Origin: a virus
IMG/VR virus record: IMGVR_UViG_3300033064_003894
Span: 62,001-126,000 of that record
Direction: 5' to 3' (one strand)
DNA: 64,000 nt
Below the pieces are notes generated by a model. It did no database searches. It was given only the letters and a program-made list of their open reading frames with translations, and was not told where the DNA came from. The translations under genes were made by a program, and so were the position numbers. Of this stretch, positions 1-64,000 are shown one piece after another. Numbering within the stretch: the stretch's first letter is position 1; every line of letters begins with the position of its first letter.

Positions 1-1
1 T

Positions 2-295
2 ACAACGCTTTCTAATATTAATGTACCGTTTGGTGACGGATCAATGATGATAGGACAAGTTGGAGAAGAGGCTATATCTGTTATATCTAAGATTATATCT
101 ACAGCTGACCCTCTAATAGGAACTCAGATACTAGAATATATGCAGTCAATATCTCCAAACGTTCACGGCGCAGTTTCATCCTTTATAGCAAACAATTCAA
201 GATCTTCTGTCCCTAAAGAAGATAAAGAAGGAGGAACAGACATGAGGCCAACACCAAGTCAGAAACCACCTAGACGTACTAAGTCAACAATATAA
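2..295 (+). CDS. C-terminal end of an unknown protein (truncated by window edge)
   Basis: The frame is open from the first bases, so this is the tail of a longer gene; an internal ATG at 44 is probably not the true start. The 97 visible residues contain an amphipathic stretch rich in Ile and Ser and end in a basic, Pro/Arg/Lys-rich tail. I recognise no family. The stop overlaps the next ATG (TAATG), so the two genes are probably translationally coupled. Confidence 0.6.
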   Translation, partial: TTLSNINVPFGDGSMMIGQVGEEAISVISKIISTADPLIGTQILEYMQSISPNVHGAVSSFIANNSRSSVPKEDKEGGTDMRPTPSQKPPRRTKSTI

Positions 296-663
296 TGTCA
301 AACATATTCTTCGCTGGAGAAACAGTACCTAGAACACTTGAAACTAAAAATCACGCTGAGTCTCTTGATAAATCAATAAACCCTGACGATATAATAGCAA
401 AGGCTGCTGAGGATAATAAGGGTAAAAGAGCTATAGCCTCTGAAGAAGTTAAGGCTCCTGAAGAAATGAGACCTTCATATTTGAAGTATCACTTTTTTGA
501 GCTACCTAAAGACTCCGTTGAATACGAAACCGTTTGTAAGAAGATCTCTGAAAAAAAATATTCATTTGCTAAGGAAATAGTCAGGGATGTTAACGATGAC
601 ATTGGTTCAATCGCTATTCATTTGTTCCTTACAGAGACTAGGATTGCGAGTAGTATTCATTAA
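295..663 (+). CDS. Unknown 122-aa protein
   Basis: Starts at an ATG sharing one base with the upstream stop, which implies coupling to the preceding gene. The protein is acidic and lysine-rich, with no signal peptide or membrane segment. The second half is predicted alpha/beta without a motif I can name. Its 3' end overlaps the end of a short gene on the opposite strand by about 26 bp. Confidence 0.6.
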   Translation: MSNIFFAGETVPRTLETKNHAESLDKSINPDDIIAKAAEDNKGKRAIASEEVKAPEEMRPSYLKYHFFELPKDSVEYETVCKKISEKKYSFAKEIVRDVNDDIGSIAIHLFLTETRIASSIH

Positions 664-784
664 TAGTTTCTTCTCTAATCTCTTCTACTAATTTATCTCG
701 TTCGCTTATTTCTTCTTCAATTTCTTGGCCAGACATGTCATTAGCTACTTCTATAAAGCAAAAGTGCCCATCTTTTTCGTCCAT
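638..784 (-). CDS. Unknown 48-aa acidic protein
   Basis: Starts MDEKDGHFCFIEVANDMSG and continues as a strongly charged helix rich in Glu and Ile, then ends in EYYSQS. A box reading TATAAA lies 5 nt upstream of the ATG with no Shine-Dalgarno, as at many other genes here. Codon use looks coding. It converges on the upstream plus-strand gene. The function is unknown. Confidence 0.5.
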   Translation of the reverse strand: MDEKDGHFCFIEVANDMSGQEIEEEISERDKLVEEIREETINEYYSQS

Positions 785-1485
785 AACTGTTTATACCATT
801 TTTTTAAAAAAAGTATTTGACAAACAGTTTGTAGTCATTAGAATTTCCGCGTCCAACTAAGGTTGGAGGGGAGACCCGAGACGATTCGGGGCAAGTTAAT
901 ACTTGGATGGACGGGGGGAAACACCTCAGCTATACAGGCATACGTTTAACAATTAGAGGTTCCCGAAACCTCCAAAACAACGGCGTTACTGAACGAACAA
1001 TCTGGACATTTTAAATAGAAGATCAACAAATCAAGTGGTGGAAATTCTAAATTCAGGAGCATGCCCTGAACACGTTGTTCTATTCATTCAACATATTTTA
1101 CTATATAATTGCCATATCATCACAGATACAGAGATTTCCTTATTCTGCAGAGAGCAGCGCAACATATGCACCAGCATCGCCTCAGACATGCCTGTATTCA
1201 CTTGTGCGGCTACATAATATGAAAAGTGGCATCTCACTCACCTTTTGTATGAAAATCGATTACAGGGCATTACAGACGCGTTTAAGCGAATGTGCCATTT
1301 TTCGGCCCGTAAATTATATGCTAGTCTTTCTATCGAAGGTCTCTCGCACGCGTAAGAGCTGCACGCGCTCGCGTAAGAGTTAACTGTTAATTGTATGCTT
1401 GGTAGCTAGGTAGGAAACCCTCCTCTATCCTCCCCCCTATAGTCCCCCCTCCTTCCTCCTCCCTTTAATCCGCATGCACCATATT
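785..1485. other. Gene-free region with several hairpins; possible structured RNA
   Basis: About 700 bp without a convincing gene. Perfect stems are visible at 853-866 (CCAAC/GTTGG), 875-890 (CCCGA/TCGGG), 956-972 (GAGGTT/AACCTC) and 1052-1070 (TTCAGG/CCTGAA). CGTCCA at 850-855 can pair with TGGACG at 908-913. The 3' part has repeated GTAAGAG motifs and a C/T-rich tract at about 1415-1470. Short open frames at 1035-1383 look non-coding. It could be an ncRNA, an origin or a packaging element; none is proven. Confidence 0.35.
790..795 (-). promoter_or_regulatory. -10 box TATAAA for the 48-aa gene
   Basis: The box lies 5 nt before the ATG at 784, consistent with a leaderless transcript. An 8-bp inverted repeat (AACTGTTT at 785-792 and AAACAGTT at 822-829) flanks it and could be an operator. 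Confidence 0.4.
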
Positions 1486-1523
1486 TTTAAAAATAAAAAT
1501 GGAACACCCGTGTGGATGTTCCA
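1486..1523 (-). terminator. Rho-independent terminator
   Basis: On the minus strand, TGGAACA and TGTTCCA form a stem with a 10-nt loop, followed directly by a T-rich tract (TTTTTATTTTT). It sits just past the stop of the 89-aa membrane-protein gene and ends that single-gene unit. Confidence 0.8.
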
Positions 1524-1542
1524 AGCCCGATAGGCATTTGGC

Positions 1543-1812
1543 TTAGCCTTCGTCTTCGTCGTCCGGGCTCTTCGGGCTACTCGTCCGAGCTTTCTTGTCG
1601 GCAGCGCTCTTGCGGTTGAACAGGCGCGAGCCTCTCACTCCGTCGATTGCGTAGCCGCCTCCGGCGACGATCGCAGTTCCGATGGCAACGGCGACACCAA
1701 CGGCGACGCCGAGTCTCAATCCGGTGAGCAGGGTGTTTCCAATCCCGCCAGTCGCCAATCCGGATTCGGAAACGACAGCCGAGGGTTCGGTGGGAAGTTC
1801 GATTTCGTTCAC
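1543..1812 (-). CDS. Small Gly/Ala-rich membrane protein
   Basis: 89 residues from a GTG start preceded by a good ribosome binding site (AAGGAGAAA). Residues about 28-56 form a long hydrophobic Gly/Val/Ala segment of glycine-zipper type. The tail is basic and then acidic (ends SPDDEDEG). Base composition is clearly more GC-rich than the neighbours. It has its own promoter (GGTATAAAAT at 1877-1886) and terminator, so it is an independent unit. It may be a membrane-active or virion protein; the function is unknown. Confidence 0.75.
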   Translation of the reverse strand: MNEIELPTEPSAVVSESGLATGGIGNTLLTGLRLGVAVGVAVAIGTAIVAGGGYAIDGVRGSRLFNRKSAADKKARTSSPKSPDDEDEG

Positions 1813-1876
1813 AGGTCTTTCTCCTTAATTTCGAGTTCTCAGTAGTGCGAAACTTTGTTATGGTTTCACTTACAAG

Positions 1877-1886
1877 ATTTTATACC
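1877..1886 (-). promoter_or_regulatory. Promoter box GGTATAAAAT
   Basis: On the minus strand GGTATAAAAT lies about 65 nt before the GTG of the 89-aa membrane-protein gene. The same decamer precedes the 92-aa membrane-protein gene at 22444-22722. No good -35 element at 17 bp is seen. Confidence 0.5.
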
Positions 1887-1953
1887 ACTCAATGTTAATA
1901 AATTGACTAGTTTTAGGCCTTGAAAAGGACTGGAATGATGATAAGATATTGTT

Positions 1954-2448
1954 ATGAAAAGAGTAGTAACTAACGGCGTCAGAAGGGTCGTTGAGAGCTC
2001 ATTTATACCTCTTGCTACTTGGGAGGTTATATCTTCAGCAAAAGCGCTTAAAGTGCCAATTTCTTGCTCTAATTCCAAAACTGAACACTCGTCAATAATT
2101 GGGATACTTAACAAAATAACTAGTGAGTCATATGGATCTTTGATAAGATATAAGCCTTATGAGAAAAGAGATGTTCTGTGGCTAAATAACAGAATATTCG
2201 ACATGCCAGTAGAAGATCAGATAAAGTTATATTGTGACAACATAACTGCTGTAATATATGACGGATTTAAAGATGAAAATTTGTTTGCTACGGACGACTA
2301 TTTAACAGTAAGAAAGTACTTAGAAACTAGAAATTATTCTATGATGAGTGGAGACAAAAGGAAGAACAAAGAAATAATGAAATCTGTGCGTGCTGGCCAC
2401 TCTAGATGCATATTTTATCGTGACTATATTACGTCTTTTTCTTCTTAA
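1954..2448 (+). CDS. Unknown 164-aa protein
   Basis: Starts at ATG 1954, with TAAGAT ending 6 nt upstream and no Shine-Dalgarno. It is a mixed alpha/beta protein with a basic C-terminal third (SGDKRKNKEIMKSVRAGHS). No signal peptide or membrane segment. Its 3' end overlaps the resolvase-like gene on the other strand by 20 bp. The family is not recognised. Confidence 0.6.
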   Translation: MKRVVTNGVRRVVESSFIPLATWEVISSAKALKVPISCSNSKTEHSSIIGILNKITSESYGSLIRYKPYEKRDVLWLNNRIFDMPVEDQIKLYCDNITAVIYDGFKDENLFATDDYLTVRKYLETRNYSMMSGDKRKNKEIMKSVRAGHSRCIFYRDYITSFSS

Positions 2449-2857
2449 TCTTCTTAAGAATAGGAGACCTTTTAACCAATATTTCGCACAGTCTATTGTC
2501 ATTTACTGAAATACCACTATGTCTTTTATTATCTTCTATTGCATCAGCGACAGTGTCTAATATGTTCTGTATATCTATTTTTCCTCCCCACTTAGTTGCT
2601 GATGGGAAGGAGTCAAGCTTAGTTATAGTGACGCATATTTCATCTATAAGACAATCATACTCAAGAGTCATTGACATATAATTGTCAAAAGGAATATCCC
2701 ATCCTGCGTTTATAGCCTCTAGCCTTATGGCCTCAGCAAGATCCTTTTCATCCTTTCTTGCCTTAGAATTTGTCACGAACCGGCCCTTGAAAATATAATT
2801 GTTATTTTTTTTTCCTTTTGGGACCCGGAACCTAACGGTTATTTTGTCATTTTTCAC
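2429..2857 (-). CDS. RusA-like Holliday junction resolvase
   Basis: 142 residues, typical length for RusA-family endodeoxyribonucleases, which cut four-way junctions during phage recombination or packaging. The C-terminal half carries the family pattern: KIDIQNILDTVADAIED, then GISVNDNRLCEILVKR, in which acidic residues bind metal. The tail is very basic (KKIKKKKT). The start is GTG at 2857, with TATAAT 8 nt upstream. A 12-bp palindrome TTTCACGTGAAA covers the start codon. Assignment is by motif only. Confidence 0.65.
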   Translation of the reverse strand: MKNDKITVRFRVPKGKKNNNYIFKGRFVTNSKARKDEKDLAEAIRLEAINAGWDIPFDNYMSMTLEYDCLIDEICVTITKLDSFPSATKWGGKIDIQNILDTVADAIEDNKRHSGISVNDNRLCEILVKRSPILKKIKKKKT

Positions 2858-2863
2858 GTGAAA
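2852..2863. promoter_or_regulatory. Palindrome over a start codon (possible operator)
   Basis: TTTCACGTGAAA is a perfect 12-bp palindrome covering the GTG of the RusA-like gene and lying just downstream of its TATAAT box. It could bind a dimeric repressor. Confidence 0.35.
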
Positions 2864-2865
2864 CC

Positions 2866-2871
2866 ATTATA
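2866..2871 (-). promoter_or_regulatory. -10 box TATAAT for the RusA-like gene
   Basis: TATAAT on the minus strand ends 8 nt before the GTG, placing the likely transcription start at or next to the start codon. Confidence 0.5.
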
Positions 2872-2900
2872 GTAAAAAAAAATATTTTAGAAACTGACTG

Positions 2901-3263
2901 TTACATTATGTATTCATTAACAACTTCTTTAGCTTCAGTGAAACATTTTTTAGAAATAGTGTATATGTCTATTGCACATGAATCACATAAATCCTCTTCC
3001 TCTTGAAGATTAATATCTATAGAATTCATATGAACTCCCCAATGAGAAAGTTCGTGCAGGTAAACTAACGTTAATTCTTCTATGCTTATAGGTGCCGTTT
3101 TATTTAGCCAAATCCTTTGTGTTCTTCGAGAATAAACTCCAAAAGCCTTGGATAGAAAAAACTTAGGTGCTATAGTTAAAAGACTGCCAGTGTGAAATTC
3201 TGGCAAACAACCGTCATAGATCTGTCTCCTTATAAAAGAAGAAACAGTTTTTTTATTGCTCAT
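2901..3263 (-). CDS. HExxH zinc metallopeptidase-like protein
   Basis: 120 residues with LHELSHWGVH at about 69-78; H70, E71 and H74 form the HExxH zinc/catalytic motif. Acidic residues follow at about 88-92 (EEEDLCD), giving a possible third ligand. There is no signal peptide, so it probably acts in the cytoplasm, like SprT-like or ImmA-type minigluzincins. The substrate is unknown. It is transcribed divergently from the glycosyltransferase at 3292 with only 28 bp between start codons. Confidence 0.6.
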   Translation of the reverse strand: MSNKKTVSSFIRRQIYDGCLPEFHTGSLLTIAPKFFLSKAFGVYSRRTQRIWLNKTAPISIEELTLVYLHELSHWGVHMNSIDINLQEEEDLCDSCAIDIYTISKKCFTEAKEVVNEYIM

Positions 3264-3291
3264 TTGTTATGGTATTGTTATTATTCTTTGT

Positions 3292-3993
3292 ATGACAAAC
3301 TTCGCCACCGTAACTTGCGTAAAAAGGCGGCCGACAGTGTATGCTTCTATGAATTCAATTTATAGAGAAGATATATATTCAGTACTTGTAGAATGTGACA
3401 AGAAGTCTAATTTTGGTGATATTGAATGCTCTAAGTATATATTTGATGACAAGTATGAATGCTGGAATAGGTCTCACGCGTTGAATATTGGGATACAGCA
3501 CATATTAAAAGAAACAGATGCTAATTACATTATGATATACGATTGCGATAATTATGCATCACATGAAACCATTTCTGATATAATTGATTATACCAAAGAA
3601 AAAGATATTTTTTTCCCAAGAATAAGCAATTACGACTACAAAAAAACAACTGGCTTTGTTGTTGCATCTAGAGACAGGTTTGAGAACGACAAGTTTGATG
3701 AAAGACTTTTTTATTGGGGATACGAAGACGATGATTGGGCGTATAGGACAAAGAATTACAAAACATTTGACAAAAGTGCTATAGTAGATCTTGGAGATGT
3801 TGTACACTTAAGGGATAGAAGGAGATATACTCAAAGGCCACCAGGAATGAAGAAGTGGAACTGTTGGGAATACAATAGGATGATTGTAGACTATAAACTT
3901 GGAGTCAAGCCTGAACAGATGAAGTTTTCTAAGGGAGAGAACAGAGATGTATGGCCTAAAGAGTGGATGGACAGGTCAGAATACTACCTATGA
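3292..3993 (+). CDS. Glycosyltransferase, GT-A fold
   Basis: 233 residues from ATG 3292; upstream residues in frame look untranslated, and TATTAT ends 7 nt before this ATG. A DxD-type motif (MIYDCDNYASHE) would bind metal and the sugar nucleotide. FDERLFYWGYEDDDWAYR matches the C-terminal acceptor/catalytic segment of galactosyltransferase-like GT2/GT27 enzymes. The probable role is to glycosylate a virion, DNA or surface target. The stop overlaps the next ATG (ATGA). Confidence 0.75.
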   Translation: MTNFATVTCVKRRPTVYASMNSIYREDIYSVLVECDKKSNFGDIECSKYIFDDKYECWNRSHALNIGIQHILKETDANYIMIYDCDNYASHETISDIIDYTKEKDIFFPRISNYDYKKTTGFVVASRDRFENDKFDERLFYWGYEDDDWAYRTKNYKTFDKSAIVDLGDVVHLRDRRRYTQRPPGMKKWNCWEYNRMIVDYKLGVKPEQMKFSKGENRDVWPKEWMDRSEYYL

Positions 3994-4742
3994 AGTTCAA
4001 TCTAGTTTGTTATAATAAGCTCTTTTATGATGATATAAGCAAAAGTCTTGCTAAATATAACATCACATATTCTAAAGAGTTTGATATTCTAATAGTGGTA
4101 TCACCAAATATAGGAGAAAGACTAATGCATGAGTATTTGTCTATGAATTCAATAGAAGAAAAGCGTCTATTCTATGATCACATCCAGTCATCTATAATTA
4201 AGTGCAAATCTCATGTTATTTTTATATGCCCTCCAGTCATACACGGAGGAAGATATGAAGACTCAATGGATGCCAGCATCATATCTATGATGGACATTGT
4301 ATATAATCACAGCAAGAAAATGGGTCTGTCAAAAAAGTTAGGGACTGTTTTTGTTGAGGCAGTGTACGGTATGAAAGAATTTGATCATCAAATAAGCATG
4401 TTCGACTCTATAATGAAGATGTGCTCTAATGTATATGATAATGGATTTATATATTCAGCTATAAATAAGAAGTCAAAAAGGAGGCTCTGTAAGATAGATT
4501 CAATTTCAGAGGCAATAATATATTTTATAAAAAACATGTCTAATTCAACAATACACATAACGTCGCCACTTTATACAGTTGATAACGTAGTAGGGATGGC
4601 TGCAAGCCTAACAGGTAAAAAGTACAATATTGCATACTATGATCAGGGCCTTATAAGTGAATACAAAATAAATGGCCCAACATATGATGCTGGGCCGCAA
4701 GAGGATCGAATTAGAGAGGCTTTTCTTCTTTTAGATAAATGA
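3990..4742 (+). CDS. SDR/epimerase-like sugar-nucleotide protein (weak)
   Basis: 250 residues from the ATG overlapping the glycosyltransferase stop. The order resembles NAD-dependent epimerase/reductase folds: a hydrophobic strand (FDILIVVSPN), then HVIFICPPVIHGG, then GTVFVEAVYGMKEF, where extended SDRs have their Ser and Tyr-Gly segments. The N-terminal GxxGxxG dinucleotide motif is missing, so it may be degenerate or a different Rossmann protein. Its partner gene suggests sugar metabolism. Confidence 0.4.
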   Translation: MKFNLVCYNKLFYDDISKSLAKYNITYSKEFDILIVVSPNIGERLMHEYLSMNSIEEKRLFYDHIQSSIIKCKSHVIFICPPVIHGGRYEDSMDASIISMMDIVYNHSKKMGLSKKLGTVFVEAVYGMKEFDHQISMFDSIMKMCSNVYDNGFIYSAINKKSKRRLCKIDSISEAIIYFIKNMSNSTIHITSPLYTVDNVVGMAASLTGKKYNIAYYDQGLISEYKINGPTYDAGPQEDRIREAFLLLDK

Positions 4743-5264
4743 CAGAGCAATTCCTTCACGAAGACCCTCAAAAGTGCAAGTAGTTGACGTATAAGAGAAT
4801 TTTGAATCGAACTCTTTAATTCCATCTAGAGTCATAAAGTTAAAGGCTCCAATCCATAGTATTGTGCAAGATGACTTGTTAACGAGATTATTTTTCAATA
4901 AGTTAAGTCCCCTTCCCTTGCCAGCAAAGCGAGGAGCATCAACGATTATAAAATCGTAATTGCCTTCTAGTCCATCAAAGATCTGAGTTCCATCACAATC
5001 AATTATAGGCATATGCTCAATTACTATAGGAGAAGATGGATCGATCTTCTTTTGTATGTGAGACATGACAATCTCTTCTTCTTCTACGCATCTAATATTA
5101 TGCATATCCTGAAGACATGCAGCGATATTAGATGCGCCAAGAATAAGAATATTTTCAGGCTTAATCTTTTTTACAAGATTTCTTGAAAAAATACAAACAT
5201 CATCAGATGCTCCCCAAGCCTCTGGGGCAATCCGCATTTTCTTTATAGCTTCCGAGGCGATCAT
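4731..5264 (-). CDS. SAM-dependent methyltransferase-like protein
   Basis: 177 residues with a Rossmann pattern: ENILILGASNIAACLQD (degenerate motif I), then an acidic end of strand 2, then YDFIIVDAPRFAGKGRG and CTILWIGAFN. This looks like a class I methyltransferase with a weak SAM loop. The start ATG has TAAAAT 6 nt upstream. It converges with the epimerase-like gene (12-bp overlap). The substrate cannot be inferred. Confidence 0.45.
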   Translation of the reverse strand: MIASEAIKKMRIAPEAWGASDDVCIFSRNLVKKIKPENILILGASNIAACLQDMHNIRCVEEEEIVMSHIQKKIDPSSPIVIEHMPIIDCDGTQIFDGLEGNYDFIIVDAPRFAGKGRGLNLLKNNLVNKSSCTILWIGAFNFMTLDGIKEFDSKFSYTSTTCTFEGLREGIALSFI

Positions 5265-5270
5265 TCGGAC

Positions 5271-5276
5271 ATTTTA
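5271..5276 (-). promoter_or_regulatory. -10 box TAAAAT
   Basis: The box ends 6 nt before the ATG at 5264 and there is no Shine-Dalgarno. This is another instance of the start-proximal box seen across the window. Confidence 0.35.
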
Positions 5277-5295
5277 AAGTGCACGTTGTTGAAAA

Positions 5296-5388
5296 TCAAC
5301 TAAAAATAACTGATCCTACTGCGACACCTATAAGAAAAACAACAATCTCTCTATTGTGCTCTCGAATGAATTGTTTAATTTTATCCAT
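5296..5388 (-). CDS. 30-aa single-span membrane peptide
   Basis: Reads MDKIKQFIREHNREIVV and then FLIGVAVGSVIFS, a basic helix followed by one membrane segment. A TATAAT-containing stretch lies about 55 nt upstream of the ATG. Short proteins like this are common in phages and may act on membranes, but no function can be assigned. Confidence 0.45.
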   Translation of the reverse strand: MDKIKQFIREHNREIVVFLIGVAVGSVIFS

Positions 5389-5492
5389 CTGTAGTAGTTT
5401 GTTCTTTTGTCCCAATCTTAAAAGACAGAACGATGCAATTATAATATAACAAAAAAATTGGTTAATAAACTAAGATTTTTATTTAGCGTTAC

Positions 5493-6479
5493 TTAAGCCG
5501 AAACGCTTTGGGACGCTTCTTTTTTTACCCCTGAGGAAGATATATAAGATTTGATGATTTCCAACAGATCTGATGGAGAATACTTAGAGGCGTCTTTTGA
5601 TGGCGATGTTGCAGTTCCTCTGCTAGCCATCGTTCCTGATTGAGAGAAAAGCCAATTTTCTTCGTCTATTAAAGATCTAAGCTCTGACACGTTAACTTCA
5701 TATAGGTCTTTATTCCTTATAATGCCAATGTCATTATCCTGAGAATAGACTATTATGTCGACATTTTCTCTGAACAGTCTCTTAACTATGTGCTTACTTG
5801 CAAGCGCTTTACTTCCATCGGCAATTGCCATTATGAATCCGTTATGCTCAACAGTGACAATATTTTTGCAAGCATGTTTTGCTCTCTTGGTCGTAGTCAT
5901 TCTGAAAAGCATTCCGTCAAGGATCTCAAAGAGAACCTGTTGTATTGAAGACAGGCTTTCATCTGCGTCAGACTCTGACTCGTAAAGATTTTTAAGACTT
6001 TCAAACACGCACAGAAGGTCCACCATGTGTGGCAAGAAGTGAGTCTTTCTGTTATTGTTTGCCCAAGGCCCGTCTTCTGTAAGAGTCGCATTCAGATAGT
6101 TTCCAAGGTGCGCCATAGAAGAATAACCATTTAGTACATCAGCTACAGACGCATCAGTATTTGGATCTTCTGAAATATCTCTTACTGAATTTATAACCCT
6201 AGAGAAACACCCACGGGTTACAAAGATTGATTTTTTTCTTCCAGTTTCCTTGTCCGTTATTTTTATTTCTTCTGGACCATATCTAATCTGTTCGCCATTT
6301 ACGGCGTCTTTTGCTTGCAATCCAATTGAGACATCGTCATCTGACATGTCACTACCAGACCAATTATTAGACTCGTAGCAAATAGCTTCTTCTGGTATTT
6401 CAAACGCTCTGCAATATAGCCAAGCAGCTGCTGCGCCATCTAAGTTTAAATGCCTAGGAAGGATGATTCTTTTTTTCAT
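5493..6479 (-). CDS. DHH-like phosphoesterase candidate
   Basis: 328 residues. The N-terminus (RHLNLDGAAAAWLYCRAF) matches the opening motif of DHH/DHHA1-type phosphoesterases (H-x-x-x-DG-x-x-A-A). The middle has a second alpha/beta block with IIVYSQDNDIGIIRN. A clear internal DHH triad is not seen, so the enzyme may be divergent or inactive. The Ser/Thr-rich C-terminus looks disordered. The start overlaps the upstream stop (ATGA), giving a two-gene operon. Confidence 0.4.
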   Translation of the reverse strand: MKKRIILPRHLNLDGAAAAWLYCRAFEIPEEAICYESNNWSGSDMSDDDVSIGLQAKDAVNGEQIRYGPEEIKITDKETGRKKSIFVTRGCFSRVINSVRDISEDPNTDASVADVLNGYSSMAHLGNYLNATLTEDGPWANNNRKTHFLPHMVDLLCVFESLKNLYESESDADESLSSIQQVLFEILDGMLFRMTTTKRAKHACKNIVTVEHNGFIMAIADGSKALASKHIVKRLFRENVDIIVYSQDNDIGIIRNKDLYEVNVSELRSLIDEENWLFSQSGTMASRGTATSPSKDASKYSPSDLLEIIKSYISSSGVKKEASQSVSA

Positions 6480-6919
6480 TGTATGTATGCCGACGCTTCT
6501 TTATACCCAGTCGGACGTGGGTCTTCAACGAGTACGTTTTGAACTTCGCCATGCACGGTTGTGTGTATAACTAACTTTGCTTTCTCTAAGTCTTTAGAGC
6601 TTAAAGGAATTTCGTATTTTGTGTATATGTCTATTATTTTGACTAGCTCTAATACTATACGAGACACCTGAGGTCTGGCTACTATTAGCGCAGCCCTTGC
6701 AGTATCTGGGTCTACTGATTTACATTCCTTTTCCTCAAAGGCTACTCCACCAAGATTGCCTTGCGATGGATCTCTCAAAAGTGAAAAACCCTGAAAGATC
6801 TTAACAGAAGGGAGTCCAGACCCAGGAGGAGGAGTCGCAATTATTGTATTTAGAGATATAAAAATCTGATTTCCAGGGACTTCTAATATGGTTGGCTGAT
6901 CTGGTTTTGATTGGTTCAT
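6476..6919 (-). CDS. Unknown 147-aa protein
   Basis: ATG 6919 is chosen over an in-frame GTG at 6931 because the latter lies inside a perfect inverted repeat. The first half is Pro/Gly-rich beta-type sequence; the second is helical (ARAALIVARPQVSRIVLELV). No motif recognised. It is first in an operon with the DHH-like gene and is divergent from the phosphoesterase. Confidence 0.55.
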   Translation of the reverse strand: MNQSKPDQPTILEVPGNQIFISLNTIIATPPPGSGLPSVKIFQGFSLLRDPSQGNLGGVAFEEKECKSVDPDTARAALIVARPQVSRIVLELVKIIDIYTKYEIPLSSKDLEKAKLVIHTTVHGEVQNVLVEDPRPTGYKEASAYIQ

Positions 6920-6924
6920 TTTAT

Positions 6925-6945
6925 TTACCACACGAGATGTGGTAA
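6925..6945. promoter_or_regulatory. Inverted repeat between divergent genes (operator candidate)
   Basis: TTACCACA at 6925-6932 and TGTGGTAA at 6938-6945 are separated by 5 nt. A GGTATAATAT box lies next to it on the minus-strand side. A repressor bound here could control both divergent units; an mRNA hairpin is the alternative. Confidence 0.45.
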
Positions 6946-6977
6946 CATATTATACCTTTGATAGGGGTAGTTTTTAC

Positions 6978-7712
6978 ATGAGGAAGACAAAACTAAAAGG
7001 AGTGATAAGTGACATTCATGTTCCATTTCACGATGTAGCAGCTACTGCTCAAGCTATTGAGTATCTTAAAGATGCCGGAATTGATGAGCTAACGCTTCTT
7101 GGAGATATCTGCGATTTTATGGCAGTGAGCAGGTTTAGCCGTTCTCTTGAAAGAAGGGCTGGACTTAAATATGAATTAGACTCAACTATAGAGTTCTTGG
7201 ACGTTGTAAGGCAGACATTCAAAAAAATAAAAATAAATTATGTATGCGGAAACCACGAAGAGCGATGGGAAAAATATCTTATGGATAAGAGCCCAGAGCT
7301 CATAGGTTTAGAAGGAATGACAATACAAGAAAAGCTTAGGCTAAAGGACTTTAATATACAGTGGCATGAGACAAAATATATAGACAATGACATGGTATTT
7401 TATCATGGAGTCGGGCGCTCGTCAGGTGACGCAGGAGGTAGCGTAAAGCTTTGGCTTAACCACTTTATGACATCAGTAATAATTGGACACGTGCATAAGC
7501 AAGCAGTTCTGTACAAAAGAACTGGCACTGGAAGGGTTTTAGTAGGAATAGAAAACCCAACTCTTAGCCAGCTTGACCCAGAGTATGAGCCGACAGGAAC
7601 AAGCAACTGGCAGCAGGGAGGAACAGTATTATTAATGGATTACGCTAACAACGTAAATATACCCTATCCATTCCAAATATGTAATGGGAAACTGTACGCA
7701 TCAAAATTTTAA
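6978..7712 (+). CDS. Calcineurin-like metallophosphoesterase
   Basis: 244 residues with the full metallophosphoesterase set in order: ISDIHVPFHD, LLGDICDF, CGNHEERW, then FYHG and GHVHK near the C-terminal half, supplying the two-metal ligands. ATG 6978 is preferred because residues before it look like translated leader. Members hydrolyse phosphodiesters in nucleotides, RNA or proteins; the substrate here is unknown. A second family member is at 29692-30525. Confidence 0.85.
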   Translation: MRKTKLKGVISDIHVPFHDVAATAQAIEYLKDAGIDELTLLGDICDFMAVSRFSRSLERRAGLKYELDSTIEFLDVVRQTFKKIKINYVCGNHEERWEKYLMDKSPELIGLEGMTIQEKLRLKDFNIQWHETKYIDNDMVFYHGVGRSSGDAGGSVKLWLNHFMTSVIIGHVHKQAVLYKRTGTGRVLVGIENPTLSQLDPEYEPTGTSNWQQGGTVLLMDYANNVNIPYPFQICNGKLYASKF

Positions 7713-8490
7713 AAAAAAATATATTAAAGGTACGTATTACACATTTTTGAGATGTCACCAGGTCTAAGAGGTCCCACTCCACTTCAATTTCACCTCGCAG
7801 AGTTTCTACGATCGACGACGTCGACGTGTACATGCATTCGAAAATCGAAAATGTGGATCCGGATAAACTTGTGGGTTAACTCCACTGCTCGTGTAGAGCT
7901 CACGTGTACCGACTTTCTGTAAGTCGAAGTGAATTCCTATTCCTTACTTTTAAGTAAGTGATAGATGAAAAGGTATCCTTTTCAAAGAAATAATACGGGT
8001 TTTTATAAGTTACTTTTTTTTCTTTAATAATCTCAATTAATTAGATACTCTCTTTTGAACTAGCTATACTTTCCGACATTTACCGAAAACGCTAAACCTA
8101 CGCGCGTCGCCTGGCCCTGCAGGTTTCGAGGAGAGGACATTCTCTACCCACCCCATCTGGATTAATTTTTGATTAAAGTGAAAGTTACAAATGCCTGCCA
8201 GGCGTGGGTCGCGACGGCGGGTTTAAATTATCCGGGCCCGCCGGCGCCTTTGTAAATGAAAATTTACCTGTCTTCACTTTTAGTGAAGTGACCATTGTTA
8301 TGGAATCCACAACCGAAATTGAGCTAGCTATAACTTATGTTGCATACTCTTTTTTCAACCTGCATAAGTTTATTTTCACCTTTATGGCTAAAGGTTTGTA
8401 GGTTAACTTCTTAACCACACATCTAAGGTTCTTAAGGAATCCTTAAGATGATTGCAACATTGCTTTATACCCAGAATGAATTCTTTTTTT
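7713..8490. ncRNA. Hairpin array, candidate large structured RNA
   Basis: Nearly 800 bp without a credible gene, directly before the RNA polymerase gene. Short perfect stems occur in series: 7871-7885, 7910-7926, 7943-7958, 7967-7983, 8216-8242, 8252-8267 (GTAAAT-GAAA-ATTTAC), 8272-8288 (CTTCACT/AGTGAAG), 8332-8370, 8378-8395, 8401-8416 and 8430-8448 (TCTTAAGG/CCTTAAGA). Several have 3-4 nt loops. The density suggests a folded RNA; an origin or transcriptional control region is possible. The palindromic stems do not reveal the strand. Confidence 0.5.
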
Positions 8491-8502
8491 AGTTTTATAT
8501 GA

Positions 8503-8508
8503 TATAAT
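8503..8508 (+). promoter_or_regulatory. -10 box TATAAT of the RNA polymerase gene
   Basis: A perfect TATAAT ends 6 nt before ATG 8515, with no ribosome binding site between. The transcript should start at or within a base or two of the start codon. Confidence 0.6.
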
Positions 8509-8514
8509 TAGATC

Positions 8515-11500
8515 ATGAGGCTTGAAAAATTCAAAGCTCACGTAGAGAAAGCAATAAGTGACTCTTTGACAGACATTTCTGTCGGTTCAGGTCAAAAAAT
8601 AAGCTTTACGGGAGTATCTATGCCAGATGCTAAATATGGCATCTCTGAAGAGATTAAGGCAAAGATGACCGGATCTTCTTATGGAATACCTGTAAGGGCC
8701 TCATTTGAGACTTTAGATGAAGAGACGGGAGAGAAAGAAAAAAAGACGGTTCAAATATTTAAATTGCCAATGAGGACAAACCGTGGCACGTTTATTTGGA
8801 ATGGTAACGAGGTAAACATTAAGAATCAATATAGGAGAAGGCCGGGAGTGTACACATATTACTCTCAGGCTGATGGAGGACTATATTCTTCTAATTTTAA
8901 TATGTCAAAGGGTAGAGCCAAATTCTCTAAGAAGGTTAGGGTAGTAATTAACCCGGAAACTCTTAAATACGAGCTTAGACTTGGTGGATCAAAATTTGAA
9001 ATATATCCAATATTAAGAGCATACGGAATGTCAGACTCTGAGATAAGTGGAATTATGGGGAAAGATCTATATGACGCAAACTATATAGATGATTATGAAA
9101 AGGTTATAAGAAAGCTAGCCAAGTTTAGGACCGGGAAAGAGTACAAGAATATAGATGACGCATCTAAAGATATTGTTTCAGAGTTTTCAGAGATATCATT
9201 TGATGGAGGTATTAATGAATACACTCTTGGAAAGGATTTCTCGTCTATAAACAAAGACTTTTGGGGCAAGGTTATCGTTAAGCTAAGAGACGTGGCTGCT
9301 GGCAAGAAAGATCCGGACGATCCAGATGCTTCTTATTTCAGAGAATATCTTGAGCCAGAAGACAACATAATTGAGGCGATAAACAGCACTGCTGCGTCAA
9401 TATCTTCTAAAATAAAACAGAGAAGGGGGAAGTCCAATATAGGTAGAATACTTCAAAATATTAATTTTGATAAAGAAGTAAATAACCTTTTCACTACTGG
9501 GTCTTTGAAGGACATAAGAGATCAGTCTAATCCTGTTGACTGGTACACAGGTCTTGACTCCTTAACAATTTACGGACCTGGAGGGATAAGTGGGGCTCTT
9601 AGTGTGACAGAAGGAATGAGGCGTCTTCAGCCAACGCTGCTTGGATTTTCTGACCCAGTAAATACTCCTGACGACGGAGATAAGGTTGGAGTTGTTCTAT
9701 ACAAGACGACTGGAGCTGTAATAAAAGACAGGAAACCTCATATTAAAGTTAAGGACAAGAGCGGAAAGACCGTGGTGCTTCCAATTATAGACTTCTATCA
9801 CCAAAAAATAGGAATTGGCGATTACTCTCAAAAAGGAAAAATAGACTTAATATTTAAAGGGTCGGCTACGACAGGACTGTCTACTGACGTTAAGTACTTC
9901 ATACCAGAAGAATATCTTTTTAGCCACACTTCGAATCTTATACCAATGATAAGCTCAACGTATGGAGTTAGAGCAAACGTAGCCTCAAAGCAGATGGGTC
10001 AAGCTCTGCCTCTAAAGGACGCGGAAGAGGCCTTTGTCCAATCTGAATATGCAAAAAACAAAAAGGCAAAGTATCTTCAGGAGGGGCTAGATATGGACGA
10101 ATACGGAAATGTTAGGTCTGTATCAAACGGAGTTGTTGACTCTGTAAGTAAGACTTCAGGAAAGATCACAATAAGGATGGATGATGGAAAGAAGGTTACT
10201 CATGATGTACCAACGCACTATCCACTTAATTCAGAAAGCTTCTCTCATAACAATATAGTAGTGTCATCTGGTGACGAGGTTAAGAAGGGTCAAGTCATCG
10301 CAGAGTCTATATTTAGTAGAAATGGTGGGCTGGCAATAGGGAAGAACTTGAGAACGGCATTCCTGCCATATAAAGGATATAATTTTGAAGATGGCTTTGT
10401 GATAAGTGAAGGCGCGTCACAAAAGATGACGTCTCTTCATATGCACAAGTTTGAGGTATCTCTTGGTGGAGGGGTAAGGGCAGGGAAGAGACTGTATGTA
10501 TCTGTATTTCCAAATAAAGCGGCTCTAATAAAGCTAGACAACTATGATGATAGCGGTTCATTGAAAGAGGGCGCGTTGGTTTCATATGGGGCACCAGTAA
10601 TACTTGCGATTGAGAACAGGGACCTTACTCCTCAGCAGGCAACTATTGCGTCATTTAACAAAACAATGGCTAGTCTCATACAACCAAAAGACGTAAGCCC
10701 TATATACGAGGTTGAGTTCCCATCTAAGGTGGTTAGGGCTTATAAGGACAATAAAAGAATTATTGTGATGATCGAAAGCGAAGAGCCAATGGTTGAAGGC
10801 GATAAAATTGCTACAAGGTATGGAGGTAAAGGGATTGTTACAAAAATAGTTCCAGATGCATTAATGCCGGCATCGGAATCTGGCGAACCTGTAGAGGTTT
10901 TGTTTAATCCGCATGGTCTTCCGAGCCGGCTTAACTCGTCTCAGATTGTGGAGAATGCTCTTGGTAAGGTGTCAGAAAAGACAGGGAAGAAGTTCTTCAT
11001 ACCTGGGTTCTCAAAAGAGAGTTTTATTGATATAGCTAAGAGGGAGCTGTCTGCTGCTGGTCTATCTGATGAGGAGACCTTAATTGACCCTGAAACTGGA
11101 AAGCGTCTAGATAGGGTAGGCGTAGGAAATATGTATTACATGAAACTTAAGCATAGCGTAAGAAAGAAGCTTAAGTCTGGAGACGTAGGAGAATATGACA
11201 CAATTTTTGAGCAGCCAAAGAAGACCGAAAGAAACACAGCGAGAGGAATAGATGGACTGTCTCTTTATTCTCTGCTAGCTTCTGGGGCAAGGGCAAACCT
11301 TGCAGACATGGCGTCAGTTAAAGCAAATAGAAACGATGAGTTCTGGCGTGCCCTTCAGATGGGCATGCCTACGCCGTCACCAAAAGATCTCACAACAACT
11401 AAATATTTTACGTCTCTTTTGACTGGAATTGGGTTAAACGTAAATAAAACAAAGGATTTTCTGTCTATATACCCAGCGACAGACTCAGATATTGAGAGGA

Positions 11501-14500
11501 GAAGTGGAGGAGAAATAAGAGAAGCAAAGTTTATAAGAAGTAGAGACCTTAAGCCAGAAGACGGAGGATTTTACGACCCTTCAATTACTGGTGGCGCAAG
11601 AGGAGAAAAGTGGTCACACATATCTATTGGAACAACCATTCCTAATCCAATATTTGAAGAGCCTATTAAGGCTGTACTTGGCCTTAACAAGGATAAGTAT
11701 ACAGGTATTATGTCAGGAAAGTATAAAGTAAATGAAGCCGGAGATATAGATGATGATGGCAAGTATTCAGGAGGATTGGCCATTAAACATATGCTTGACA
11801 TTGTTGATGTCAACGCAGAAATAGACTCAATAAGGATAGAGAGCAAGCGTTATGTTGACGAAAAAAACTGGTCTGGCTTAAATCAAGCAAACCGGAAAAT
11901 AAGAATTCTTCTGAACGCTAAAAATCTAGGAAAGCCTCTTGGATCATTGTATACCATATCTAAGATCCCTGTATTGCCTCCAAGATTTAGGCAGATGATT
12001 ATGCTTAGTGATGGGACAATTCAAAACCCGCCAATTAATGAACTATACAGCGCCATAAAGCTTGAGGCTGATGGACTTAATACAGTACGTGACATTGGTA
12101 TAGATACAGAGGAAGAGGTAGTCAAGAGGGGCAATTCTATATATAAGCATGTATCTGCCGCATTCGGCGTGTCAGATCCTGTCTCGTTTGCTCTAAGGAT
12201 GAGAGCTATTGACGGAGGCATATTAAGACAAATTTCTCCTACCGACAAGCAAATGAAGGAAGGTTTTATTGGGAAAAGAATGCTTAACAAGCCTCAGTCT
12301 TTGAGTGGAGGCTCAACAATTATTTCAGATCCGGAGCTTCCTATGGATGAAGTTGGAGTTCCTTATGAGATGGCGAAGCAGATAATGAAGCCATTTACGA
12401 TACGCAAGATGGTTCAGTCTGGTTATACTCCTCTTAATGCCATTAAGGAAATAGAGGGGGACTCTCAAATGGCTCGTATTAAACTTGAAGAGGTTGTAAA
12501 GGAGAGACCTGTTCTAGTAAATAGGCATCCATCTCTACATAAGTTCAACTTCATGTCTCAGTGGGCAAAGATTGTCCCAGGAAGCGCTATTAGGCTTAAC
12601 CCGCTCGTTACTGGCGGGCTGAATGCAGATTTCGACGGGGACTCAATGATAGGAGATATAACGATTGCGTGTAAGTCAATGGCTGGTGTTGACCCGTCTG
12701 GAGGAGTAATAGACCATTCGTATTCAAGCATTGATATTGGAGATTTCCCAAGAAATGGAATAAAAGAAACAAAGAAAAACAAAACAGTATACTTCGTTCC
12801 TCCTGGGATATACGTTCCATCTGTATCTAAAGACGGAGTTCCTGAACTAATGAGGGTTACTGAATACCACGAGCACGATAACTGTGAGGAGTATATAGTA
12901 AAGCTTCATAATGGACACACGATTACTGTAAGTGGAGATCACAGTCTTACGTACTTCAACCCTGAAACGGCAGAGTTTGATAAGGTGTCTCCTGAAAACG
13001 CCTCGCATTTAGTTATTCCTAGGCTTGTTAAATTCAAGTCTACAACAGGTGCCAAGTTCCCAGAGGTCATTGAAAGAGGCGTGGCTAGGTCAGAAATAAT
13101 TTCAACCATTGGATTTTTCTGTGCAATCCTTAGGTTTAACCCAAGGTTAAGAAGCTACTCCTTTGCAAGGCACGCGTTGCTTGAAGAGCGCGTAGACATA
13201 ATCTCCAAATATTATGGTGCAGGGATAGATAAAGGAATATTTGTATGTCGCTTTATAAGTGATTGGATCTCTAAATACATTAACTGCTCAGATGAGCCAA
13301 GAATTCCATCTTACATATTGAGTATAAACGACGATGACCGCGCGGCTTTTGTATCAGGACTGCTTCAGGGTTCATCACTTATCTCCAAAAAAGACGGTCG
13401 CGGAGACATCTTTGAATGTTTTAAAGTAAAGAACTATCTTGGAGACATGGAGATTTTATTTAGGTCAGTTGGCATAGACGCCAATACCTTTATGCAAAAG
13501 AATCAGAATAAGAGAACTCCAGTATATTTTACAATTAATGCATCTACTGGAGACATGAGAAACTTTGTGCTTGACAATCCTGGACTGTTTTCCACACAAT
13601 TCATGGACAGATTTTATAAAACAAAAATATCTGAGATACCGGCAAAGTGTGTGAGTTCTGACATAATGCCTGTGCCGGTATGGATTTCGACGTACATAAG
13701 GTACACGGTTAAGGATAGGATTGACAACGAATCATTCAACAAAATGGTTTACAATGCATACAAGGATGTTCCATACGAGAAGTGGGTCGAGTCTGGAAGT
13801 GAAGTGTGGAACAGAAGAGTTATTAAGTTTTTCTTGGACAAAATGTCTGACGAAGAGATAGCAGGGATACCAGAAAACTTCCGAAGACTTGTGTATAATG
13901 AATCTATACGTTGGGAGCTAGTTGAGAGTGTAACTAAAACTGGACGAAAGATTAGAATGTATGACCTGACAGTTGAAGAAAACAAAAACTTTGTTGACTC
14001 AAAAGGGTATCTTGTGTGGGACACGATGAACATACATGCACCTGTTTCTGATAGAGCAGTGGTTGAGGCAGCGACAAAGCTTCTACCTAGCAAATTTCTT
14101 TATGGACCAGATAGGCATATTCTTCCAATGCCAAGTAACGAGTCAATTCTTGGCATATACATGTTATCTAAGAAGACTCTTAAGGATTCAGGAGAATCCT
14201 ATTCAAGCCTGGATAAAGCAGAGGGAGACTTCCTTAGCAATAAACTAAATATGAATGACTATATTAAGCTTAATGGCAAGAAGACAACCCTTGGAGGTGA
14301 GATTTTGGTGTCTGCCGTTAAGGAAAAGTTTAAAGATAAACTTCGAGCGTCAGACATAGATAAAAAGTATCTGCAATCTTTAGTTACTGAAATATATAAG
14401 GAGTCTCCTGAAGACGCAGCAGAGGCACTTAACAAGCTCAAAGACATTGGATATAAATATTCATATTTATATGGATTTAGCATATCACTTAATGACTTTG

Positions 14501-15909
14501 ATGCTCCTAACGATTTGAGGTCATATACAAAGGGGGTTATGGATTCTTTAGGTGACGACAATAAGAACTCTGAGAAGATGGATATTAAGCTTAGGGGGGC
14601 AGAGACGAAATTCCATAAGTTCTTTGATGACAATAGGCTCATGCAAATGTCCAGATCTGGCGCTAAAGGAAGCTGGAGCAATATTGCTCAAATGCTTCTT
14701 GCCCCTGGATATATGGAAGGAGCCGGAGGAATGATAGGAGAGAATCCAGTAAAGACAGGATATGCAGAGGGCATGTCTCCGTCTGATTATCTTAATACAT
14801 TATATGCAGCAAGAAGCGGCATTGTCAGTAAAGTTAGAGGTGTGGCCAAAGGAGGAGAGCTTGCGAAGAGCGAGGTTCACACAGCTATAGAAATTGTGAT
14901 AACAGAAAAAGACTGCGGAACGATTAATGGAATATACATGGACAGAGACGATAAGTTTATTGTTGGCAGGTTTGACGTAAGAGCTAAAGAGATAGATGAA
15001 CAGTACCTGTCTTCACATAAAGGTAAGCAGATAAAAGTGAGAAGTCCGTTGACATGCGAATCAATAAAAGGACTCTGCTCTATTTGCTACGGAATAAATG
15101 ACCAAGGCGTTATGCCTAAAGTTGGAGATCACGTTGGAATTGATGCTGCTCAAAGTACAACTGAGAGAATCACACAAAGCTTACTTCGAGCATTCCACGG
15201 AGGACGAGGAGCAAAAGAAAAGGGGACGACTGACCTAGCTAAAAACCTTCACAATTTGTTCGGAAAAATGCCGAAAACGTTTTCTGGAGAAGCCCCTGTA
15301 TCTATAGAGCCTGGAGTCGTAAAAAGAATTAATAAATCTCCTGCTGGAGGGTGGGATATATACGTTGACAATGAAAGATATAGAACCAGTGTTGAGGTTG
15401 ACCCCATAGTTTCTGTTGGAGACTCTGTGTCTCGTGGTCAAAAGCTAACTACAGGAATGGAGAATCCTCGTTCAATACTAAGAACTGGAGGATTAATTGG
15501 TGCTCGTCGCTTCATAACTGGTAAAATGAGAGAGATGTATAAGGGAACAGGAGTAGACATGAATCCAGTCCATTTTGAGGTTGTAACTAGGGGATTGACA
15601 GAGCACGCTCGCGTCATAGACCCAGGAGAGAGTCAGTATGAGTATGGAGATATTGACACAATAGCAACAATTGAACACAAAATTAAAAACGGAGAAAAGG
15701 TAAGATATGAACCAATTATGGCTGGAGCAGACAGGATACCTATCTATAGAAAAGATTTCTTATCTCAATCTGCAAGGCGAGAAGGTAAGAGGGGGATTAT
15801 TGAGTCAGCAGCCTCAGGAGCAAAATCAGAGTTGCATGGCGTAAATCCATTAAACTCCTGGATGCTAGGAGAGTTTAGGCCGACTATAGGTGATGGTGGA
15901 GTATACTAA
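8515..15909 (+). CDS. Single-chain RNA polymerase: fused beta and beta-prime with intein
   Basis: 2464 codons, about 2004 residues after intein removal, shorter than separate bacterial subunits combined. Beta motifs: KGYNFEDGFVIS (about 620), GDKIATRYGGKG (about 762) and NPHGLPSRLNSSQ (about 798), with a beta C-terminal block ending near 960. Beta-prime follows without a break: IPVLPPRFRQM (about 1150), the catalytic NADFDGD at 1370-1376, a bridge-helix-like segment YLNTLYAARSG, zinc cysteines in CESIKGLCSICYG (C2181 onward) and the trigger-loop entry LLRAFHGG. It should transcribe phage genes; no sigma or alpha subunit is seen here. Confidence 0.95.
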   Translation: MRLEKFKAHVEKAISDSLTDISVGSGQKISFTGVSMPDAKYGISEEIKAKMTGSSYGIPVRASFETLDEETGEKEKKTVQIFKLPMRTNRGTFIWNGNEVNIKNQYRRRPGVYTYYSQADGGLYSSNFNMSKGRAKFSKKVRVVINPETLKYELRLGGSKFEIYPILRAYGMSDSEISGIMGKDLYDANYIDDYEKVIRKLAKFRTGKEYKNIDDASKDIVSEFSEISFDGGINEYTLGKDFSSINKDFWGKVIVKLRDVAAGKKDPDDPDASYFREYLEPEDNIIEAINSTAASISSKIKQRRGKSNIGRILQNINFDKEVNNLFTTGSLKDIRDQSNPVDWYTGLDSLTIYGPGGISGALSVTEGMRRLQPTLLGFSDPVNTPDDGDKVGVVLYKTTGAVIKDRKPHIKVKDKSGKTVVLPIIDFYHQKIGIGDYSQKGKIDLIFKGSATTGLSTDVKYFIPEEYLFSHTSNLIPMISSTYGVRANVASKQMGQALPLKDAEEAFVQSEYAKNKKAKYLQEGLDMDEYGNVRSVSNGVVDSVSKTSGKITIRMDDGKKVTHDVPTHYPLNSESFSHNNIVVSSGDEVKKGQVIAESIFSRNGGLAIGKNLRTAFLPYKGYNFEDGFVISEGASQKMTSLHMHKFEVSLGGGVRAGKRLYVSVFPNKAALIKLDNYDDSGSLKEGALVSYGAPVILAIENRDLTPQQATIASFNKTMASLIQPKDVSPIYEVEFPSKVVRAYKDNKRIIVMIESEEPMVEGDKIATRYGGKGIVTKIVPDALMPASESGEPVEVLFNPHGLPSRLNSSQIVENALGKVSEKTGKKFFIPGFSKESFIDIAKRELSAAGLSDEETLIDPETGKRLDRVGVGNMYYMKLKHSVRKKLKSGDVGEYDTIFEQPKKTERNTARGIDGLSLYSLLASGARANLADMASVKANRNDEFWRALQMGMPTPSPKDLTTTKYFTSLLTGIGLNVNKTKDFLSIYPATDSDIERRSGGEIREAKFIRSRDLKPEDGGFYDPSITGGARGEKWSHISIGTTIPNPIFEEPIKAVLGLNKDKYTGIMSGKYKVNEAGDIDDDGKYSGGLAIKHMLDIVDVNAEIDSIRIESKRYVDEKNWSGLNQANRKIRILLNAKNLGKPLGSLYTISKIPVLPPRFRQMIMLSDGTIQNPPINELYSAIKLEADGLNTVRDIGIDTEEEVVKRGNSIYKHVSAAFGVSDPVSFALRMRAIDGGILRQISPTDKQMKEGFIGKRMLNKPQSLSGGSTIISDPELPMDEVGVPYEMAKQIMKPFTIRKMVQSGYTPLNAIKEIEGDSQMARIKLEEVVKERPVLVNRHPSLHKFNFMSQWAKIVPGSAIRLNPLVTGGLNADFDGDSMIGDITIACKSMAGVDPSGGVIDHSYSSIDIGDFPRNGIKETKKNKTVYFVPPGIYVPSVSKDGVPELMRVTEYHEHDNCEEYIVKLHNGHTITVSGDHSLTYFNPETAEFDKVSPENASHLVIPRLVKFKSTTGAKFPEVIERGVARSEIISTIGFFCAILRFNPRLRSYSFARHALLEERVDIISKYYGAGIDKGIFVCRFISDWISKYINCSDEPRIPSYILSINDDDRAAFVSGLLQGSSLISKKDGRGDIFECFKVKNYLGDMEILFRSVGIDANTFMQKNQNKRTPVYFTINASTGDMRNFVLDNPGLFSTQFMDRFYKTKISEIPAKCVSSDIMPVPVWISTYIRYTVKDRIDNESFNKMVYNAYKDVPYEKWVESGSEVWNRRVIKFFLDKMSDEEIAGIPENFRRLVYNESIRWELVESVTKTGRKIRMYDLTVEENKNFVDSKGYLVWDTMNIHAPVSDRAVVEAATKLLPSKFLYGPDRHILPMPSNESILGIYMLSKKTLKDSGESYSSLDKAEGDFLSNKLNMNDYIKLNGKKTTLGGEILVSAVKEKFKDKLRASDIDKKYLQSLVTEIYKESPEDAAEALNKLKDIGYKYSYLYGFSISLNDFDAPNDLRSYTKGVMDSLGDDNKNSEKMDIKLRGAETKFHKFFDDNRLMQMSRSGAKGSWSNIAQMLLAPGYMEGAGGMIGENPVKTGYAEGMSPSDYLNTLYAARSGIVSKVRGVAKGGELAKSEVHTAIEIVITEKDCGTINGIYMDRDDKFIVGRFDVRAKEIDEQYLSSHKGKQIKVRSPLTCESIKGLCSICYGINDQGVMPKVGDHVGIDAAQSTTERITQSLLRAFHGGRGAKEKGTTDLAKNLHNLFGKMPKTFSGEAPVSIEPGVVKRINKSPAGGWDIYVDNERYRTSVEVDPIVSVGDSVSRGQKLTTGMENPRSILRTGGLIGARRFITGKMREMYKGTGVDMNPVHFEVVTRGLTEHARVIDPGESQYEYGDIDTIATIEHKIKNGEKVRYEPIMAGADRIPIYRKDFLSQSARREGKRGIIESAASGAKSELHGVNPLNSWMLGEFRPTIGDGGVY
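12643..14022 (+). mobile_element. Intein in the RNA polymerase catalytic loop
   Basis: 460 residues (1377-1836) between NADFDGD and TMNIHAPVSD, which join into a normal beta-prime active-site motif. The N-terminus SMIGDITIA fits splicing block A with Ser as residue 1; TVSGDHSLTYF fits block B; MYDLTVEENKNFV fits block F. The last residues are LVWD and the +1 residue is Thr, so the usual His-Asn end is replaced by Trp-Asp. A degenerate LAGLIDADG-like FVSGLLQGSSLI suggests a decayed homing endonuclease. Confidence 0.85.
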
Positions 15910-16610
15910 TGTTTTCAGAAAAACTTATAACAATTGCATGCGATGGAGACGACTTAGGTGTTCAGTGCAGAAACACATATGAAAGCCTTTGTGAGGCGCT
16001 TATAGATGACTTTTGGTTTGTAGTTTTGCCAAAAAATGAGAATCAAGCCTATCAACTTAATAGTTGGACAAAGAACAAGAATAACATAATTATTGCAAAT
16101 CATAATGAAGGCGTAGGTGGATATGTAGACAGGAATATATTTTTTGAGTACTTTCCTAAAAATAAGGTCTATACGCACATAATATCTGGTGTGATTGCAT
16201 CAGACGCATATTTTCAATTCTGCATATCTAAGCTTGAGGATAAAACAGTCGGAGCCGTTGGAGGAATAGGGTATTCCGCTCATGGAAATTGGGAGAGCAT
16301 AGAGGGAAACATGGTTCTTCCTAAGCATCTTTGTCACGTTCTGGATGACGCCCTTTGGTCATGGAAGAATACAGGATATAGGTATGGACCTCCGTTCCAG
16401 AGTCTTCCAGGTGGACACTATGATCATCAGATGCATCTCCACCAGCTTGGTCTAAATCTATGGTCTGGGCCATCAGAGTCTATAATAATGCTTCCAGAGG
16501 GATATGACATAATGGAAAATAATGATGAGTCGGTAAAGTATTTAGAAGACACCTGGAGAGATAAGATAGAGTTCCTTTTCCCGTCAGATGTAATGGAAAC
16601 GTACTCATGA
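15909..16610 (+). CDS. Glycosyltransferase-like protein
   Basis: 233 residues; the start codon shares a base with the polymerase stop (TAATG), so it is cotranslated with it. The alternation of hydrophobic strands, an early acidic segment (ACDGDDLG) and FQSLPGGHYDHQMHLHQLG suggest a GT-A-like fold, but no clean DxD is seen. Its position among glycosyltransferase genes supports the guess. Confidence 0.35.
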   Translation: MFSEKLITIACDGDDLGVQCRNTYESLCEALIDDFWFVVLPKNENQAYQLNSWTKNKNNIIIANHNEGVGGYVDRNIFFEYFPKNKVYTHIISGVIASDAYFQFCISKLEDKTVGAVGGIGYSAHGNWESIEGNMVLPKHLCHVLDDALWSWKNTGYRYGPPFQSLPGGHYDHQMHLHQLGLNLWSGPSESIIMLPEGYDIMENNDESVKYLEDTWRDKIEFLFPSDVMETYS

Positions 16611-16933
16611 TAGAGATGTCATTAATAGAGGTAGCCTTATCGATAATAGCGTCAGTAGGTATGACTATAATCATAACGCAAAGCACGTTATTTAAGAAGC
16701 CAAGAGACATCGTGTTTGCAAAAACAGTGATGCCATGGAAAACATTTCTTATGTGTCCTATATGTATAGGGTTCTGGGCAGGCATTATATCTTTTTCTAT
16801 TTTAGGAAAAAATTTTTCTATATTTGATATGTTCCTATATGGGTGCGTAGGGTCTGGAGTAAACCACTTCGTAGTGCTATGGAATAGGTCCATCATATCT
16901 GACTCACCCTCTAAATGTGGAAAATGCCAATAG
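16607..16933 (+). CDS. Small membrane protein of DUF1360 type
   Basis: 108 residues with an N-terminal membrane helix, then MCPICIGFWAGIISFSIL, the Cys-Pro-x-Cys-x-Gly-Phe-Trp pattern of DUF1360 proteins, a further hydrophobic segment and a C-terminal CGKCQ. It overlaps the upstream stop by 4 bp. These proteins recur in large phages; the role is unknown. Confidence 0.6.
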   Translation: MIEMSLIEVALSIIASVGMTIIITQSTLFKKPRDIVFAKTVMPWKTFLMCPICIGFWAGIISFSILGKNFSIFDMFLYGCVGSGVNHFVVLWNRSIISDSPSKCGKCQ

Positions 16934-17277
16934 ATGCATCTACTAGAGAGAGAGTGTTCGAGAGAGCATATTGGAGGTGTGAAATGTGTCATTCTCTTGG
17001 TAAGCCCTATAACCAATTAGAGATACACCATATCGTAACCAAGGCAAGAGGTGTTGGGTGGACCTTCCTTAATCATGAGCTAAACCTATGTCTTCTATGT
17101 CACGGGTGTCACATGAATGTCCATAAGCAGGGGATAAAGCAGTGGCTATCTAAACGACCTCCAGACGTTTGCTATCAATGTGATCAGGTTCTGGTTCCGC
17201 TTGAAGACAGTCGTGGGGTTGGGTGCCAAGAATGTAAAGAGGTACTTTTTCAGACTGTTCATTCTTCTTTATTATAA
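16924..17277 (+). CDS. HNH endonuclease
   Basis: 117 residues. CEMCHSLGKPYNQLEIHHIV supplies the first Cys pair and the HH of the HNH motif, followed by LNLCLLCHGCHMNVHK. A second zinc pair CYQCD...CQEC is near the C-terminus. It could be a free-standing homing endonuclease or a packaging HNH. The 5' end overlaps the DUF1360-like gene, and the 3' end overlaps the reverse transcriptase on the other strand by 128 bp. Confidence 0.8.
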   Translation: MPIDASTRERVFERAYWRCEMCHSLGKPYNQLEIHHIVTKARGVGWTFLNHELNLCLLCHGCHMNVHKQGIKQWLSKRPPDVCYQCDQVLVPLEDSRGVGCQECKEVLFQTVHSSLL

Positions 17278-18412
17278 ATCTTGTGATAGCTGCGAGTATT
17301 TTTGTGTTAGGATGTATGCCGCATAAATTTATTAAATCAGGTATATATTTTGAAAATCTAGATACGCTGTGCACATCGGAAGAAAGGATATAAACAATTC
17401 GTCCAGAAACAACATTTGAGAATTCGAAAGAGTCTCCGCTGTATAAGTTATTTATCTCTCTTAGCGCCATAGCTCTTGTTTTATCTATATAAGCTTTAGT
17501 GCATTTTATTCTAACCGTAGTGTTTAATCCTAGCACTGGTTCTTTCCTATTTAGCTCTGACTTAAATATTCTTGTTTTCTTGCCGTTAACAACAAGTTTA
17601 TACCTATATGAAAGTTTACATATTGAATTAATTAGTATTTCTACAAAGTCATCGATGAACTTAAAGTCATTGTAGAAAATCTTGATGTAAATGTTATCAA
17701 TGTATCGTATGTAATTTATTGAAAGCTTTTTTGGATACTCAAACTTATTGTCAATTCTACGTAGACGATCAAAAAGTCGACTTTTAATAGAAGCTGAAAT
17801 GTACTCTCCGGAAGTTAGTGAATATTGGGAGTGCATAGCCTTTGGACACGATGACTTCTTACTAATCTTCTCTCCATTTATTGTTATTTGAGTATCAGAA
17901 GTAGAAGCTTCTAGTCTAGACAGACAAGACAGTATTATGCAGTCAAAGCCTTGAAGGTATATATTGCTAATGTCTTGAGACATAGCGCTGCCCTGTGAAA
18001 GAACTCTAACGTCGTTCCCTACAAAAACAAACGCATTGTCGACAAAAGTGATTAAATTTTTGTGTTTAGAGGCGAAGCAGTCATAAAAGATTGAGTGATA
18101 AAAATTTTTAAAGTCAAGTCCTATAAGTACACTTTTATCTCCTTCATCAACCGGGCTTCGTTTTGTTATCAAAGACAAGACCAGAGCCTTCATATTTGTT
18201 CCACCAAAAGGATATCCAAAAACAGACTTCTTTAAATTAACACTCGTGTTATGTAATGAGTCGGAGCCATCGAAGATAAATCCTCTAAGCGCCCACAGTT
18301 TTTCATAATGGTCGTTCGTTGTACCAAAGTCGTGAACTAATCGGAAAGAGCTTTTATCTTTTTTTGGTATAAGAACGGCTCTAGGTAATACTCTTTTTGA
18401 GCCTTCTTGCAT
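17150..18412 (-). CDS. Reverse transcriptase with a YIDN active site
   Basis: 420 residues with ordered RT motifs: A (IGLDFKNFYHSI, D100), B (LSQGSAMSQDISN), C (NYIRYIDNIYI, usual YxDD here YIDN at 237-240), D (LVVNGKKTRIF) and E (PVLGLNTTVRI). The second catalytic Asp is therefore Asn. It lies alone on the minus strand between plus-strand virion genes. Upstream space is only about 20 bp, so no retron RNA is seen there, and no diversity-generating repeat pair was noticed. It could belong to a defence-type or unassigned RT group. Confidence 0.8.
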   Translation of the reverse strand: MQEGSKRVLPRAVLIPKKDKSSFRLVHDFGTTNDHYEKLWALRGFIFDGSDSLHNTSVNLKKSVFGYPFGGTNMKALVLSLITKRSPVDEGDKSVLIGLDFKNFYHSIFYDCFASKHKNLITFVDNAFVFVGNDVRVLSQGSAMSQDISNIYLQGFDCIILSCLSRLEASTSDTQITINGEKISKKSSCPKAMHSQYSLTSGEYISASIKSRLFDRLRRIDNKFEYPKKLSINYIRYIDNIYIKIFYNDFKFIDDFVEILINSICKLSYRYKLVVNGKKTRIFKSELNRKEPVLGLNTTVRIKCTKAYIDKTRAMALREINNLYSGDSFEFSNVVSGRIVYILSSDVHSVSRFSKYIPDLINLCGIHPNTKILAAITRFIIKKNEQSEKVPLYILGTQPHDCLQAEPEPDHIDSKRLEVV

Positions 18413-18433
18413 TAGTGTATTATTCCGTATAAA

Positions 18434-19630
18434 ATGACAATATTAATGGGAGCACCCCAGGTACCGTCGTCGTCATACTCTAGCACACATTTTGGTGTTG
18501 TTAAGGGGCCATATACAAGAAATAGCGAGGACTCTAAGTCTCAAGAGTATACAGGACTGTATTGGGTATCTATAGACACAGCAAGTGGCACCTCTATAGA
18601 TAGGGTCTGTATGGTTTCTTCTACGTCATACAGCTACTCGCAAGGTGTAGGAATGTTCAGGCTGCCCTCTCCAGGAGAGTCAGTTTTGGTTGCAAGGACA
18701 GTAAATAATCAATTTTATATTATTGGCGGAACGGCACAAAGGACTATAGGAAATCTTGACTCTGCCATACCAAAATTAGGATCTCCTCTTAAACCAATTT
18801 CAGAAAATGAGTTAATTATAGTAGGGAATAGAACTGACTTTCCTCTTAGCCAATCATATATTAAGTTTAGCAAGTCTGGAAGCATACGTATTCAGGCAGG
18901 CGAATATCCTAAAATAGTTCTATCTAAGTCTAAGGGAGAGATAGAGGAATCTTCTTACAGGAAAACTACGTGGACAAGGAGTGGATATGAAAAATGGGGC
19001 GTTGATGGGTCAGTGTCTTATGGGATACGTGAGCCAATGAAGGCTCCAGCGAAATGGGAGCGATACGTAAGAACTAGAGAGGCTGACAACTCTGCACCCT
19101 TTGTTCATACTCAAGAGGGGGACCTTGAAGGAGACAGGGATATACTGACTAAGGTTGACGCAATTATTTTCTCAAAGAACGTAAATAATAAATCATTTTC
19201 AATATCATATAAGAGCGGCAAAACAGTAATGGGCTTTGGAGCCATTGGTTTGCCATCAAATGGACTTGTTAGGCCAAAGGTTACGCAAATGCAATCAATT
19301 ATTGACAGCTCGTCTTCAAGCATTACTATCAATCCTGATCTAAATAATATGATTTTAAGATCTTATGATATAATTATTAGAGGCGGTAGGACCAGCTCAG
19401 ACAGAACAGGAAAAGTAACAATAGAGGGCCGGGAGCTCTCTGTACAAATGACAGGACCAATATCAATACGTGGCACTTCGGAAATATTCATAAGTGCCCC
19501 AAACATTAGGATGTCGTCTAACGTAATTGTTGATGGCACACTAACGGTTAACGGTACGGCTAATGTAAATGGCACAATTTTATGTTCTGGTCCTGTTTTT
19601 GGGAATCCGTGCACTTGGACACCTAATTAA
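18434..19630 (+). CDS. Baseplate spike (gpV/gp5-like)
   Basis: 398 residues. The first 110 look like an OB-fold (GLYWVSIDTASGTSIDRV to FRLPSPGESVLVA, then FYIIGG), as in baseplate assembly protein V. The C-terminal 100 are repetitive beta sequence (VDGTLTVNGTANVNGTI), typical of the triple-stranded needle. It would form the membrane-piercing tip of the contractile tail. A second ATG is in frame at 18446. The ATG is divergent from the reverse transcriptase start with 21 bp between. Confidence 0.7.
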   Translation: MTILMGAPQVPSSSYSSTHFGVVKGPYTRNSEDSKSQEYTGLYWVSIDTASGTSIDRVCMVSSTSYSYSQGVGMFRLPSPGESVLVARTVNNQFYIIGGTAQRTIGNLDSAIPKLGSPLKPISENELIIVGNRTDFPLSQSYIKFSKSGSIRIQAGEYPKIVLSKSKGEIEESSYRKTTWTRSGYEKWGVDGSVSYGIREPMKAPAKWERYVRTREADNSAPFVHTQEGDLEGDRDILTKVDAIIFSKNVNNKSFSISYKSGKTVMGFGAIGLPSNGLVRPKVTQMQSIIDSSSSSITINPDLNNMILRSYDIIIRGGRTSSDRTGKVTIEGRELSVQMTGPISIRGTSEIFISAPNIRMSSNVIVDGTLTVNGTANVNGTILCSGPVFGNPCTWTPN

Positions 19631-21487
19631 ATGGAAACTAACCTAGGAAACAACGTAGGTCTATGGCCTCAAAAGATCTTTGAGTACGTTAGCGCAGAAT
19701 ACAACTATATAATTCCATATATACAGAATATATCATTCAAGAGAATTGACATTGTAAATGGAGCGGCAATTGGTGGCATCACGATTGGTAATAAATCTTC
19801 TGGAATGATGGCAATTGTGCCATTAATAGTCTCAGAATTCAACCTTGCCCCAATGGACGTAATGATTATGGAAGAAGACTTGTATATTCCAATGACAGAG
19901 GCAAGAGTTTTGGAATATCTTGGACAAAACTTTGGGTCTCACATACCTAAAACAAATAATAACTATAGCACAGGAGGACGTATGCCAGTGACCCCTTTGC
20001 CTCCTGGGCACAGAAATGGCGACGTAAATAAGTATTCTAGTATATTTAGGCACGCATCTGAAAAGGCTGGCTTTGGACCAGGAGTACTTAAAATTATAAT
20101 GGACAGTATGCCTCACCTTATAAAAAAAGACGAGTCTGTTGCAAAGAGAGTTATGTCAGTGATCTCAGACATCCCGTACAGAGCTGTATGGATAAAGAGA
20201 GACTCTGACAAGAATACATGGACTGCTATATGTTCTGATGACGCAGGAAGAATAAATTTAATCGATGGCAAGGATGCGATAATACGAACTCTTTCTAAGT
20301 TTGATCCAGAGGTTGCCGAAGAGATGAAGGTGTCTGACAACATATATTTTAGTAAATATGGGAATAAGCCTATTGTCTTTGAGTCCATATCAGAGCTACC
20401 TGAAGTTCTTAGTAACACAGGAAGGGTTGCCGTGTTTGGGAAAAACAAAGATCTTATTGTAGGTCAATTTTATCATAGAGTTTCAGATATGGCAGGGAGG
20501 AGTCTAGGCCTGAGCATTTGGTTTAATGACAGCAACTGGTCAGTATCAGAGGAGATGACTGGTTACATGATACGAGAGGGACATGCTGATCGTACTCCTA
20601 CGGTTAAAAATAGAAGAAGTTACTGCTTTAGTTTTATTCATAGTGACAATGACTATATGTGCACAATGCCTTTCAAGGTTGTGTCTGAACCTAAAATAGA
20701 GGGTGGAGACTCTAAAGAAATGATAGTAGATATTGTCGACTCTAATGGGAAAGATGCAGTTCTATATTATAGCTCAGATGTATTCAAGCCTCACTGTAAT
20801 AAAGCAGGAGATAAAATAAGATACTATATTCCAAGAGATTGGAAGATGCATGATGTAGGAGAGTGCAAAATATCTCTATCGTATGTAGGAGGAAAATCAT
20901 TAGCAGATTTGGCGTCAACTGCAGCAAACACTATATCTCTGTCATTATTGGATGGCGTGTATTACATATCAGGAGAGCATTCAAAAAATTTGGCAACATC
21001 ATTCGACGGAGATTATGATCCCAGGCTAGGGAAGTCTGCAGACACATTAAATAAGGCCATATGGAACCTGGTAATGTTTGGCATGTCAGAAGGAGATGCA
21101 AGAATGTGTATTTCTTCATTGCACGAACACGGAGGCAGGATAACTATAGGGAATATAGCACCATTTGTAGCGTACGAGCCAAAGATTAGGGGAATACCTA
21201 CGGAGCTTATAAGTCTAGCAAGTTCTGTATCTAGCGAATCAGTTGACTCTATCCTTGGTCTTGGCATGTCTGACATATTGTCAAGGGATGAGCTAAGCCA
21301 GCATTCGCTCGAAATAAGAAAGCTTGAGAGCGTTTTGGCGAAACTGCTATTCAATGTTAGGATAGGTGCGTTAAACATTGAAGAGGATATGATAGTCAAG
21401 GCAATGAAATATCTTTCTGTTGTCGTAGACGAGATAGAAGCGTCAAACTCTTCAATAGTAAGAGAAAAGAAGAAAGAGGGACTATAA
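19631..21487 (+). CDS. Probable virion protein, 618 aa
   Basis: Follows the spike gene with no gap and is mostly beta-rich with a helical C-terminus (SLEIRKLESVLAKLLFN) and a charged end. No enzymatic motif recognised. The position between a baseplate spike and small structural genes suggests a baseplate, tail or internal head protein. Two stretches (residues 380-450 and 490-560) look domain-like. Confidence 0.5.
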   Translation: METNLGNNVGLWPQKIFEYVSAEYNYIIPYIQNISFKRIDIVNGAAIGGITIGNKSSGMMAIVPLIVSEFNLAPMDVMIMEEDLYIPMTEARVLEYLGQNFGSHIPKTNNNYSTGGRMPVTPLPPGHRNGDVNKYSSIFRHASEKAGFGPGVLKIIMDSMPHLIKKDESVAKRVMSVISDIPYRAVWIKRDSDKNTWTAICSDDAGRINLIDGKDAIIRTLSKFDPEVAEEMKVSDNIYFSKYGNKPIVFESISELPEVLSNTGRVAVFGKNKDLIVGQFYHRVSDMAGRSLGLSIWFNDSNWSVSEEMTGYMIREGHADRTPTVKNRRSYCFSFIHSDNDYMCTMPFKVVSEPKIEGGDSKEMIVDIVDSNGKDAVLYYSSDVFKPHCNKAGDKIRYYIPRDWKMHDVGECKISLSYVGGKSLADLASTAANTISLSLLDGVYYISGEHSKNLATSFDGDYDPRLGKSADTLNKAIWNLVMFGMSEGDARMCISSLHEHGGRITIGNIAPFVAYEPKIRGIPTELISLASSVSSESVDSILGLGMSDILSRDELSQHSLEIRKLESVLAKLLFNVRIGALNIEEDMIVKAMKYLSVVVDEIEASNSSIVREKKKEGL

Positions 21488-21876
21488 TGAAGTGCACATA
21501 TATATATGATGATGACTCTAAATGCGATGGCGACCAATTTGGTGGGTATGAATTCTGTATAGAACACTATAAATCCGCCATAGCAAAGACTAAGGCGATG
21601 GATGATACGAGGGATCGCGAGGCCTTATACGATGAGGCATTAAAGTCAATACCGCCCGTAGTTACTTCGCTAGAGCAGATAAGAGATGTTCTCGGTATTG
21701 CGATTCCTCACCTTATATTTGGAAACATGTCTCCGAAGATTGTTGATGCACTAACCAGAGCCTGCCTTGCTCAGGCTAGAATACTTGAAATAACAGAGAT
21801 TGATCAAAAGCTAAAACAGCTGGAGAAGCTGGCATCAAACGACATGCGTTATACAACGGCGTTAAGCGATGAATAG
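21487..21876 (+). CDS. Small zinc-binding protein
   Basis: 129 residues, translationally coupled to the upstream gene (TAATG). The N-terminus CTYIYDDDSKC followed by FCIEH gives a Cys-Cys-Cys-His zinc knuckle of a kind common in phage proteins. The remainder is helical. Its position upstream of the terminase gene suggests a packaging or virion role, but this is a guess. Confidence 0.5.
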   Translation: MKCTYIYDDDSKCDGDQFGGYEFCIEHYKSAIAKTKAMDDTRDREALYDEALKSIPPVVTSLEQIRDVLGIAIPHLIFGNMSPKIVDALTRACLAQARILEITEIDQKLKQLEKLASNDMRYTTALSDE

Positions 21877-22104
21877 ATGTCCAATATCGACGCGAGACTT
21901 AAAAAACTAGAGAATGCCCTTATTGACAGAGCAAGAGTTTTAAGGGCAACGGAAGACACCATAAGAAATCCGCTTGAGAATATAGATGAGGTCTTTGAAC
22001 TGTGCGTAAAAGGTTCAATAAAGGTAGTTCTTGAATCAAATGTTTACATATTTAAAACATCAGATACAATAGATAACGAAAATGAGATACCAGTCAATAG
22101 GTGA
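21877..22104 (+). CDS. Unknown 75-aa coiled protein
   Basis: Begins immediately after the upstream stop. The first 35 residues are a charged helix (IDARLKKLENALIDRARVL), and the second half is short beta strands. No family recognised; it is part of the same small-gene operon. Confidence 0.5.
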   Translation: MSNIDARLKKLENALIDRARVLRATEDTIRNPLENIDEVFELCVKGSIKVVLESNVYIFKTSDTIDNENEIPVNR

Positions 22105-22105
22105 T

Positions 22106-22414
22106 ATGCTACTACTTAAGGGTCTAGAAAAGGTTGCATTTGTTGCAACGCTAGCGAAAGGCGTACAGGCTATTGGATCTAAAGTGGTAGGTGCTGTCCC
22201 CAAGAAAGCTAGAAGCTTTTTGAAAGCTTCCACTCCATCAATGGTAGGCGGGGCAGCAGTTGGAGGAGCAGTTGGAGCGGTTACAGGCGGGCTTAGTGAC
22301 GACAGTACAGCTCTGAAAGGGCTAGGGAAAGGACTGCTTGGAGGAGCTGCATCTGGTGCAGGAGTTTACGCTGGTGGTAAGGGATGGGCGTCTTTAGCAA
22401 AAAAAACAAAATAG
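22106..22414 (+). CDS. Glycine-zipper small protein
   Basis: 102 residues from ATG 22106, one base past the previous stop; an ATG at 22082 would overlap that gene by 23 bp. The Gly/Ala-rich repeats (GGAAVGGAVGAVTGG, GGAASGAGVYAGG) look membrane-inserting. Similar small proteins occur at 46757-47050. It may be a virion or membrane protein. Confidence 0.5.
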   Translation: MLLLKGLEKVAFVATLAKGVQAIGSKVVGAVPKKARSFLKASTPSMVGGAAVGGAVGAVTGGLSDDSTALKGLGKGLLGGAASGAGVYAGGKGWASLAKKTK

Positions 22415-22436
22415 GACAACACTTAGCGTTGCCCTA
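22396..22436 (-). terminator. Rho-independent terminator
   Basis: Read on the minus strand, TAGGGCAAC and GTTGTCCTA form a stem with a 7-nt loop followed by a T-rich tract. It ends the 92-aa gene at 22444-22722 and overlaps the last codons of the convergent plus-strand gene. Confidence 0.7.
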
Positions 22437-22443
22437 CTAGAGG

Positions 22444-22722
22444 CTAAGACATTGCAGCTTTAGCTTCTTTCCTTTCTGCTCTAGCCAACGCCCTTTCTCT
22501 CTCGTTAAGATCGGTGCGCTTTTGGCTCAAGGCAAGAGCCGCTTCCTCTTTCTTGCACACATCTTCAGCGAAGTCAATAGCTTCTTGTCTTTCGATTAAG
22601 GTGCGTTTTTTTAGACGCTGGTTGTTTGCCGAGAAGCCTGCGGAAATTGCAAAGCCGGCAATGAAGCCCCTTAGAAGACCGCCAACTACAACTCTTCCTA
22701 GCGTGATGATGATTGGACCCAT
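22444..22722 (-). CDS. Small membrane-anchored coiled-coil protein
   Basis: 92 residues: an N-terminal hydrophobic segment (VVVGGLLRGFIAGFAISAG) then a highly charged helix rich in Lys, Glu and Ala, predicted coiled coil. A strong ribosome binding site (AAAGGAGAAA) precedes the ATG. It has its own GGTATAAAAT promoter and terminator, so it is a single-gene unit inserted against the direction of the virion genes, like the 89-aa gene at 1543. Confidence 0.7.
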   Translation of the reverse strand: MGPIIITLGRVVVGGLLRGFIAGFAISAGFSANNQRLKKRTLIERQEAIDFAEDVCKKEEAALALSQKRTDLNERERALARAERKEAKAAMS

Positions 22723-22746
22723 TTTTCTCCTTTGTTAGGGTTCAGT

Positions 22747-22756
22747 ATTTTATACC
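22747..22756 (-). promoter_or_regulatory. Promoter box GGTATAAAAT
   Basis: Identical decamer to that at 1877-1886, placed upstream of the 92-aa coiled-coil gene with a leader carrying a good Shine-Dalgarno. Confidence 0.5.
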
Positions 22757-22787
22757 ATTAAGGGTTGCATTTTTAAGGTACAAAGGC

Positions 22788-22793
22788 TAAAAT
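22788..22793 (+). promoter_or_regulatory. -10 box TAAAAT
   Basis: The box ends 7 nt before ATG 22801 of the glycosyltransferase, again without a Shine-Dalgarno. Confidence 0.4.
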
Positions 22794-22800
22794 CTAAGCA

Positions 22801-23730
22801 ATGAAAATAGGATGCTTTGTGTCCACAAATGAAGACCTACTTACTCAAACTCTAGTTAGTGGTCTTAAAAGTCTTGGGCACGATGTAGTGTCAGACAGGG
22901 GTAATAATTACACAAGAAAGGTAGATTATGAAAAGGAAGACGGGTTTGACCTATTTATAGAGTTTTCTAATGCATGCGTTGACACGATGTTAGCCTTTAA
23001 CGTGTCTTCTGCGCACAATGGGCAACTTGTATATGTCAATGGGTGCGACTTTGAAGATGAACATTTCTTAGAAATATATCAAGATAGCTTTAGGTATCCT
23101 TCAGACTACAAGGTCTATTTTAGAAGAGAGTACAGATCTAAACTTGCAAACGGTAATGAGTATCCTCTTCAGTTTGGCATAGAGGACCGGTATCTTAAAT
23201 ATAACAACAAAGATAAGAGCATCTTTGCAACGTTTCCATCTAATGGAGAATATGCCAACAGGCTTAGTTTAAAAAGCTATATAGAGGAAAATTTCTCAGA
23301 TGTAATCACTGGACGTATAGGAAATTGGGTTCACCAGTCACCAAAAGATGACCGTGACCTATATTATGAGCATATAAGCAAAGCTAAAGCCATAGTTGTT
23401 GCGCATGGTTGGGGAGAGGATACGGCAAGATTTTATGAGTCAGTGGCAACTGGAGCTATAGTTATTGCTCAAAGATTTACTATAGACGTATACAGGCCGT
23501 TTACTCACGGAGAAAACATATTGTTTTGGGACCATCCGTCTGAAGTAGTTAAATACCTAAAAGAAGTCCGTGATGGGAAATGGGATCATATAGGCCCAGC
23601 ATGTAAGGAGTTCGCGCTAAAAAATCACACAGTCAAAGAGAGGGCTAAGTACTTTTTTGATATATTGAAGAAAATAGAGTTTTATTCATTGGCAGAGAGT
23701 GGTGCAGGCGCTATACTTCAGAAGTCGTAA
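22801..23730 (+). CDS. Glycosyltransferase, GT-B type
   Basis: 309 residues. The C-terminal half has the group 1 signature: KAIVVAHGWGEDTARFYESVATGA, in which a Glu and a small-residue loop contact the sugar nucleotide, followed by a GENILFWDHPSEVVKYL region like other GT4 enzymes. It would transfer a sugar to a virion or host component. It is followed by a second glycosyltransferase, suggesting a pathway. Confidence 0.65.
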   Translation: MKIGCFVSTNEDLLTQTLVSGLKSLGHDVVSDRGNNYTRKVDYEKEDGFDLFIEFSNACVDTMLAFNVSSAHNGQLVYVNGCDFEDEHFLEIYQDSFRYPSDYKVYFRREYRSKLANGNEYPLQFGIEDRYLKYNNKDKSIFATFPSNGEYANRLSLKSYIEENFSDVITGRIGNWVHQSPKDDRDLYYEHISKAKAIVVAHGWGEDTARFYESVATGAIVIAQRFTIDVYRPFTHGENILFWDHPSEVVKYLKEVRDGKWDHIGPACKEFALKNHTVKERAKYFFDILKKIEFYSLAESGAGAILQKS

Positions 23731-23737
23731 AAAAAAC

Positions 23738-24541
23738 ATGAAAAATGACCTAGGAATTGTTGTACCAGTAAGAGGACAAGAGGCTTACACAAGAAAGTTT
23801 TTAGCTAACTTGGACAGTGAGCTCTCAGACTTTATGTATGATAAGAAAGTCAACGTTGTGCTTATGGACTCTGGCGGACACGAAGAATTTTCTGTTGGGA
23901 AGGATCATAGGCTATTGGAAGGGATAAGGGATATAGAAGGTATTACGTTTACATATCACAAGGTTGAGAACCCTGACGAGTCGTCTTACTATAAAATATG
24001 GAACGACGGGACAAAGTTGTCGGACGCAAAAAACGTTATAATGTCAAACAATGATATACTCGTTGTCCCAAGAACTATATATGACTTAAACTATGGTCTA
24101 GACAATGGGTACGAGTTGGTGTCTCCCGCTCAGGTGGCTACGGAGAGAGAAATAGAGGACACCAAGATAAACCATTTCACTGAGGTATTAGTCGTAGACG
24201 GTAGGGTTAGCTTTGTGGGATGGCTATTTGGGTACACAAGAGAATACTTCGATTCAGTCGGAGGGTTCAACGAGAAATATAAGTTATGGTTTGCCGATTC
24301 TGAATTCTTTATTCGGTCACATGGCAGGAAAGTTTGCGTTATAAGCAGCGCTGGAGTTTTCCACTTTTTCAGTAAAACGGTCTCCACGCTTGGACGGGAT
24401 AAGCTGTGGAGTGTAGTCAAAGAGGATTTCGAAACTCAAAAGCTTGTATCAAAAGAGCTTGGCGTAGAAATAGATGGAAGGACTGATGAAGAGTATGCAT
24501 CTATGTTTGAGAGATATTGGAGTCAAGTAGGGGCGTCTTAA
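23738..24541 (+). CDS. Glycosyltransferase family 2
   Basis: 267 residues from ATG 23738; in-frame codons before it overlap the previous gene. LGIVVPVRGQEAYTRKFL is the N-terminal nucleotide-binding strand, MSNNDILV the DxD-like metal site (here NND), and FDSVGGFNEKYKLWFADSEFFIR the acceptor-side motif. It may decorate tail or capsid proteins. Confidence 0.8.
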   Translation: MKNDLGIVVPVRGQEAYTRKFLANLDSELSDFMYDKKVNVVLMDSGGHEEFSVGKDHRLLEGIRDIEGITFTYHKVENPDESSYYKIWNDGTKLSDAKNVIMSNNDILVVPRTIYDLNYGLDNGYELVSPAQVATEREIEDTKINHFTEVLVVDGRVSFVGWLFGYTREYFDSVGGFNEKYKLWFADSEFFIRSHGRKVCVISSAGVFHFFSKTVSTLGRDKLWSVVKEDFETQKLVSKELGVEIDGRTDEEYASMFERYWSQVGAS

Positions 24542-24545
24542 CTTA

Positions 24546-27335
24546 ATGCAGGAGATAAAGATACCAACTAGTAAGCTTATAGAAAAGGCTTTCTATGTTG
24601 ACATGGACCTTCCGTTCTCATTTAAGGAGCGTGAGTATCTTCTTCCTATATACGACAATAATGATAAAATCATTGTTCTATATTTTGCAAGACAGTCGGA
24701 AAAAAGCGTTTTAGAGTTTTCTCGTGTAATAAACCAATATGGCGAAAGAGTCCAAATAAAAGATTTGAATGTTGGAGATAAAGTCGCAACATTAAATACC
24801 GATGGCGTGACCATTGGCACAAGCCGTGTCATTTGGAAATCAAGAAGATACAAAAAAGACTGCTTAAGACTAAATACAAAACTAAATTATTCAATAGAGG
24901 TTGCAGGAACTCATCCAATTAGGCAGTGGAATCGTTGGACGGAAGCGAAAGCTTTAGCAGTTGGAGATAGAATTGCAACAGCACGTTTTATTGAGACGAA
25001 TCATGAAGAAAATAATATACCAGATGATGTAATTAAATTTATAGGATATATGATTGCTGATGGTAGTATTATAAAAGCGATAAGCTTTACGCAACGTATA
25101 GATTCTCTAGTATTGAAAGACTTTAGGGATATTTGCTCTAATATGGGATTTGTATATAGAGAACGTTACAGAAATAGTGATGTATTAATGCTTCACTTTG
25201 TGACTAAATCTCCGGCAGCAGAGTTATTGAGAAAATATGGTATTTACGGAAAATCTTCTTTTAATCATGCACTCCCCGCCTGTTTAATGAGGTTAGATCT
25301 TAGACAAACGAAAATACTTATTGAATCATTGTGGTCGTGTGATGGATATGTTAAGAAGTGCGAAGGTGAAGAGACTGACTACAAAATTTCTTACTGTTCT
25401 GTATCTAAAGGGCTATTAGAACAAATGCAGGCATTGCTCTGGAAATTTAAGATAGCTTCAAGAATAAGAAAATTTAAGCCGACCTTATATAAAGGAACGG
25501 GAAAGTATGCATATAGTTTATATGTAAGAACTAGAGAGAGTCAAAATATTTTCCATGAAACATTTAAAATTATTGGTAAAGAGTCATGCTTTGTTTGTGC
25601 CCAATCAAGAGACAACAGAGATACATTTCCTATTGAAATCAATGAGGATATATATGAATTAGAAAGGACTAGGGTGAAACCGAGAAGTCATAAGCCTCTA
25701 TATAAAAACGGTCTAAGGAAGACCTTAGAATATCCCTTAAGCAAAGTTAAATTCCGCAAATACTTAAAGCATTTCAGGACAGCTGGAGGTTATGATCAAG
25801 CATTGGTGGATAAATTAGATATACACTCAGACACGGACCTTTTTTGGGATAAGATTGAAAGCGTAGAAGATATAGGAGAACAGTGGTGTTACGACATTGA
25901 AGTAGAGGGAACGAATAATTTCTTGGTTGATGGGGTTGTCACTCATAATAGTACAACATTGGCAAATAAAATACTTTTAAATAGTATTACGAACAGGAGA
26001 TTTAGATCTCTTTACGTCACCTCAGCGGATGCTCAGGCTAAAGAATTTTCAGTAGATAAGCTGCAACCTAAATTAAAGTATTCTCCGACAATAAATAGGC
26101 ACTTTTGGGGCTCTCAGCCAGAAGCAGACAACGTGTTTTCTAAAGAGCTTAAGAATGGAAGCAGAATATTGATAAGGAGTATGTTTAAGAGTGCAGATAG
26201 GATAAGGGGAATTTCAGCAGACCTCCTGGCGGTCGACGAATTGCAGGACATAAATCCTGATTTCCTCGCAGTAGCGGAAGAGTGTCTTTCTCACTCAAAT
26301 TATAAGCTAAGAATGTATGCTGGGACGCCTGACACCGCTTTGGATGCATTAGATCAGGTCTGGTCATTTTCTGATAAAACAGAGTTCGTATTTAAATGTC
26401 CTAAAGGCCATTGGAACAGACAAGACCATGCAATGGTGGCAAGAATTACCAAGGCTGGAATTTTATGCAAAACATGTGGAGAGGTATTAGATAGGCGTAC
26501 CGGTGAATGGGTGGTTATGAATAAACAAGGAAGATATAAAGGATACAGAACTAGTCAAATGATGGTGCCGTGGATAACGGTTGATGAGCTTATAGATAAA
26601 AGAGAGCGTTACTCATCTAAGAGGTTTTTTAACGAAGTTGCAGCTCTTCCTTATGATGCGATAGGTGCTCCTATAAATGAAGGGCACTTAAGAAAATGTT
26701 GCGATGAAGGGTTTAAGATGATCAAAGACGGGGTCTATCCAAAAATAGATAGAAATGTTCATGTATTTATGGGCTCCGATTGGGGCTCTGGGTCCGCCTC
26801 ATACACAGTAATAAGTTTTTGGGCTCATATAGGTGGGAAGTGGACGCTGTTAAGGGCAAAGAAATATACAGGCGTCGAGTCTGATCCGGCTTTACAAATG
26901 AATTTAATACTATCTGAAATGGACAGAATTAATCCTATAAGAGTAGGGTCTGACTGGGGGTTTGGATTCCTTAACAACGCTCAACTAAAACTTCATTATA
27001 AAAAGGGTGAGGTGTGTGAAATATTTAGCAGTTCTGGAGCTAGCCCGATAACTAGAGACAGCTTATCTGGAAGGTTTGTGATCAACAGGTCATATATGAT
27101 GAGCAGAGTATTTAATATGATATTAGAGGAGAGGGTAAGGTTCCCGTGCTGGGAAGACTTTGCTCAGTTTGCTCCAGACATTCTTTCTATTAGAGCTGAC
27201 GACCCGGATGAAAAGCCAGGACAGAGACAGATAAAATATGTACGTGTTGCGCCAGATGATTTTTTTCATTCAATGATGTACGCATTAATTATGGGTGAAA
27301 TTCATACAGGAAAGCTCTTGATAGATGCCATTTGA
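24546..27335 (+). CDS. terL: Terminase large subunit with intein
   Basis: 929 codons, 514 residues after intein removal. The spliced Walker A reads FARQSEK-STTLAN; Walker B is LLAVDELQD (D564, E565). A zinc ribbon (FKCPKGHW, CKTCGEVLDR) follows, then the nuclease domain with FMGSDWGSG and RVGSDWGFGF and acidic residues near the end. The enzyme pumps DNA into the prohead and cuts genome ends. It is the last plus-strand gene before an opposed block. Confidence 0.9.
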   Translation: MQEIKIPTSKLIEKAFYVDMDLPFSFKEREYLLPIYDNNDKIIVLYFARQSEKSVLEFSRVINQYGERVQIKDLNVGDKVATLNTDGVTIGTSRVIWKSRRYKKDCLRLNTKLNYSIEVAGTHPIRQWNRWTEAKALAVGDRIATARFIETNHEENNIPDDVIKFIGYMIADGSIIKAISFTQRIDSLVLKDFRDICSNMGFVYRERYRNSDVLMLHFVTKSPAAELLRKYGIYGKSSFNHALPACLMRLDLRQTKILIESLWSCDGYVKKCEGEETDYKISYCSVSKGLLEQMQALLWKFKIASRIRKFKPTLYKGTGKYAYSLYVRTRESQNIFHETFKIIGKESCFVCAQSRDNRDTFPIEINEDIYELERTRVKPRSHKPLYKNGLRKTLEYPLSKVKFRKYLKHFRTAGGYDQALVDKLDIHSDTDLFWDKIESVEDIGEQWCYDIEVEGTNNFLVDGVVTHNSTTLANKILLNSITNRRFRSLYVTSADAQAKEFSVDKLQPKLKYSPTINRHFWGSQPEADNVFSKELKNGSRILIRSMFKSADRIRGISADLLAVDELQDINPDFLAVAEECLSHSNYKLRMYAGTPDTALDALDQVWSFSDKTEFVFKCPKGHWNRQDHAMVARITKAGILCKTCGEVLDRRTGEWVVMNKQGRYKGYRTSQMMVPWITVDELIDKRERYSSKRFFNEVAALPYDAIGAPINEGHLRKCCDEGFKMIKDGVYPKIDRNVHVFMGSDWGSGSASYTVISFWAHIGGKWTLLRAKKYTGVESDPALQMNLILSEMDRINPIRVGSDWGFGFLNNAQLKLHYKKGEVCEIFSSSGASPITRDSLSGRFVINRSYMMSRVFNMILEERVRFPCWEDFAQFAPDILSIRADDPDEKPGQRQIKYVRVAPDDFFHSMMYALIMGEIHTGKLLIDAI
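24705..25949 (+). mobile_element. LAGLIDADG intein in terminase Walker A
   Basis: 415 residues (54-468) from SVLEFSRV to VDGVVTHN, followed by Ser +1. It has block B (VAGTHPIRQW), two LAGLIDADG helices (FIGYMIADGSI near 166 and LIESLWSCDGYV near 260) and block F/G (CYDIEVEGTNNF to THN). All splicing residues and the endonuclease look intact, so this intein should be active and mobile. The insertion splits the ATP-binding loop, so the terminase should be inactive until splicing. Confidence 0.9.
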
Positions 27336-28111
27336 AAACTCATCGGTGATATGCCGCCAGCCTTTCCTCCGCTTCTCATCCATATTGGTAGCGCTAATTC
27401 CTTTTTATATATAGAGTTCAAAAACTTCTTTGCAATCACCTGATACTTTTTATTATTTATAGAGTCGATAAGGTCCAGAATCGTTCCGTCAGAAAGCATG
27501 CTAGACATTGTTTTATCTATATTTACGCAGGATTTAGCCCTAAAGCTGTTATTTTCTATTATTACAGAAGATACGGCAAGCATCGAAACGTCATTCTCAA
27601 CAGATGGAGTAATATGTCTATTTATTACAAAAGAGTATCTAGTTCCAAGCCCAAAGTTTGCGCCATTAAAGTCTATGATTTTAAATTCAGACTTAGACTT
27701 CATTATGTTCCATGGAGACAGATCGTTGTGATATATACCAAATCTATGCATTTGCTCTATGGGCTCTATGCAGAAATTAAACACATCAGAGGCCTTTTCA
27801 TTTTCTATCTCTCTATATCTGTCCATTATTATTAGAGAGTGGGCACAAGGGAAAGAGGTTTTTATTAGATTTTTGTATATGTGTGGGAAACCTACTATGC
27901 CAGAGAGTCTTTTCAATATGTAGTGCTCATGCATTGATTCATAAAACTCAGCTAAATGCTGGTCATCCTTTAAGTTGAAAAATAGAAGCTTAGCGCAGTG
28001 TTTTTTTGTTTTATTTATACTGTAAACTGCTTTTTCGAACCCATAAGAACCCATAATGTCTTCAAAAAAAAGGTTTTTATGGTCCAAAATCTTATAACTA
28101 TTTTCAATCAT
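27302..28111 (-). CDS. Protein-kinase-like protein
   Basis: 269 residues with kinase landmarks: CAKLLFF (beta-3 Lys, K41), GIYHNDLSPWNIM (catalytic loop with D130 and N135) and KIIDFNGANFG (DFG replaced by DFN, D147 kept). The family resembles lipopolysaccharide or RIO-type small kinases more than classical Ser/Thr kinases. It may phosphorylate a host protein. It overlaps the terminase stop region by 34 bp and starts 4 bp inside the next upstream gene. Confidence 0.65.
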   Translation of the reverse strand: MIENSYKILDHKNLFFEDIMGSYGFEKAVYSINKTKKHCAKLLFFNLKDDQHLAEFYESMHEHYILKRLSGIVGFPHIYKNLIKTSFPCAHSLIIMDRYREIENEKASDVFNFCIEPIEQMHRFGIYHNDLSPWNIMKSKSEFKIIDFNGANFGLGTRYSFVINRHITPSVENDVSMLAVSSVIIENNSFRAKSCVNIDKTMSSMLSDGTILDLIDSINNKKYQVIAKKFLNSIYKKELALPIWMRSGGKAGGISPMSFQMASIKSFPV

Positions 28112-28533
28112 TCTACAGTCAAGTTAGAGATATTTTCGCCTGCAATTTTTAGTATGTTTTCTGGGCACTCTGTCTTTCTGAGACCATAAAGACATTTTAT
28201 CATTTTTGCTTTTTCTTGACTAGATATTCTCCCACCTCTTACACTGACAGAAGGAAGCCCTAAAAGTTTTCTCCTATGATTAACTGTTGACTGAATAACA
28301 GATTTATGTGCACTTGAATTGTTACCCACCGACCAAAACAATATTATCTCGTCATCAGACACCTTGAGAGATCCAGTGCCATTCATTTGTTGATGAAGGC
28401 GTACTCTTTTTTGTGTAATATAAGCTGGCTTAATATAAGTACCTTTCTGTATAGCATAAGTCACTGCGAATGACCTTGTTGACTTATATCTATTTTGTAT
28501 TTTCTTTAGAAGCCCTAGTATGGTTCTTGCCAT
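28108..28533 (-). CDS. Unknown basic 141-aa protein
   Basis: Strongly basic N-terminal half and a helical C-terminal half (SSQEKAKMIKCLYGLRK). It may bind nucleic acid. It overlaps the upstream gene by 44 bp and the kinase-like gene by 4 bp, forming one operon. Confidence 0.5.
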   Translation of the reverse strand: MARTILGLLKKIQNRYKSTRSFAVTYAIQKGTYIKPAYITQKRVRLHQQMNGTGSLKVSDDEIILFWSVGNNSSAHKSVIQSTVNHRRKLLGLPSVSVRGGRISSQEKAKMIKCLYGLRKTECPENILKIAGENISNLTVE

Positions 28534-29056
28534 TAGTTTCCACCCGTTTATTTTTTACTTTGTGAGGTTGCGTTCTTGTGTTCCAAAACACAGAACCGTC
28601 ATTTTTCCCATATCCAGTGTCAGGCTCAGTCTCTTTAGTTTTTACAACTCTAAGACACTGGCTTATTAGTTTTCCATATTGTTTATTTTTAGATGTCTGC
28701 GGAAGATCCCACATTACTGAGGACATAAAAGACCGAACAGCCTCTACTAGTCCATCAACGGGATCCATTCTTTGAATCTTATACCTTAAATTCCTGAAGT
28801 GTTTACACGACTTACATATGTTTCCTCTTCCAGATCTATTTTTTGTCTGAATGCTCATCATGAACGGTGGGAAAAATTCTAAACAATCCGAACACTGTAT
28901 CAACATAAGCTCTGATGCTATATCTATAGGTCCTCCACCCTTCCCTATTTCTAAGATTACATCTTTTGCTACCTGAGTATCTTTTCCGCTCTTTGCATAG
29001 TAAATAATAGCAGTTATTATATTAGATAACTGTTCTTGAGTAAGTACATTTTTCAT
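28490..29056 (-). CDS. Zinc-ribbon protein
   Basis: 188 residues; QCSDCLEFFP and NICKSCKH provide two Cys pairs spaced as in an HNH-like or zinc-ribbon nuclease, but no His-Asn-His is visible. The rest is helical and the C-terminus is basic. It is probably DNA- or RNA-binding. The ATG overlaps the dUTPase stop (TAATG). Confidence 0.5.
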   Translation of the reverse strand: MKNVLTQEQLSNIITAIIYYAKSGKDTQVAKDVILEIGKGGGPIDIASELMLIQCSDCLEFFPPFMMSIQTKNRSGRGNICKSCKHFRNLRYKIQRMDPVDGLVEAVRSFMSSVMWDLPQTSKNKQYGKLISQCLRVVKTKETEPDTGYGKNDGSVFWNTRTQPHKVKNKRVETNGKNHTRASKENTK

Positions 29057-29505
29057 TATACTCCAGTAGACCCAAGACCTCCGGCTCCCCTATCTGTGAC
29101 ATCTTCAAAGTATTCATTTCTTGTTACGTATTCAATATCGGCAATAGTAACCTTCTGTATCGTTAGCTGAGCGACACGTTCACCTTGAGATAGGTTAATA
29201 TCCATATTACCAACGTTAGCGAGAATAAGTTTAATCTCACCACGGTAGTCGCTGTCAATTTTCCCAGGAGAATTGGCAATAATAAGCCCTCTAGCAGATT
29301 GACCGCTCTTCATGCTAAGAAGTCCCTCATATCCTTTTGGAATGATAATTCTAATTCCAGTCTCTATAATCTGAACTCTTCTAGGAAGAAGAGTTACAGC
29401 ATTTCTAGACGCAATGTCTATTCCAGAAGATCCGTCAGTGTGGTATTTGGGGTCAGGAAGAAATTGTTCTTCCTTTAGAATCTTAATTGTAACGTTTGCA
29501 GTCAT
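29056..29505 (-). CDS. dut: dUTP diphosphatase
   Basis: 149 residues, typical of the trimeric enzyme that hydrolyses dUTP to dUMP and limits uracil incorporation. All five motifs are present: DGSSGIDIA, MKSGQSARG, NSPGKIDSDYRGE (catalytic Asp), GERVAQLTI and RGAGGLGSTG. First in an operon with the zinc-ribbon, basic and kinase-like genes. Confidence 0.95.
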   Translation of the reverse strand: MTANVTIKILKEEQFLPDPKYHTDGSSGIDIASRNAVTLLPRRVQIIETGIRIIIPKGYEGLLSMKSGQSARGLIIANSPGKIDSDYRGEIKLILANVGNMDINLSQGERVAQLTIQKVTIADIEYVTRNEYFEDVTDRGAGGLGSTGV

Positions 29506-29519
29506 TTTTTTAAGTTAAG

Positions 29520-29594
29520 TGGAGCCCCCTCCCAGAATCGAACTGAGCTATCTAGTTTACAAAACTAGGGCATCGCCAACAATGCTTAAGGGGC
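29520..29594 (-). tRNA. tRNA-Thr(TGT)
   Basis: Acceptor GCCCCTT pairs with AGGGGGC; D-arm GCAT/ATGC; anticodon loop TTTGTAA; T-arm CTCAG/CTGGG; CCA is encoded. All arms are intact. Confidence 0.85.
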
Positions 29595-29595
29595 G

Positions 29596-29685
29596 TGGCG
29601 GAGGAGGAGGGAGTCGAACCCCCATTACGCTATGACACGTTTAGCCGATTTCAAGTCGGTGTGCTACGCCAGTTGCCGCTCCTCC
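29596..29685 (-). tRNA. tRNA-Ser(TGA)
   Basis: Acceptor GGAGGAG with CTCCTCC; anticodon loop CTTGAAA; a long variable arm (ACG...CGT stem) as expected for Ser; encoded CCA. Confidence 0.85.
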
Positions 29686-29691
29686 GAACCG

Positions 29692-30525
29692 TTATTGTAT
29701 CAAAGTTCCAGACTTTACAACAAAACTTTCTTTTTCTAAAGATATCTTTTTATATGGATCAAATCTTCGTCCCTCTCCAATTGCGTGTATACCTACTGGG
29801 TTATTCGTAAGTAATGTAGTCAGGTGTGCAGTGTCAACAACTTCATGACTGTGACCATATATGCAGACATCAAAATAATTTAACAGTTCTTCGTTTATGT
29901 CTGCACAGAAAAAAGAGTTGAATCTAGAGTCTGGACCAGTTTTATACATATCATGAGTGCATCTGTAAGATGGCAGGAAATGCGACAAAAGAACCTTATG
30001 TTTATAATTACAAACTTCGTGTTTTCTGAACTGATCAATAGAGTTGCAGGCAATTTGGTGAAGCTCTCTAATTGAAGAAGCTCTAAATCTTGCATTCATG
30101 TATTTTATCTGTCTAAAATCCTGAATTCTAGAAACAATATCATACTCTTGAACTGGGTCTTTAAGTCCAGACCATAAGGTGGTTCCAAAAACAACTATGT
30201 TTTTATCAATAGAGCACGAGCTATTATTTAAAATTTTAATCCTTCCTTTATGGTTGGAAGAATTGAATTTCTTAATAATATGGTTAGTAGGCTCTATTCC
30301 TCTTTTGTAGTATTCGTGGTTTCCTGGGACAAAGATAAGCTTCCTGTATTTGTATTTCTTCTGAATGCTCTCTATGTACGGTATGCTTACTTTTATATCA
30401 TTTGAGACGTCTCCGACTACAGCTAAAATGTCGGCAGATTTCTCGATAGAGAAGTCTCGCCGCTTTTTTCCTATAAACTCATTGTAGTCAACGTGAATAT
30501 CAGAGATGTATTGGATGTCAGTCAT
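29692..30525 (-). CDS. Calcineurin-like metallophosphoesterase
   Basis: 277 residues from ATG 30525; an in-frame upstream ATG lies inside a tRNA and is rejected. YISDIHVDYN, VVGDVSND, VPGNHEYY, LLSHFLPSY and YGHSHEV are the standard metal-binding series. Probably a phosphodiesterase or phosphatase; the substrate is unknown. Confidence 0.85.
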   Translation of the reverse strand: MTDIQYISDIHVDYNEFIGKKRRDFSIEKSADILAVVGDVSNDIKVSIPYIESIQKKYKYRKLIFVPGNHEYYKRGIEPTNHIIKKFNSSNHKGRIKILNNSSCSIDKNIVVFGTTLWSGLKDPVQEYDIVSRIQDFRQIKYMNARFRASSIRELHQIACNSIDQFRKHEVCNYKHKVLLSHFLPSYRCTHDMYKTGPDSRFNSFFCADINEELLNYFDVCIYGHSHEVVDTAHLTTLLTNNPVGIHAIGEGRRFDPYKKISLEKESFVVKSGTLIQ

Positions 30526-30531
30526 GATTGA

Positions 30532-30608
30532 TGGTAGTGGAGGACGGAGTCGAACCGACACTGTCAGGCTCCTAAAGCCTGTTTCTCTTCCATTTGGAAT
30601 ACTCCACC
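30532..30608 (-). tRNA. tRNA-Leu(TAG) with short variable loop
   Basis: Acceptor GGTGGAG/CTCCACT (G-T at the first pair), D-arm TTC/GAA with GG in the loop, anticodon stem CAGGC/GCCTG with loop TTTAGGA, T-arm GTCGG/CCGTC with one mismatch, CCA encoded. The variable region is only ACAGT, unusual for Leu. Confidence 0.75.
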
Positions 30609-30652
30609 ATTGCCAGTTGATTAATTATACCAAATTATATACAATCGTTTAG

Positions 30653-31300
30653 ATGAAAGAGTCATTCATACAGATAGGGGCAGGAGCTGGAGATTTAGAC
30701 CCGCGTGCAAATTATAGAGACGGGTTCACTGAAACTGTGAAAGGTATTCCACGAGACAAAATCGATAAAATAATTTTAGTTGAACCAAATCCAATAAATA
30801 TTCCACTTCTGAAAGAGTGCTGGAAAGAGTATCCAGAGGCGGAAATTTATGAGATCGGGATAGTCCCAAAAGAATTTGGAGACAAAAACCTTATACTATA
30901 TTATTGCCCAAGCGACGCCCCTCATTATCAGGTTGCGTCTATAAAAAAGGAGCATGTTAAAAAGCATTATGGAGAGAATTGTACACTAAAGGAATTCACT
31001 ATAAAGACAAGGCACCTTGAAGAGTTCATTTCTGAAGCCGCCGGGTCCGCAAGTATTGGAATATTAGCTCTTGATATAGAAGGAATTGATGCTGAAGTTG
31101 TTCTAGAAATGAAATTTGGGTTCAATTTGAGATATCTATCATTTGAGGACACACACCTTGGAAATGACAAAGAGCGCGTAATTAAGCACTTATGTGATAG
31201 TGGTTTCAGGTATTCTGGCACTGGCCTTGACCACAGAGGGTTAGATTCTTTATATGTTAATGAAAAGTGTGATAAGAAAAATTTGCTTATAATACGATAA
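30653..31300 (+). CDS. FkbM-type methyltransferase
   Basis: 215 residues. FIQIGAGAGDLDPR (SAM loop), KIILVEPNPINIPLL (acidic end of strand 2) and ILALDIEGIDAEVVLEM are the FkbM/Methyltransf_21 motifs. Such enzymes O-methylate sugars or small molecules, which fits the many glycosyltransferases here. It is followed by another methyltransferase on the same strand. Confidence 0.8.
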   Translation: MKESFIQIGAGAGDLDPRANYRDGFTETVKGIPRDKIDKIILVEPNPINIPLLKECWKEYPEAEIYEIGIVPKEFGDKNLILYYCPSDAPHYQVASIKKEHVKKHYGENCTLKEFTIKTRHLEEFISEAAGSASIGILALDIEGIDAEVVLEMKFGFNLRYLSFEDTHLGNDKERVIKHLCDSGFRYSGTGLDHRGLDSLYVNEKCDKKNLLIIR

Positions 31301-31339
31301 ATTTGTGGATTGTTAGTTATTAAATAGTAAACTGCTTCT

Positions 31340-31903
31340 ATGAGGTTCACAAACAACTGGTTTGACTGCAGCGCGAATAATTTTATTAAGTTCCTGTCGC
31401 CACATAAAGGTGAGCCTGGTATTAAATATTTAGAAATAGGGTCTTATGAGGGCAGGAGCGCTCTAAGCATTGCTGATCATATACTTACTGGATTAGGTAG
31501 TGAGATTCATTGCGTAGACACATTTGAAGGTTCAATCGAGCACACAGAAAAACAAAAGGATTCTCTATATGATAGGTTTATGAATAACCTAAAAGGCTCA
31601 GGCATTAAAAACGTTACTGTTCACAAGATGACTAGTAGAGAGTACTGGATGAACAATAATGAGATGTTCGATTTTATATATATAGATGGAGACCACAATT
31701 CGTGTACAGTAATAGAGGACGCAATGTGTGCATGGCAGAGAATAAAGCCAGGAGGCGTAATAGCGTTTCATGATTACGAAGGAGGCGGCGAGCCAATATG
31801 CACACCAAAGCCAGCGATTGATTTCTTTTTGCTGTCACATTATGGCAAGTATGATTTGCTGCTGAAGGGATACCAGGTTTGGGTAAGAAGGAAAATTCTA
31901 TAG
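31340..31903 (+). CDS. Class I SAM methyltransferase
   Basis: 187 residues: IKYLEIGSYEGRSALSI, EIHCVDTFEG, FDFIYIDGDHNSCTV and KPGGVIAFHDYEG are the Methyltransf_24 pattern. It probably acts on a sugar or small substrate. It converges with the 138-aa gene, overlapping by 6 bp. Confidence 0.8.
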   Translation: MRFTNNWFDCSANNFIKFLSPHKGEPGIKYLEIGSYEGRSALSIADHILTGLGSEIHCVDTFEGSIEHTEKQKDSLYDRFMNNLKGSGIKNVTVHKMTSREYWMNNNEMFDFIYIDGDHNSCTVIEDAMCAWQRIKPGGVIAFHDYEGGGEPICTPKPAIDFFLLSHYGKYDLLLKGYQVWVRRKIL

Positions 31904-32314
31904 GTCTATAAAGACAACGTCTTTGCCTTGATTAAGGCTAATATTAAGAATCTTGTAAGCTCTATGTCGATTGCGTCTATTTATAAAGACAACAACAGAA
32001 AGGTTAAGTAAAATGGAAGAGAATGGCTCATAATGAGAAGGAGCTGTTGGTGGCCTTATCTTAAAAAGTGTGAAATGTTTGTTGCAGGAGTGTTTTACCA
32101 CAAAAAATCTTAAACTGTAGGCATTTAATAGTTCTTTATATGAACTGGCATAGACAAATATGTCGCACTGTGACATGAGGATTCTGTATGATAAAACCAT
32201 ATTATGGTTTCTTTCTGAACATGCTTCGCCAAGTCCTGTAATAAGACGAATTCCTTTATTACAGACGTTGAAATCATGGAGATATTTTAGTAGAGTGGCA
32301 GTCATTATTTTCAT
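31898..32314 (-). CDS. Unknown 138-aa protein
   Basis: Alternating short strands and helices with no recognised motif. The start may be ATG 32314 or the ATG three codons later. No membrane segment. The role is unknown. Confidence 0.45.
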   Translation of the reverse strand: MKIMTATLLKYLHDFNVCNKGIRLITGLGEACSERNHNMVLSYRILMSQCDIFVYASSYKELLNAYSLRFFVVKHSCNKHFTLFKIRPPTAPSHYEPFSSILLNLSVVVFINRRNRHRAYKILNISLNQGKDVVFIDL

Positions 32315-32344
32315 TCGAAGTTACGAAAAATAATAGATATATTT

Positions 32345-32932
32345 TTATATAGGCAGACTATTTCTGTATACAGAGTCAGTCGTAAAGTGATCAATGTTTA
32401 CGCAAAGTCTGTTTCTGCACGTAAGGTATATAAATCTGTATTTCTTTCTATTGTCCCACCAGTTAAACTTTTCAGCAACAGCATGACGAACAGGTCCGTT
32501 TCTTATTGCTTTAGCTGTGCAAGATGGAGACCCATGTGTAAGGCTTCCAGTCCAAATAAGACATTTGCCATCTTTCTTTGTATGTCTTTTCATCATATCT
32601 TCGAACGACATAACTTTTAAATGTCGTCCGTCTATCTTTTCTATCTCAAGAGCCTTCTTCTTTTGATAATAAGCCCTATCATTTCTCTTTTTAGCATAGG
32701 ATTCTCTGCACTCAGGACAAAGCCTAAGATTTCTCCTATTAAATGATGCGCTCGTATACTTCTTTTTGCACCCGATTGTTGTACAGTCATGATATGAAAT
32801 AAGTTCAGAACCTTTTTCTTTGTTGTTTGTGCAAACAATACACAAGTCATCTTCTACAATATATCTAGTTAGTCGGCATCCTTCGCAATATCCAATTTTA
32901 AGATCTGGCTTGACTTCAAGTTCTTCGGTCAT
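32345..32932 (-). CDS. HNH homing-endonuclease-like protein
   Basis: 195 residues with three N-terminal zinc modules (YCEGCRLTRY to CIVC; CTTIGC to CPEC), then GKCLIWTGSLTHGSPSC, RHAVAEKFNWWDN and LTCRNRLCVNIDHF. This follows the HNH_3 layout (C, W-T-G, H-R, C-x-n-x-x-C-x-n-x-x-H). It sits next to tRNA genes, a usual home for free-standing homing nucleases. Confidence 0.7.
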   Translation of the reverse strand: MTEELEVKPDLKIGYCEGCRLTRYIVEDDLCIVCTNNKEKGSELISYHDCTTIGCKKKYTSASFNRRNLRLCPECRESYAKKRNDRAYYQKKKALEIEKIDGRHLKVMSFEDMMKRHTKKDGKCLIWTGSLTHGSPSCTAKAIRNGPVRHAVAEKFNWWDNRKKYRFIYLTCRNRLCVNIDHFTTDSVYRNSLPI

Positions 32933-32948
32933 GATTTCTTATTGTTGG

Positions 32949-33024
32949 TGGTATGTGGGCCGGGACTCGAACCCGGACTAAGAGATTCAAAATATCTGGT
33001 GCTGACCAATTACACTACTCACAT
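32949..33024 (-). tRNA. tRNA-Gln(TTG)
   Basis: D-arm GTGT/GCAC, anticodon loop TTTTGAA with one T-C mismatch in its stem, T-arm CCGGG/CCCGG, acceptor ATGTGAG/CCCACAT with one mismatch, and CCA. An alternative register gives TTT but leaves no base 26. Confidence 0.7.
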
Positions 33025-33038
33025 TTAGTTTGGTAAGG

Positions 33039-33116
33039 TGGTAGGGGTGGTCGGATTCGAACCGACACTGTACGAATCTTAAGTTCGTTGCCTGCTGCCA
33101 ATTGGGCTACACCCCC
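33039..33116 (-). tRNA. tRNA-Leu(TAA) with short variable loop
   Basis: Acceptor GGGGGTG/CACCCCT, D-arm GCC/GGC with GG in the loop, anticodon stem ACGAA/TTCGT with loop CTTAAGA, perfect T-arm GTCGG/CCGAC, CCA. The variable region is ACAGT only, identical to the other Leu tRNA. Confidence 0.8.
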
Positions 33117-33122
33117 AGTAAA

Positions 33123-33419
33123 CTAAGCCCTCTTCTTTAAACCACTATATGTATCTTTATTTATATATCTAACCATCTCGTTCCAAAGGATAATTCTTAA
33201 TGTTTGATCTCTCATAACGCCTCCAGTCTCAGAATTAGTCCAAGGAGTTTCATCAAATGGTTTAGCAGGTTTACGTATTAATGACCAGTAACGATTAGTA
33301 TAAACTAAATTTTTCATTAATATCCTTTTATATGTTACTTCTACTTCAATTTCGAGTAAAGATGACGTTTCCCCTACAGAAGCCTTAGTTACTTTAGTTA
33401 CTTTATAAGACGTCTTCAT
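33123..33419 (-). CDS. Unknown 98-aa protein
   Basis: Beta-rich N-terminal half (SSLLEIEVEVTYKRILM) and a helical C-terminus. The ATG overlaps the NadV stop (ATGA), so it is cotranslated with the NAD+ pathway. No family recognised. Confidence 0.5.
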   Translation of the reverse strand: MKTSYKVTKVTKASVGETSSLLEIEVEVTYKRILMKNLVYTNRYWSLIRKPAKPFDETPWTNSETGGVMRDQTLRIILWNEMVRYINKDTYSGLKKRA

Positions 33420-34801
33420 TGTGCGGATATTTTTCTTATGTCTTCAAAAGACTGATCTACAAGAAGCCTTCCGTTTTGGTAAACAGTAACAAGCTGTGCG
33501 TCCATGTCAGGGATGCCTTCTCTTCCGGTTTGGTATTTTCCTTGAACTTTGTAAAGCTCAAGACGTCCCTTTTTCGAGTTCTTGCTCTGGTCACTATGTG
33601 GGCGCTTGAAGACGTCGAAACCTTTACCATCACGCTCAGTGTAGCTTGCCTTAAAGGCGAACCTTTGAGTGTCACGATCAACCTTTTGAAGAAGTCCACC
33701 ACCCATCCCAAATGACCAGTTCTCAATAGCAAACCCTTTAAGCGTCATCTCTCTAATGAACTCACGTATGCTATCGAAATTCATTCCATCTCCTTGAATA
33801 ATCCTTATGTAAGGAGGAAGCACTTTATGGCCCGTTGGGTTTTTTGTGTACCCAAACTTATTCATGAGAGCTTCTACGATAAAGGTGTTCACTTCAGTGA
33901 TATGTCCGCTGTCAGGTCTAATTACAACACGACCGTCTCTAGCTTTCACTTGCTCAGCGAGCTCACCACACCAGAAGTCAGAAACAGCTTTCTTGATGTC
34001 CCACGAGTCAGAGACTATAGAGACAATACCTTTCGGGTAAACATTTAGCATGTTCTTGAAGGCCTCAAGCTCTCCGTGCTCACCCCAAGAGGTCATGGTC
34101 GAGTGTTCAGACGCTGGAACGCTGTATCCAGCTACCTGCTCTCCGTAGTAATCTTTTAGAAGCTTTAAGGCCGGAAGATTGTCAGTTCCACGAAAGTTCA
34201 CTAAGTGAGAAGCTCCTCCAATCCCTGCGGCTTCCATCGTAGTAGCGCCACGACATCCAAAGTCATGAAGCATAAACATTAGAGTATCCTCTATGTTTAC
34301 GCACCCAGTCGACTTCAATGCATCTCTAAGGATCTTTTTGATGTAGTACGACTGCGTTCCGACGGTAGAACTGTACCACGACTGCACCAGGAGAGTTTCC
34401 AGGAAGCTGGTAAGCCAGAAGCACTTAGGATCGGTATTCTCTACCGTCATAAGAACGTTGCTCTGTGGGATCACTGAGCCCTCTGGTACGGCCATTATTC
34501 TTACTGGAAGTTGTCCACCATGGTTTTTCAATATATGCTTCCAGCCTTTAATATTAAAATGTGAATCATCTCCGAAATGTCCCTTAGACATATCAGAAGC
34601 TTCTTGTATTTCAACTTCTGTTACTACTTGCCCAAGCATGTAACGTTTTAGAATATACTGTAGTCCAAAGAAAAGAGTGTTTGGGAACTTAGCTCCTTGC
34701 CTTGATTCGAAATAAGAGTAAATCTTTGTAGTACCATGAGGGTATTGTTTGTCGTGAGTAAGCTTATAGCTGTCACTAAACAGTATGATGTTGTCTTTCA
34801 T
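33416..34801 (-). CDS. nadV: Nicotinamide phosphoribosyltransferase
   Basis: 461 residues, the usual NAMPT length. NIILFSDSYKLTHDKQYP, TKIYSYFESRQGAKFP, HDFGCRGATTMEAAGIG, SVPASEHSTMTSWGE and VIRPDSGH are conserved NAMPT segments, including the phosphate-binding His/Asp/Arg sites. It makes NMN from nicotinamide and PRPP. Next to the NMNAT-Nudix gene, it completes a two-step NAD+ salvage route. Confidence 0.95.
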   Translation of the reverse strand: MKDNIILFSDSYKLTHDKQYPHGTTKIYSYFESRQGAKFPNTLFFGLQYILKRYMLGQVVTEVEIQEASDMSKGHFGDDSHFNIKGWKHILKNHGGQLPVRIMAVPEGSVIPQSNVLMTVENTDPKCFWLTSFLETLLVQSWYSSTVGTQSYYIKKILRDALKSTGCVNIEDTLMFMLHDFGCRGATTMEAAGIGGASHLVNFRGTDNLPALKLLKDYYGEQVAGYSVPASEHSTMTSWGEHGELEAFKNMLNVYPKGIVSIVSDSWDIKKAVSDFWCGELAEQVKARDGRVVIRPDSGHITEVNTFIVEALMNKFGYTKNPTGHKVLPPYIRIIQGDGMNFDSIREFIREMTLKGFAIENWSFGMGGGLLQKVDRDTQRFAFKASYTERDGKGFDVFKRPHSDQSKNSKKGRLELYKVQGKYQTGREGIPDMDAQLVTVYQNGRLLVDQSFEDIRKISAQ

Positions 34802-34806
34802 CGAAC

Positions 34807-35724
34807 TTATTGGCGTATGATTGAATTAAGCACAAGCTTAACTATTGGTTTATGCTGGTCTATAATCAAATTATCTAAATCCTCAAGCTTAAATAGTCCA
34901 GCATCGCAAATATCGTCATCGGCATACGGCTTTCCAAAAGAAAAATCAAATACAAAAACTGAAGACATTATTTTATCTTCCTCTTTCCTGTATCTCCAGT
35001 CTGTAGTTAAAAAGCTTCCAACATATCTTCCTGGAGGATGCACACCAATCCCTTTAACCTCTTCGCTTAGTTCTCTTGCGGCAGCGGATTCAAGGCTTTT
35101 ATCTGTAGGAGAAACGAATCCTCCCGGAAACCTCCATTTATCTTTAGGGTCTGTGTGTTTTTTGCAAAGAACAATGCTGTTATTATTCACATCAATTACT
35201 GCACAATCTACAGCTTGATACGCAACAGCATATCTTTGGAAAGAAGAATAAATAACGCCGCGTCTAAATTCAGAAGAAGATCTTACTTCATTAGAAACAA
35301 AATCTCTCATTTCTGTTCCAGAAATCTTGTAAGAATCCTCTAGCTCAACAACAGTGTGTTTCCCTTTGTAATGAGAAATGAAGCTATCCCTTGAACCGTA
35401 TAGAGTGACAGAAAGGTTCCCGCCAACTATTTCTCTAATCTTATTGTCAAGCTGATTGCTCCAGTCTTCATCAGATGGCATATCGATAACGTGTGAAACA
35501 TAAATGTTTGGATATTCATAAATAAGCATTTGCTGACGAGTTAGAAAATCTAGTGGATTTTGTCTTGTACCAAAAATATCAGGTGCTGACCCAATAAAAA
35601 TAACTACCTTTCTATGTCTTACAAGGGCAGAGTCAATGATTTCTTTATGTCCGTCATGTAGTTCATGTACTTGAAATCTTCCAATAATCACCCCTACGTC
35701 AGTTTTTGGAATTTTGACTTTCAT
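34807..35724 (-). CDS. Bifunctional NMN adenylyltransferase / Nudix hydrolase
   Basis: 305 residues. N-terminal adenylyltransferase: IGRFQVHELHDGHKEII (HDGH replaces HxGH) and YKISGTEMRDF. C-terminal Nudix domain: GGFVSP and AAARELSEEVKG match G-x5-E-x7-REUxEExGU. It converts NMN to NAD+ and probably cleaves an ADP-ribose-type nucleotide. It is 5 bp from nadV in the same operon. Confidence 0.9.
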   Translation of the reverse strand: MKVKIPKTDVGVIIGRFQVHELHDGHKEIIDSALVRHRKVVIFIGSAPDIFGTRQNPLDFLTRQQMLIYEYPNIYVSHVIDMPSDEDWSNQLDNKIREIVGGNLSVTLYGSRDSFISHYKGKHTVVELEDSYKISGTEMRDFVSNEVRSSSEFRRGVIYSSFQRYAVAYQAVDCAVIDVNNNSIVLCKKHTDPKDKWRFPGGFVSPTDKSLESAAARELSEEVKGIGVHPPGRYVGSFLTTDWRYRKEEDKIMSSVFVFDFSFGKPYADDDICDAGLFKLEDLDNLIIDQHKPIVKLVLNSIIRQ

Positions 35725-35726
35725 GA

Positions 35727-35945
35727 TTATCTATTTTTAATTAGTTTAGCAATCAAGATTGGCCAAAATATGACTAATATGATTTCTTTTCTCATTCCAG
35801 ACTCATATATTCTCTCTTCTTCTCCTTCATCATTAATAACTTTCTTTGTTACTCTGGAGTCCACATCAAATAAGAAATTGAGACTTACATTAAAAATCAT
35901 TCCTAGTGCAATATAAACAATCAAAATCAGAAGTAGGGTTGCCAT
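35727..35945 (-). CDS. Small two-span membrane protein
   Basis: 72 residues from ATG 35945; an in-frame ATG at 35996 adds a Pro/Thr-rich leader that looks untranslated. Two hydrophobic segments (TLLLILIVYIALGMIF and EIILVIFWPILIA) flank a charged loop. It precedes the NAD+ genes. The role is unknown. Confidence 0.5.
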   Translation of the reverse strand: MATLLLILIVYIALGMIFNVSLNFLFDVDSRVTKKVINDEGEEERIYESGMRKEIILVIFWPILIAKLIKNR

Positions 35946-35999
35946 TTTGTATGGGTTGGTATTGGTTGGTATTGGCACACGGTTAAGTACGCCCAATGC

Positions 36000-36626
36000 T
36001 CAGACAGACCGAATAATCTCTTCAGCGTATTTGGTCTTAATTGCCAGCTTGCTTTTCTCTACCCACATATGCTCAATTTCCTCGTATTCCACCAAGAACC
36101 AGTTGGTACCAATGTAACTAAGGTAAAGACGGTCTCTGTTGAGTGCGTAAGAAGTTACTGGATCCTTCTCAGGCTTTTTACGATTCTTGCATCGAAGGTT
36201 GCCGTAGTAGTCGATATCGGGACATTCAAGAAGAATGCCTTCTTCGTCCGTGTAGAAGCTAGATCGGTAAAAAGCCCTTTTACCATTAATAATACGGTAG
36301 TTCACGTATCTCTTAACGTGCTCCCTAAGATGAAAGCCACGAATGCTTCGGTTGCTGCAGGATTCGCAAATTTCCTTCCAAACATCATCCCACTTCCTTC
36401 CACAGTTATTTTCCAAGAACCTGTAAAGAGGCGTGAGTCTGTCTGCCATACCTTTTTTGGAACTCAAGCCGCATGAGTAAGGAAAACGCATGCCTTCTTT
36501 GGTGAAGTTGAATGCATCTTCGTCGTAATCCACAGAACGAATTTTCTTTCTGCGAACCATTTTGTACCCGCCGTATCCGTAGACGCGGCCAGTATCGATG
36601 ATCACGTGTTTCATGTCTTGTCTCAT
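36000..36626 (-). CDS. Unknown 208-aa protein of a widespread hypothetical family
   Basis: The core PLYRFLENNCGRKWDDVWKE followed by ICESCSNRSIRGFHLREHV recalls a hypothetical family I associate with Planctomycetes and Bacteroidetes genomes (memory only, not checked). The C-terminus has Cys and acidic residues and could bind metal. A 5-codon open frame with a strong ribosome site precedes it. Confidence 0.5.
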   Translation of the reverse strand: MRQDMKHVIIDTGRVYGYGGYKMVRRKKIRSVDYDEDAFNFTKEGMRFPYSCGLSSKKGMADRLTPLYRFLENNCGRKWDDVWKEICESCSNRSIRGFHLREHVKRYVNYRIINGKRAFYRSSFYTDEEGILLECPDIDYYGNLRCKNRKKPEKDPVTSYALNRDRLYLSYIGTNWFLVEYEEIEHMWVEKSKLAIKTKYAEEIIRSV

Positions 36627-36632
36627 GTTACC

Positions 36633-36662
36633 TCAAATTACTGTAATCATGTGTACCTCCTT
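36633..36662 (-). promoter_or_regulatory. Possible leader peptide (MITVI) before the 208-aa gene
   Basis: A strong Shine-Dalgarno (AAAGGAGGT) is followed by ATG and five codons then TGA, ending 7 nt before the ATG at 36626. It could couple translation or sense something, or be chance. Confidence 0.3.
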
Positions 36663-36682
36663 TGTTTGAGTTAATGGAAAGC

Positions 36683-36711
36683 GGGACGGATTTTGTTCCA
36701 GGCTCCGTCCC
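36683..36711. other. GC-rich hairpin upstream of the 208-aa gene
   Basis: GGGACGGA and TCCGTCCC form an 8-bp stem with a 13-nt loop. On the plus strand TATTTT follows, so it could be a weak plus-strand terminator, but no plus-strand gene ends here. Confidence 0.4.
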
Positions 36712-36795
36712 TATTTTACCTTCTTCTTGACCAGCACTAAAATTGACTGAGAGATTGGTGGGGGAGGTGGGACTTGAACCCACGACCAACGAATT

Positions 36796-37245
36796 CACAT
36801 TTGTGTTGGTTTCCCAACTCTGTGGACTATTTCACACCCGTCGACTTTACGTTACGGGCCGGGTTGTTATTTCCGGTAATTAAGAAGACTGTACTTCTCC
36901 GGTAGTCTCTGAACCTTCAAGCGGTGTACCGCAAGATTGGCTGCAGATTGCCATTTCCGATAAGTTATAAGAAGTCATCCATTTTTTTATGGCTGCATGA
37001 CTTACTCCAAACATTTTCCCAACTTTGTTGAACGAGTTTTCATTAAGAAGATTTGTAAGTTCCTCTCTTGATGGACGATCAACTTTTCTGGAATGTATCC
37101 TGTAGCACTGAACGGAGCAGAACTCTCTCTGTCTTCGCTGCAATGTAGACCCACAGTGACACCTTTCTGTTACCTTATCGACTTTAGGTTTCCTGCAATT
37201 AAACCCGATCCCAACGGATCTTTCGAGTCCATTGGCACCTAGCTG
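36796..37245 (-). mobile_element. Group I intron in tRNA(CAT)
   Basis: 450 nt. Core elements are readable: P (AATTGCAGGAAACC, 37187-37200), Q (AATCTGCAGCCAATC, 36935-36949), R (GGTTCAGAGACTACC, 36901-36915) and S (AAATAGTCC, 36824-36832); GACTA of R pairs with TAGTC of S (P7). The exon ends in T and the intron ends in G, as group I splicing needs. The open frame at 36880-37143 lies between P and R and includes Q. Confidence 0.85.
36880..37143 (-). CDS. Intron-encoded Zn/HTH protein, likely homing-nuclease remnant
   Basis: 87 residues from a TTG. REFCSVQCYRIHSRK continues a zinc knuckle whose first pair (CHCG) lies in frame just upstream, and EELTNLLNENSF to KMFGVSHAAIKKWM is a helix-turn-helix as in HNH homing endonucleases. 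No HNH catalytic motif and no in-frame ATG are seen, so it may be a decayed nuclease or start at a non-AUG codon further upstream. The frame ends inside the intron core. Confidence 0.5.
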   Translation of the reverse strand: MQRRQREFCSVQCYRIHSRKVDRPSREELTNLLNENSFNKVGKMFGVSHAAIKKWMTSYNLSEMAICSQSCGTPLEGSETTGEVQSS

Positions 37246-37407
37246 ATGAGTTCGCTGCTCTAAACCAACTGAGCTACACCCCCATTTTTATTTAAGGGAA
37301 TGGCACGGGGTTTATCCGTAATTATTAGCCTACTTGGTTTGATTTTTCTAGAATATTACAAACGGTTCGCTATCTAACTGATTATCTAGTAATCACGCAT
37401 TCTTTTT

Positions 37408-37485
37408 TGGTACTCACATGTGGATTTGAACCACAGACATCCACCTTATCAGGATGGCGCTCTTACCGGGCTGAGCTATGTGAGT
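37408..37485 (-). tRNA. tRNA-Ile(GAT)
   Basis: Acceptor ACTCACA/TGTGAGT, D-arm GCTC/GAGC, anticodon loop CTGATAA, T-arm TGTGG/CCACA, CCA encoded. Confidence 0.85.
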
Positions 37486-37496
37486 TTGTTTTAAAA

Positions 37497-37607
37497 TCTT
37501 GCTATAGGATCTCTACAAGTGTCACAACATCCCCTCACCGACCCAGTTCCGGAACTAATCGTTTAGTTGGGTATGATTCTATTACCTGAGTCTCCTCTAT
37601 AGCAAGA
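37497..37607 (-). ncRNA. 111-nt element closed by an 11-bp stem
   Basis: TCTTGCTATAG and CTATAGCAAGA form perfect ends. Inside are ACTAA-ACGA-TTAGT and the palindrome AGTTCCGGAACT. A TATAAT-bearing palindrome (37618-37635) lies just upstream on the minus strand, and TTTTAAA follows the stem. It has no T-arm, so it is not a tRNA. Possibly a small RNA expressed with the tRNAs. Confidence 0.4.
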
Positions 37608-37617
37608 CTGCTCTGGA

Positions 37618-37635
37618 GCTGTATTATAATACAGC
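37618..37635. promoter_or_regulatory. Palindrome containing TATAAT
   Basis: GCTGTATTATAATACAGC is a perfect 18-nt palindrome upstream of the 111-nt element. It can be a promoter -10 (TATAAT) under operator control or a hairpin. Confidence 0.3.
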
Positions 37636-37642
37636 AATTGAT

Positions 37643-37718
37643 TGGTACCCTCTGCGGGAATTGAACCCAGCATCAGCTCCTTGAAAGGGAGCTATCCTGA
37701 CCGTTAGAAGAAGAGGGC
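37643..37718 (-). tRNA. tRNA-Glu(TTC)
   Basis: Acceptor GCCCTCT/AGAGGGT, anticodon stem GCTCC/GGAGC with loop CTTTCAA, T-arm CTGGG/CCCGC-like, CCA encoded. Confidence 0.85.
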
Positions 37719-37722
37719 ATTG

Positions 37723-37796
37723 CGTCCCCAGCATGAGTCGAACATGCGACCTACGATTTAGGAAACCGTCGCTCTATCCAACTGAGCTATGAGGAC
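37723..37796 (-). tRNA. tRNA-Arg(CCT)
   Basis: Acceptor GTCCTCA/TGGGGAC, D-arm GCTC/GAGC, anticodon loop TTCCTAA, T-arm GCATG/CATGC. CCA is not encoded. Confidence 0.85.
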
Positions 37797-37806
37797 ATTT
37801 AATTAG

Positions 37807-37879
37807 TGAGACCAGCAGGGATCGAACCTGCGACATTCTGGTTAAGAGCCAGATACTCTACCAACTGAGTTATGGTCCC
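37807..37879 (-). tRNA. tRNA-Lys(CTT)
   Basis: Acceptor GGGACCA/TGGTCTC, D-arm ACTC/GAGT, anticodon stem TCTGG/CCAGA with loop CTCTTAA, T-arm GCAGG/CCTGC. CCA is not encoded. Confidence 0.85.
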
Positions 37880-37881
37880 TG

Positions 37882-37955
37882 TACTATCGGCTGGACTCGA
37901 ACCAGCAACCTTTCGCATATGAAACGAATGCTCTATCCGGTTGAGCTACGATAGC
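37882..37955 (-). tRNA. tRNA-Met(CAT), elongator type
   Basis: Acceptor GCTATCG/CGATAGT, anticodon stem TTCGT/GCGAA with loop TTCATAT, T-arm GCTGG/CCAGC. It lacks initiator features. It is the second CAT-anticodon tRNA besides the intron-containing one, so one of the two may be Ile2. Confidence 0.8.
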
Positions 37956-37989
37956 GTACTGTTAAAACTAACAGAAATGTAGTTGAGGA

Positions 37990-38009
37990 GGAGGCAGTTT
38001 AATGCCTCC
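37990..38009 (-). other. Hairpin after the 84-aa gene
   Basis: GGAGGCA and TGCCTCC with a 6-nt loop lie just past the stop of the gene ending at 38019. There is no T-run, so it may stabilise mRNA ends or mark tRNA processing. Confidence 0.35.
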
Positions 38010-38018
38010 CCCTATCAA

Positions 38019-38273
38019 CTAGGCGTATCCATGTTCCTTCATGGAAGCAAGTACGCCTTCTAGCGATTCGTCAATCATTTCGATCATCTCTTCAATGTCT
38101 TGATTGCAAAGATCAGAGTAAAGAACCCAAAGCGCTGAACCCTTAAGGTTGCTATCATGCAAAGTCTCAATCAGATCTTCTCTTTCGTGCCTTAAAAGTT
38201 GTGCTATTACTGTTATTGCACCAGGGTTACCAAGAGAGATGTCATAGAGCTCATTTTCCGAGTATCCACTCAC
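38019..38273 (-). CDS. Unknown 84-aa helical protein
   Basis: GTG start overlapping the previous stop (GTGA), coupled to the secreted protein upstream. All-helical and acidic (HEREDLIETLHDSNLKG). No motif recognised. Phage proteins beginning with a similar ENELYDISLGNPGA pattern come to mind, but this is unchecked. Confidence 0.5.
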   Translation of the reverse strand: MSGYSENELYDISLGNPGAITVIAQLLRHEREDLIETLHDSNLKGSALWVLYSDLCNQDIEEMIEMIDESLEGVLASMKEHGYA

Positions 38274-39049
38274 TGAGGCCCGAATCGCTCGATTCCAATA
38301 CCGGCGTTGTAATCTACAGACTGTATTGAGTAGCTATCTACGTACGATTGGCTCAAGAACGTAACCCCTGTTGGATCCCAAGTAACATTCTCTCCTCGTG
38401 CCCTAGCAATGCTGGTGAGTTGTGCGTATACGACATTACGTGATGATCCTATCATGATTCTAACACGGTACTCATTATCCATTACGCTAATCTTAATGAA
38501 GTCACGTCCGCCTCCAGCAGCGACTCCTGACGGTTCATCAGTAAGGTAGAATCGAATTCCACAGTTGTATGGTGCCATGCTTGGTGCAGACATGAACGAT
38601 ACAGAAGAAGGATCTTCATTAATTAAAGAACCGTGCTCAGAGATTTTAGTGTCTTCGCATGAAGTGTCATACGTTATATCCATTCGAATCTTCCAGATGT
38701 TTGAATCGTATGCCTGGAATGTGGCAGTTCGACCGAAGGCGTTTCCTTTGATTTTTCCTTTGAGCTCTGCCTTGCTCTCGACGTAAGCGTTCACTAGAAT
38801 AACGTTCTGCTCAGCCTTCCAAGCACCATCTTTTCCTTCAGGAACAATAACGATGATTGAATCACCGCCAAGAGTCTGTTTGTCTTTTGTTACGGCAGAC
38901 CACGTGATCTTGTACGTGCCAGCCTTTTTCGGATCTCCATGTATGGCGGTAGTTGCTCCACCCAACGTTTTGTCTTTTTCTTGTGCTGTCGCCTGAGACG
39001 AGAACATCGTCGCGGCAAAGGTAAGAAGTAAGAAGTAGTACTTTTTCAT
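38270..39049 (-). CDS. Secreted protein with signal peptide
   Basis: 259 residues; MKKYYFLLLTFAATMFSSQA is a Sec signal with likely cleavage after ATAQ. The mature part is beta-rich with two Cys (CEDTK, CGIRF) that could form a disulfide. No family recognised. It may act in the periplasm or at the cell surface, or be lipid-free cargo. It lies between tRNA clusters. Confidence 0.6.
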   Translation of the reverse strand: MKKYYFLLLTFAATMFSSQATAQEKDKTLGGATTAIHGDPKKAGTYKITWSAVTKDKQTLGGDSIIVIVPEGKDGAWKAEQNVILVNAYVESKAELKGKIKGNAFGRTATFQAYDSNIWKIRMDITYDTSCEDTKISEHGSLINEDPSSVSFMSAPSMAPYNCGIRFYLTDEPSGVAAGGGRDFIKISVMDNEYRVRIMIGSSRNVVYAQLTSIARARGENVTWDPTGVTFLSQSYVDSYSIQSVDYNAGIGIERFGPQ

Positions 39050-39108
39050 GTGGTTTCCCTATGGTTACGTAAAGCGAAATGCCTTACGTGTTCATCTAAA
39101 AGATGAAG

Positions 39109-39185
39109 TGGCTCCACGGATCGGACTCGAACCGACGACCATCTGATTAACAGTCAGACGCTCTGACCAACTGAGCTACCGTGGA
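39109..39185 (-). tRNA. tRNA-Asn(GTT)
   Basis: Acceptor TCCACGG/CCGTGGA, D-arm GCTC/GAGC, anticodon stem TCTGA/TCAGA with loop CTGTTAA, T-arm GTCGG/CCGAT, CCA encoded. Confidence 0.9.
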
Positions 39186-39230
39186 AATTCCATCTACGTA
39201 TTTATTCCATAAAAATCATAAAAATATAAT

Positions 39231-39307
39231 TGGTAGGCGTTGAGGGACTCGAACCCACGACATCCTCCATGTAAAGGAGGTACTCTAACCGACTGAGCTA
39301 AACGCCT
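39231..39307 (-). tRNA. tRNA-Val(TAC)
   Basis: Acceptor AGGCGTT/AACGCCT, anticodon stem CCTCC/GGAGG with loop TTTACAT, T-arm GTGGG/CCCTC, CCA encoded. Confidence 0.9.
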
Positions 39308-39337
39308 AATGTTATTTCTTTTTTTTACTTTCTTTTT

Positions 39338-39760
39338 TTATTTATTAGTCGAATTTATCATTTCCATTACACTGAAACTTCCATGTCTTGTTATTTTGTC
39401 TTCCGGAACTCTATGATAACTACCGACATATAGAGAATATGATGCGGAAGAGTTACAAGAAGAATAGAAATACTTACCAAGGCAGTCTTTCTTTTGATCT
39501 ATTCTGCGCTGCATTTGGTTAGGAAGTATAATACAAAAAGAGCTAAATTGCTCTAAGTTTTTCCTTATAAATATCTCTGGACTGTATGTACAACAAAATC
39601 CATCAAACTCGACACCTTCAACGTCAACAGGCTCAGTTCCTAATGTAAATACCTTGACTGAACTGCTCCTGCACGAAGACAAGTCTTTAATGAACTTATT
39701 TTCGACAGACACTAAAGGAGTGAAGAGTACAAACGAATGTATAACTATAGCTGTCTTCAT
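39338..39760 (-). CDS. Unknown 140-aa protein
   Basis: Short hydrophobic strands and a Cys-rich middle; no motif recognised. The ATG has TATAAG 5 nt upstream and no Shine-Dalgarno. It could be a small Rossmann-like protein, but the evidence is thin. Confidence 0.45.
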   Translation of the reverse strand: MKTAIVIHSFVLFTPLVSVENKFIKDLSSCRSSSVKVFTLGTEPVDVEGVEFDGFCCTYSPEIFIRKNLEQFSSFCIILPNQMQRRIDQKKDCLGKYFYSSCNSSASYSLYVGSYHRVPEDKITRHGSFSVMEMINSTNK

Positions 39761-39765
39761 ATGGT

Positions 39766-39771
39766 CTTATA
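39766..39771 (-). promoter_or_regulatory. -10 box TATAAG
   Basis: Part of GGTATAAG, ending 5 nt before the ATG at 39760; consistent with a leaderless transcript. Confidence 0.4.
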
Positions 39772-39783
39772 CCAAGCATTCAG

Positions 39784-41169
39784 TTAGTTTTCAAAGCCGA
39801 CAAAAGACGGTTGCCAGAAATTCCCCTTATCTTTGAATGCTTTAACTGCGGACAAGTAGGCTGATTTGCCTATATATTTATTCTTATTTTTAAAGATTTC
39901 TTCTCTTTGAGATCTTGAGAATCCAGTACCAACACGACCGATGACCTCTCCATCTGGAGACAAAGAGTATTCTAAAGATCCCATACTTCCTTTTGGTTTC
40001 CCATGCTTATCGATCTCCTCAATAATACCCCTAACATACACAGGGTACTCATCTCTAAACTTAAGCTTCATAGGAGTCTTCTTTCCTTCCTCATGCACTA
40101 TAATGCCCTCATGAGTTTGCCCATGTTGTTTATTTTTAATAGAAGAGTACAGAGCCCTCTTTTGCTCTTCTGTGTATGCGAATTCAGGAAGCTCTAATTG
40201 TGGCATTTTCTTCACTAGATCTTGAAGTATCGCAATCCTTCCCTTAAAGCTAGAGGCTAATGCTCCGCCGTCCATATTATAAACATCAAATGGAGACATC
40301 TTTAGTGATCCAAGTTCTTGCTGCTTAGACCGGCTCTTCATTACGCTGGAGTTTAGAATCCCGCCTATTTGATGTAGCTCTAGCGGAGCACCTTTTTTGT
40401 CTTTACCCCAAATCTCTCCACGTACGATCATCTTCTTTACATCTTTAGGTACCTTAGTCCTATAAAGATCTTCAAGCTTATGTGTATGTTCAATCAGTCC
40501 AGACTTAGCCCTTGCAGGATCTCTATATGAGAAAAGCCTTGGATGCTTACCAGGGTCAAGCACCATTAAATTGTGCGCGCCGTCAATTTTAGAAGAAAAA
40601 ATCTGCCTTGGATTGTTAAATTCAACATCATCTATAAGTTTATATTTTGGCTTTACATTAGAAATATTATATTTATCTTTAGTTGGAGTAATGTTTTTCA
40701 GGTACCACCCCTTATCATATCTCTTATCTTTTACTAGTATGAATTCTTCTGGGTACTTTTCATTATAAAGATTGAATCGTATATGGTTATCACCTGATCT
40801 TAAAATCTCAACATCAGAATCTATGACCTTCTTAATCTTTTCTCCGTCCCTTGTCTTTCCGTAAGTTGACCGTATTTCTCCTTCATAATTCATATATTCT
40901 TTTGTATGCGTTGGTTGCCTGAATACAATAATTCCAGGATCTCCAGGCTTCGGCATTTCTTTTTTAGTTGCCCAGCTGTGAGCAACGCCTGTATCAGGGT
41001 CTAACAGTCTAAGATCATAGTGGTCTCCAGCTCTTTTGGCTGGGTGTTTTTGTAATACAAACCGTGACATTTTAGGTATATCTGTCACGGAGACAGGGTC
41101 AAAATTTTTCCTGTCAGGAAGACCAGGAATGTCAGCATACTTAAACAAGTAGTCACCAAGCCTTGACAC
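39784..41169 (-). CDS. ATP-dependent DNA ligase with N-terminal LigD-type phosphoesterase
   Basis: 461 residues. The first 130 match the LigD 3'-phosphoesterase domain: RFVLQKHPAKRAGDHYDLRL and AHSWATKKEMPKPG. The ligase core follows: FSSKIDGAHNLM (adenylated Lys, motif I), IVRGEIWGKD (motif III), THEGIIVHEE and PMKLKFRDEY (motifs IV-V), then GRVGTGFSRSQREEIF. It would trim 3' ends and seal breaks. GTG start with TAAAAT 6 nt upstream. Confidence 0.8.
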   Translation of the reverse strand: MSRLGDYLFKYADIPGLPDRKNFDPVSVTDIPKMSRFVLQKHPAKRAGDHYDLRLLDPDTGVAHSWATKKEMPKPGDPGIIVFRQPTHTKEYMNYEGEIRSTYGKTRDGEKIKKVIDSDVEILRSGDNHIRFNLYNEKYPEEFILVKDKRYDKGWYLKNITPTKDKYNISNVKPKYKLIDDVEFNNPRQIFSSKIDGAHNLMVLDPGKHPRLFSYRDPARAKSGLIEHTHKLEDLYRTKVPKDVKKMIVRGEIWGKDKKGAPLELHQIGGILNSSVMKSRSKQQELGSLKMSPFDVYNMDGGALASSFKGRIAILQDLVKKMPQLELPEFAYTEEQKRALYSSIKNKQHGQTHEGIIVHEEGKKTPMKLKFRDEYPVYVRGIIEEIDKHGKPKGSMGSLEYSLSPDGEVIGRVGTGFSRSQREEIFKNKNKYIGKSAYLSAVKAFKDKGNFWQPSFVGFEN

Positions 41170-41175
41170 TTATGC

Positions 41176-41181
41176 ATTTTA
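41176..41181 (-). promoter_or_regulatory. -10 box TAAAAT of the ligase gene
   Basis: GATAAAAT ends 6 nt before the GTG, with no Shine-Dalgarno. Confidence 0.4.
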
Positions 41182-41205
41182 TCATAAAAACCATAAAAAA
41201 ATAAT

Positions 41206-41565
41206 CTACAAGGAGGATATGACTAATGCAGTACAATCGCTTACATGCTCATATCCAGAGATTCCTCCTTCTTCAACTATTAAGATAAACGAATTATCGG
41301 AAGCAATCTTTTTCAACGCCTTTTTATATGATTCAGTGGCTTCTTTCATAAGCTGCTGCCATCTAGCTGTCCCCTCGACAATACCTTCTTTCTTTATAGT
41401 TTTATATGCTGGTATTTCTTCATAGATATCCTTAGATCTTATTGTGCCAACCTTATGGGCTTTACTTGCATCAAATGAGGAGGCGTCTCCATATCTAATT
41501 TCAGCGCGATCTAAGGTTACTCCGTCTTGTGGAGAAATTAAGGCAAGTAGTAGTATAGGTATCAT
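41206..41565 (-). CDS. Small secreted protein with signal-like N-terminus
   Basis: 119 residues; MIPILLLALISPQDG is a short hydrophobic leader. The mature part has a long helix (ARWQQLMKEATESYKKALKK) then a beta end. The layout recalls small periplasmic chaperone-type proteins, but the identity is unproven. TAATAA lies 6 nt before the ATG. Confidence 0.45.
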   Translation of the reverse strand: MIPILLLALISPQDGVTLDRAEIRYGDASSFDASKAHKVGTIRSKDIYEEIPAYKTIKKEGIVEGTARWQQLMKEATESYKKALKKIASDNSFILIVEEGGISGYEHVSDCTALVISSL

Positions 41566-41578
41566 CTTGTATTATTAA

Positions 41579-41654
41579 TGGTGGAGACGATGGGACTCAA
41601 ACCCATAACTTCTACCTTGCAAAGATAGCACTCTATCAATTGAGTTACGTCCCC
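41579..41654 (-). tRNA. tRNA-Ala(TGC)
   Basis: Acceptor GGGGACG/CGTCTCC, D-arm ACTC/GAGT, anticodon loop TTTGCAA, T-arm ATGGG/CCCAT, CCA encoded. Confidence 0.9.
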
Positions 41655-41657
41655 AAG

Positions 41658-41735
41658 TGGTCTCCGCAGCAGGATTCGAACCTGCGGTCCTCTGCTACCC
41701 AAGAGCAGCGCTCTACCATGCTGAGCTATGCGGAG
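41658..41735 (-). tRNA. tRNA-Pro(TGG)
   Basis: Acceptor CTCCGCA/TGCGGAG, anticodon stem CTGCT/AGCAG with loop CTTGGGT, T-arm GCAGG/CCTGC, CCA encoded. Confidence 0.9.
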
Positions 41736-41742
41736 ATTAAAG

Positions 41743-41818
41743 TGGAGTGGCCGAAGAGACTCGAACTCTCGACATTCTCCTTGGAAGGGAGAAGCTCTAC
41801 CAACTGAGCTACGGCCAC
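41743..41818 (-). tRNA. tRNA-Gly(TCC)
   Basis: Acceptor GTGGCCG/CGGCCAC, anticodon stem TCTCC/GGAGA with loop CTTCCAA, T-arm GAGAG/CTCTT, CCA encoded. Confidence 0.9.
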
Positions 41819-41838
41819 ATTGCAATTATAGCATAAAC

Positions 41839-42453
41839 TTATTTATCATACTTCTTTTTTAATCTTTCTAGCGTTTCAAGATCTCTATTTCTAGCTCGCT
41901 CTTTTGCTAATTTAGAGCTCTTTTTATTATTCTCTATTTTCTTTCTGTTTGACTCTAATCGTTTCTCGAAATCTTCGTCCGATTCTTCCACTACTCCGCA
42001 GATAGTAACTACGGATTTAAAGGTCAAAAAGTCGTTTTCTTCATAATATTTGTTCCGCTCTAAGCTAGATCTAATAGTTATAGTCGGAGTTATACCCTCT
42101 TTCTCTAACATCTCGATAGTCTGTTTGAGTATTATTTTAACATTATCTTTTGTAGAGGAAGAGTAATATCTTGACAATAAAGTTAATGAAGTGACTTCCA
42201 TAGTCGAACAAAACGCTTCTTTTAAAAAACGACTAAAGGGTTTTTCGTTTATCAATAAATCCTTGCTTATCTCGACATCTTCTCCTTTAAATTCCTCATC
42301 AAGACGTGAATCTAGTATAGTATATACTGAAAAATATCTGACACGTCCCTTAGAATCAGTAGTTGAATCATCAATCCTTCTACTTAGATAGTGTCTAAAT
42401 TTTTTATTAAGCTCTTTACTGTCTTGCTTTTCCATTGGTCCTCTCTGTTGCAT
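41839..42453 (-). CDS. Unknown 204-aa protein with charged coil
   Basis: The N-terminal two thirds are beta/alpha, and the last 50 residues are a charged coiled coil (EKRLESNRKKIENNKK...). The layout resembles the 164-aa neighbour at 42642 (globular N-terminus, coiled tail), suggesting paralogy or a shared role. An in-frame ATG six codons later is a possible start. Confidence 0.5.
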   Translation of the reverse strand: MQQRGPMEKQDSKELNKKFRHYLSRRIDDSTTDSKGRVRYFSVYTILDSRLDEEFKGEDVEISKDLLINEKPFSRFLKEAFCSTMEVTSLTLLSRYYSSSTKDNVKIILKQTIEMLEKEGITPTITIRSSLERNKYYEENDFLTFKSVVTICGVVEESDEDFEKRLESNRKKIENNKKSSKLAKERARNRDLETLERLKKKYDK

Positions 42454-42463
42454 AATGGTTACA

Positions 42464-42649
42464 CTATCTTATATCTTCTTCTACTATGTAAAAATATATC
42501 TTACCGTCTTTTGTGAACACTGGAACTTCTTCTTCAGATTCCTGCCACATTTTAATATAATCTTCAGCCTTTCCCCTAGATAGGAATGATCGCATATAGT
42601 CATGTTTTCCAGGACTCTGCTCACTAAATACAACAAATATTTTAACCAT
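42464..42649 (-). CDS. Unknown 61-aa protein
   Basis: Small beta-alpha-beta protein (MVKIFVVFSEQSPGKHD to KIYFYIVEEDIR), overlapping the upstream gene by 8 bp. No motif recognised. Confidence 0.45.
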   Translation of the reverse strand: MVKIFVVFSEQSPGKHDYMRSFLSRGKAEDYIKMWQESEEEVPVFTKDGKIYFYIVEEDIR

Positions 42650-43136
42650 TTAGTCCTGACTTCAGCCTCTCAACTTCCTCAAGAGCGTCTTTTGATTGCT
42701 GAAGAAGGCGTTTGATTTTAGATTTATTATGCGACAAAAACAGGTTTTTCTTTTTAATCTCTATATCATTTTTTAACTGTTCTTCTTTTTCGGTCTCCTC
42801 ACGTTCTGCCTTCATTACAACACTAATACAGACTATGGGTTTGTAATCATAATCGAAAGAAACTTCAATGTGTAAATATGATGTAATATACGAATCCTTA
42901 TTCTCTACAGCAAAGGACTTAATCCTCTTATTGGCAATAAGGCATTCTCTGTCAGTACATTTGGTCCCAACCATTCTTGCATTACTTTTAAGAAATTCAG
43001 AAATCTTATCAAATAAGACCTCTTTACTGATTCCGCGATCATCCAGTGCAAAATCAAGTTCAGCGCCTGCGAGTGCATTATAAGGACTAAATTCTTTAAC
43101 AAGGTAGCTGTTAAACTTTATCACTTTATTTTTCAT
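42642..43136 (-). CDS. Unknown 164-aa protein with charged coil
   Basis: Globular N-terminus with two Cys (TKCTDRECLI) then a coiled C-terminus (KDALEEVERLKSG). The ATG overlaps the stop of the newly noted 50-aa gene. It is part of a run of small unknown genes downstream of recA. Confidence 0.5.
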   Translation of the reverse strand: MKNKVIKFNSYLVKEFSPYNALAGAELDFALDDRGISKEVLFDKISEFLKSNARMVGTKCTDRECLIANKRIKSFAVENKDSYITSYLHIEVSFDYDYKPIVCISVVMKAEREETEKEEQLKNDIEIKKKNLFLSHNKSKIKRLLQQSKDALEEVERLKSGLNG

Positions 43137-43285
43137 GCCTTTTCCACATACTTCTTTTCTAACATAGAGATCTTGGATGTTTTTGAAATAGAAAAGTCGA
43201 CTTCATAACTGAATACAAAAACCTGTAATATCCTTCTGATAGTCCCTCTAGAATCTTCATCATTGATTACGCATTCGTCTCGCAT
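43133..43285 (-). CDS. Unknown 50-aa protein
   Basis: Starts MRDECVINDEDSRGTIRRIL and ends MLEKKYVEKA. A strong ribosome site (AAGGAGAAAGAAG) precedes the ATG. The stop overlaps the next ATG (ATGA), and the start overlaps the end of the methyltransferase gene in another frame. The internal RGTIRRILQVFVFSYE resembles GRVRYFSVYTIL of the 204-aa neighbour. Confidence 0.5.
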   Translation of the reverse strand: MRDECVINDEDSRGTIRRILQVFVFSYEVDFSISKTSKISMLEKKYVEKA

Positions 43286-43901
43286 CTTCTTTCTCCTTCT
43301 CTGTTGTTTTTATTTTTTCAAGAGCCACAGACAAAGCGTCAACGGCTCTAGGAGTTCTTAGTAGTTGAGCCATATCAACACCGGTTGATTTTAGCTCTTC
43401 TCCATATTTCGATGCATGGCAATTTATTCCTCCTTGAAGTTTGAATCGATAATCAATCCACCCCATATACCAGAACCAGTCTGTGTAATACAAGAAGGAG
43501 TCCTCATTAAAAGCTCTCACGTGTGTAGGATCTCTCCACGCATTTATAGATAGATCATATGGGACAGTGATTTTCATAACTCCGCCAACTTTAAGCAAAG
43601 ACAGGCAATTAGTCATAGCCGTAACCAAATCTGGTATATGCTCAAGCACGTCTTCAGCAAGAATCTCTTCATAAAATCCAACGCCGAGAGTCCCCGCATA
43701 ATAATCCACTTTTTCATCACAGTTACCTATCATTTCGAAAAACTCTTTATAGACCAAATCTTCTATTGAGATATCCGCAACAAGATCAGGATTTGTTCCT
43801 TCATCTATATCTATATTTAAATATCCAGGTAGTTTACTTTTGCCGCTTCCAATGTTAATCTTATTTGGAGCGCCTTCTTTGCCGAGACGGATGTGGCTCA
43901 T
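43260..43901 (-). CDS. Class I SAM-dependent methyltransferase
   Basis: 213 residues with KINIGSGKSKLPGYLNIDI (SAM loop and acidic strand 2) and ILAEDVLEHIPD, SLLKVGGVMKITVPY, the usual motif II/III positions. The substrate is unknown. The C-terminal helix is charged. It directly follows recA. Confidence 0.8.
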   Translation of the reverse strand: MSHIRLGKEGAPNKINIGSGKSKLPGYLNIDIDEGTNPDLVADISIEDLVYKEFFEMIGNCDEKVDYYAGTLGVGFYEEILAEDVLEHIPDLVTAMTNCLSLLKVGGVMKITVPYDLSINAWRDPTHVRAFNEDSFLYYTDWFWYMGWIDYRFKLQGGINCHASKYGEELKSTGVDMAQLLRTPRAVDALSVALEKIKTTEKEKEDARRMRNQ

Positions 43902-44882
43902 TTATTTGACTACCAACGCGAGAGTTTTGTCGTAAATCTCTTTATACAAATCCTTATTGTCTTTAAGAAGCTGAATGGTTTTAGGTCTTCCCTGTCCAAG
44001 CTTTATTTCTTCTTCTCCTTTGATATAGTATATCCAAGCGCCTCTTATATCTATTACGCCTACAGAGCTTGCGTTATCTAAAAGATCCGACTCAACTGAA
44101 AAACCAGATGCGAAGTCGAGAATCGCCACAGTTTCAAGATATGGAGTAGACGTCTTATTCTTAATATTCTTTATTTTTACCTTAATTCCTACCGGAATTG
44201 CGTTTTCCAGAATTGTCTCAACCTTAGTAGTTTTGATTCTTACAGAAGAATAGAATCTAAGTGCTCTTCCTCCAGGAGTAACCTCGCTTGGACCGAACGG
44301 ATTCATTGTCTCCCTTACTTGATTTATAAAAATAACAGAAGCATTTGAGTCGCTAAGCTTTGGGACCATCTTTCTTATTATCTGACCCATTAGCCTAGCA
44401 GCTAGGCCCATATGGGCATCTCCAATATCTCCCTCAATCTCCGCTCGTGGGACCAATGACGGCACGCTATCAATGACGATAAGTCCTATATCCTTATGCC
44501 CAAGCATAGCTTCTGCGATCTCTCCTGCCTCCTCACCTGAGTGAGGCCTAGAAAAGACAAAGAGTGGATCGTCAATGGACAATCCAAAGGCATTAAGATA
44601 AGAGACGTTTAGCCCATGCTCTGCATCTATATAGCAAACATGTTCACCGGCCGATGTTACAGCTTTAGCGAACTGAAGAGCTAGACCTGTTTTTCCGCTA
44701 GATTCGTTTCCGAACAGTTCAATAATCTTTCTCTTCGGTAGTCCGTTGCCGCCAAAGATTTTATCTATAGAGATAAGCCCAGAAGAAACACGTTCACAGT
44801 CTTCTGTTGACCAGTCAAAGTGGTTTTTTCCATACTGCTTTTTAAGCTCTTCTATTGTTGCAGTTATAGGTTTGTCTTTCAT
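43902..44882 (-). CDS. recA: RecA recombinase
   Basis: 326 residues from ATG 44882; an in-frame GTG at 44900 is an alternative. ELFGNESSGKTGLAL (Walker A), CYIDAEHGLNVSYL, LIVIDSVPSLVPRAEIEG (Walker B) and GDAHMGLAARLMGQ are standard RecA segments, with VIFINQVRETMNPFG before the DNA-binding loop. It promotes strand exchange and would serve phage recombination and repair with the RusA-like nuclease and ligase. Confidence 0.95.
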   Translation of the reverse strand: MKDKPITATIEELKKQYGKNHFDWSTEDCERVSSGLISIDKIFGGNGLPKRKIIELFGNESSGKTGLALQFAKAVTSAGEHVCYIDAEHGLNVSYLNAFGLSIDDPLFVFSRPHSGEEAGEIAEAMLGHKDIGLIVIDSVPSLVPRAEIEGDIGDAHMGLAARLMGQIIRKMVPKLSDSNASVIFINQVRETMNPFGPSEVTPGGRALRFYSSVRIKTTKVETILENAIPVGIKVKIKNIKNKTSTPYLETVAILDFASGFSVESDLLDNASSVGVIDIRGAWIYYIKGEEEIKLGQGRPKTIQLLKDNKDLYKEIYDKTLALVVK

Positions 44883-44919
44883 TGACCTTAAAGTGTACAC
44901 ATGCAGAGATATTAAAACA

Positions 44920-44954
44920 ACAAAAAAAAAGTCACAAGTGGGGTTCTTGTGACT
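44920..44954 (-). terminator. Rho-independent terminator
   Basis: AAGTCACAAG and CTTGTGACTT form a 10-bp stem with a 6-nt loop followed by nine T on the minus strand. It ends the 283-aa gene just upstream. Confidence 0.9.
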
Positions 44955-44969
44955 TGTCGCTCAGGCGAC

Positions 44970-45821
44970 TTAGATTCTGTCTAGAACCTTCTTAATCAAT
45001 TCAGGATTGGTAAGATTGGTCTTAGGCTGAGGGAGCTCTTTGAGACCATCGAAACCAGTTATCCCGTAATGTATGTGATCACACCCGTTGCCGTCTGTTC
45101 CGAAGCACGTACTCTTGTCCTTTCCAGCGGAAAGAACATTGAACAGGATGCTGTTGTTGATTGGAGAGAAAGGGGCGTCAACACTCTTTTTCACTGCATC
45201 GAGAATCATGTCGTACATCTCACCCTTGTCAGTGTACTTAGAACTCCTTATGATCCTCCTTGCGAACTTGGGGATAGAACGCTTGGAGACGTACGTCTTG
45301 AAAGCGAACTCGCCCTCAATTGCCCAATCTGGCCCATCAACATTGTCGGATTTACGACATATGAAGTGACAGATGACAATTTCTTCGTTTGTCCTCGCCC
45401 AAAGGGAACATCTTTTTCCCTCTGTTCTGAGAAGAGTTTCATGATTAGGAGATGACCCAATAATCGGATCTCCCCTCATGTCGCAGACAACGTAAGTTTT
45501 GGTTGAATCAACGTCAACCTCTTGCGCTTCGGGGACGCGAATCGCAAGACTAACTCCTTGAACATGTTCGAAGAAAGAGCAGACCTCGTCTCTCGAAAAG
45601 ACAGGATCTCCTCCATAGCCCCTCGCTGGCCCAAAGATTTTCTTTGCCTCGATGCTAAGCAGACTGTCGCGTTTCAGCTTCTTCCCGAGCCTGACGAAGG
45701 ACGGGAACGACCCCTCAAGCTCTTCTGCTGAATCCCTAGGGAACTGAAGCTCAACAACTGGTATTTTGTATAAGACGTTTTCTGAATGCGCAGGGGAATC
45801 AAGATGATGTTTCTTAACCAT
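44970..45821 (-). CDS. Unknown 283-aa protein, independent unit
   Basis: The sequence is clearly more GC-rich than the surrounding AT-rich genes. There is no membrane segment. Several Cys and His (CHFICRKSD, CFGTDGNGCDHIHYG) could bind zinc. It has its own GGTATAAAT promoter and a strong terminator, like the small membrane genes. No family recognised. The composition suggests recent acquisition. Confidence 0.65.
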   Translation of the reverse strand: MVKKHHLDSPAHSENVLYKIPVVELQFPRDSAEELEGSFPSFVRLGKKLKRDSLLSIEAKKIFGPARGYGGDPVFSRDEVCSFFEHVQGVSLAIRVPEAQEVDVDSTKTYVVCDMRGDPIIGSSPNHETLLRTEGKRCSLWARTNEEIVICHFICRKSDNVDGPDWAIEGEFAFKTYVSKRSIPKFARRIIRSSKYTDKGEMYDMILDAVKKSVDAPFSPINNSILFNVLSAGKDKSTCFGTDGNGCDHIHYGITGFDGLKELPQPKTNLTNPELIKKVLDRI

Positions 45822-45867
45822 TAGCCCAATGTTTTACAGATAGAGCGAAATTACTCCTTCTGTAAAG

Positions 45868-45876
45868 ATTTATACC
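45868..45876 (-). promoter_or_regulatory. Promoter box GGTATAAAT
   Basis: Third occurrence of this box, upstream of the 283-aa gene, with a leader of about 50 nt. AAGGAG lies in the leader about 30 nt from the ATG. Confidence 0.45.
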
Positions 45877-45922
45877 TTTTTTTACATAAAAATTAGTTGT
45901 TTGTTATATTTGGCATTCATGA

Positions 45923-45928
45923 TAAAAT
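45923..45928 (+). promoter_or_regulatory. -10 box TAAAAT of the structural operon
   Basis: GATAAAAT ends 7 nt before ATG 45936. It starts the head and tail operon and supports choosing ATG 45936 over 45897. Confidence 0.4.
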
Positions 45929-45935
45929 AAATGCG

Positions 45936-46760
45936 ATGTCATCTTCGTTTATTGCCGTATCGGCCGATGGTATTGTAAACTCTTTTCTGAGAGATCAAGG
46001 TTCATTATATGACCTTACAAGATCAGCCGCATTAGAGAACAGCCTTACACCAGATGAAATAGAACACCTTTCACAGGCTGTGAACAGAGAGGCTCAAGTC
46101 AGAATTTATGCAGAGAAAGGACCTTCTGGAGTATATGACTTTGAATTGGTTAAGGCCGCAGACGTTGTTAAGTCTCTCAATGAAGAGTACCCAGACGCAT
46201 TCTTTGTAAAGACCGCCAGCAAGCCAGACAACGGAGTATATGGAGAGGTCAAGTTCGTTGGAGAGACTGAAAGTGTCTTTGCATATGAAAAAGAGAAATA
46301 TTTGAGAATCGGACTTTCTAGGCTTAAAAACGTTGAAGAGGATTATCAGTTTGAGATTAACAAGATTGCTGGTGAAGTTGAAGACCTGTATCTTAAGATT
46401 AAGTCTCAAGTAAAGAATGCTCTGATTGACGACCCAAAGGGGTGCTCTGATTTGCTTAAGCAGGCTAATGAGATGGTGGGAGACGAGGGTGTTGAAATAA
46501 TTTCTATGATAATTAAAGAGATTTCAGAATCAGACCCATACTTTAGCGCGATGCTCCCATCATCTATGATAGTAGACGGGAATCCTCTTGAATATGACAG
46601 GCTGGAAGGATCAGACGGTATTGTAAAGGGTCTTAATACTTTAGTAAGGCAGCATGATGGATTTGACTATCAGGGCGGCAACTTAATGAAAATACGAGAG
46701 CATATTAGGTATGTAGAAGAGGAGATTATAAGCGATATGAGTCAGGAGAAAATTGTTTGA
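45936..46760 (+). CDS. Probable virion protein, 274 aa
   Basis: Starts MSSSFIAVSADG after the TAAAAT box. Mostly helical and acidic, with no motif recognised. As first gene of the head operon, before small membrane-type genes and the protease, it may be a portal-associated or internal head protein. Confidence 0.5.
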   Translation: MSSSFIAVSADGIVNSFLRDQGSLYDLTRSAALENSLTPDEIEHLSQAVNREAQVRIYAEKGPSGVYDFELVKAADVVKSLNEEYPDAFFVKTASKPDNGVYGEVKFVGETESVFAYEKEKYLRIGLSRLKNVEEDYQFEINKIAGEVEDLYLKIKSQVKNALIDDPKGCSDLLKQANEMVGDEGVEIISMIIKEISESDPYFSAMLPSSMIVDGNPLEYDRLEGSDGIVKGLNTLVRQHDGFDYQGGNLMKIREHIRYVEEEIISDMSQEKIV

Positions 46761-47050
46761 GTAGATCGGCATTGATTAGAGATGCGATGCATAAGTCTGC
46801 GTCTTGTCAAATGATAAAGATGGGGCTAGATCCTGCGGCAATGCCAAAGCCTGTACCTGTAGGAACAAAGATAGTTAGAGATACTCTAAAGATGGGATGG
46901 GGTGGTGTGAAAGGAATAGGAAAAGCTCTACCAGGTTTTGGTAAGGCTTCACTCAAGGGATTTATGTCGCCGGTATGGGCTCCAATAGCATCAGGAGCCT
47001 TTACGCTTGGGAAAGGAGTTTTGGGCGCAAAGAGAACAAAGTATTACTAA
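46757..47050 (+). CDS. Small Gly-rich virion-type protein
   Basis: 97 residues from a TTG overlapping the upstream stop (TTGA). Gly/Lys-rich (GWGGVKGIGKALPGFGKA), similar in flavour to the protein at 22106. Possibly a minor head protein or membrane-active peptide. Confidence 0.5.
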   Translation: MSRSALIRDAMHKSASCQMIKMGLDPAAMPKPVPVGTKIVRDTLKMGWGGVKGIGKALPGFGKASLKGFMSPVWAPIASGAFTLGKGVLGAKRTKYY

Positions 47051-47051
47051 A

Positions 47052-47549
47052 ATGAATAAAACTGCAATACAACTTCGTAAGATACTGCATGAGGTGGCCC
47101 CAGCAATCGGCATACTTGGTACGGCAGCCCTAGTGTTTGATGGAATAGTTAGGCCAATGATAGATAAAAATAAGATGCGTGCAGAGCACTCATCTGCACT
47201 GAACATGATTAAGAAGAGCTATCCAGAGGAGAAGCATGAATTTGTTGATGCTGTTTTTGATATGATATCGAGGGCTACTCCAACTATTGCTGGTAATTAT
47301 TTGATAGCCAAGACGCTTGTTGACCAACAAATGTCTCATATGGAGGCAATCTCTGGGTCTCACCCTGCTGGCGCCCAAATAAGCATACCCACGATATCTG
47401 AGGCGATAAACATGGAGAAGAGTACTGTTCAGAGTAACAGCTCATTAAGGCCAAGACCTGAGGGTATTGCAAAGAACATTCTTAGCTTAGCTATGCTTGG
47501 CAAGACGGTTGGTGGAGATGAATTCTTTGGAGGAAGGCAGGGCATTTAA
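47052..47549 (+). CDS. Probable virion protein, 165 aa
   Basis: Starts at ATG 47052, one base past the previous stop. A hydrophobic segment at about 15-30 (VAPAIGILGTAALVF) is followed by a helical soluble part. Possibly a minor head protein. No family recognised. Confidence 0.5.
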   Translation: MNKTAIQLRKILHEVAPAIGILGTAALVFDGIVRPMIDKNKMRAEHSSALNMIKKSYPEEKHEFVDAVFDMISRATPTIAGNYLIAKTLVDQQMSHMEAISGSHPAGAQISIPTISEAINMEKSTVQSNSSLRPRPEGIAKNILSLAMLGKTVGGDEFFGGRQGI

Positions 47550-47597
47550 AGAAAACACACATTAGTCCTCCATGTACCATACGATCATTTGTTACTA

Positions 47598-48998
47598 ATG
47601 GAAAATAGAAGATTAACTGCATCATCATCATCAGGCAATGTGCCTGGTCAGGTGAAGATGTTCCTTGACAACATCAAGTCTGACGACAAGAGTGTTTATC
47701 TGTACATCCCAGCTGTAGCTGCAGGAGAATATTACGGACCCAACACATGGGGGGACTATTTTCCAGAAGAATCTTTAAAGAAGCATTACAAGTCATTTTA
47801 TAACGCAAAAGTATACAGGGGACATAAGAACTCAGACCCAAAGAAGTCAATAGGAGATGTAGTTCTTTCTGTGTATAACGACAGCAGGCATAGAATAGAG
47901 CTTGTTGTTAAAGTGTTTAGGGATATAGCGAAAGACGTTGCAGACGCGGCAGATGTTGGCAAGCCGGTCGGATTTTCTATGGGATGCCGAGTTCCTTACG
48001 AGGTATGCTCGCACTGTAAGGGAAAGTTTTATAAAACATCTGATAGGTGCTCACATTTAAGAGACCATATGAACAAACACCTTGATGGGAAACTTGTTTA
48101 TGCTGTTAACGAGCATCCGGACTTTTTCGATATATCGGAAACTCCAAAGCCTGCAGATAATACTATATGGCTAATAAAAAAGGTTGCTTCGTTAGAGTCA
48201 GGTGAAGAGGCGTCAGACGAGGACATTTCTCTGTCTCTAAGTGATCTTGCAGAGTTAGACATTTTGTCTCAGAGTATTAATAAAGAAGATATTGTTGCTA
48301 TGTCTAGATACGGGTTAGAGGACTTTGTTAAGTCCGCCAGCAGCCTTGGACTGTACGTAAAGCCAGAAGAATTTCAGTATGTGTTTCTATCCTCTGCAGG
48401 AAGGTCTGGTCTTGCGGATACACTTTATGATTCAGGAGTAACATTTTGCGACTACAATACTCCTCTAATGAAAGTGGCGGACGGCCTATATGACATGCTT
48501 ACGTCTAAAAACAAGCCAGAGGAGCATAGATTAAAATCGCGAGACATTCTTAAAGGGTACAACGGGAGGTTCATGCGCCCGGTGTTTGATAGAAAGACTG
48601 GCGAAGGTAGCATTAAATCTAACGATGCCGTCAACAATATTATGGGAGATATATCTAGTGCATATCTGGCATACAGAGGGAGTGAGACGTCGAAGGACCC
48701 AACATCTGAGGCAAACCAAGCATCTAACAATATTTTTAAATCTTCAAGCGCATCTTCTATCGCTATACCGGTTGCTGCAGGAATAGGTGCCAGCTACTTT
48801 GCTTCCGCAGACGCATGGAGGAGAGTTCGTCAAGGCAAGCCGGTGCCTGCGGTTGAAAAATTTATTGCTCAGAATCCAGCAATATCATCTCTTGTTATCG
48901 GCGGCGCGACCTGGAAAATCAACAAAAGGTTGTCTTCTGGTCTGTTTAAAAAGAAGCCGATAACCACAGCATCTGGAGCTCCAGCGGCTGCAAAGTAA
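47598..48998 (+). CDS. Prohead maturation protease (head morphogenesis)
   Basis: 466 residues from ATG 47598. The first 200 hold YGPNTWGDYFPEESLKKHY, VYRGHKNSDPKKSIGDVV and KPVGFSMGCRVPYEVCSHC, a layout I recognise from large-phage prohead proteases, with a Ser/His-type active site and a zinc-like CSHCKG...CSHL insert. The C-terminal third (Ala/Ser-rich, hydrophobic) may be a scaffold-linked segment. It lies just before the scaffold and capsid genes. Confidence 0.7.
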   Translation: MENRRLTASSSSGNVPGQVKMFLDNIKSDDKSVYLYIPAVAAGEYYGPNTWGDYFPEESLKKHYKSFYNAKVYRGHKNSDPKKSIGDVVLSVYNDSRHRIELVVKVFRDIAKDVADAADVGKPVGFSMGCRVPYEVCSHCKGKFYKTSDRCSHLRDHMNKHLDGKLVYAVNEHPDFFDISETPKPADNTIWLIKKVASLESGEEASDEDISLSLSDLAELDILSQSINKEDIVAMSRYGLEDFVKSASSLGLYVKPEEFQYVFLSSAGRSGLADTLYDSGVTFCDYNTPLMKVADGLYDMLTSKNKPEEHRLKSRDILKGYNGRFMRPVFDRKTGEGSIKSNDAVNNIMGDISSAYLAYRGSETSKDPTSEANQASNNIFKSSSASSIAIPVAAGIGASYFASADAWRRVRQGKPVPAVEKFIAQNPAISSLVIGGATWKINKRLSSGLFKKKPITTASGAPAAAK

Positions 48999-49090
48999 CA
49001 TATATTTGACGGATTAACTAAAAGCAAGACAATAACGTAATGAGGCAGGGTAGCTCCTTGTCTCATATTCGTACAACCATAAAAAATAAA

Positions 49091-49612
49091 ATGACATTCA
49101 ACATTGACAACTTTATGGCCGTAGTGAAACAAGTAAAAGAGCTAAAGAAGCAAGCTGAAGCTGCGCCAATTGAGGCGGCAGCGGACGCGAGGGGACAGGC
49201 GATTGCCCAACAGGCTGCAGCTTCGCAAGTTGCCGCAGCTGGTAATGAGCAAGTGCAGGTTGCCGAAATGCTTGGCGGTTCAATGGGAGAGCAGCAAGCT
49301 CTTGCGGACGGGCAGAAGGAACTGGCTGATGGACAGAACCTTTTGGCTCAAGCCGCGCAGGAAATGGCAGTTGAAACTGTTATTAACCAGCCAACCAATG
49401 CAGAGACACTGCAAGCCAAAGTAGCTTCTGAAGACCGTATCGCGACAATCTTGGCGGCAGTCAAAGACGAGCTTGGAAAGCATGCTTCGGAAGAAGATGC
49501 AGACGAGCTTTATAAGACTGCGGAAGAGGCTGTTCAGTATGGTCGCTTGATGGCTCTTGGGTTCCTCGACGGCGTCCAAGAAATCCTCAACACCGACGGT
49601 GAAGGGGAGTAA
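49091..49612 (+). CDS. Scaffold-like Ala/Gln-rich protein
   Basis: 173 residues from ATG 49091. Helical, Ala/Gln/Glu-rich (QAAASQVAAAGNEQVQVAE) and low in aromatics, typical of phage scaffolding or core proteins. Composition is more GC-rich than upstream genes. It lies between the protease and the capsid. Confidence 0.6.
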   Translation: MTFNIDNFMAVVKQVKELKKQAEAAPIEAAADARGQAIAQQAAASQVAAAGNEQVQVAEMLGGSMGEQQALADGQKELADGQNLLAQAAQEMAVETVINQPTNAETLQAKVASEDRIATILAAVKDELGKHASEEDADELYKTAEEAVQYGRLMALGFLDGVQEILNTDGEGE

Positions 49613-49617
49613 GCAGC

Positions 49618-49959
49618 ATGGCTGAAAGGCTAAACGAAATCCTAGTTAAACTAGGCCAAGACGACAGTGAGGAATCTTCGGCGCTTCTTGATAACATCAA
49701 CAAGCTTTCAGAAGAAAATCCTGAATTTTTTAAAGCTTATGTAAGTAAGCTAGAGAAAAGTGCCGAAGAGGCCGATATGGCTTATATGGCTGGGGCTCAG
49801 TTTGCTAATCAGCTATTAAAACTAGCTGCAGTACGGCAGGACACTGATGGCGTTCCGGATGAGTTAGTCGAGAAGACTGCCTCCCGGCACGGTGTATCTC
49901 AGGCGGCGCATTTGTTTGCAGAGTTTGGTTCAGCGATTCTACGTATGAAGGGTAATTAG
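49618..49959 (+). CDS. Unknown head protein, 113 aa
   Basis: Helical acidic protein with a good ribosome site (AAGGGGAGTAAG). It may be scaffold- or core-related, judging from its neighbours. No motif recognised. Confidence 0.5.
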   Translation: MAERLNEILVKLGQDDSEESSALLDNINKLSEENPEFFKAYVSKLEKSAEEADMAYMAGAQFANQLLKLAAVRQDTDGVPDELVEKTASRHGVSQAAHLFAEFGSAILRMKGN

Positions 49960-49970
49960 AAGTATTAGCT

Positions 49971-50375
49971 ATGGCTACTACGCATGATCTTACATCGATG
50001 TTGAAAGAAGCGCAAGAGCTATTGACCTCCACAGGGGGGACAATACAGCGACTTAGAAATTCATTGGTGCAGGAGCGTGCGGAGAAAACAGAGCTTATAT
50101 CTAAAATCGCCGCAATGTCACGCGAGTTTGAATTCCAAAAATTATTGGATGATATGATTGGCGAAGGCATCATAGGGTACGAATCAAAGAACGAAAAGCT
50201 AGAAGAAATGCTAAAGTCAGGATATGACCCGATTGTGTATCGGGAGGCTGTCAATATCGCTGCTGGTATGACTCAGCTTGGGAAGCTTAGCGACCAAGAA
50301 GAGTTAGAAAAAGATGCTGAGAACCCTTTAGATAGTGTTCTTATCAGCTTCATTCGAAACAAAAAACAATACTAA
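49971..50375 (+). CDS. Coiled-coil head protein, 134 aa
   Basis: A long helix (TIQRLRNSLVQERAEKTELI) then a shorter helical domain. It sits in the scaffold/capsid block, so a core or scaffold role is plausible. Confidence 0.5.
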   Translation: MATTHDLTSMLKEAQELLTSTGGTIQRLRNSLVQERAEKTELISKIAAMSREFEFQKLLDDMIGEGIIGYESKNEKLEEMLKSGYDPIVYREAVNIAAGMTQLGKLSDQEELEKDAENPLDSVLISFIRNKKQY

Positions 50376-50396
50376 TAAAAAAATAGGGAAACAATA

Positions 50397-50972
50397 ATGG
50401 CTGTAACTAACGGAATGGGTGATTACGGAAGTCAGCAGACTGCCAATGGCGTCGTAGAATTGCTTTCCCCGCTTCAGATGGTATGGCGTCGTGGTATCGA
50501 GTGGGGCGGAACAGCTGCACTCTCAAGCGACGGCATCAGTGTAACGGTCACATCCACTAACCTTCCAAAGGAAGGCAACCTGGTTAGGATCAATTCAAGC
50601 GGGAAGGCGGTTTCTTTGACTGAAAATTTGGCAACTACTGACTCTGGAACGACTAGCCTTGCCCTTGTTTGGGTGGGGTATGAGGTATCAGATGCGGCGG
50701 CTTCGGACGTCATAACTGTTATCGATGCTCCGTGGTATCTCTTTGAGATATCATCGGAACGAGTTTCTGCGAGCTATGCATTAACAGCAGGCTTTCTAGT
50801 GTATTACGATGGCGCGGCGAACCTCTTCTATGGTGAGGAATTTACGGCTAGTGGTAAAACCAATAGCACGTATGGTTACCATTGCGGAGTTTCAGAAGGC
50901 GCAGCAACAAGGAATGGCTCAACGTACTTTAGAGTTCGTTGGAATCGTTCCACAAATATGGGGCAACTATAA
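50397..50972 (+). CDS. Possible capsid decoration protein
   Basis: 191 residues, almost all beta with Gly/Ser/Thr-rich turns. It lies directly before the major capsid gene, 3 bp apart. In many phages such a protein is the capsid decoration or head fibre. Identity is inferred from position and composition. Confidence 0.5.
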   Translation: MAVTNGMGDYGSQQTANGVVELLSPLQMVWRRGIEWGGTAALSSDGISVTVTSTNLPKEGNLVRINSSGKAVSLTENLATTDSGTTSLALVWVGYEVSDAAASDVITVIDAPWYLFEISSERVSASYALTAGFLVYYDGAANLFYGEEFTASGKTNSTYGYHCGVSEGAATRNGSTYFRVRWNRSTNMGQL

Positions 50973-50975
50973 GCT

Positions 50976-51983
50976 ATGGAAAAAATCAGCAAAGAAGCAT
51001 TGGCGGCTGCATTTGGAGAGATGCTCGACTCAGAAGGTGGCACCGACACGTTACGAGAAGCTGGCACGCAGTATGTGCGCCAGAAGATGCGTGAGGAGTC
51101 TTTCGTAAGAAAGATATTGCCAGCGGAAAAAGTCACAAAGCATGACCTGCAGCGCAACGTAAAAAATGATAGTCTAGAAAAGATCGTCGACCTGGAACCC
51201 AACTCAATGGCCGTAGCGGTTAACTTCCGCAGCGATACGATTGAGCAGTTCGTGGAAGGATCAAGATATGCTATTGCTTTCCATAACATCACAACTCCTG
51301 TCTATCATAAGACAGAAGAAGAGTTGCTGGCTTATGAGATGCCTGTAGTAGAAATCATCGAGCGCAACTCGGTGAAAGATGTTCAGGCGGCAGAAGACAG
51401 ACAGTTTATTAAGTATATTGCGGCAGCACTAACTCGTTCAAACCAGTGGCATTCAGTTGCCTCTGCGGCAAGCGGTGGTGACCCGTATACAGGAGCAATG
51501 ACAAGTGGTCGTTTCCTCACGCGTGCAATACGTGCGCTAGAGCAAAACAACCAACTCGTTGCAGATAAGCTGCTTATGTCAAAGTCGACCTACACTGATC
51601 TACTTGGACTAGGTACAGAACAATTGGGTGACGTTTTAAGAAGTGAAGTATTCCAAAACGGTTATATGACTGGTACCTTGTTTGGTAAGCAGTTCATCGT
51701 AACCCTTAAGGAGGACCTCGTTCCTTACGGCGCCATTATAGCGTTTACATCGCCCGAGTTTATGGGAAACTTCTACGTACTTGGAAACACCAAGTTCTGG
51801 ATAGAGAAGAAGGCAAACCTTATTTCCTGGAGAACCTGGGAAACGGTCGGTCTTGGTATCGGTAACATAAAAGCTATCGGTGCTCTCTTCTGGAATGATG
51901 CGCAAACTAGCACGCTGTTTGGCCTACCAGCCCACGCGGCTATTACGACAGTATCAATGACGTCATCGGTGTCGGTATTCTAA
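50976..51983 (+). CDS. Major capsid protein, HK97-like
   Basis: 335 residues with the layout of HK97-fold capsid proteins: a helical N-arm, E-loop (VNFRSDTIEQFVEGSR), spine helix and P-domain (VADKLLMSKSTYTDLLGLG) and a C-terminal A-domain (GNFYVLGNTKFWIEKKANL). GC- and codon-enriched, as expected for a highly expressed gene. A strong terminator follows at 52004-52039. Confidence 0.75.
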   Translation: MEKISKEALAAAFGEMLDSEGGTDTLREAGTQYVRQKMREESFVRKILPAEKVTKHDLQRNVKNDSLEKIVDLEPNSMAVAVNFRSDTIEQFVEGSRYAIAFHNITTPVYHKTEEELLAYEMPVVEIIERNSVKDVQAAEDRQFIKYIAAALTRSNQWHSVASAASGGDPYTGAMTSGRFLTRAIRALEQNNQLVADKLLMSKSTYTDLLGLGTEQLGDVLRSEVFQNGYMTGTLFGKQFIVTLKEDLVPYGAIIAFTSPEFMGNFYVLGNTKFWIEKKANLISWRTWETVGLGIGNIKAIGALFWNDAQTSTLFGLPAHAAITTVSMTSSVSVF

Positions 51984-52003
51984 GAATAAACAGAGTCAAC
52001 AAG

Positions 52004-52039
52004 GTCGGGACCCGGTTTTGCTGGGTCCTGATTTTTTTG
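52004..52039 (+). terminator. Rho-independent terminator after the capsid gene
   Basis: GGACCC and GGGTCC form a stem around a 9-nt loop, followed by a run of T. A new TATAAT begins at 52040, so the tail genes restart here. Confidence 0.9.
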
Positions 52040-52045
52040 TATAAT
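52040..52045 (+). promoter_or_regulatory. -10 box TATAAT
   Basis: Perfect TATAAT immediately after the capsid terminator, ending 5 nt before ATG 52051. It restarts transcription of the tail genes. Confidence 0.6.
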
Positions 52046-52050
52046 CTGGC

Positions 52051-52398
52051 ATGTACAAGAACATAACAGACCAAGATGTAACTATCTGTGGTCATACAAA
52101 AGTGATAGTCCATCCAGGAGAGATTTACTACCCAGCAGCAGGAATGGAAAATCAGGTTTATTACCATGTATCAATGGGTCATCTTGCAGCTGCAGCATCT
52201 AAGAAAGAAAAGATAACTGCTGCACAGGTTGAAGTCGCCAAGGTGGCAGAAGAGGATGTAGTTGTTGAAGTAGTAGACAACTCTCTTGAAGTAGTAGACA
52301 ACTCTCTTGAAGTAGAAGAAGATGAGATAGATGATCTCCCTTCAGAGTCTACCTTGTCAACTCCAAAGAATAAGCTTCGTAGGCAAAAGAGATCTTAA
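52051..52398 (+). CDS. Unknown 115-aa protein with tandem repeat
   Basis: Beta-rich start (DVTICGHTKVIVHPGEI) then an acidic linker with two copies of EVVDNSL and a basic tail (KNKLRRQKRS). It follows the capsid terminator. It may be a virion accessory protein. The internal duplication is a 21-bp tandem repeat. Confidence 0.5.
   Translation: MYKNITDQDVTICGHTKVIVHPGEIYYPAAGMENQVYYHVSMGHLAAAASKKEKITAAQVEVAKVAEEDVVVEVVDNSLEVVDNSLEVEEDEIDDLPSESTLSTPKNKLRRQKRS
52265..52306 (+). repeat. Two tandem 21-bp copies
   Basis: TTGAAGTAGTAGACAACTC followed by TC occurs twice in a row and partly a third time. It encodes repeated EVVDNSL in the acidic linker and probably arose by slippage. Confidence 0.85.
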
Positions 52399-52420
52399 TT
52401 GCGGCCGCATAAATTTTAGA

Positions 52421-52426
52421 TATAAT
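52421..52426 (+). promoter_or_regulatory. -10 box TATAAT
   Basis: Ends 11 nt before ATG 52438, without a Shine-Dalgarno. Confidence 0.4.
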
Positions 52427-52437
52427 AAATAAACTCT

Positions 52438-52923
52438 ATGGATAAATCCACTTTTGTTGCTTACGTGAGAGACCTTCTTCAGGACAGTCCTGAGTCGAAT
52501 GCTCTTTTGAATGGTAGAGAGATGGGAGATAAGACTTTAAATGCATGCGCTGAGCTTGCCTTGGCCGACTTTAATGCAACTCCTCCTGTCATAACAGGAT
52601 ATGGTATAGGTGACTTCCCTGCGTACTCTATTCTTATTTATGGGACAATGATTGAGGCGTTAACAATGTCTGGTATCTTGGCGTCTAGAAATAAGATTAA
52701 TTATAATGCTGGCGGTGTTCAGGTAGAAATAAATTCAAAGTCGACAGAATACATGAACTGGATATCATTACTTATGGGCAGATATCAACAGATGAAATCT
52801 CAATATAAACAAGCGCTGTCAATGAATAGTGCATATAGAGGAGTATCAAGCGAGTACCTCTTTGCTGGACTTGGCGACGCCGTTGGTGGATTAAGAAGCG
52901 ACATCATAGATGCTATGAACTAA
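52438..52923 (+). CDS. Head-tail connector or neck protein
   Basis: 161 residues. FVAYVRDLLQDSPESNALL and the helical core resemble small phage connector proteins between capsid and tail. It lies in the capsid-to-sheath interval. Assignment is by position and weak similarity. Confidence 0.4.
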   Translation: MDKSTFVAYVRDLLQDSPESNALLNGREMGDKTLNACAELALADFNATPPVITGYGIGDFPAYSILIYGTMIEALTMSGILASRNKINYNAGGVQVEINSKSTEYMNWISLLMGRYQQMKSQYKQALSMNSAYRGVSSEYLFAGLGDAVGGLRSDIIDAMN

Positions 52924-52924
52924 C

Positions 52925-53182
52925 ATGAAAACTACACAAGAACGAATTGAAGAGTTCCTTAGCGGTCTTCCAGCCGATAGACTTGAAAGGTTTGCAGAAG
53001 CACTCACTAAAGTAGAAGAAAACATAAAGTACGCGGAGCTTTCTGAAATAACAGGTCAAACTGTTGATCAGATAAAGTCAGCTGAGCTTATTAATGATCT
53101 TGTAATGGAAGGGTTCTATTCAGGGCTTGACGATATTATGGATTCAGGCGGACTGTCTTCATTGATTAAGGAGAACAAATAA
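52925..53182 (+). CDS. Unknown 85-aa helical protein
   Basis: Begins one base after the previous stop and overlaps the next gene by 1 bp. All-helical and acidic. No motif recognised. Confidence 0.45.
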   Translation: MKTTQERIEEFLSGLPADRLERFAEALTKVEENIKYAELSEITGQTVDQIKSAELINDLVMEGFYSGLDDIMDSGGLSSLIKENK

Positions 53183-53739
53183 TGAATAACGGGATTAAAC
53201 AGTACATACTTGACATTGACTCAGAAGCTATATTGTCTGCAAGGACTCAAGATGATAATTTTCTCAAGTTGGCTAGCTCTAAAAATGACAGTCTTGAGAA
53301 GGTAGCCTCTGAACTTGCAGAGGAGATATACCAAGAAATGAAGTCAGATGAAGACTTTAGGGATCATGTAATCTGTATATACAAGGAAGCTAAGATTTCT
53401 ATGCCATCCATTAAGGCTGGATTTTCCAAGCACGGGCCTATGGCGCTTGCCGGCATTGCAGCGGCAGGGTCTGGATACGCAATAGGAAAGTCTAGATCAA
53501 CAGATAAATCTGTTACTGGTCTAGCCAAAATGCTTGCAGCTGAGACCACGTCTGATATACAAACAGAACAAATTATGGGAAGGGAAATGATGAGGAATCG
53601 TAGCGCAATCCTGTCCTTGGCTAGAGCTCTTGATGGGCAAGTGGGCATAAAAAAGAAGGCTTCATGCACACTATCAAGCGCCGCATCTGTAGCTATGGCT
53701 GCGGCAAAGAATAAGAAAGTCATAAAAGCAGTGAAATAA
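53182..53739 (+). CDS. Unknown virion protein, 185 aa
   Basis: Coupled to the previous gene by overlap. The middle carries a Gly/Ala hydrophobic stretch (GPMALAGIAAAGSGYAIG), probably membrane-inserting or packed inside the virion, similar in style to the small Gly-rich genes. Confidence 0.45.
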   Translation: MNNGIKQYILDIDSEAILSARTQDDNFLKLASSKNDSLEKVASELAEEIYQEMKSDEDFRDHVICIYKEAKISMPSIKAGFSKHGPMALAGIAAAGSGYAIGKSRSTDKSVTGLAKMLAAETTSDIQTEQIMGREMMRNRSAILSLARALDGQVGIKKKASCTLSSAASVAMAAAKNKKVIKAVK

Positions 53740-53742
53740 TGG

Positions 53743-54642
53743 ATGATTAATGTCAAAGTATCATGGCTGACTCCAAAGTCGGTCAGCATAATATGGGAAG
53801 AAATTCCATCAGAAACGGCTGCTAGTTATAGCGGCCACTTTTATGTTGCACAGAGGTCTAATGCAAAGAACGGCGAATTCTATAACTTAGGCTCTCCTGT
53901 TCTTCCAAGCTCCACGTTAAGCCTTATAGACGCAGACCTTCCTACAGAAAATAGGAACGATGTGTTTTTTTATCGCATACAAAGAAGGGCTGCAAATGGC
54001 GACATATTAAAGACGTCCAGCGTAGAGAATCCTAGAAGGGAGCGTCCATATATTGCTTTAGAAATAATAAGAAGAACGAACCTTCTCCTTAGACGATTAT
54101 CTGGTATACGTGCATTTCTTTTTACAAAGTCTTCTTCTGGAGAGAGATGTAGTTCATGCTGGGATCCAATAAAGGAAAGGAAGACCAAATCTCATTGTCC
54201 TATATGCCTAGGCGAAGATTATGTTGGTGGTTATTCTCAGGCAACTCCTATTCTTATTCTTCAGAACTCATCCTCTATATCTAAAGTGGTTGACATAACG
54301 GGATCAATGGAGAACATTGCTTCAAACTTTGTAACGTCTAACTATCCTCCAATAAAGCCAGGAGATTTAATAGTTCTTGACAGCTTTAGATTTTATCGAG
54401 TAGACAATGTATCTGCAATAAACTTTAGAGACGTAACCGTAGTTCAGGCTCTAGGCATGTCGTCTTTAGAGAAAGGAAGAGAGATAAGTAATTTAACAAT
54501 ACCAAGCTTTTCTGAGTTTGACGAAATGGATCTAATCCATAGGCAGTATGGAGGACTGTCAGGAGACACTCTTGACAAGACGATTGACAACAAGCTTGTT
54601 CATGGAGAGTTTTATATAGATAAAGAGGGGTACGCTAAGTGA
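53743..54642 (+). CDS. Neck or tail adaptor with Ig-like N-terminus and zinc module
   Basis: 299 residues. The N-terminus reads like a fibronectin-type beta domain (SVSIIWEEIPSETAASYSG), followed by a zinc module (CSSCWDP, CPIC) and then beta/alpha sequence. I recall Cys-x2-Cys to Cys-x2-Cys in head-tail connector proteins of other phages. Confidence 0.5.
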   Translation: MINVKVSWLTPKSVSIIWEEIPSETAASYSGHFYVAQRSNAKNGEFYNLGSPVLPSSTLSLIDADLPTENRNDVFFYRIQRRAANGDILKTSSVENPRRERPYIALEIIRRTNLLLRRLSGIRAFLFTKSSSGERCSSCWDPIKERKTKSHCPICLGEDYVGGYSQATPILILQNSSSISKVVDITGSMENIASNFVTSNYPPIKPGDLIVLDSFRFYRVDNVSAINFRDVTVVQALGMSSLEKGREISNLTIPSFSEFDEMDLIHRQYGGLSGDTLDKTIDNKLVHGEFYIDKEGYAK

Positions 54643-54929
54643 AGAAGCTAAAGTCGGTAGATCAGCAAGAAAAGGTATACAAGTCATTTGATTTTGAATT
54701 CGTGTTTCGTGATAACTATAAAGAACTCCTTACTAAGGGCATAGAAGATAAATATGGCAAGAGAGCAAAGGTCGTGTGGTCTGGATTTTATCTTACAGTA
54801 GATTTGTCTGGTGGTAGCAAAAGTGACAGAAAGGAAATAGCTGATATTATGAGCGCTGTAGTAATGGAGGCGTATTCTAAAACGTCTAAGTACATTAGAT
54901 TTAGAGAATTAGGAGAGACTGATGCCTGA
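54639..54929 (+). CDS. Unknown 96-aa protein
   Basis: GTG start overlapping the previous stop. Small alpha/beta protein (VVWSGFYLTVDLSGG). Probably part of the neck. No motif recognised. Confidence 0.4.
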   Translation: MKKLKSVDQQEKVYKSFDFEFVFRDNYKELLTKGIEDKYGKRAKVVWSGFYLTVDLSGGSKSDRKEIADIMSAVVMEAYSKTSKYIRFRELGETDA

Positions 54930-55509
54930 AATCCACGATCCTGAACCTAAGGACCTGTATCCTTCATTCCCTATAAATGGGATGAAAGACATTATTTTGT
55001 CTTCCCTTAAGGGTTTTTACGCTAACCACAAAGAGTTCCCGTGGTCAAGCGATCAAAAAAAGTCAGCTATTGCAATATCAGACTCGTACCCGATAGATAG
55101 GGAAAACCATGACAGGTACCCTCTTATTGTAATAAAGAGAAACCCATTTCAGTTTAGGAATCGACATCTGAATCAATCCTTATATAATAATCTATCGGAT
55201 AGGCAATCAAAAATGGACATTCTTTATGGTACTCTCGACGTGCTTTGTACCTCAACGGTGGGATTAGAGGCGGATAGAATAGCAGAAGAAGTATTCCTAT
55301 TTCTTTGTTTTTACAGAGATCAAATAAGCATGAAAGGAATTTTTGACATTAGAAGCCTTGTGCTTGGGGAAGAGTCCATACAGAGAGCAGGATCAGATAC
55401 AGACACAGTTACTGTGCCAGTTAGGGCGGTTATTGAAGTCCCTTACTCATGGGAAGTCCTAGAGTTTGGGTCGACATTGGAAGACATACTTGTGCGTGTA
55501 AGAGAATAA
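54922..55509 (+). CDS. Probable tail terminator or completion protein
   Basis: 195 residues, upstream of the sheath gene and 8 bp overlapping the previous gene. Mixed alpha/beta with a central helix (KMDILYGTLDVLCTSTVG). Tail-completion proteins normally sit here in myoviruses; assignment is by position. Confidence 0.4.
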   Translation: MPEIHDPEPKDLYPSFPINGMKDIILSSLKGFYANHKEFPWSSDQKKSAIAISDSYPIDRENHDRYPLIVIKRNPFQFRNRHLNQSLYNNLSDRQSKMDILYGTLDVLCTSTVGLEADRIAEEVFLFLCFYRDQISMKGIFDIRSLVLGEESIQRAGSDTDTVTVPVRAVIEVPYSWEVLEFGSTLEDILVRVRE

Positions 55510-55512
55510 GTT

Positions 55513-57546
55513 ATGGCAAGCAGACTAAATCAACCTGGAGTAGAAGTTCAACAACTTACAGACGAGCGTCGTCCAACCGTGTTTCGTCCAGTAATGGTGC
55601 CATGTATTTTTGGCATCCACAACAACATTCAGAAGAATCTGGATCTTGTATATCACGCTGATGGAGCTGCAAATTCGGGCGTTGTAATAGCTTCCGGATT
55701 GTCAACCGTAACGTCTCAGATAATTAGTTCTTCTTCTTTGTCAGTATACGCTGAGACAACACGTGGGCTTGCACCGCTGACTATTACAACTCACTACACG
55801 GCCAGTTTTGATATAGAACTTGGTGTGACAAACCTTATCACAATAAAGGATCCTATTGATATAACTAAGCAGCTAGTCTCTACAAATTCTTCGACATCGA
55901 TAAACTCTCTATCTAGTGCAGGGACCAACTATGTAATCATAACGGACACAGGAGCAGACTTCTCTCAGGCAGGAATAAAGCCTGGAGATTTAATCACGAT
56001 TGATTTCGCAACATCTGTTAGAAATTCTAGCGGAGCATTTACTGGGCAAGATCTAACTGTTGTTGAGGTGTCAGACAGCCAGAACCTTAAATCTGTGTGG
56101 AGTAACAACAATTCATCATGGGTAAGCGAATACAGCGTTTCATACGCTGCATGGACTCCGACTATGACAGATGTTAGCGGTCAGATACTTGTAAGTTATA
56201 CGGGTAGGGTGATTAATGATGTAAATAAAATTGTAGAGATAATTAGTAATGAGGATGCTAGGAATCAGTTTGGTGTTCTTGAGCCTGAGAATCCTCTTGG
56301 ATATCATGTATTGTCAGCTCTCTCAGCAACAGACAAGTCATTATATGCAATGCGTGTAGCTACAGATGACACAGCAGGATATGACTCAGCTCTTGACTCT
56401 ATGAGGAACGAAGAAGACATTTACTTCGTAGTCCCAACTACGCAGTCTTCAACGGTGGCTTCATTATGTGAGGTGCACGTTGATTACATGAGTTTGCCTG
56501 AGAATAAGGCTGAGCGGGTGGCGTTCATTAACAGGACTGTTCCTGACTACGATGTAAAATTCAACCTTGACACTCCAATAGATATTTTGGAAGTTGGCCC
56601 CGCATCCACAGGACTGTCAATGAGCGACGCGGGATGGACATCAGGACTGCCATTCATAGTACCAGGAGACATTTGGAGGCCTAATGAGACAGTGATACTT
56701 TCAAATGGATCAGTAGTTAACAATTCAGATGTAAGATTGACTGTTATAGCAAAATCAGGAACAGTTGTTACTGTGTCCGGAGCAATAGCTTATTATAATG
56801 GTTTAGCTGCTCCTGCAACAACCGCCGTCGAAGGATTTTTTACAACCACAAACTACACCAAAGACAATAGAGCGAAGTATCTTTCAGCGCTTGGTGAGGC
56901 GTATGACAATAAGAGAATAATTAATGTTGTACCAGACAACTGCAAGATGTTCGTTTCTAGGATTAAGCAAAAGGCTCCTACTTGGGAGCTTTATGCTGAG
57001 AATGCAGAAGAAACAGTAAATGGAACAAATATATGCGCATCGTTAGCTGCGTATGCTTCTGCTGTTGCACCATCCAAGCCTCTAACTAACGAAATAGTCC
57101 CAGGCATCACAGATCTAATTGGGTCAAATGACATTATGACAAATGACCACTTAGACACTATTGCAGGAGGAGGAAACTGGATTCTTATTAGAACCAGAGG
57201 CGGTGGTATTTCAACAACGAGGCATCAACTAACGACAGCCGTCTCTGATGTGAACACAAGAGAATTCTCTGTGGTTAAGTCAATAGACTTCGCTGCTAAG
57301 ACGTTTAGGGCTTATCTGAGGCCTCTTGTAGGAAAGAGCACCATAACCGACAATTTTATTAAGAAGGTTCTCAGGCCTGTCACATTCGCTGCTATGCATG
57401 CATTAATTGAAGGTGGGACAGTGTCCGGCAAGTCATCAGTCCTTAGCATTGTTCAAAACACTGACGATCCTACTAAAATAACGATTGAAGTTAAGATAGT
57501 TCCGCTGTACCCAGCTAACTACTTCGTAGTGAAAATTTACGTATAA
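55513..57546 (+). CDS. Tail sheath protein
   Basis: 677 residues; N-terminal SRLNQPGVEVQQLTDE and the C-terminal block TREFSVVKSIDFAAKTFR to LSIVQNTDDPTKITIEVKIV, then PANYFVVKIYV, are sheath signatures. A variable beta-rich middle is typical of decorated sheaths. It forms the contractile outer tube. The tail tube gene is immediately downstream. Confidence 0.85.
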   Translation: MASRLNQPGVEVQQLTDERRPTVFRPVMVPCIFGIHNNIQKNLDLVYHADGAANSGVVIASGLSTVTSQIISSSSLSVYAETTRGLAPLTITTHYTASFDIELGVTNLITIKDPIDITKQLVSTNSSTSINSLSSAGTNYVIITDTGADFSQAGIKPGDLITIDFATSVRNSSGAFTGQDLTVVEVSDSQNLKSVWSNNNSSWVSEYSVSYAAWTPTMTDVSGQILVSYTGRVINDVNKIVEIISNEDARNQFGVLEPENPLGYHVLSALSATDKSLYAMRVATDDTAGYDSALDSMRNEEDIYFVVPTTQSSTVASLCEVHVDYMSLPENKAERVAFINRTVPDYDVKFNLDTPIDILEVGPASTGLSMSDAGWTSGLPFIVPGDIWRPNETVILSNGSVVNNSDVRLTVIAKSGTVVTVSGAIAYYNGLAAPATTAVEGFFTTTNYTKDNRAKYLSALGEAYDNKRIINVVPDNCKMFVSRIKQKAPTWELYAENAEETVNGTNICASLAAYASAVAPSKPLTNEIVPGITDLIGSNDIMTNDHLDTIAGGGNWILIRTRGGGISTTRHQLTTAVSDVNTREFSVVKSIDFAAKTFRAYLRPLVGKSTITDNFIKKVLRPVTFAAMHALIEGGTVSGKSSVLSIVQNTDDPTKITIEVKIVPLYPANYFVVKIYV

Positions 57547-57551
57547 AAAAA

Positions 57552-58322
57552 ATGGCAACCTCCTCAGCATTCGACTTCGAGAACAACCAGGTTCAGCGCG
57601 AGCTTCTTGGCAGCAACTTTTTAAAGGGAGAGACCACTATAATTGCTGCTGGTCCTCCGTTTCTTAACTTTATGGGAATAACTAACAATATTAGTCCTGG
57701 ATCTGGAGGAGAATCAAGAAGAACAGACGTCCCTTCCCCAGGTCGACCATACTTCGGAGCGGCCGATCTTGGCGGTGTACCAGTATTTCCAATAGGCGTT
57801 ATTGAGAATGCCAACATTGTCCAACAGAGGCAGCTGAGAAGAATACCTGAAATTGGAAGCAAGAGGTTCCACTTCGTGTCTGGAAGAACTGCTGGTCAAA
57901 TAACTATATCTAGAGTAATGTTTCACGGGCCTAACCTATTACGTGTATTGTATGCCTATATAAATCCAGATAGGTTTACTAATGCAAGCGGCTCAATTGG
58001 TGAGCTTCTTGGAAATAACGCTGATAGCCTATATTCTTCAGGCCTAGACAACGCAAAGATTCTATCTAATCCTGGTTACGCTGACTTCTTCGTAAACCTA
58101 GACTCTACTTTATTCGACTATCCATTCGGACTTATGTTCTATTTTGAAGACAACAAGAGAGAACCGTACGGCGCGTTCTACTGCGAAGAGGCGCACATCG
58201 CGGCTCACCAGATGAATATTGGAGCGTCAACTACCGTTATAGCTGAGGCCGTTACAATTCAGTATGACCAGCTCGTGCCTATTGATCTTGGCAACAACAG
58301 CCTATTTGGAAGAAGTAGCTAA
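57552..58322 (+). CDS. Tail tube protein
   Basis: 256 residues directly after the sheath gene, with a beta-sandwich pattern (KRFHFVSGRTAGQITISRVM, GASTTVIAEAVTIQYDQL). It builds the inner tail tube. The end converges on the ubiquitin-like operon with a 4-bp gap. Confidence 0.75.
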   Translation: MATSSAFDFENNQVQRELLGSNFLKGETTIIAAGPPFLNFMGITNNISPGSGGESRRTDVPSPGRPYFGAADLGGVPVFPIGVIENANIVQQRQLRRIPEIGSKRFHFVSGRTAGQITISRVMFHGPNLLRVLYAYINPDRFTNASGSIGELLGNNADSLYSSGLDNAKILSNPGYADFFVNLDSTLFDYPFGLMFYFEDNKREPYGAFYCEEAHIAAHQMNIGASTTVIAEAVTIQYDQLVPIDLGNNSLFGRSS

Positions 58323-58326
58323 TTCT

Positions 58327-58752
58327 CTATTCAGAGATAGACCATAGTCTAACTCTCTTAATTGTATGAAGCTTTTTCCTTGCTTCTATCATGGCTCCCT
58401 GGTTTACAGTAATGCTAAACCTTGTTTGAAGTCCAGAGTGTATGAAGTTAGCAACACGAGTTTTGTTTGGGTCATCATTGCATACAACCCTAAAGATTAT
58501 ATTCTTGATGGGGAAATCATTACAACAAAACGATTTAGACTCTGAACCGATTAGACCTCTTTCGTAAGCCTCAATATCAGAGATTGAATGAAATATACTA
58601 GATCTTACCCTGTTAGGTCTTTTTAAAAAAATTGATATAGTAAGTATATCTCCGCTACATTCGCAGTAGCGGGACATTAAATCTGAAGTTTCAATCGACC
58701 CTACGAACAGGTCGTTTTGTTTTTCTTTTAGCAGTTCTTGGTTTGGAAACAT
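58327..58752 (-). CDS. Unknown last gene of the ubiquitin-like operon
   Basis: 141 residues from ATG 58752 (TTG at 58755 possible), overlapping the end of the E1-like gene by about 62 bp. Cys at about 31/33 (YCECSG) and 77/78 (FCCNDF) could bind metal or be reactive. No E2, RING or Ubl signature. Likely an accessory or target factor. Confidence 0.5.
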   Translation of the reverse strand: MFPNQELLKEKQNDLFVGSIETSDLMSRYCECSGDILTISIFLKRPNRVRSSIFHSISDIEAYERGLIGSESKSFCCNDFPIKNIIFRVVCNDDPNKTRVANFIHSGLQTRFSITVNQGAMIEARKKLHTIKRVRLWSISE

Positions 58753-59464
58753 CAAGAGATTCTACTATATTTGAGGACTCTGCTTCAACAACTTTTATGT
58801 GAATCATTTGCTCCATGTCATAAAACTGCTCGAACGGATTCTTTTTGCCTAGAATCGCATTACGAACGCCTGATCCAATAATACCTGCTATAGTGAAAAC
58901 AGTAAAGACAATTGCCTTTTCTGCACACGGAAGAGGAGTAACTGGACGATTAAGGCTTTCTATGTATTTAGATGCGAGAGTTGGTCTATCTTCTGAACTC
59001 ATCATGAAGAAGGAAGCTCCAGTAGAGCCCATTCTGGCATCAATAAGATAAGATGATTTTGATCCAGACCGAGAGAGAAAGACTGATCGTCTTGAATCTA
59101 TTGAATCTAGAGCAAACACTAGAATGTCAGTTTCTCTATCCATGGACTGGTTTGCAAATTCAACTACCGGATTAATGATTAGTTCGTTTCCGCAGAAATA
59201 TTTTAACTTTTCAGCAAGAGCTTCTGACTTTTGTTTACCTATGTCACTTTCAGTAAAGAACTGACTACCAAGGTTAGCCCTTTCAACGGTGTCCATATCT
59301 ATAAGAGTTAGGTTGCTAATTCCCATCTTTGCAAGACAGAAGGCGGCATTGCTGCCTATTCCTCCGCATCCGACTACGGTTACGCTCCTGTCTTTGTAAA
59401 GCTCAGGATCAAATAATCCAAACTGTCTAGAGAATTTTTCTCTATTTACTTCTAGATCTTCCAT
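58691..59464 (-). CDS. E1/ThiF-like Ubl-activating enzyme
   Basis: 257 residues. SVTVVGCGGIGSNAAFCLA is the nucleotide-binding loop; NLTLIDMDTVERANLGSQ matches the E1 motif with D56, D58 and N64. The usual NxxRQ Arg is Ser here (GSQ). LPCAEKAIVFT offers C180 as a possible thioester Cys. It would adenylate the C-terminus of the Ubl. It is 1 bp from the JAB gene. Confidence 0.85.
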   Translation of the reverse strand: MEDLEVNREKFSRQFGLFDPELYKDRSVTVVGCGGIGSNAAFCLAKMGISNLTLIDMDTVERANLGSQFFTESDIGKQKSEALAEKLKYFCGNELIINPVVEFANQSMDRETDILVFALDSIDSRRSVFLSRSGSKSSYLIDARMGSTGASFFMMSSEDRPTLASKYIESLNRPVTPLPCAEKAIVFTVFTIAGIIGSGVRNAILGKKNPFEQFYDMEQMIHIKVVEAESSNIVESLDVSKPRTAKRKTKRPVRRVD

Positions 59465-59465
59465 T

Positions 59466-61217
59466 TTAACTTATCGACTTTGCTAGTTTAACTGGTTCAT
59501 GCCTAACTATGCTTATAAGAGAGCTATTCTTTAATCCTATAGTCTTTATATATTTCAGAAGAGTATCTTCTGTCGAGCATTCATCCTCTACATCAGACAA
59601 GGGTATACCATTTTTCATTAAAGGAAGTAAGGAATAGGAAAAAGCGGCGATGCCTGTCAAATCTAATGATGACGCAGTTCCTCTAATTATAGACTCTATC
59701 GACTTTATAGTCTGAAGCATTATTGGCTCACTAATTACCTCTATTCGTTTAGATGCCGATGTTTTAGACATAAGTATCAAAACTTCTTCTGTGAACATTC
59801 CACATAGTGCGAATTTATATATTAATCTTTCTTCCTCAAGCGTAAAATTACCAATGCCTCTAATAGATTGGAAGGACACTTTTAATTTATCAAGCAGATG
59901 GTTGTCTGAGTCATACAAAGACCGAACTAAGTACTTAACAGAAATACTATCTTCTTGCTGCTTCTCTGTATCTCCAACAGAGAGGTATGAAGGAACAAAG
60001 ATCTTTTTTGTTGAGTACAGAGCTTCTGTGCCAAACGATGCCGCAATGTCATACATCGAGAATGGAGCAGATACACGCGAAAAGGCATCCTTGTAGAACT
60101 CTTTTTCAACATTTGACTTTATGTTCTTAATATTACATGCACGGCCAGAATCTTTTGCTAAGTGTATATTTTCAGATATACTCTTTAATAGGTCATTTCC
60201 AGCAGAAGTTGCTTGTATTGATGGGAGTGCGGACAAAGGAGAGTCCATAATGTACAGCATTTCTTTATCTGGATTTGCCTGAAACATTGCCACAATCATT
60301 GAGGCTAAGTATTTGCCAACTGTTCCACTTTCAACAAACAGCATTCTCTCAAATGGAACATCTCCAGAGTAATAATTCCTAAGCGCCTCGACTAGTGCGT
60401 CTTTGCCGCTGCATTTCAGACCGTCTTTGTGTATAACAAACGATACAAGTTGCTGTAATGTGAACGTTTCGTAATTGTTTCTTAATTCATATGCCCGTGT
60501 CCGAAGTGACGGTAAAATGTACGTATCTTGATCGAAACCTTTCGCAACTTTAGGTTTTTCGAAATATCCTGGAAATAAATCTAAGTCCTCGTCTTGGGTT
60601 GGATTTACCCACGGAGTGGGAGGAGCGTAGCTCTTTTTTGTTACTTTCTCTTTTATCTCTTCTACCGTCTGATCGTCTAATTCGTCGATAATAGCGATAA
60701 CAGGACACTCAATTGCGATCCTTATAGGACTAAATAGGTCTATTCTGCCAATTATCTCTTGCCTCTTGTTGAATACGCATGACAGAAAGAAACTTGAGTC
60801 TTCTCCAAGAGCTATAATTCCTTTTTCGTCTACGTCTGAGATGAACACTGGCATGTTTACGTGACTATGTCCCCAGTACCTTAGCCTAGGGTATATTGTC
60901 TTAGAGAACTCTTCAAATTTCCCTTCTTTTGTAAAAGACTCAATAAAGTCTGCAAACATTTCTTTTGTTACATTTACACTAGCACCGTCCACAAGTTGTG
61001 GCGGGATATAGAGCTTATCAACGACAAAAGTTTTCTTATCTTCTAATACATCTGCAGTTCCTAGCCAAGCTATTTCTGTGTCTACATGTTTAGTAATTGC
61101 CTGCTGCTTAATAAGCAAAGAGTTGCTCATTCTTATTGAGTAGCCCATTGAGGCCCCATCTTTTAAGCTTATGATAAACTTTTCATTTGACTTTATTTCA
61201 GTCTTCATTCTCGCCAC
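59466..61217 (-). CDS. JAB/JAMM isopeptidase-like protein with large C-terminal region
   Basis: 583 residues from GTG 61217. The N-terminal 200 form a JAB fold: E48, then WGHSHVNMPVFISDVD gives H117, H119, S127 and D130, exactly the H-x-H-x7-S-x2-D metal motif. The rest has no recognised domain. A JAMM enzyme would process the Ubl precursor and/or remove conjugates. TATAAT lies about 20 nt upstream of the start. Confidence 0.8.
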   Translation of the reverse strand: MARMKTEIKSNEKFIISLKDGASMGYSIRMSNSLLIKQQAITKHVDTEIAWLGTADVLEDKKTFVVDKLYIPPQLVDGASVNVTKEMFADFIESFTKEGKFEEFSKTIYPRLRYWGHSHVNMPVFISDVDEKGIIALGEDSSFFLSCVFNKRQEIIGRIDLFSPIRIAIECPVIAIIDELDDQTVEEIKEKVTKKSYAPPTPWVNPTQDEDLDLFPGYFEKPKVAKGFDQDTYILPSLRTRAYELRNNYETFTLQQLVSFVIHKDGLKCSGKDALVEALRNYYSGDVPFERMLFVESGTVGKYLASMIVAMFQANPDKEMLYIMDSPLSALPSIQATSAGNDLLKSISENIHLAKDSGRACNIKNIKSNVEKEFYKDAFSRVSAPFSMYDIAASFGTEALYSTKKIFVPSYLSVGDTEKQQEDSISVKYLVRSLYDSDNHLLDKLKVSFQSIRGIGNFTLEEERLIYKFALCGMFTEEVLILMSKTSASKRIEVISEPIMLQTIKSIESIIRGTASSLDLTGIAAFSYSLLPLMKNGIPLSDVEDECSTEDTLLKYIKTIGLKNSSLISIVRHEPVKLAKSIS

Positions 61218-61274
61218 AAATCGATGACAAAAAAATTAATTATATTTGTTTTAAATTTTCTAGCCGATTAACGG

Positions 61275-61487
61275 CTACAGACCAGCGTCGAAGTTAGGGG
61301 CCAACATCACGTGGGACCCCGGCTGGAGCTGTACGCTCTTGTCTGCGCGAGTCCCGTTAAGGAGAACGCTGTAGTTTACCTTGGTGCTGCCAGAAGCGGA
61401 GATTGCATCCTGCACGGTCATGCCGGGCTGGAACGGAACTCTCACTTGATCTTGGCCAGGCACCTGTACGATGATTTCATTTGCCAT
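61275..61487 (-). CDS. Ubiquitin-like (beta-grasp, ThiS-type) protein
   Basis: 70 residues: EIIVQVPGQDQVRVPF, GMTVQDAISASG and NYSVLLNGTRAD, then VQLQPGSHVMLAP match ThiS/MoaD-like beta-grasp patterns. The C-terminus ends PNFDAGL, not diglycine, so JAB trimming to an exposed Gly may be needed. Strong ribosome site (AGAAGGAAAT). GC-rich compared with its neighbours. Confidence 0.75.
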   Translation of the reverse strand: MANEIIVQVPGQDQVRVPFQPGMTVQDAISASGSTKVNYSVLLNGTRADKSVQLQPGSHVMLAPNFDAGL

Positions 61488-61580
61488 GTTGTATTTCCTT
61501 CTTGTAAGTTTGTTGGGATTACTGAAATATTAAATAGGACTAACATGTGATATTATTCCGTACAAAGTGAAAATTTTTAG

Positions 61581-63479
61581 TTAGAATCTTGGCTCAACGT
61601 CTCTAATTTCAAAGACGCCCAGGTTTACGTCTATCGGATCAGCTATAACTTGTTGATGTCTGTTTTCTACTTCATGCCAAGCATAGCCAACATAGTTGGC
61701 ATCGCCGACTTGAGCATCGCCGACTTGAGCATCGCCGACTTGAGCATCGACGACTTGAGCCTGCTGATGCATCTCTATGAACCTAGCCAGAATAGGTTCA
61801 TTAATATTCACGTTGAGTGGTTTTGGATACTGTTTGTTATATACATCCTTTAAGTCTTTTTCTAATTTCACAAGATCTGCATGGTTAAATAAGGATGACA
61901 TCAAATCATTAATAGCAAATATTATCTCTGGCTCTTTCACCCCGTAGAAGAATGAATACTTAAGTGAAGCAGCAATCTCGGTTGTGTTGTCAATCCCTTC
62001 ATCTGAGCAAAAGTCTGAAACATAATTAATTGCGCCAACAAGATTTTTAACATTAAAGAGAATACCGTTTGAGACAAACTTACCCATAGAGATTAGCTTA
62101 CTAGACCTTATTTTTACAATGTCATTTTTAAGAGCGACAACCTTATTAGAAAAAGCGGCACTTGACAAAGTTTTACACCACAGTGAGCAAATTGTTTCGA
62201 CAGAATAATATTGTTCAGGGTTGATATAGCCCGAATCTTTGTTGTAAGTGTTCATGACCTCTGACAATAAGCTCATCATAGAAAAGATGTCACCTGTTGC
62301 GCAATATGACTTAAGCGCTCCTTCGTACGATCCTAAGCAAACTTCGTTATCCACACTTACGTGTGGATGTCTAATAGTCTCCCTAAGCCCGTGATCAGGA
62401 ATCTCAGCTCGTTCACCACATGAAGGCCCGGAAATCAAATCCGCATATGCACAAACTCTATTCGACTCAAGACTATATACGACCATTATATCGTAAAAAC
62501 CGACACTAGTAGGAGATACTTGAACACTTATCATATCTGTTTGTGACGAGACTTTTTTTATAGCACACTTGATGGTTAATCTAAATTTAACCTGGTATGC
62601 CTGAGACAAAGAGATGAATTTTGAAATGTCACGATTGAGTAAATCAGTTACTGAGCATCTTTTGCTAATATAATTGTCAGAAGAATGATCTCTATTTGAG
62701 AGTCCACTACTAAATGGCGAGCATATAACATTTTTTTTGCTTTCATTTATTAGATATCCATTAGAGATTATAGAGAATTCTTCTAACTTACAGTTATTTG
62801 TATGTGAAAAATTATTACCTTTATATATAGAAGAGTCTACGCCGTCAATTATAGCTGCAGCCAATGAAGCACGCACTATCGCTCCATTTATATTTGCCAC
62901 ACTATGAGCATACGTTTGTTTATTATATCTAGAAATGTTCAGGTTATGAATAGCTGAACTGTTAGAAGAAATCAAATATGGTCTAGGAATAATATTAAAG
63001 CATTCCTTACTTACTATTACGCCATCGTACATCTTAAGTAGACGAATAAAACTCCTAATCTCCTCGGATGACACATAAAGAACAATGTTTGTTAAATATA
63101 TCCCCTCTATTGACGAAACGAACTTCATAGTTATTGGTATTTTCTTTATTAAATAAAAATCATAAAACGCGTCATTAGATCTTTCAAATGGGAAAACTGT
63201 AATATCAAACGAATTCATTGGACCTGCACCAGATTTTATAGCAGAAGGAATTAGTGCATTGATGGTTAATGTTAATACACTTTTATATGAACCAACAGAC
63301 CGCCTTGTCTTTATATTAACTGTCTTTATTGGCCTGCCATAGAGAATAGTTACTCGTTTACTTTTCAATGGCAAGGCATCGTTCTTTTTTGGAGACCAAT
63401 GCAGTTCAGAAGTATTAACCACTGCGTGAAATAGTTTGTTAATATATGAAAGGTTGGTACGGCATGTAATTAATGCCAA
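61581..63479 (-). CDS. Large protein with E2-like domain
   Basis: 632 residues from TTG 63479; start uncertain because the frame stays open about 90 nt upstream without ATG or GTG. IRHPHVSVDNEVCLG at about 370-383 aligns with the E2 pattern HPN...ICLD, with C381 as candidate catalytic Cys and HPH for HPN. DIFSMMSLLSEVMNTYN follows as the E2 helix. The N-terminal 300 residues are beta-rich and unknown. The C-terminus has four AQVGD-like repeats. Confidence 0.65.
   Translation of the reverse strand: MALITCRTNLSYINKLFHAVVNTSELHWSPKKNDALPLKSKRVTILYGRPIKTVNIKTRRSVGSYKSVLTLTINALIPSAIKSGAGPMNSFDITVFPFERSNDAFYDFYLIKKIPITMKFVSSIEGIYLTNIVLYVSSEEIRSFIRLLKMYDGVIVSKECFNIIPRPYLISSNSSAIHNLNISRYNKQTYAHSVANINGAIVRASLAAAIIDGVDSSIYKGNNFSHTNNCKLEEFSIISNGYLINESKKNVICSPFSSGLSNRDHSSDNYISKRCSVTDLLNRDISKFISLSQAYQVKFRLTIKCAIKKVSSQTDMISVQVSPTSVGFYDIMVVYSLESNRVCAYADLISGPSCGERAEIPDHGLRETIRHPHVSVDNEVCLGSYEGALKSYCATGDIFSMMSLLSEVMNTYNKDSGYINPEQYYSVETICSLWCKTLSSAAFSNKVVALKNDIVKIRSSKLISMGKFVSNGILFNVKNLVGAINYVSDFCSDEGIDNTTEIAASLKYSFFYGVKEPEIIFAINDLMSSLFNHADLVKLEKDLKDVYNKQYPKPLNVNINEPILARFIEMHQQAQVVDAQVGDAQVGDAQVGDANYVGYAWHEVENRHQQVIADPIDVNLGVFEIRDVEPRF
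61699..61758 (-). repeat. Four 15-bp tandem repeats in the E2-like gene
   Basis: Unit GCATCGCCGACTTGA on the plus strand, four copies with one substitution. It encodes AQVGD/AQVVD in the C-terminal linker. Length variation by slippage is likely. Confidence 0.9.
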
Positions 63480-63535
63480 GTCCTCTATTAGTGTTGCTAA
63501 ATTATTACGTAGCTTTTTCTTTTCTTTCTGGTTGC

Positions 63536-64000
63536 TTATGGCTTTACTCCTAACTCTCCCATGCAGGTCGTGTAAAATTCACACATTGTCTTTTTACATA
63601 AGAAGGAGTTTGTATTATATGCGAATATCTCTGGGTTTGATATGCCGGCCTTAATGAAGCTAATTGCCCAGTTTATTTTTTTCTCTACAAAGCCAAGGTG
63701 AGCAGCAGTTACAGGCTCTTCTATTTGTATTACCTCAGGATCTCCTCGCTTCTTAAGAAGAGCAATATCATACCTTGTAGACTTACTGTTTATACCATTC
63801 TTGTTCGCTAAATAGGCATACGAAGTATTCTGCCATCTAGACTCTATATTTCCCCATCTTTTCCAGGCGGTCTTGTTGTCTATAACAACATTGGATGTGT
63901 CAATTGTGTCTATATATCCATGGAATGGGATCTCTAGAGAATCGTCAGAAAGATGCGCCTGGACGTGTGACGGCTCTACGCTAGGGAAGACTTCTCTGTT
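63536..64000 (-). CDS. RecB/Cas4-like nuclease, 5' end outside window
   Basis: 154 visible codons from the window edge. IPFHGYIDTID,  VVIDNKTAWKRW and YAYLAN match the PD-(D/E)xK order (D, D-x-K, Q-x3-Y-like), and FLCKKTMCEFYTTC near the end is a Cys cluster as in Fe-S Cas4/AddB nucleases. It is likely a DNA recombination nuclease, upstream of the Ubl operon on the same strand. Confidence 0.6.
   Translation of the reverse strand, partial: NREVFPSVEPSHVQAHLSDDSLEIPFHGYIDTIDTSNVVIDNKTAWKRWGNIESRWQNTSYAYLANKNGINSKSTRYDIALLKKRGDPEVIQIEEPVTAAHLGFVEKKINWAISFIKAGISNPEIFAYNTNSFLCKKTMCEFYTTCMGELGVKP

Follow-up and report, generated by a model that had tools for sequence, protein, structure and literature searches.

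A group I intron that splits a phage tRNA(CAU) gene behind the anticodon and carries a probable relic of an HNH homing endonuclease

Introduction

A review of 2014 located every phage group I intron then known in protein genes, despite the many tRNA genes of phages (PMC3984707). Two systems cited there are close to the present one: the group IC3 intron of the Azoarcus tRNA-Ile(CAU) gene, with a crystal structure, and a cyanobacterial tRNA-fMet(CAU) intron with the endonuclease I-SspI (Bonocora and Shub 2001; PMC3984707). For phage tRNA genes, the introns of the Lak phages are, by their authors' own account, the first report; they are called 'enigmatic', and the accessible part of the article leaves their class open (Devoto 2019, PMC6784885). 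Group I introns in the T loops of bacterial tmRNA were described in 2025 (PMC11915505), and an intron endonuclease aids one jumbo phage against a co-infecting one, according to the accessible part of that study (PMC11620839).

The window considered here is a stretch of 64,000 nucleotides that spans positions 62001-126000 in a virus record of 139,837 bases. On its minus strand, a tRNA(CAU) gene is interrupted by a 450-nt intron (Table 1). Like the Azoarcus intron, this intron presumably lies after CAU, is guided by a CAU/GUG pairing and has an omega G; the two 3' ends are presumably alike as well. The tRNA(CAU) anticodon is common to both, the Azoarcus gene being a tRNA-Ile. The Azoarcus intron, however, is bacterial, ~205 nt long and devoid of an ORF and of P7.1/P7.2, whereas the phage intron possesses P7.1/P7.2 and a probable endonuclease relic in L5. 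The I-SspI intron, compared by description, likewise belongs to group I and encodes an endonuclease whose target is the anticodon region of a CAU tRNA, but it resides in a cellular gene; the window intron resides in a phage tRNA and encodes a truncated HNH protein with a Zn/HTH tail. I-SspI reportedly belongs to an endonuclease class other than HNH. The introns of the Lak megaphages lie in phage tRNA genes, as in the window, but the accessible part of their description, on which the comparison is based, gives neither a group I assignment nor an endonuclease (PMC6784885).

The Split tRNA Gene and Its Group I Intron

The split gene was missed by plain ARAGORN and by Rfam at curated cut-offs. With introns allowed, ARAGORN recovered a split tRNA (36756-37283) with a 450-nt intron, its junction placed one base off. 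The 5' exon ends with CUCAU (37246), the last intron base is a G (36796), and the 3' exon begins with AAUUCG. Once joined, the exons form a 78-nt tRNA-(cat) according to ARAGORN, in whose acceptor stem a single position (6-67) is a U.U mismatch. The original prediction had placed a group I intron on exactly this span, after anticodon position 36, with P, Q, R and S elements, a terminal G and exons folding into a full tRNA. All of this was borne out, and the Rfam covariance search that it had proposed returned a full-length match at an open threshold: RF00028 (Intron_gpI) aligns over model positions 1-253 of 253, with 49.5 bits and E=1.4e-11. The default scan missed the intron because this score lies 0.5 bit under the gathering score of 50 bits, probably as a result of the 230-nt insert in L5. 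A covariance model named R1, built from 13 relatives with the window sequence excluded and the ORF loops removed, matches 36786-37038 with 114.9 bits (E=2e-36); it also gives an 18-bit piece corresponding to the 5' part of the intron, split off by the L5 insert.

Table 1. Positions in the window of the split tRNA gene, the elements of its intron and the second CAT tRNA.
Feature	Position	Strand	Description	Evidence
tRNA(CAU) 5' exon	37246..37283	-	GGGGGUG...GCGAACUCAU; last base is anticodon position 36; in full, GGGGGUGUAGCUCAGUUGGUUUAGAGCAGCGAACUCAU	ARAGORN with introns, joined tRNA
Group I intron	36796..37245	-	450 nt, omega G at 36796	RF00028 full length and model R1
P1	37236..37248	-	exon CAU and intron C (37248-37245) with IGS GGUG (37239-37236); U-1.G wobble; L1 is AGCUA	
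P2	37211..37235	-	CCAAU-GGAcUC-GAAA-GAUCC-GUUGG; GAAA tetraloop	
P3	36859..37208	-	UCGGGUU (37208-37202) with AACCCGG (36865-36859); 7 bp; covaries in relatives	
P4	36941..37198	-	UUGCAG (37198-37193) with CUGCAG (36946-36941); elements P and Q; 6 bp	
L5 insert	36958..37185	-	Zn-knuckle and HTH half of HNH homing endonuclease (probable relic); frame continues to TAA in P7.2	
R and S	36825..36915	-	R is GGUUCAGAGACUA (36915-36903); P7 GACUA/UAGUC (36907-36903 with 36829-36825), 5 bp	
P7.1 and P7.2	36873..36902	-	CCGG/CCGG and AGAAG/CUUCU; ORF stop TAA on 3' side of P7.2	
P8	36837..36858	-	CCCGU/ACGGG; 5 bp	
P9.0 and P9	36796..36824	-	CACA/UGUG (36824-36821 with 36799-36796); GUUGG-GAAA-CCAAC (36818-36805), 5 bp, GAAA loop	
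tRNA(CAU) 3' exon	36756..36795	-	AAUUCG...CUCCCCC-A-CCA, CCA encoded; in full, AAUUCGUUGGUCGUGGGUUCAAGUCCCACCUCCCCCACCA	ARAGORN with introns, joined tRNA
Second CAT tRNA, uninterrupted	37882..37955	-		tRNA scan

Every core helix can be drawn in the window intron: the core of P3, P4, P6, P7 and P8 is present, together with the U-1.G wobble in P1 and the 3'-terminal G. Among the 13 relatives, P1 is nearly invariant, its U.G wobble is invariant in all of them, and P7.1 covaries. The 3' splice site is supported by the covariation of P9.0, for which the compensatory pairs CACG/CGUG, CAAG/CUUG, CAGG/CCUG and CAUG/CAUG are found. A convincing P10 was not found in the window intron. P6a contains a tandem U.U, and both P6a and P5 are weaker than in the relatives, which was judged tolerable. 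Subgroup IC3 is typical of bacterial tRNA introns. It has no P7.1/P7.2 between R and the 3' strand of P3; judged from its helices, the window intron, with P7.1 and P7.2 at this place, lies outside the subgroup.

The fold is also recognizable in the alignment of the 13 relatives, which share the insertion site. With the window left out, 94.4% of the pairs over the structure from P1 to P9.0 are standard, and changes on both sides are seen in 38 of the 58 helix pairs, vs. 23.7 in shuffles (0 of 500 shuffles reached this number). When the partners are shifted by one column, pairing falls to 36-42%; the structure was drawn on one of the 13 aligned sequences, which inflates part of this pairing contrast but not the double-sided changes. 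The blind model R1 and the covariation rule out two tRNA halves lying side by side by chance. At other loci, many of the ARAGORN intron calls turned out to be false joins of adjacent tRNAs.

Identity of the Interrupted tRNA

Two CAT tRNAs coexist in the window, as had been noted before, and the original prediction left open whether the interrupted copy is Ile2 or a spare. The first of these is now favored: the interrupted tRNA(CAU) is probably an AUA-reading Ile2, since the gene on the E. coli chromosome that matches the joined tRNA best is annotated as tRNA-Ile and AUA is heavily used. In the long ORFs of the window, AUA accounts for 48% of the Ile codons (38.7 per 1000 codons), so that a CAU tRNA-Ile2 would be valuable. 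The other CAT tRNA is without a close E. coli counterpart.

A methionine tRNA is an alternative reading, though an unlikely one. ARAGORN and most phage annotators call such genes tRNA-Met, going by the anticodon alone. Against this stand the match to tRNA-Ile, the resemblance of the exons to other viral CAU tRNAs of Ile2 look, and the AUA codons, which require an Ile2-type tRNA. Direct alignment gives 54 for the E. coli Ile2 and 51.5 for the elongator Met, a small margin obtained with three reference tRNAs. For the favored Ile2, a lysidine at C34 would be needed; no TilS-type ATP_bind_3 domain was found in the phage record, so this modification would come from the host.

The Open Reading Frame of L5

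A frame of 133 codons runs from the 5' exon into P7.2, and a frame of this kind stays open by chance in only ~0.09% of Markov shuffles. The Zn/HTH module predicted between P and R, in a frame running into the core, is present; what changes is its interpretation, as it corresponds to the C-terminal half of an HNH homing endonuclease and is probably a relic. The frame matches the HNH endonuclease family phrog_15471 (E=1.9e-12), but only over about positions 99-176 of 183. Over 101 residues, it shares 47% identity with the endonuclease of the related intron L244; it retains the HTH motif, and its end, ...GSETTGEVQSS, falls at a stop corresponding to that of the relatives.

Relatives of 751-775 nt in other viral contigs encode the whole endonuclease, which is full-length in L194, L244, L228, L232, L241 and L303. 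In these introns, the protein is threaded through the ribozyme. The HNH_3 domain (E=1.8e-8 and 7.6e-10) is located in L1; the linker between the HNH and Zn/HTH parts is encoded by the guide sequence, by P2 and by the 5' sides of P3 and P4; Zn and HTH are encoded in L5; and, in several of them, P6, R and P7.1/P7.2 encode the C-terminus, e.g., ...GAETTGEVQSS. ORFs overlapping the core of a group I intron are already known (PMC3984707), and no description of an endonuclease split across two loops (L1/L5) was found in a non-exhaustive literature search.

In the window, L1 consists of five bases and the HNH half is missing; a search for HNH_3 domains over the whole 139,837-base record found none. 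The frame also lacks a usable start codon: there is no in-frame ATG, GTG or TTG ahead of the Zn knuckle, the first one falling inside it. The first knuckle itself reads C-x-C, vs. C-x2-C in the relatives. Judging by these features, the window frame is probably an endonuclease relic from which the N-terminal HNH half in L1 and the start codon were lost. The direction of change would be a loss, and not a gain, of the HNH half, and mobility would have been lost as well. A frame of 133 open codons is longer than an old relic would be expected to show, which points either to a recent loss or to a tail that has stayed in use.

This last option could mean a working Zn/HTH protein that binds DNA or RNA, translated from another initiation codon, such as the TTG at 37143, and acting as a maturase or regulator. 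The length of the frame and the preserved HTH motif point in this direction, but a working protein is quite improbable: no start codon precedes the Zn knuckle, this knuckle departs from that of the relatives, the overlap with the ribozyme core means that the frame is partly kept by the RNA constraint, and compact relatives keep the fold without any ORF. These compact introns measure 234-244 nt. The intact, truncated and empty states of the endonuclease at one site fit the gain and loss cycle of homing endonucleases, and the relic reading places the window intron at the truncated stage.

The closest isolate relatives of the intron endonuclease are the PHIKZ296 HNH proteins of phiKZ-like phages (40-45% identity), also encoded beside tRNA genes. 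PHIKZ296, unlike the intron endonuclease, is a free-standing gene; a group I intron was looked for around the phiKZ HNH gene, and none was seen. In phiKZ (NC_004629.1, L304:2268-3118), a tRNA-Asn(GTT) is present as two halves whose acceptor strands pair perfectly, and between them lies a cassette made of another tRNA (annotated Asn, with a long variable arm) and PHIKZ296. PA1C and Psa21 retain the 5' part of the tRNA and the cassette. It looks like an endonuclease that landed, with a replacement tRNA, in the anticodon loop of a tRNA.

Predicted Splicing and Mobility

The reading in which a group I ribozyme splits a tRNA(CAU), most likely Ile2, at 36/37, and descends in disarmed form from a mobile HNH-armed lineage, still splicing but without homing of its own, is held with high confidence. 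From its sequence, the intron very probably removes itself. After transcription, it would fold into the P3-P7-P8 core, with P2 and P9 capped by GAAA loops. The bond between CAU and C, presented by P1 (CAUC/GGUG, with the U-1.G wobble), would be attacked by an external guanosine. In the second step, the 3' OH of CAU would attack behind the omega G, which P9.0 positions, and ligation of the exons would give the 78-nt tRNA. Host enzymes would finish the tRNA, including TilS in the case of Ile2.

The ancestor would be a mobile lineage of phage tRNA introns with the HNH endonuclease threaded through the ribozyme, the HNH part in L1, Zn/HTH in L5 and the C-terminus encoded by the core. The window copy, without the HNH half and the start codon, would have kept splicing while autonomous homing is gone; its transmission would be vertical or would depend on a related endonuclease acting in trans. 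That the intron has kept its shape but is inactive, the tRNA gene being a pseudogene whose work is done by the other CAT tRNA, is very improbable: the U.U of the acceptor stem, the P6a mismatches and the existence of a second CAT tRNA speak for it, but the catalytic elements P3, P4, P7, omega G and P9.0 are all kept, AUA is heavily used, and a dead intron in phage DNA is expected to vanish or decay fast. A neighboring NMN adenylyltransferase-like gene was tried as a route to an intronless allele and abandoned, its phage relatives being too distant (37-48% identity).

Introns in Other Viral tRNA Genes

In viral contigs, 94 stretches were found in which a tRNA T arm comes after an S element. The parser required the acceptor, D, anticodon and T stems, a 7-nt loop, a U before the intron and a G at its end. 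It recognized 42 distinct split tRNAs with group I-like introns in the anticodon loop, group I membership being confirmed by models for part of them. Fourteen of the 42, the window included, are split between CAU and AA and 11 at UCU, the rest being split at UGU, UAA, UUU, GUU and UCA; some of the non-CAU junctions are ambiguous by one or two bases. The CAU-type 3'-end pattern occurs in 27 viral contigs, and the 5' exon, where parsable, reads CUCAU, with AA after the intron. The bacterial counts are an underestimate, as they come from a genome-collection scan with a version of the pattern whose minimum gap was too large. The window intron shares with this phage tRNA(CAU) family the CUCAU and AA flanks, P9.0 and the 3' end ACAAAyNUG. 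In a FastTree tree of 157 columns, it pairs with L257 (support 0.81), whose splice site is likewise UCAU; the deep branches are unsupported and no claim is built on this tree.

Related cores are also found outside this family. The cyanobacterial tRNA-Arg(CCU) introns (L311, L314-L328) share the 36/37 site and have a related core and 3' end, reaching at most 141 bits with R1, but they belong to another isotype and to cells, and in several of them, P7.1/P7.2 are missing and R leads directly to the P3 strand. Phage introns of the P7.1/P7.2 type occur outside tRNA genes (psbA of S-SRM01; crAss phages; L061, L064-L066, L082), with a closely related core scoring 90-144 bits with R1. Among the 129 P7.1/P7.2-type cores parsed from the matches listed, only that of the window lies in a convincing split tRNA; the same holds among the Q-R-core matches listed (at least 120 stretches). 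In the crAss phage cr55_1, a RAGATH-22 RNA (L062:544-744) lies ~650 bases upstream of the group I intron, to which an HNH gene adjoins on the opposite strand.

Other viral tRNA(CAU) genes, in L011, L016, L031 and L051, carry an IC3-like intron at 36/37 scoring at most 33 bits with R1, and those of L355-L357 carry introns at this site that are Azoarcus-like by eye. From such sequences, different intron lineages appear to share the insertion site 36/37 of viral tRNA(CAU). A related intron (180 bits) is found in the tRNA(CAU) of a Bdellovibrionota genome bin (L293, L310), in a phage contig or the host chromosome.

Group I tRNA introns are known from bacteria; what is new is a recurrent family in phage tRNA genes, where such insertions prove to be frequent but have rarely been described. 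The literature searched, which includes few subscription journals, yielded no report of this family. With the window intron, one from a phage tRNA is now assigned to group I, tied to a one-site family and linked to its homing endonuclease, whose intact, truncated and absent forms capture stages of the homing cycle within a tRNA. A wider picture is conceivable, if somewhat less likely than not: the anticodon loops of phage tRNAs (Ile2, Arg(UCU), Asn, Lys, Thr, Leu and UCA suppressor-like) would harbor a broad, mostly undescribed group I population, one lineage of which, that of the window, would be an HNH-armed weapon of rival phages against tRNA genes, the window copy being immune and disarmed. 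Standard tRNA finders miss or misname split genes, which may leave gaps in the tRNA sets of phages, in arguments from codon usage and in counts of suppressor tRNAs. In viral contigs L230, L277 and L266, introns apparently split tRNAs with the anticodon UCA (UGA suppressor-like), so suppressor tRNAs may escape plain tRNA finders.

Several other features were noticed. In a 735-kb phage (LR756501.1, L063:1040-1680), the T loop of a tmRNA-like gene is apparently interrupted by a group I intron of the P7.1/P7.2 type, scoring 96 bits with RF00028 and 125 bits with R1. A ROOL RNA (L014:5626-6308, 282 bits) adjoins a dense viral tRNA cluster. In the window itself, a large terminase-like ORF (24546-27335, plus strand), read by eye, seemingly contains an intein, and a 2464-aa ORF (8515-15909, plus strand) looks, also by eye, like a fused RNA polymerase beta/beta' with an intein at the NADFDGD active-site motif.

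Follow-up and report, generated by a model that had tools for sequence, protein, structure and literature searches.

A probable ubiquitin-like conjugation and deconjugation cassette at the end of a tailed phage replication operon

Background

Bacterial ubiquitin-like (Ubl) conjugation is known mostly from systems that defend the host against viruses, such as Bil and CBASS. A 140-kb tailed phage carries a gene set for attaching and removing such a tag, comprising a Ubl, an E1, an E2 and a JAMM protease. The set lies in the IMG/VR record IMGVR_UViG_3300033064_003894, of which the 64,000 nucleotides from position 62,001 to 126,000 were analysed (from here: the window). A first-pass annotation of these nucleotides had described five adjacent minus-strand genes, four of them E1-, E2-, Ubl- and JAMM-like, as a possible ubiquitin-type system that might tag phage or host proteins or counter host Ubl-based defence. 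Here we ask whether these proteins form a conjugation pathway and which process it would serve.

Methods

Profile HMMs were built from relatives alone, excluding the window, and were run with filters off against the 318 ORFs of the window and their shuffles. The E2 fold was examined by structure, because sequence-only detection in Pfam and PDB failed for this protein.

Results and discussion

All five ORFs of the cassette are present on the minus strand where they had been reported. The leave-window-out HMMs for the E1, JAMM, E2 and Ubl families ranked exactly the four claimed ORFs first, the next best matches having E-values of about 1 or worse. Such HMM searches had been proposed together with the first-pass annotation, and the four identities hold, as do the active-site residues it had named: the metal set of the JAMM, C180 of the E1 and the HPH and C381 of the E2 are all intact. 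Its observation holds, on firmer ground than had been stated, and its interpretation is partly supported. No Pfam or PHROG profile passed for the E2, JAMM or Ubl of the window. The window proteins are very divergent; the E1, for instance, shares no more than 28% identity with any of the relatives.

The E1-like (ThiF/MoeB-type) activating enzyme (257 aa; 58691..59464, minus strand) was detected by Pfam ThiF at 2e-27 and by the leave-window-out HMM at 3.1e-34. It consists of one adenylation (ThiF) domain, in which the ATP-site residues are found together with a candidate catalytic cysteine, C180; kept residues include R13, GxGxxG, D56, D58, N64, Q68, K79 and D120. A cysteine equivalent to C180 occurs in 47 of 48 relatives.

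The JAMM/MPN+ isopeptidase gene (59466..61217, minus strand; leave-window-out HMM 3.6e-36) encodes a JAMM domain at about residues 1-205. Its metal site has the form ExnHxHx7SxxD (E48, H117-S-H119, S127 and D130), with the metal residues invariant among family set A3. Searched against PDB, the family profile matched solely JAMM isopeptidases of the RPN11/BRCC36 type, at a best E-value of 0.002. RPN11 is proteasomal and BRCC36 is a K63-DUB.

The E2-like protein (632 aa; 61581..63479, minus strand; leave-window-out HMM 1.7e-7) has a UBC-type core at about residues 277-410 with the motif H371-P372-H373-(x7)-C381-L-G383. The spacing of this HPH-x7-C site is that of the eukaryotic HPN-x7-C, and P-H..C-x-G is invariant across 85 aligned E2 domains. 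Against Pfam and PDB, the E2 sequence yielded coiled-coil noise or nothing significant. Structure prediction, also suggested at the outset, supported an E2-like fold through a relative, the window's own full-length model being poor overall (mean pLDDT 49). The core of the latter is ordered as helix, beta-meander, active-site loop and helix, and its best structural hits were Tsg101 UEV but at an E-value of 4.5. The E2 domain of the relative L036 (85 sequences) was therefore folded instead, giving a model with a pLDDT of 92, and the two best of 350,542 PDB chains were E2 enzymes (best match: E 8.6e-3, probability 0.96). With moderate confidence, motif and model point to a UBC-like fold with a putative active-site cysteine.

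The large fused regions that had been noted for this locus are real ORF sequence (E2 residues 1-265 and 425-632, JAMM residues 206-583). The coiled-coil N-terminal and the C-terminal region of the E2 have no homologues in the fetched loci; the 378-aa C-terminal extension of the JAMM is likewise without homologues and, among those loci, unique to the window phage.

The Ubl (70 aa; 61275..61487, minus strand; leave-window-out HMM 1.1e-7) is predicted to form one beta-grasp domain of the SAMP2/ThiS-like kind. Members of its family gave weak matches to Pfam Ub-Mut7C, ThiS and SAMP2, and the family profile placed archaeal SAMP2 first in PDB (4e-5), with PF1061 at 1e-4 and ThiS at 0.06. Taken together, the E1 is a minimal ThiF/MoeB-type enzyme, the JAMM resembles RPN11 and the Ubl resembles SAMP2. 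Since SAMP2 is a protein-conjugated modifier, this top match supports a conjugation pathway. The window Ubl ends in NFDAGL, with no terminal GG. In most relatives the Ubl ends in KGN, RGA or a KADNA-like sequence, none of them GG. KADNA-like ends, which lack the usual Gly, account for about half of the distinct Ubls among relatives and belong mainly to a gut Clostridia clade. With the DAGL and KADNA-like ends, the chemistry at the C-terminus departs from the classical one. Some relatives have tandem Ubls, and as each unit ends in KGN or RGA, processing is implied.

These features bear on a second reading, a sulfur-carrier pathway in which the Ubl would be a ThiS/MoaD-like donor, the E1 would make its thiocarboxylate and the JAMM would trim it (compare the PDTC/quinolobactin clusters), leaving the "E2" to assist in the thio-modification of DNA, tRNA or a metabolite. 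It agrees with a minimal E1 whose best named NCBIfam models are ThiF, with the likeness of the Ubl to ThiS as well as SAMP2, and with siderophore clusters that combine E1, JAMM and Ubl without an E2 (PMC1779556). Sulfur transfer is nevertheless improbable, as essentially every complete locus has an E2 with the invariant P-H..C-x-G and an E2-like fold, the scanned neighbours include no rhodanese, desulfurase, ThiG/MoaE or other sulfur-pathway gene, and conjugation better explains the tandem Ubls.

The fifth ORF (X, 142 aa; 58327..58755, minus strand), for which no function had been proposed, overlaps the 3′ end of the E1 gene by 65 bases and has no recognisable homologue, the fetched loci included. 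Its codon score is 0.16, compared with 0.29 for genes and a mean of -0.10 and a maximum of 0.20 for spurious ORFs; the coding signal is only weak and the gene status uncertain.

The cassette forms the 3′ end of a minus-strand replication operon with MTase, helicase, primase-DnaB and PD-(D/E)XK nuclease genes, which continues past the window to about the window-equivalent position 70961. The PD-(D/E)XK (RecB-like) nuclease gene lies directly upstream of the E2 gene in the same operon, at a distance of 56 bases. Its 3′ part occupies 63536..64000 (minus strand); the full gene (336 aa; L167:5536-6546; Pfam PDDEXK_1 9e-11) runs past the window to the equivalent of 64546. Judging from this gene order, the cassette is probably co-transcribed with the replication genes.

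The first-pass annotation had pointed to the neighbouring sheath and tube genes. These adjoin the cassette but are on the opposite strand and convergent with it; the cassette lies outside the tail cluster, and the significance given to this adjacency was not borne out. The target of Bil is a phage tail protein. Together with the adjoining tube and sheath genes, the conjugation of Ubl by Bil during phage attack (PMC11354881) could suggest inter-phage competition or virion marking, with the Ubl put on the tail proteins of rival phages or on the phage's own virions. Given the convergent tail genes, the place of the cassette within a replication operon and the replication genes that neighbour it in relatives, this is quite improbable. 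A tail-linked function was rejected as the main reading, since the cassette closes a replication operon and relatives show a replication setting too.

In 114 of 123 non-redundant loci with this JAMM, mostly from IMG/VR, the four genes all fall within 20 kb, and most of the other loci are short contigs. The E2-JAMM-E1 adjacency is kept across relatives, while the position of the Ubl varies. In relatives the cassette is accompanied on its own strand by DNA polymerase A, primase, DnaB, SSB, exonuclease, Sak4-like and SNF2-type helicase genes; wherever a terminase was seen, it lay on the opposite strand at a distance of at least 7.6 kb. A plasmid search gave no match, and viral_contigs, queried with the E2 and the primase-helicase, contained no close relatives of the window phage. 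INPHARED holds one record with this JAMM, unannotated, and the four-gene set is essentially absent from annotated phage collections. In open PMC full text no account of an E1-E2-Ubl-JAMM set encoded by a phage was found, which is no proof of novelty. The presence of the cassette is patchy over unrelated phages and hosts.

Many relatives have an RT gene beside the cassette, with the RT motif SP, not SQ. A diversity-generating retroelement was rejected for this RT on the basis of the SP motif and the lack of A-biased template/variable repeats (0 of 58 loci and 0 of 65 controls in a simple scan without positive control). In the window phage no RT, CD-NTase or proteasome was found.

Other phages use ADP-ribosylation on host proteins. 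The Ubl could similarly serve host takeover or counter-defence if, soon after infection, the phage tagged host proteins such as polymerase subunits, nucleases or defence effectors, thereby inactivating, relocating or marking them. The early/replication operon and the patchy presence would fit, and the large lineage-specific E2 and JAMM extensions could be fast-evolving target-recognition parts. However, several phage lineages keep the cassette next to their replication genes, which fits phage targets as well, and we consider this account rather unlikely, if worth keeping in view.

The gene order had been said to match no familiar type, and comparison with known systems bears this out. Like Bil, the cassette encodes its Ubl, E2, JAMM and E1 in four separate genes, with a JAMM that would process a Ubl precursor. 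However, the BilB E2 has a CEHH motif with the histidines after the Cys, BilD combines inactive and active adenylation domains with a Cys domain, and BilA has two Ubl domains and a C-terminal Gly (PMC11354881). In the cassette, the HPH precedes C381, the E1 has the single adenylation domain, the one-domain Ubl ends in DAGL, and the genes belong to the replication operon of a phage. CBASS Cap2/Cap3 (type 6a/6b) shares the E1, E2 and JAB chemistry, and the window E1 matches PADLOC E1-E2 models locally; here, however, E2 and E1 are separate genes instead of a Cap2-type fusion, the set has a Ubl of its own, and the 140-kb record yielded no CD-NTase (SMODS), although control genomes did give matches. 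Stand-alone Ubl, JAB, E1 and E2 genes also characterise PRTRC/type 6d, but its E2 lacks the upstream His (PMC1779556), and the window E1 reaches 50 bits against a PRTRC_ThiF cut-off of 144.75. Prok-E2_D did not match the window E2, but control genomes gave no match either. The tandem Ubls of some relatives recall type 6e polyUbl, in which the E2/RWD is inactive and the JAB is fused to the E1 (PMC1779556), whereas the cassette genes are unfused and the E2 keeps its Cys. A phage Ubl/JAB pair has already been described in lambda/T1 tail assembly, namely TAPI (Ubl) and TAPK (JAB+NlpC) (PMC1779556); the cassette, in contrast, has no NlpC in the Pfam scan, lies outside the tail operon and includes E1 and E2. 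The arrangement agrees with none of Bil, CBASS Cap2/3 and PRTRC.

In crAss-like cr128_1, cr111_1 and cr85_1, the replication region holds a block annotated as "ThiF" and "metalloprotease domain", arranged as E1-JAMM-(E2-like) between primase and UDG/PD-(D/E)XK/RNR. Its JAMM carries HSHNNMxTFFSGTD and matches the JAMM HMM at 3e-7, and an HxH..CxG protein adjoins E1 and JAMM, for which hhalign did not establish kinship with the E2 (probability 16%). The block is very divergent and no Ubl was recognised there. In Burkholderia phage BgVeeders33 (L173), a PRTRC-like set appears to be present.

Both Bil (PMC11354881) and CBASS (PMC10097602) use a JAMM protease and Ubl-like conjugation, so that JAMM and Ubl might act as a pure anti-Bil/anti-CBASS decoy disturbing host Ubl defence, with E1 and E2 vestigial. 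Decoys would not need the catalytic residues that E1 and E2 have kept over deep divergence, which makes this most improbable; counter-defence alone is unlikely because the conjugation set is complete and has its own modifier.

Conclusions

The four proteins very probably form a Ubl conjugation pathway, and the locus as a whole is probably best explained by a complete phage-borne conjugation/deconjugation pathway that is deployed with replication. In such a pathway, the JAMM would trim the last Ubl residue or residues, or split tandem Ubls where present. The E1, by its intact residues, would bind ATP, adenylate the Ubl C-terminus and form a thioester at C180, from which the Ubl would be handed to C381 of the HPH-type E2 and attached to lysines of target proteins. 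No E3 was identified, which weighs against this account, as do the unconventional Ubl ends, the insignificant sequence matches and modest structural E-value of the E2, and the strong divergence of the window proteins. The long phage-specific N- and C-terminal E2 regions may act as substrate adaptors in place of an E3. The JAMM may also take the Ubl off again. Early action is most likely, given the operon with replication genes and the conserved neighbourhood in relatives. The proteins acted on would be those located at the replication machinery of the phage, or host proteins that come into contact with it, and on balance we lean towards targets tied to replication or early takeover, not virion assembly.

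Speculatively, tailed phages of many hosts may have their own Ubl signalling wired to replication and recombination, with a non-GG modifier (KGN/KADNA/AGL), a minimal E1, a eukaryote-style HPH-x7-Cys E2 and an RPN11-like eraser, directed at replication-fork or host nucleic-acid proteins as a viral analogue of ubiquitin/SUMO fork control. Annotation misses the family almost entirely. Conserved full sets in more than 100 viral or virus-like loci would turn round the view of Ubl conjugation as a host defence, with phages themselves using the chemistry. They would raise the question of what phages tag, supply small separate-gene systems for structural work, and add a further pool of sequences from which E2/JAMM systems could have arisen.

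Identification of the cassette genes

Five adjacent minus-strand ORFs had been proposed in the first-pass annotation, from sequence alone, to form a ubiquitin-type conjugation operon, and all five were found as described: an E2-like gene (61581-63479), a ubiquitin-like gene (Ubl, 61275-61487), a JAMM gene (59466-61217), an E1-like gene (58691-59464) and an additional gene, X (58327-58755). The 257-aa E1 matched the Pfam ThiF model at 2e-27 and many E1/ThiF/MoeB models, each under its equivalog cut-off. E2, Ubl, JAMM and X reached none of the curated cut-offs of Pfam or NCBIfam, nor did PHROG and PADLOC searches give a convincing match; therefore, relatives were searched for. Unfiltered searches of the 318 window ORFs and their shuffles used HMMs trained on these relatives alone, leaving the window out. 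The proposed ORF ranked first for E1 (E 3.1e-34), JAMM (E 3.6e-36), E2 (E 1.7e-7) and Ubl (E 1.1e-7), with runners-up at E 0.99 to 2.5, which bears out the four identities.

Distribution of the cassette

An IMG/VR scan with the window JAMM protein returned 57 loci; an E1 gene was present in nearly all of them, and in many an HPH..C protein and a protein of 70-90 aa were encoded alongside. JAMM-alignment searches found relatives encoded in 154 stretches of viral contigs, of which 80 were kept, and in 29 stretches of GTDB genomes, mostly Clostridia MAGs. With contained sequences dropped and HMMs iterated, JAMM was present in 123 loci, 114 of them with E1, E2, JAMM and Ubl together, where later Ubl HMM iterations also took in a ~130-aa gut-clade protein that may not be a Ubl; the incomplete loci were mostly short contigs. 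Terminase matches in 18 of the 24 virus records checked (13 above cut-off) indicate that the cassette-bearing records are largely tailed phages. Among 50,697 INPHARED records, four JAMM queries matched solely the unannotated faecal scaffold MT835544, and a plasmid search for the JAMM returned none.

E2-JAMM-E1 adjacency is common across the E1 tree, and the position of the Ubl depends on the clade; the order E2-Ubl-JAMM-E1 is common to the window and two relatives (L034 and L147). The window E1 sits on a very long branch beside crAss-like E1s, a grouping that may reflect long-branch attraction. In crAss-like phages, genes for E1, JAMM and a protein with HxH..CxG lie between the primase gene and those for UDG, nuclease and RNR, and four of five of their JAMMs matched the family HMM at 3e-7 to 3e-5. 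In five crAss-like or similar phages (L168, L169, L170, L171 and L172) the set adjoins primase, UDG and PD-(D/E)XK nuclease genes, and is annotated as ThiF and metalloprotease only. The 33-kb Burkholderia phage BgVeeders33 (L173:1309-3696) encodes a PRTRC-like E2 (ICTGN..THPN), a JAMM and an E1, apparently an independent phage Ubl cassette of type 6d.

Conserved residues and predicted structures

The window E1 retains R13, the GxGxxG loop, D56/D58, N64, Q68, K79 and D120. The cysteine taken as the C180 equivalent occurs in 47 of 48 relatives, the window cysteine lying three alignment columns off, which we read as a misplaced gap. Because the protein has only one adenylation domain and lacks a distinct Cys domain, a homodimeric ThiF/MoeB-like E1 would be expected.

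All five residues of the JAMM metal motif (E48, H117, H119, S127, D130) are invariant in the family alignment, in agreement with the full motif reported earlier. Searched against the PDB, the family profile retrieved RPN11 and BRCC36-type isopeptidases alone (best E 0.0019). The window JAMM continues into a C-terminal extension of 378 aa, for which the fetched loci gave no homologue. One virus record (L120:8415-20519) carries two E1/JAMM/Ubl sets ~7 kb apart, the second JAMM (654 aa) also with a C-terminal extension.

P-H..C-x-G is invariant across 85 aligned E2 domains, which were picked by this motif itself; it also occurs in nearly all HMM-found members. A rumen subgroup without HPH has in the place of E2 a CGG-containing protein that aligns to the family by profile. 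Eukaryotic E2s such as UBE2D have HPN-x7-C, and the window active site (HPH at 371-373, C at 381) has the same spacing, HPH-x7-C. The model of the window protein was poor overall (pLDDT 49), but its core (277-410) comprises, in order, a helix, beta-strands, the active-site loop and a helix; its top structural matches, Tsg101 UEV domains, were not significant. The domain of a relative (L036), folded with the 85 sequences, reached pLDDT 92 and pTM 0.75, and its top two matches among 350,542 PDB chains were ubiquitin-conjugating enzymes (3we5, E 8.6e-3, probability 0.96; 8r5h, E 0.14). Its BFVD matches were uncharacterised phage proteins, crAss-like ones included, one being named Type II CBASS E2 domain. 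Short in-frame repeats, (VGDAQ)n, lie near the C-terminus of the window E2 (61650-61800).

The top PDB match of the Ubl profile was archaeal SAMP2 (4e-5), followed among Ubls by PF1061 and ThiS. Among 104 distinct short Ubl ORFs, the C-terminus is [KR]G[NA] followed by 0-3 residues in 38, a KxxNA-type sequence in 50, mainly of the gut clade, and of another kind in 16; the window Ubl ends in DAGL. Several loci have tandem Ubls of two or three units ending in KGN or RGA. A natural reading of these termini is that the JAMM would cleave at or just past Gly or Asn. At 0.56, the GC content of the window Ubl gene exceeds that of the window as a whole (0.40), and its codon score is low; the gene may have been acquired recently or be under strong codon constraint. 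A protein of ~130 aa (MAKITIAGDAVVVTS...), conserved in the gut Clostridia clade, is encoded 5' of Ubl (L061:7383-7781, L161:7856-8500, L126:6446-7066) and apparently fused to it in some loci.

Genomic context

The first-pass annotation placed the cassette beside the sheath and tube genes. It does adjoin them, but they lie on the plus strand, convergent and ending 4 bases from X, whereas the cassette forms the 3' end of a minus-strand replication operon in a phage record that continues past the window: DNA N6/N4-methyltransferase, ResIII/DEAD helicase, an unknown, primase-DnaB, two unknowns, PD-(D/E)XK nuclease, E2, Ubl, JAMM, E1 and X. Clusters of DNA polymerase A, primase, DnaB, Sak4-like AAA or SNF2-type helicase genes occur in 47 of 124 relative loci, with SSB and exonuclease also present nearby, and replication genes share the strand of the cassette in 84 of 86 cases. 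Terminase clustered in 10 relative loci only, on the opposite strand and at least 7.6 kb off. Since replication genes are neighbours in the window phage, its relatives and crAss-like phages, replication linkage, not tail linkage, is the consistent feature.

A ribonucleotide reductase large-subunit gene with a LAGLIDADG/Hint intein (L167:13029-16520, on the stretch running past the window; window-equivalent 71029-74520) lies just upstream of the operon on the opposite strand, and 15 phage tRNA genes lie within 12 kb at 29520-41818. A reverse transcriptase gene is found downstream of E1 in 58 loci (L113:12257-13411, L060:6954-8291 and ~56 more), on the strand of E1 and usually 1-3 kb after it (PF00078, 8.8e-19; best PADLOC model RT_II-A, 1.6e-47; YADD and SP motifs). 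DGR repeats were sought at these loci and not found, and no reverse transcriptase was found in the window phage.

Proposed function

In its components the cassette resembles Bil or a eukaryotic cascade. Nevertheless, measured against the definitions of Bil (PMC11354881) and of types 6a-6e and TAPI/TAPK (PMC1779556), it lacks defining features of Bil, CBASS, type 6e and TAPI/TAPK, and its E1 falls short of the curated PRTRC E1 model. No description of such a phage set was found in full-text searches of open PMC papers.

A cycle of Ubl conjugation and deconjugation is the best supported proposal for its function, each step being deduced from residue conservation and gene co-occurrence. The JAMM would mature the Ubl, E1 would activate the matured Ubl, which would pass via the E2 cysteine onto target lysines, and the JAMM could take it off again. 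The lineage-specific extensions of E2 and JAMM are candidates for substrate recognition, with replication proteins of the phage, or host proteins encountered early, as possible targets.
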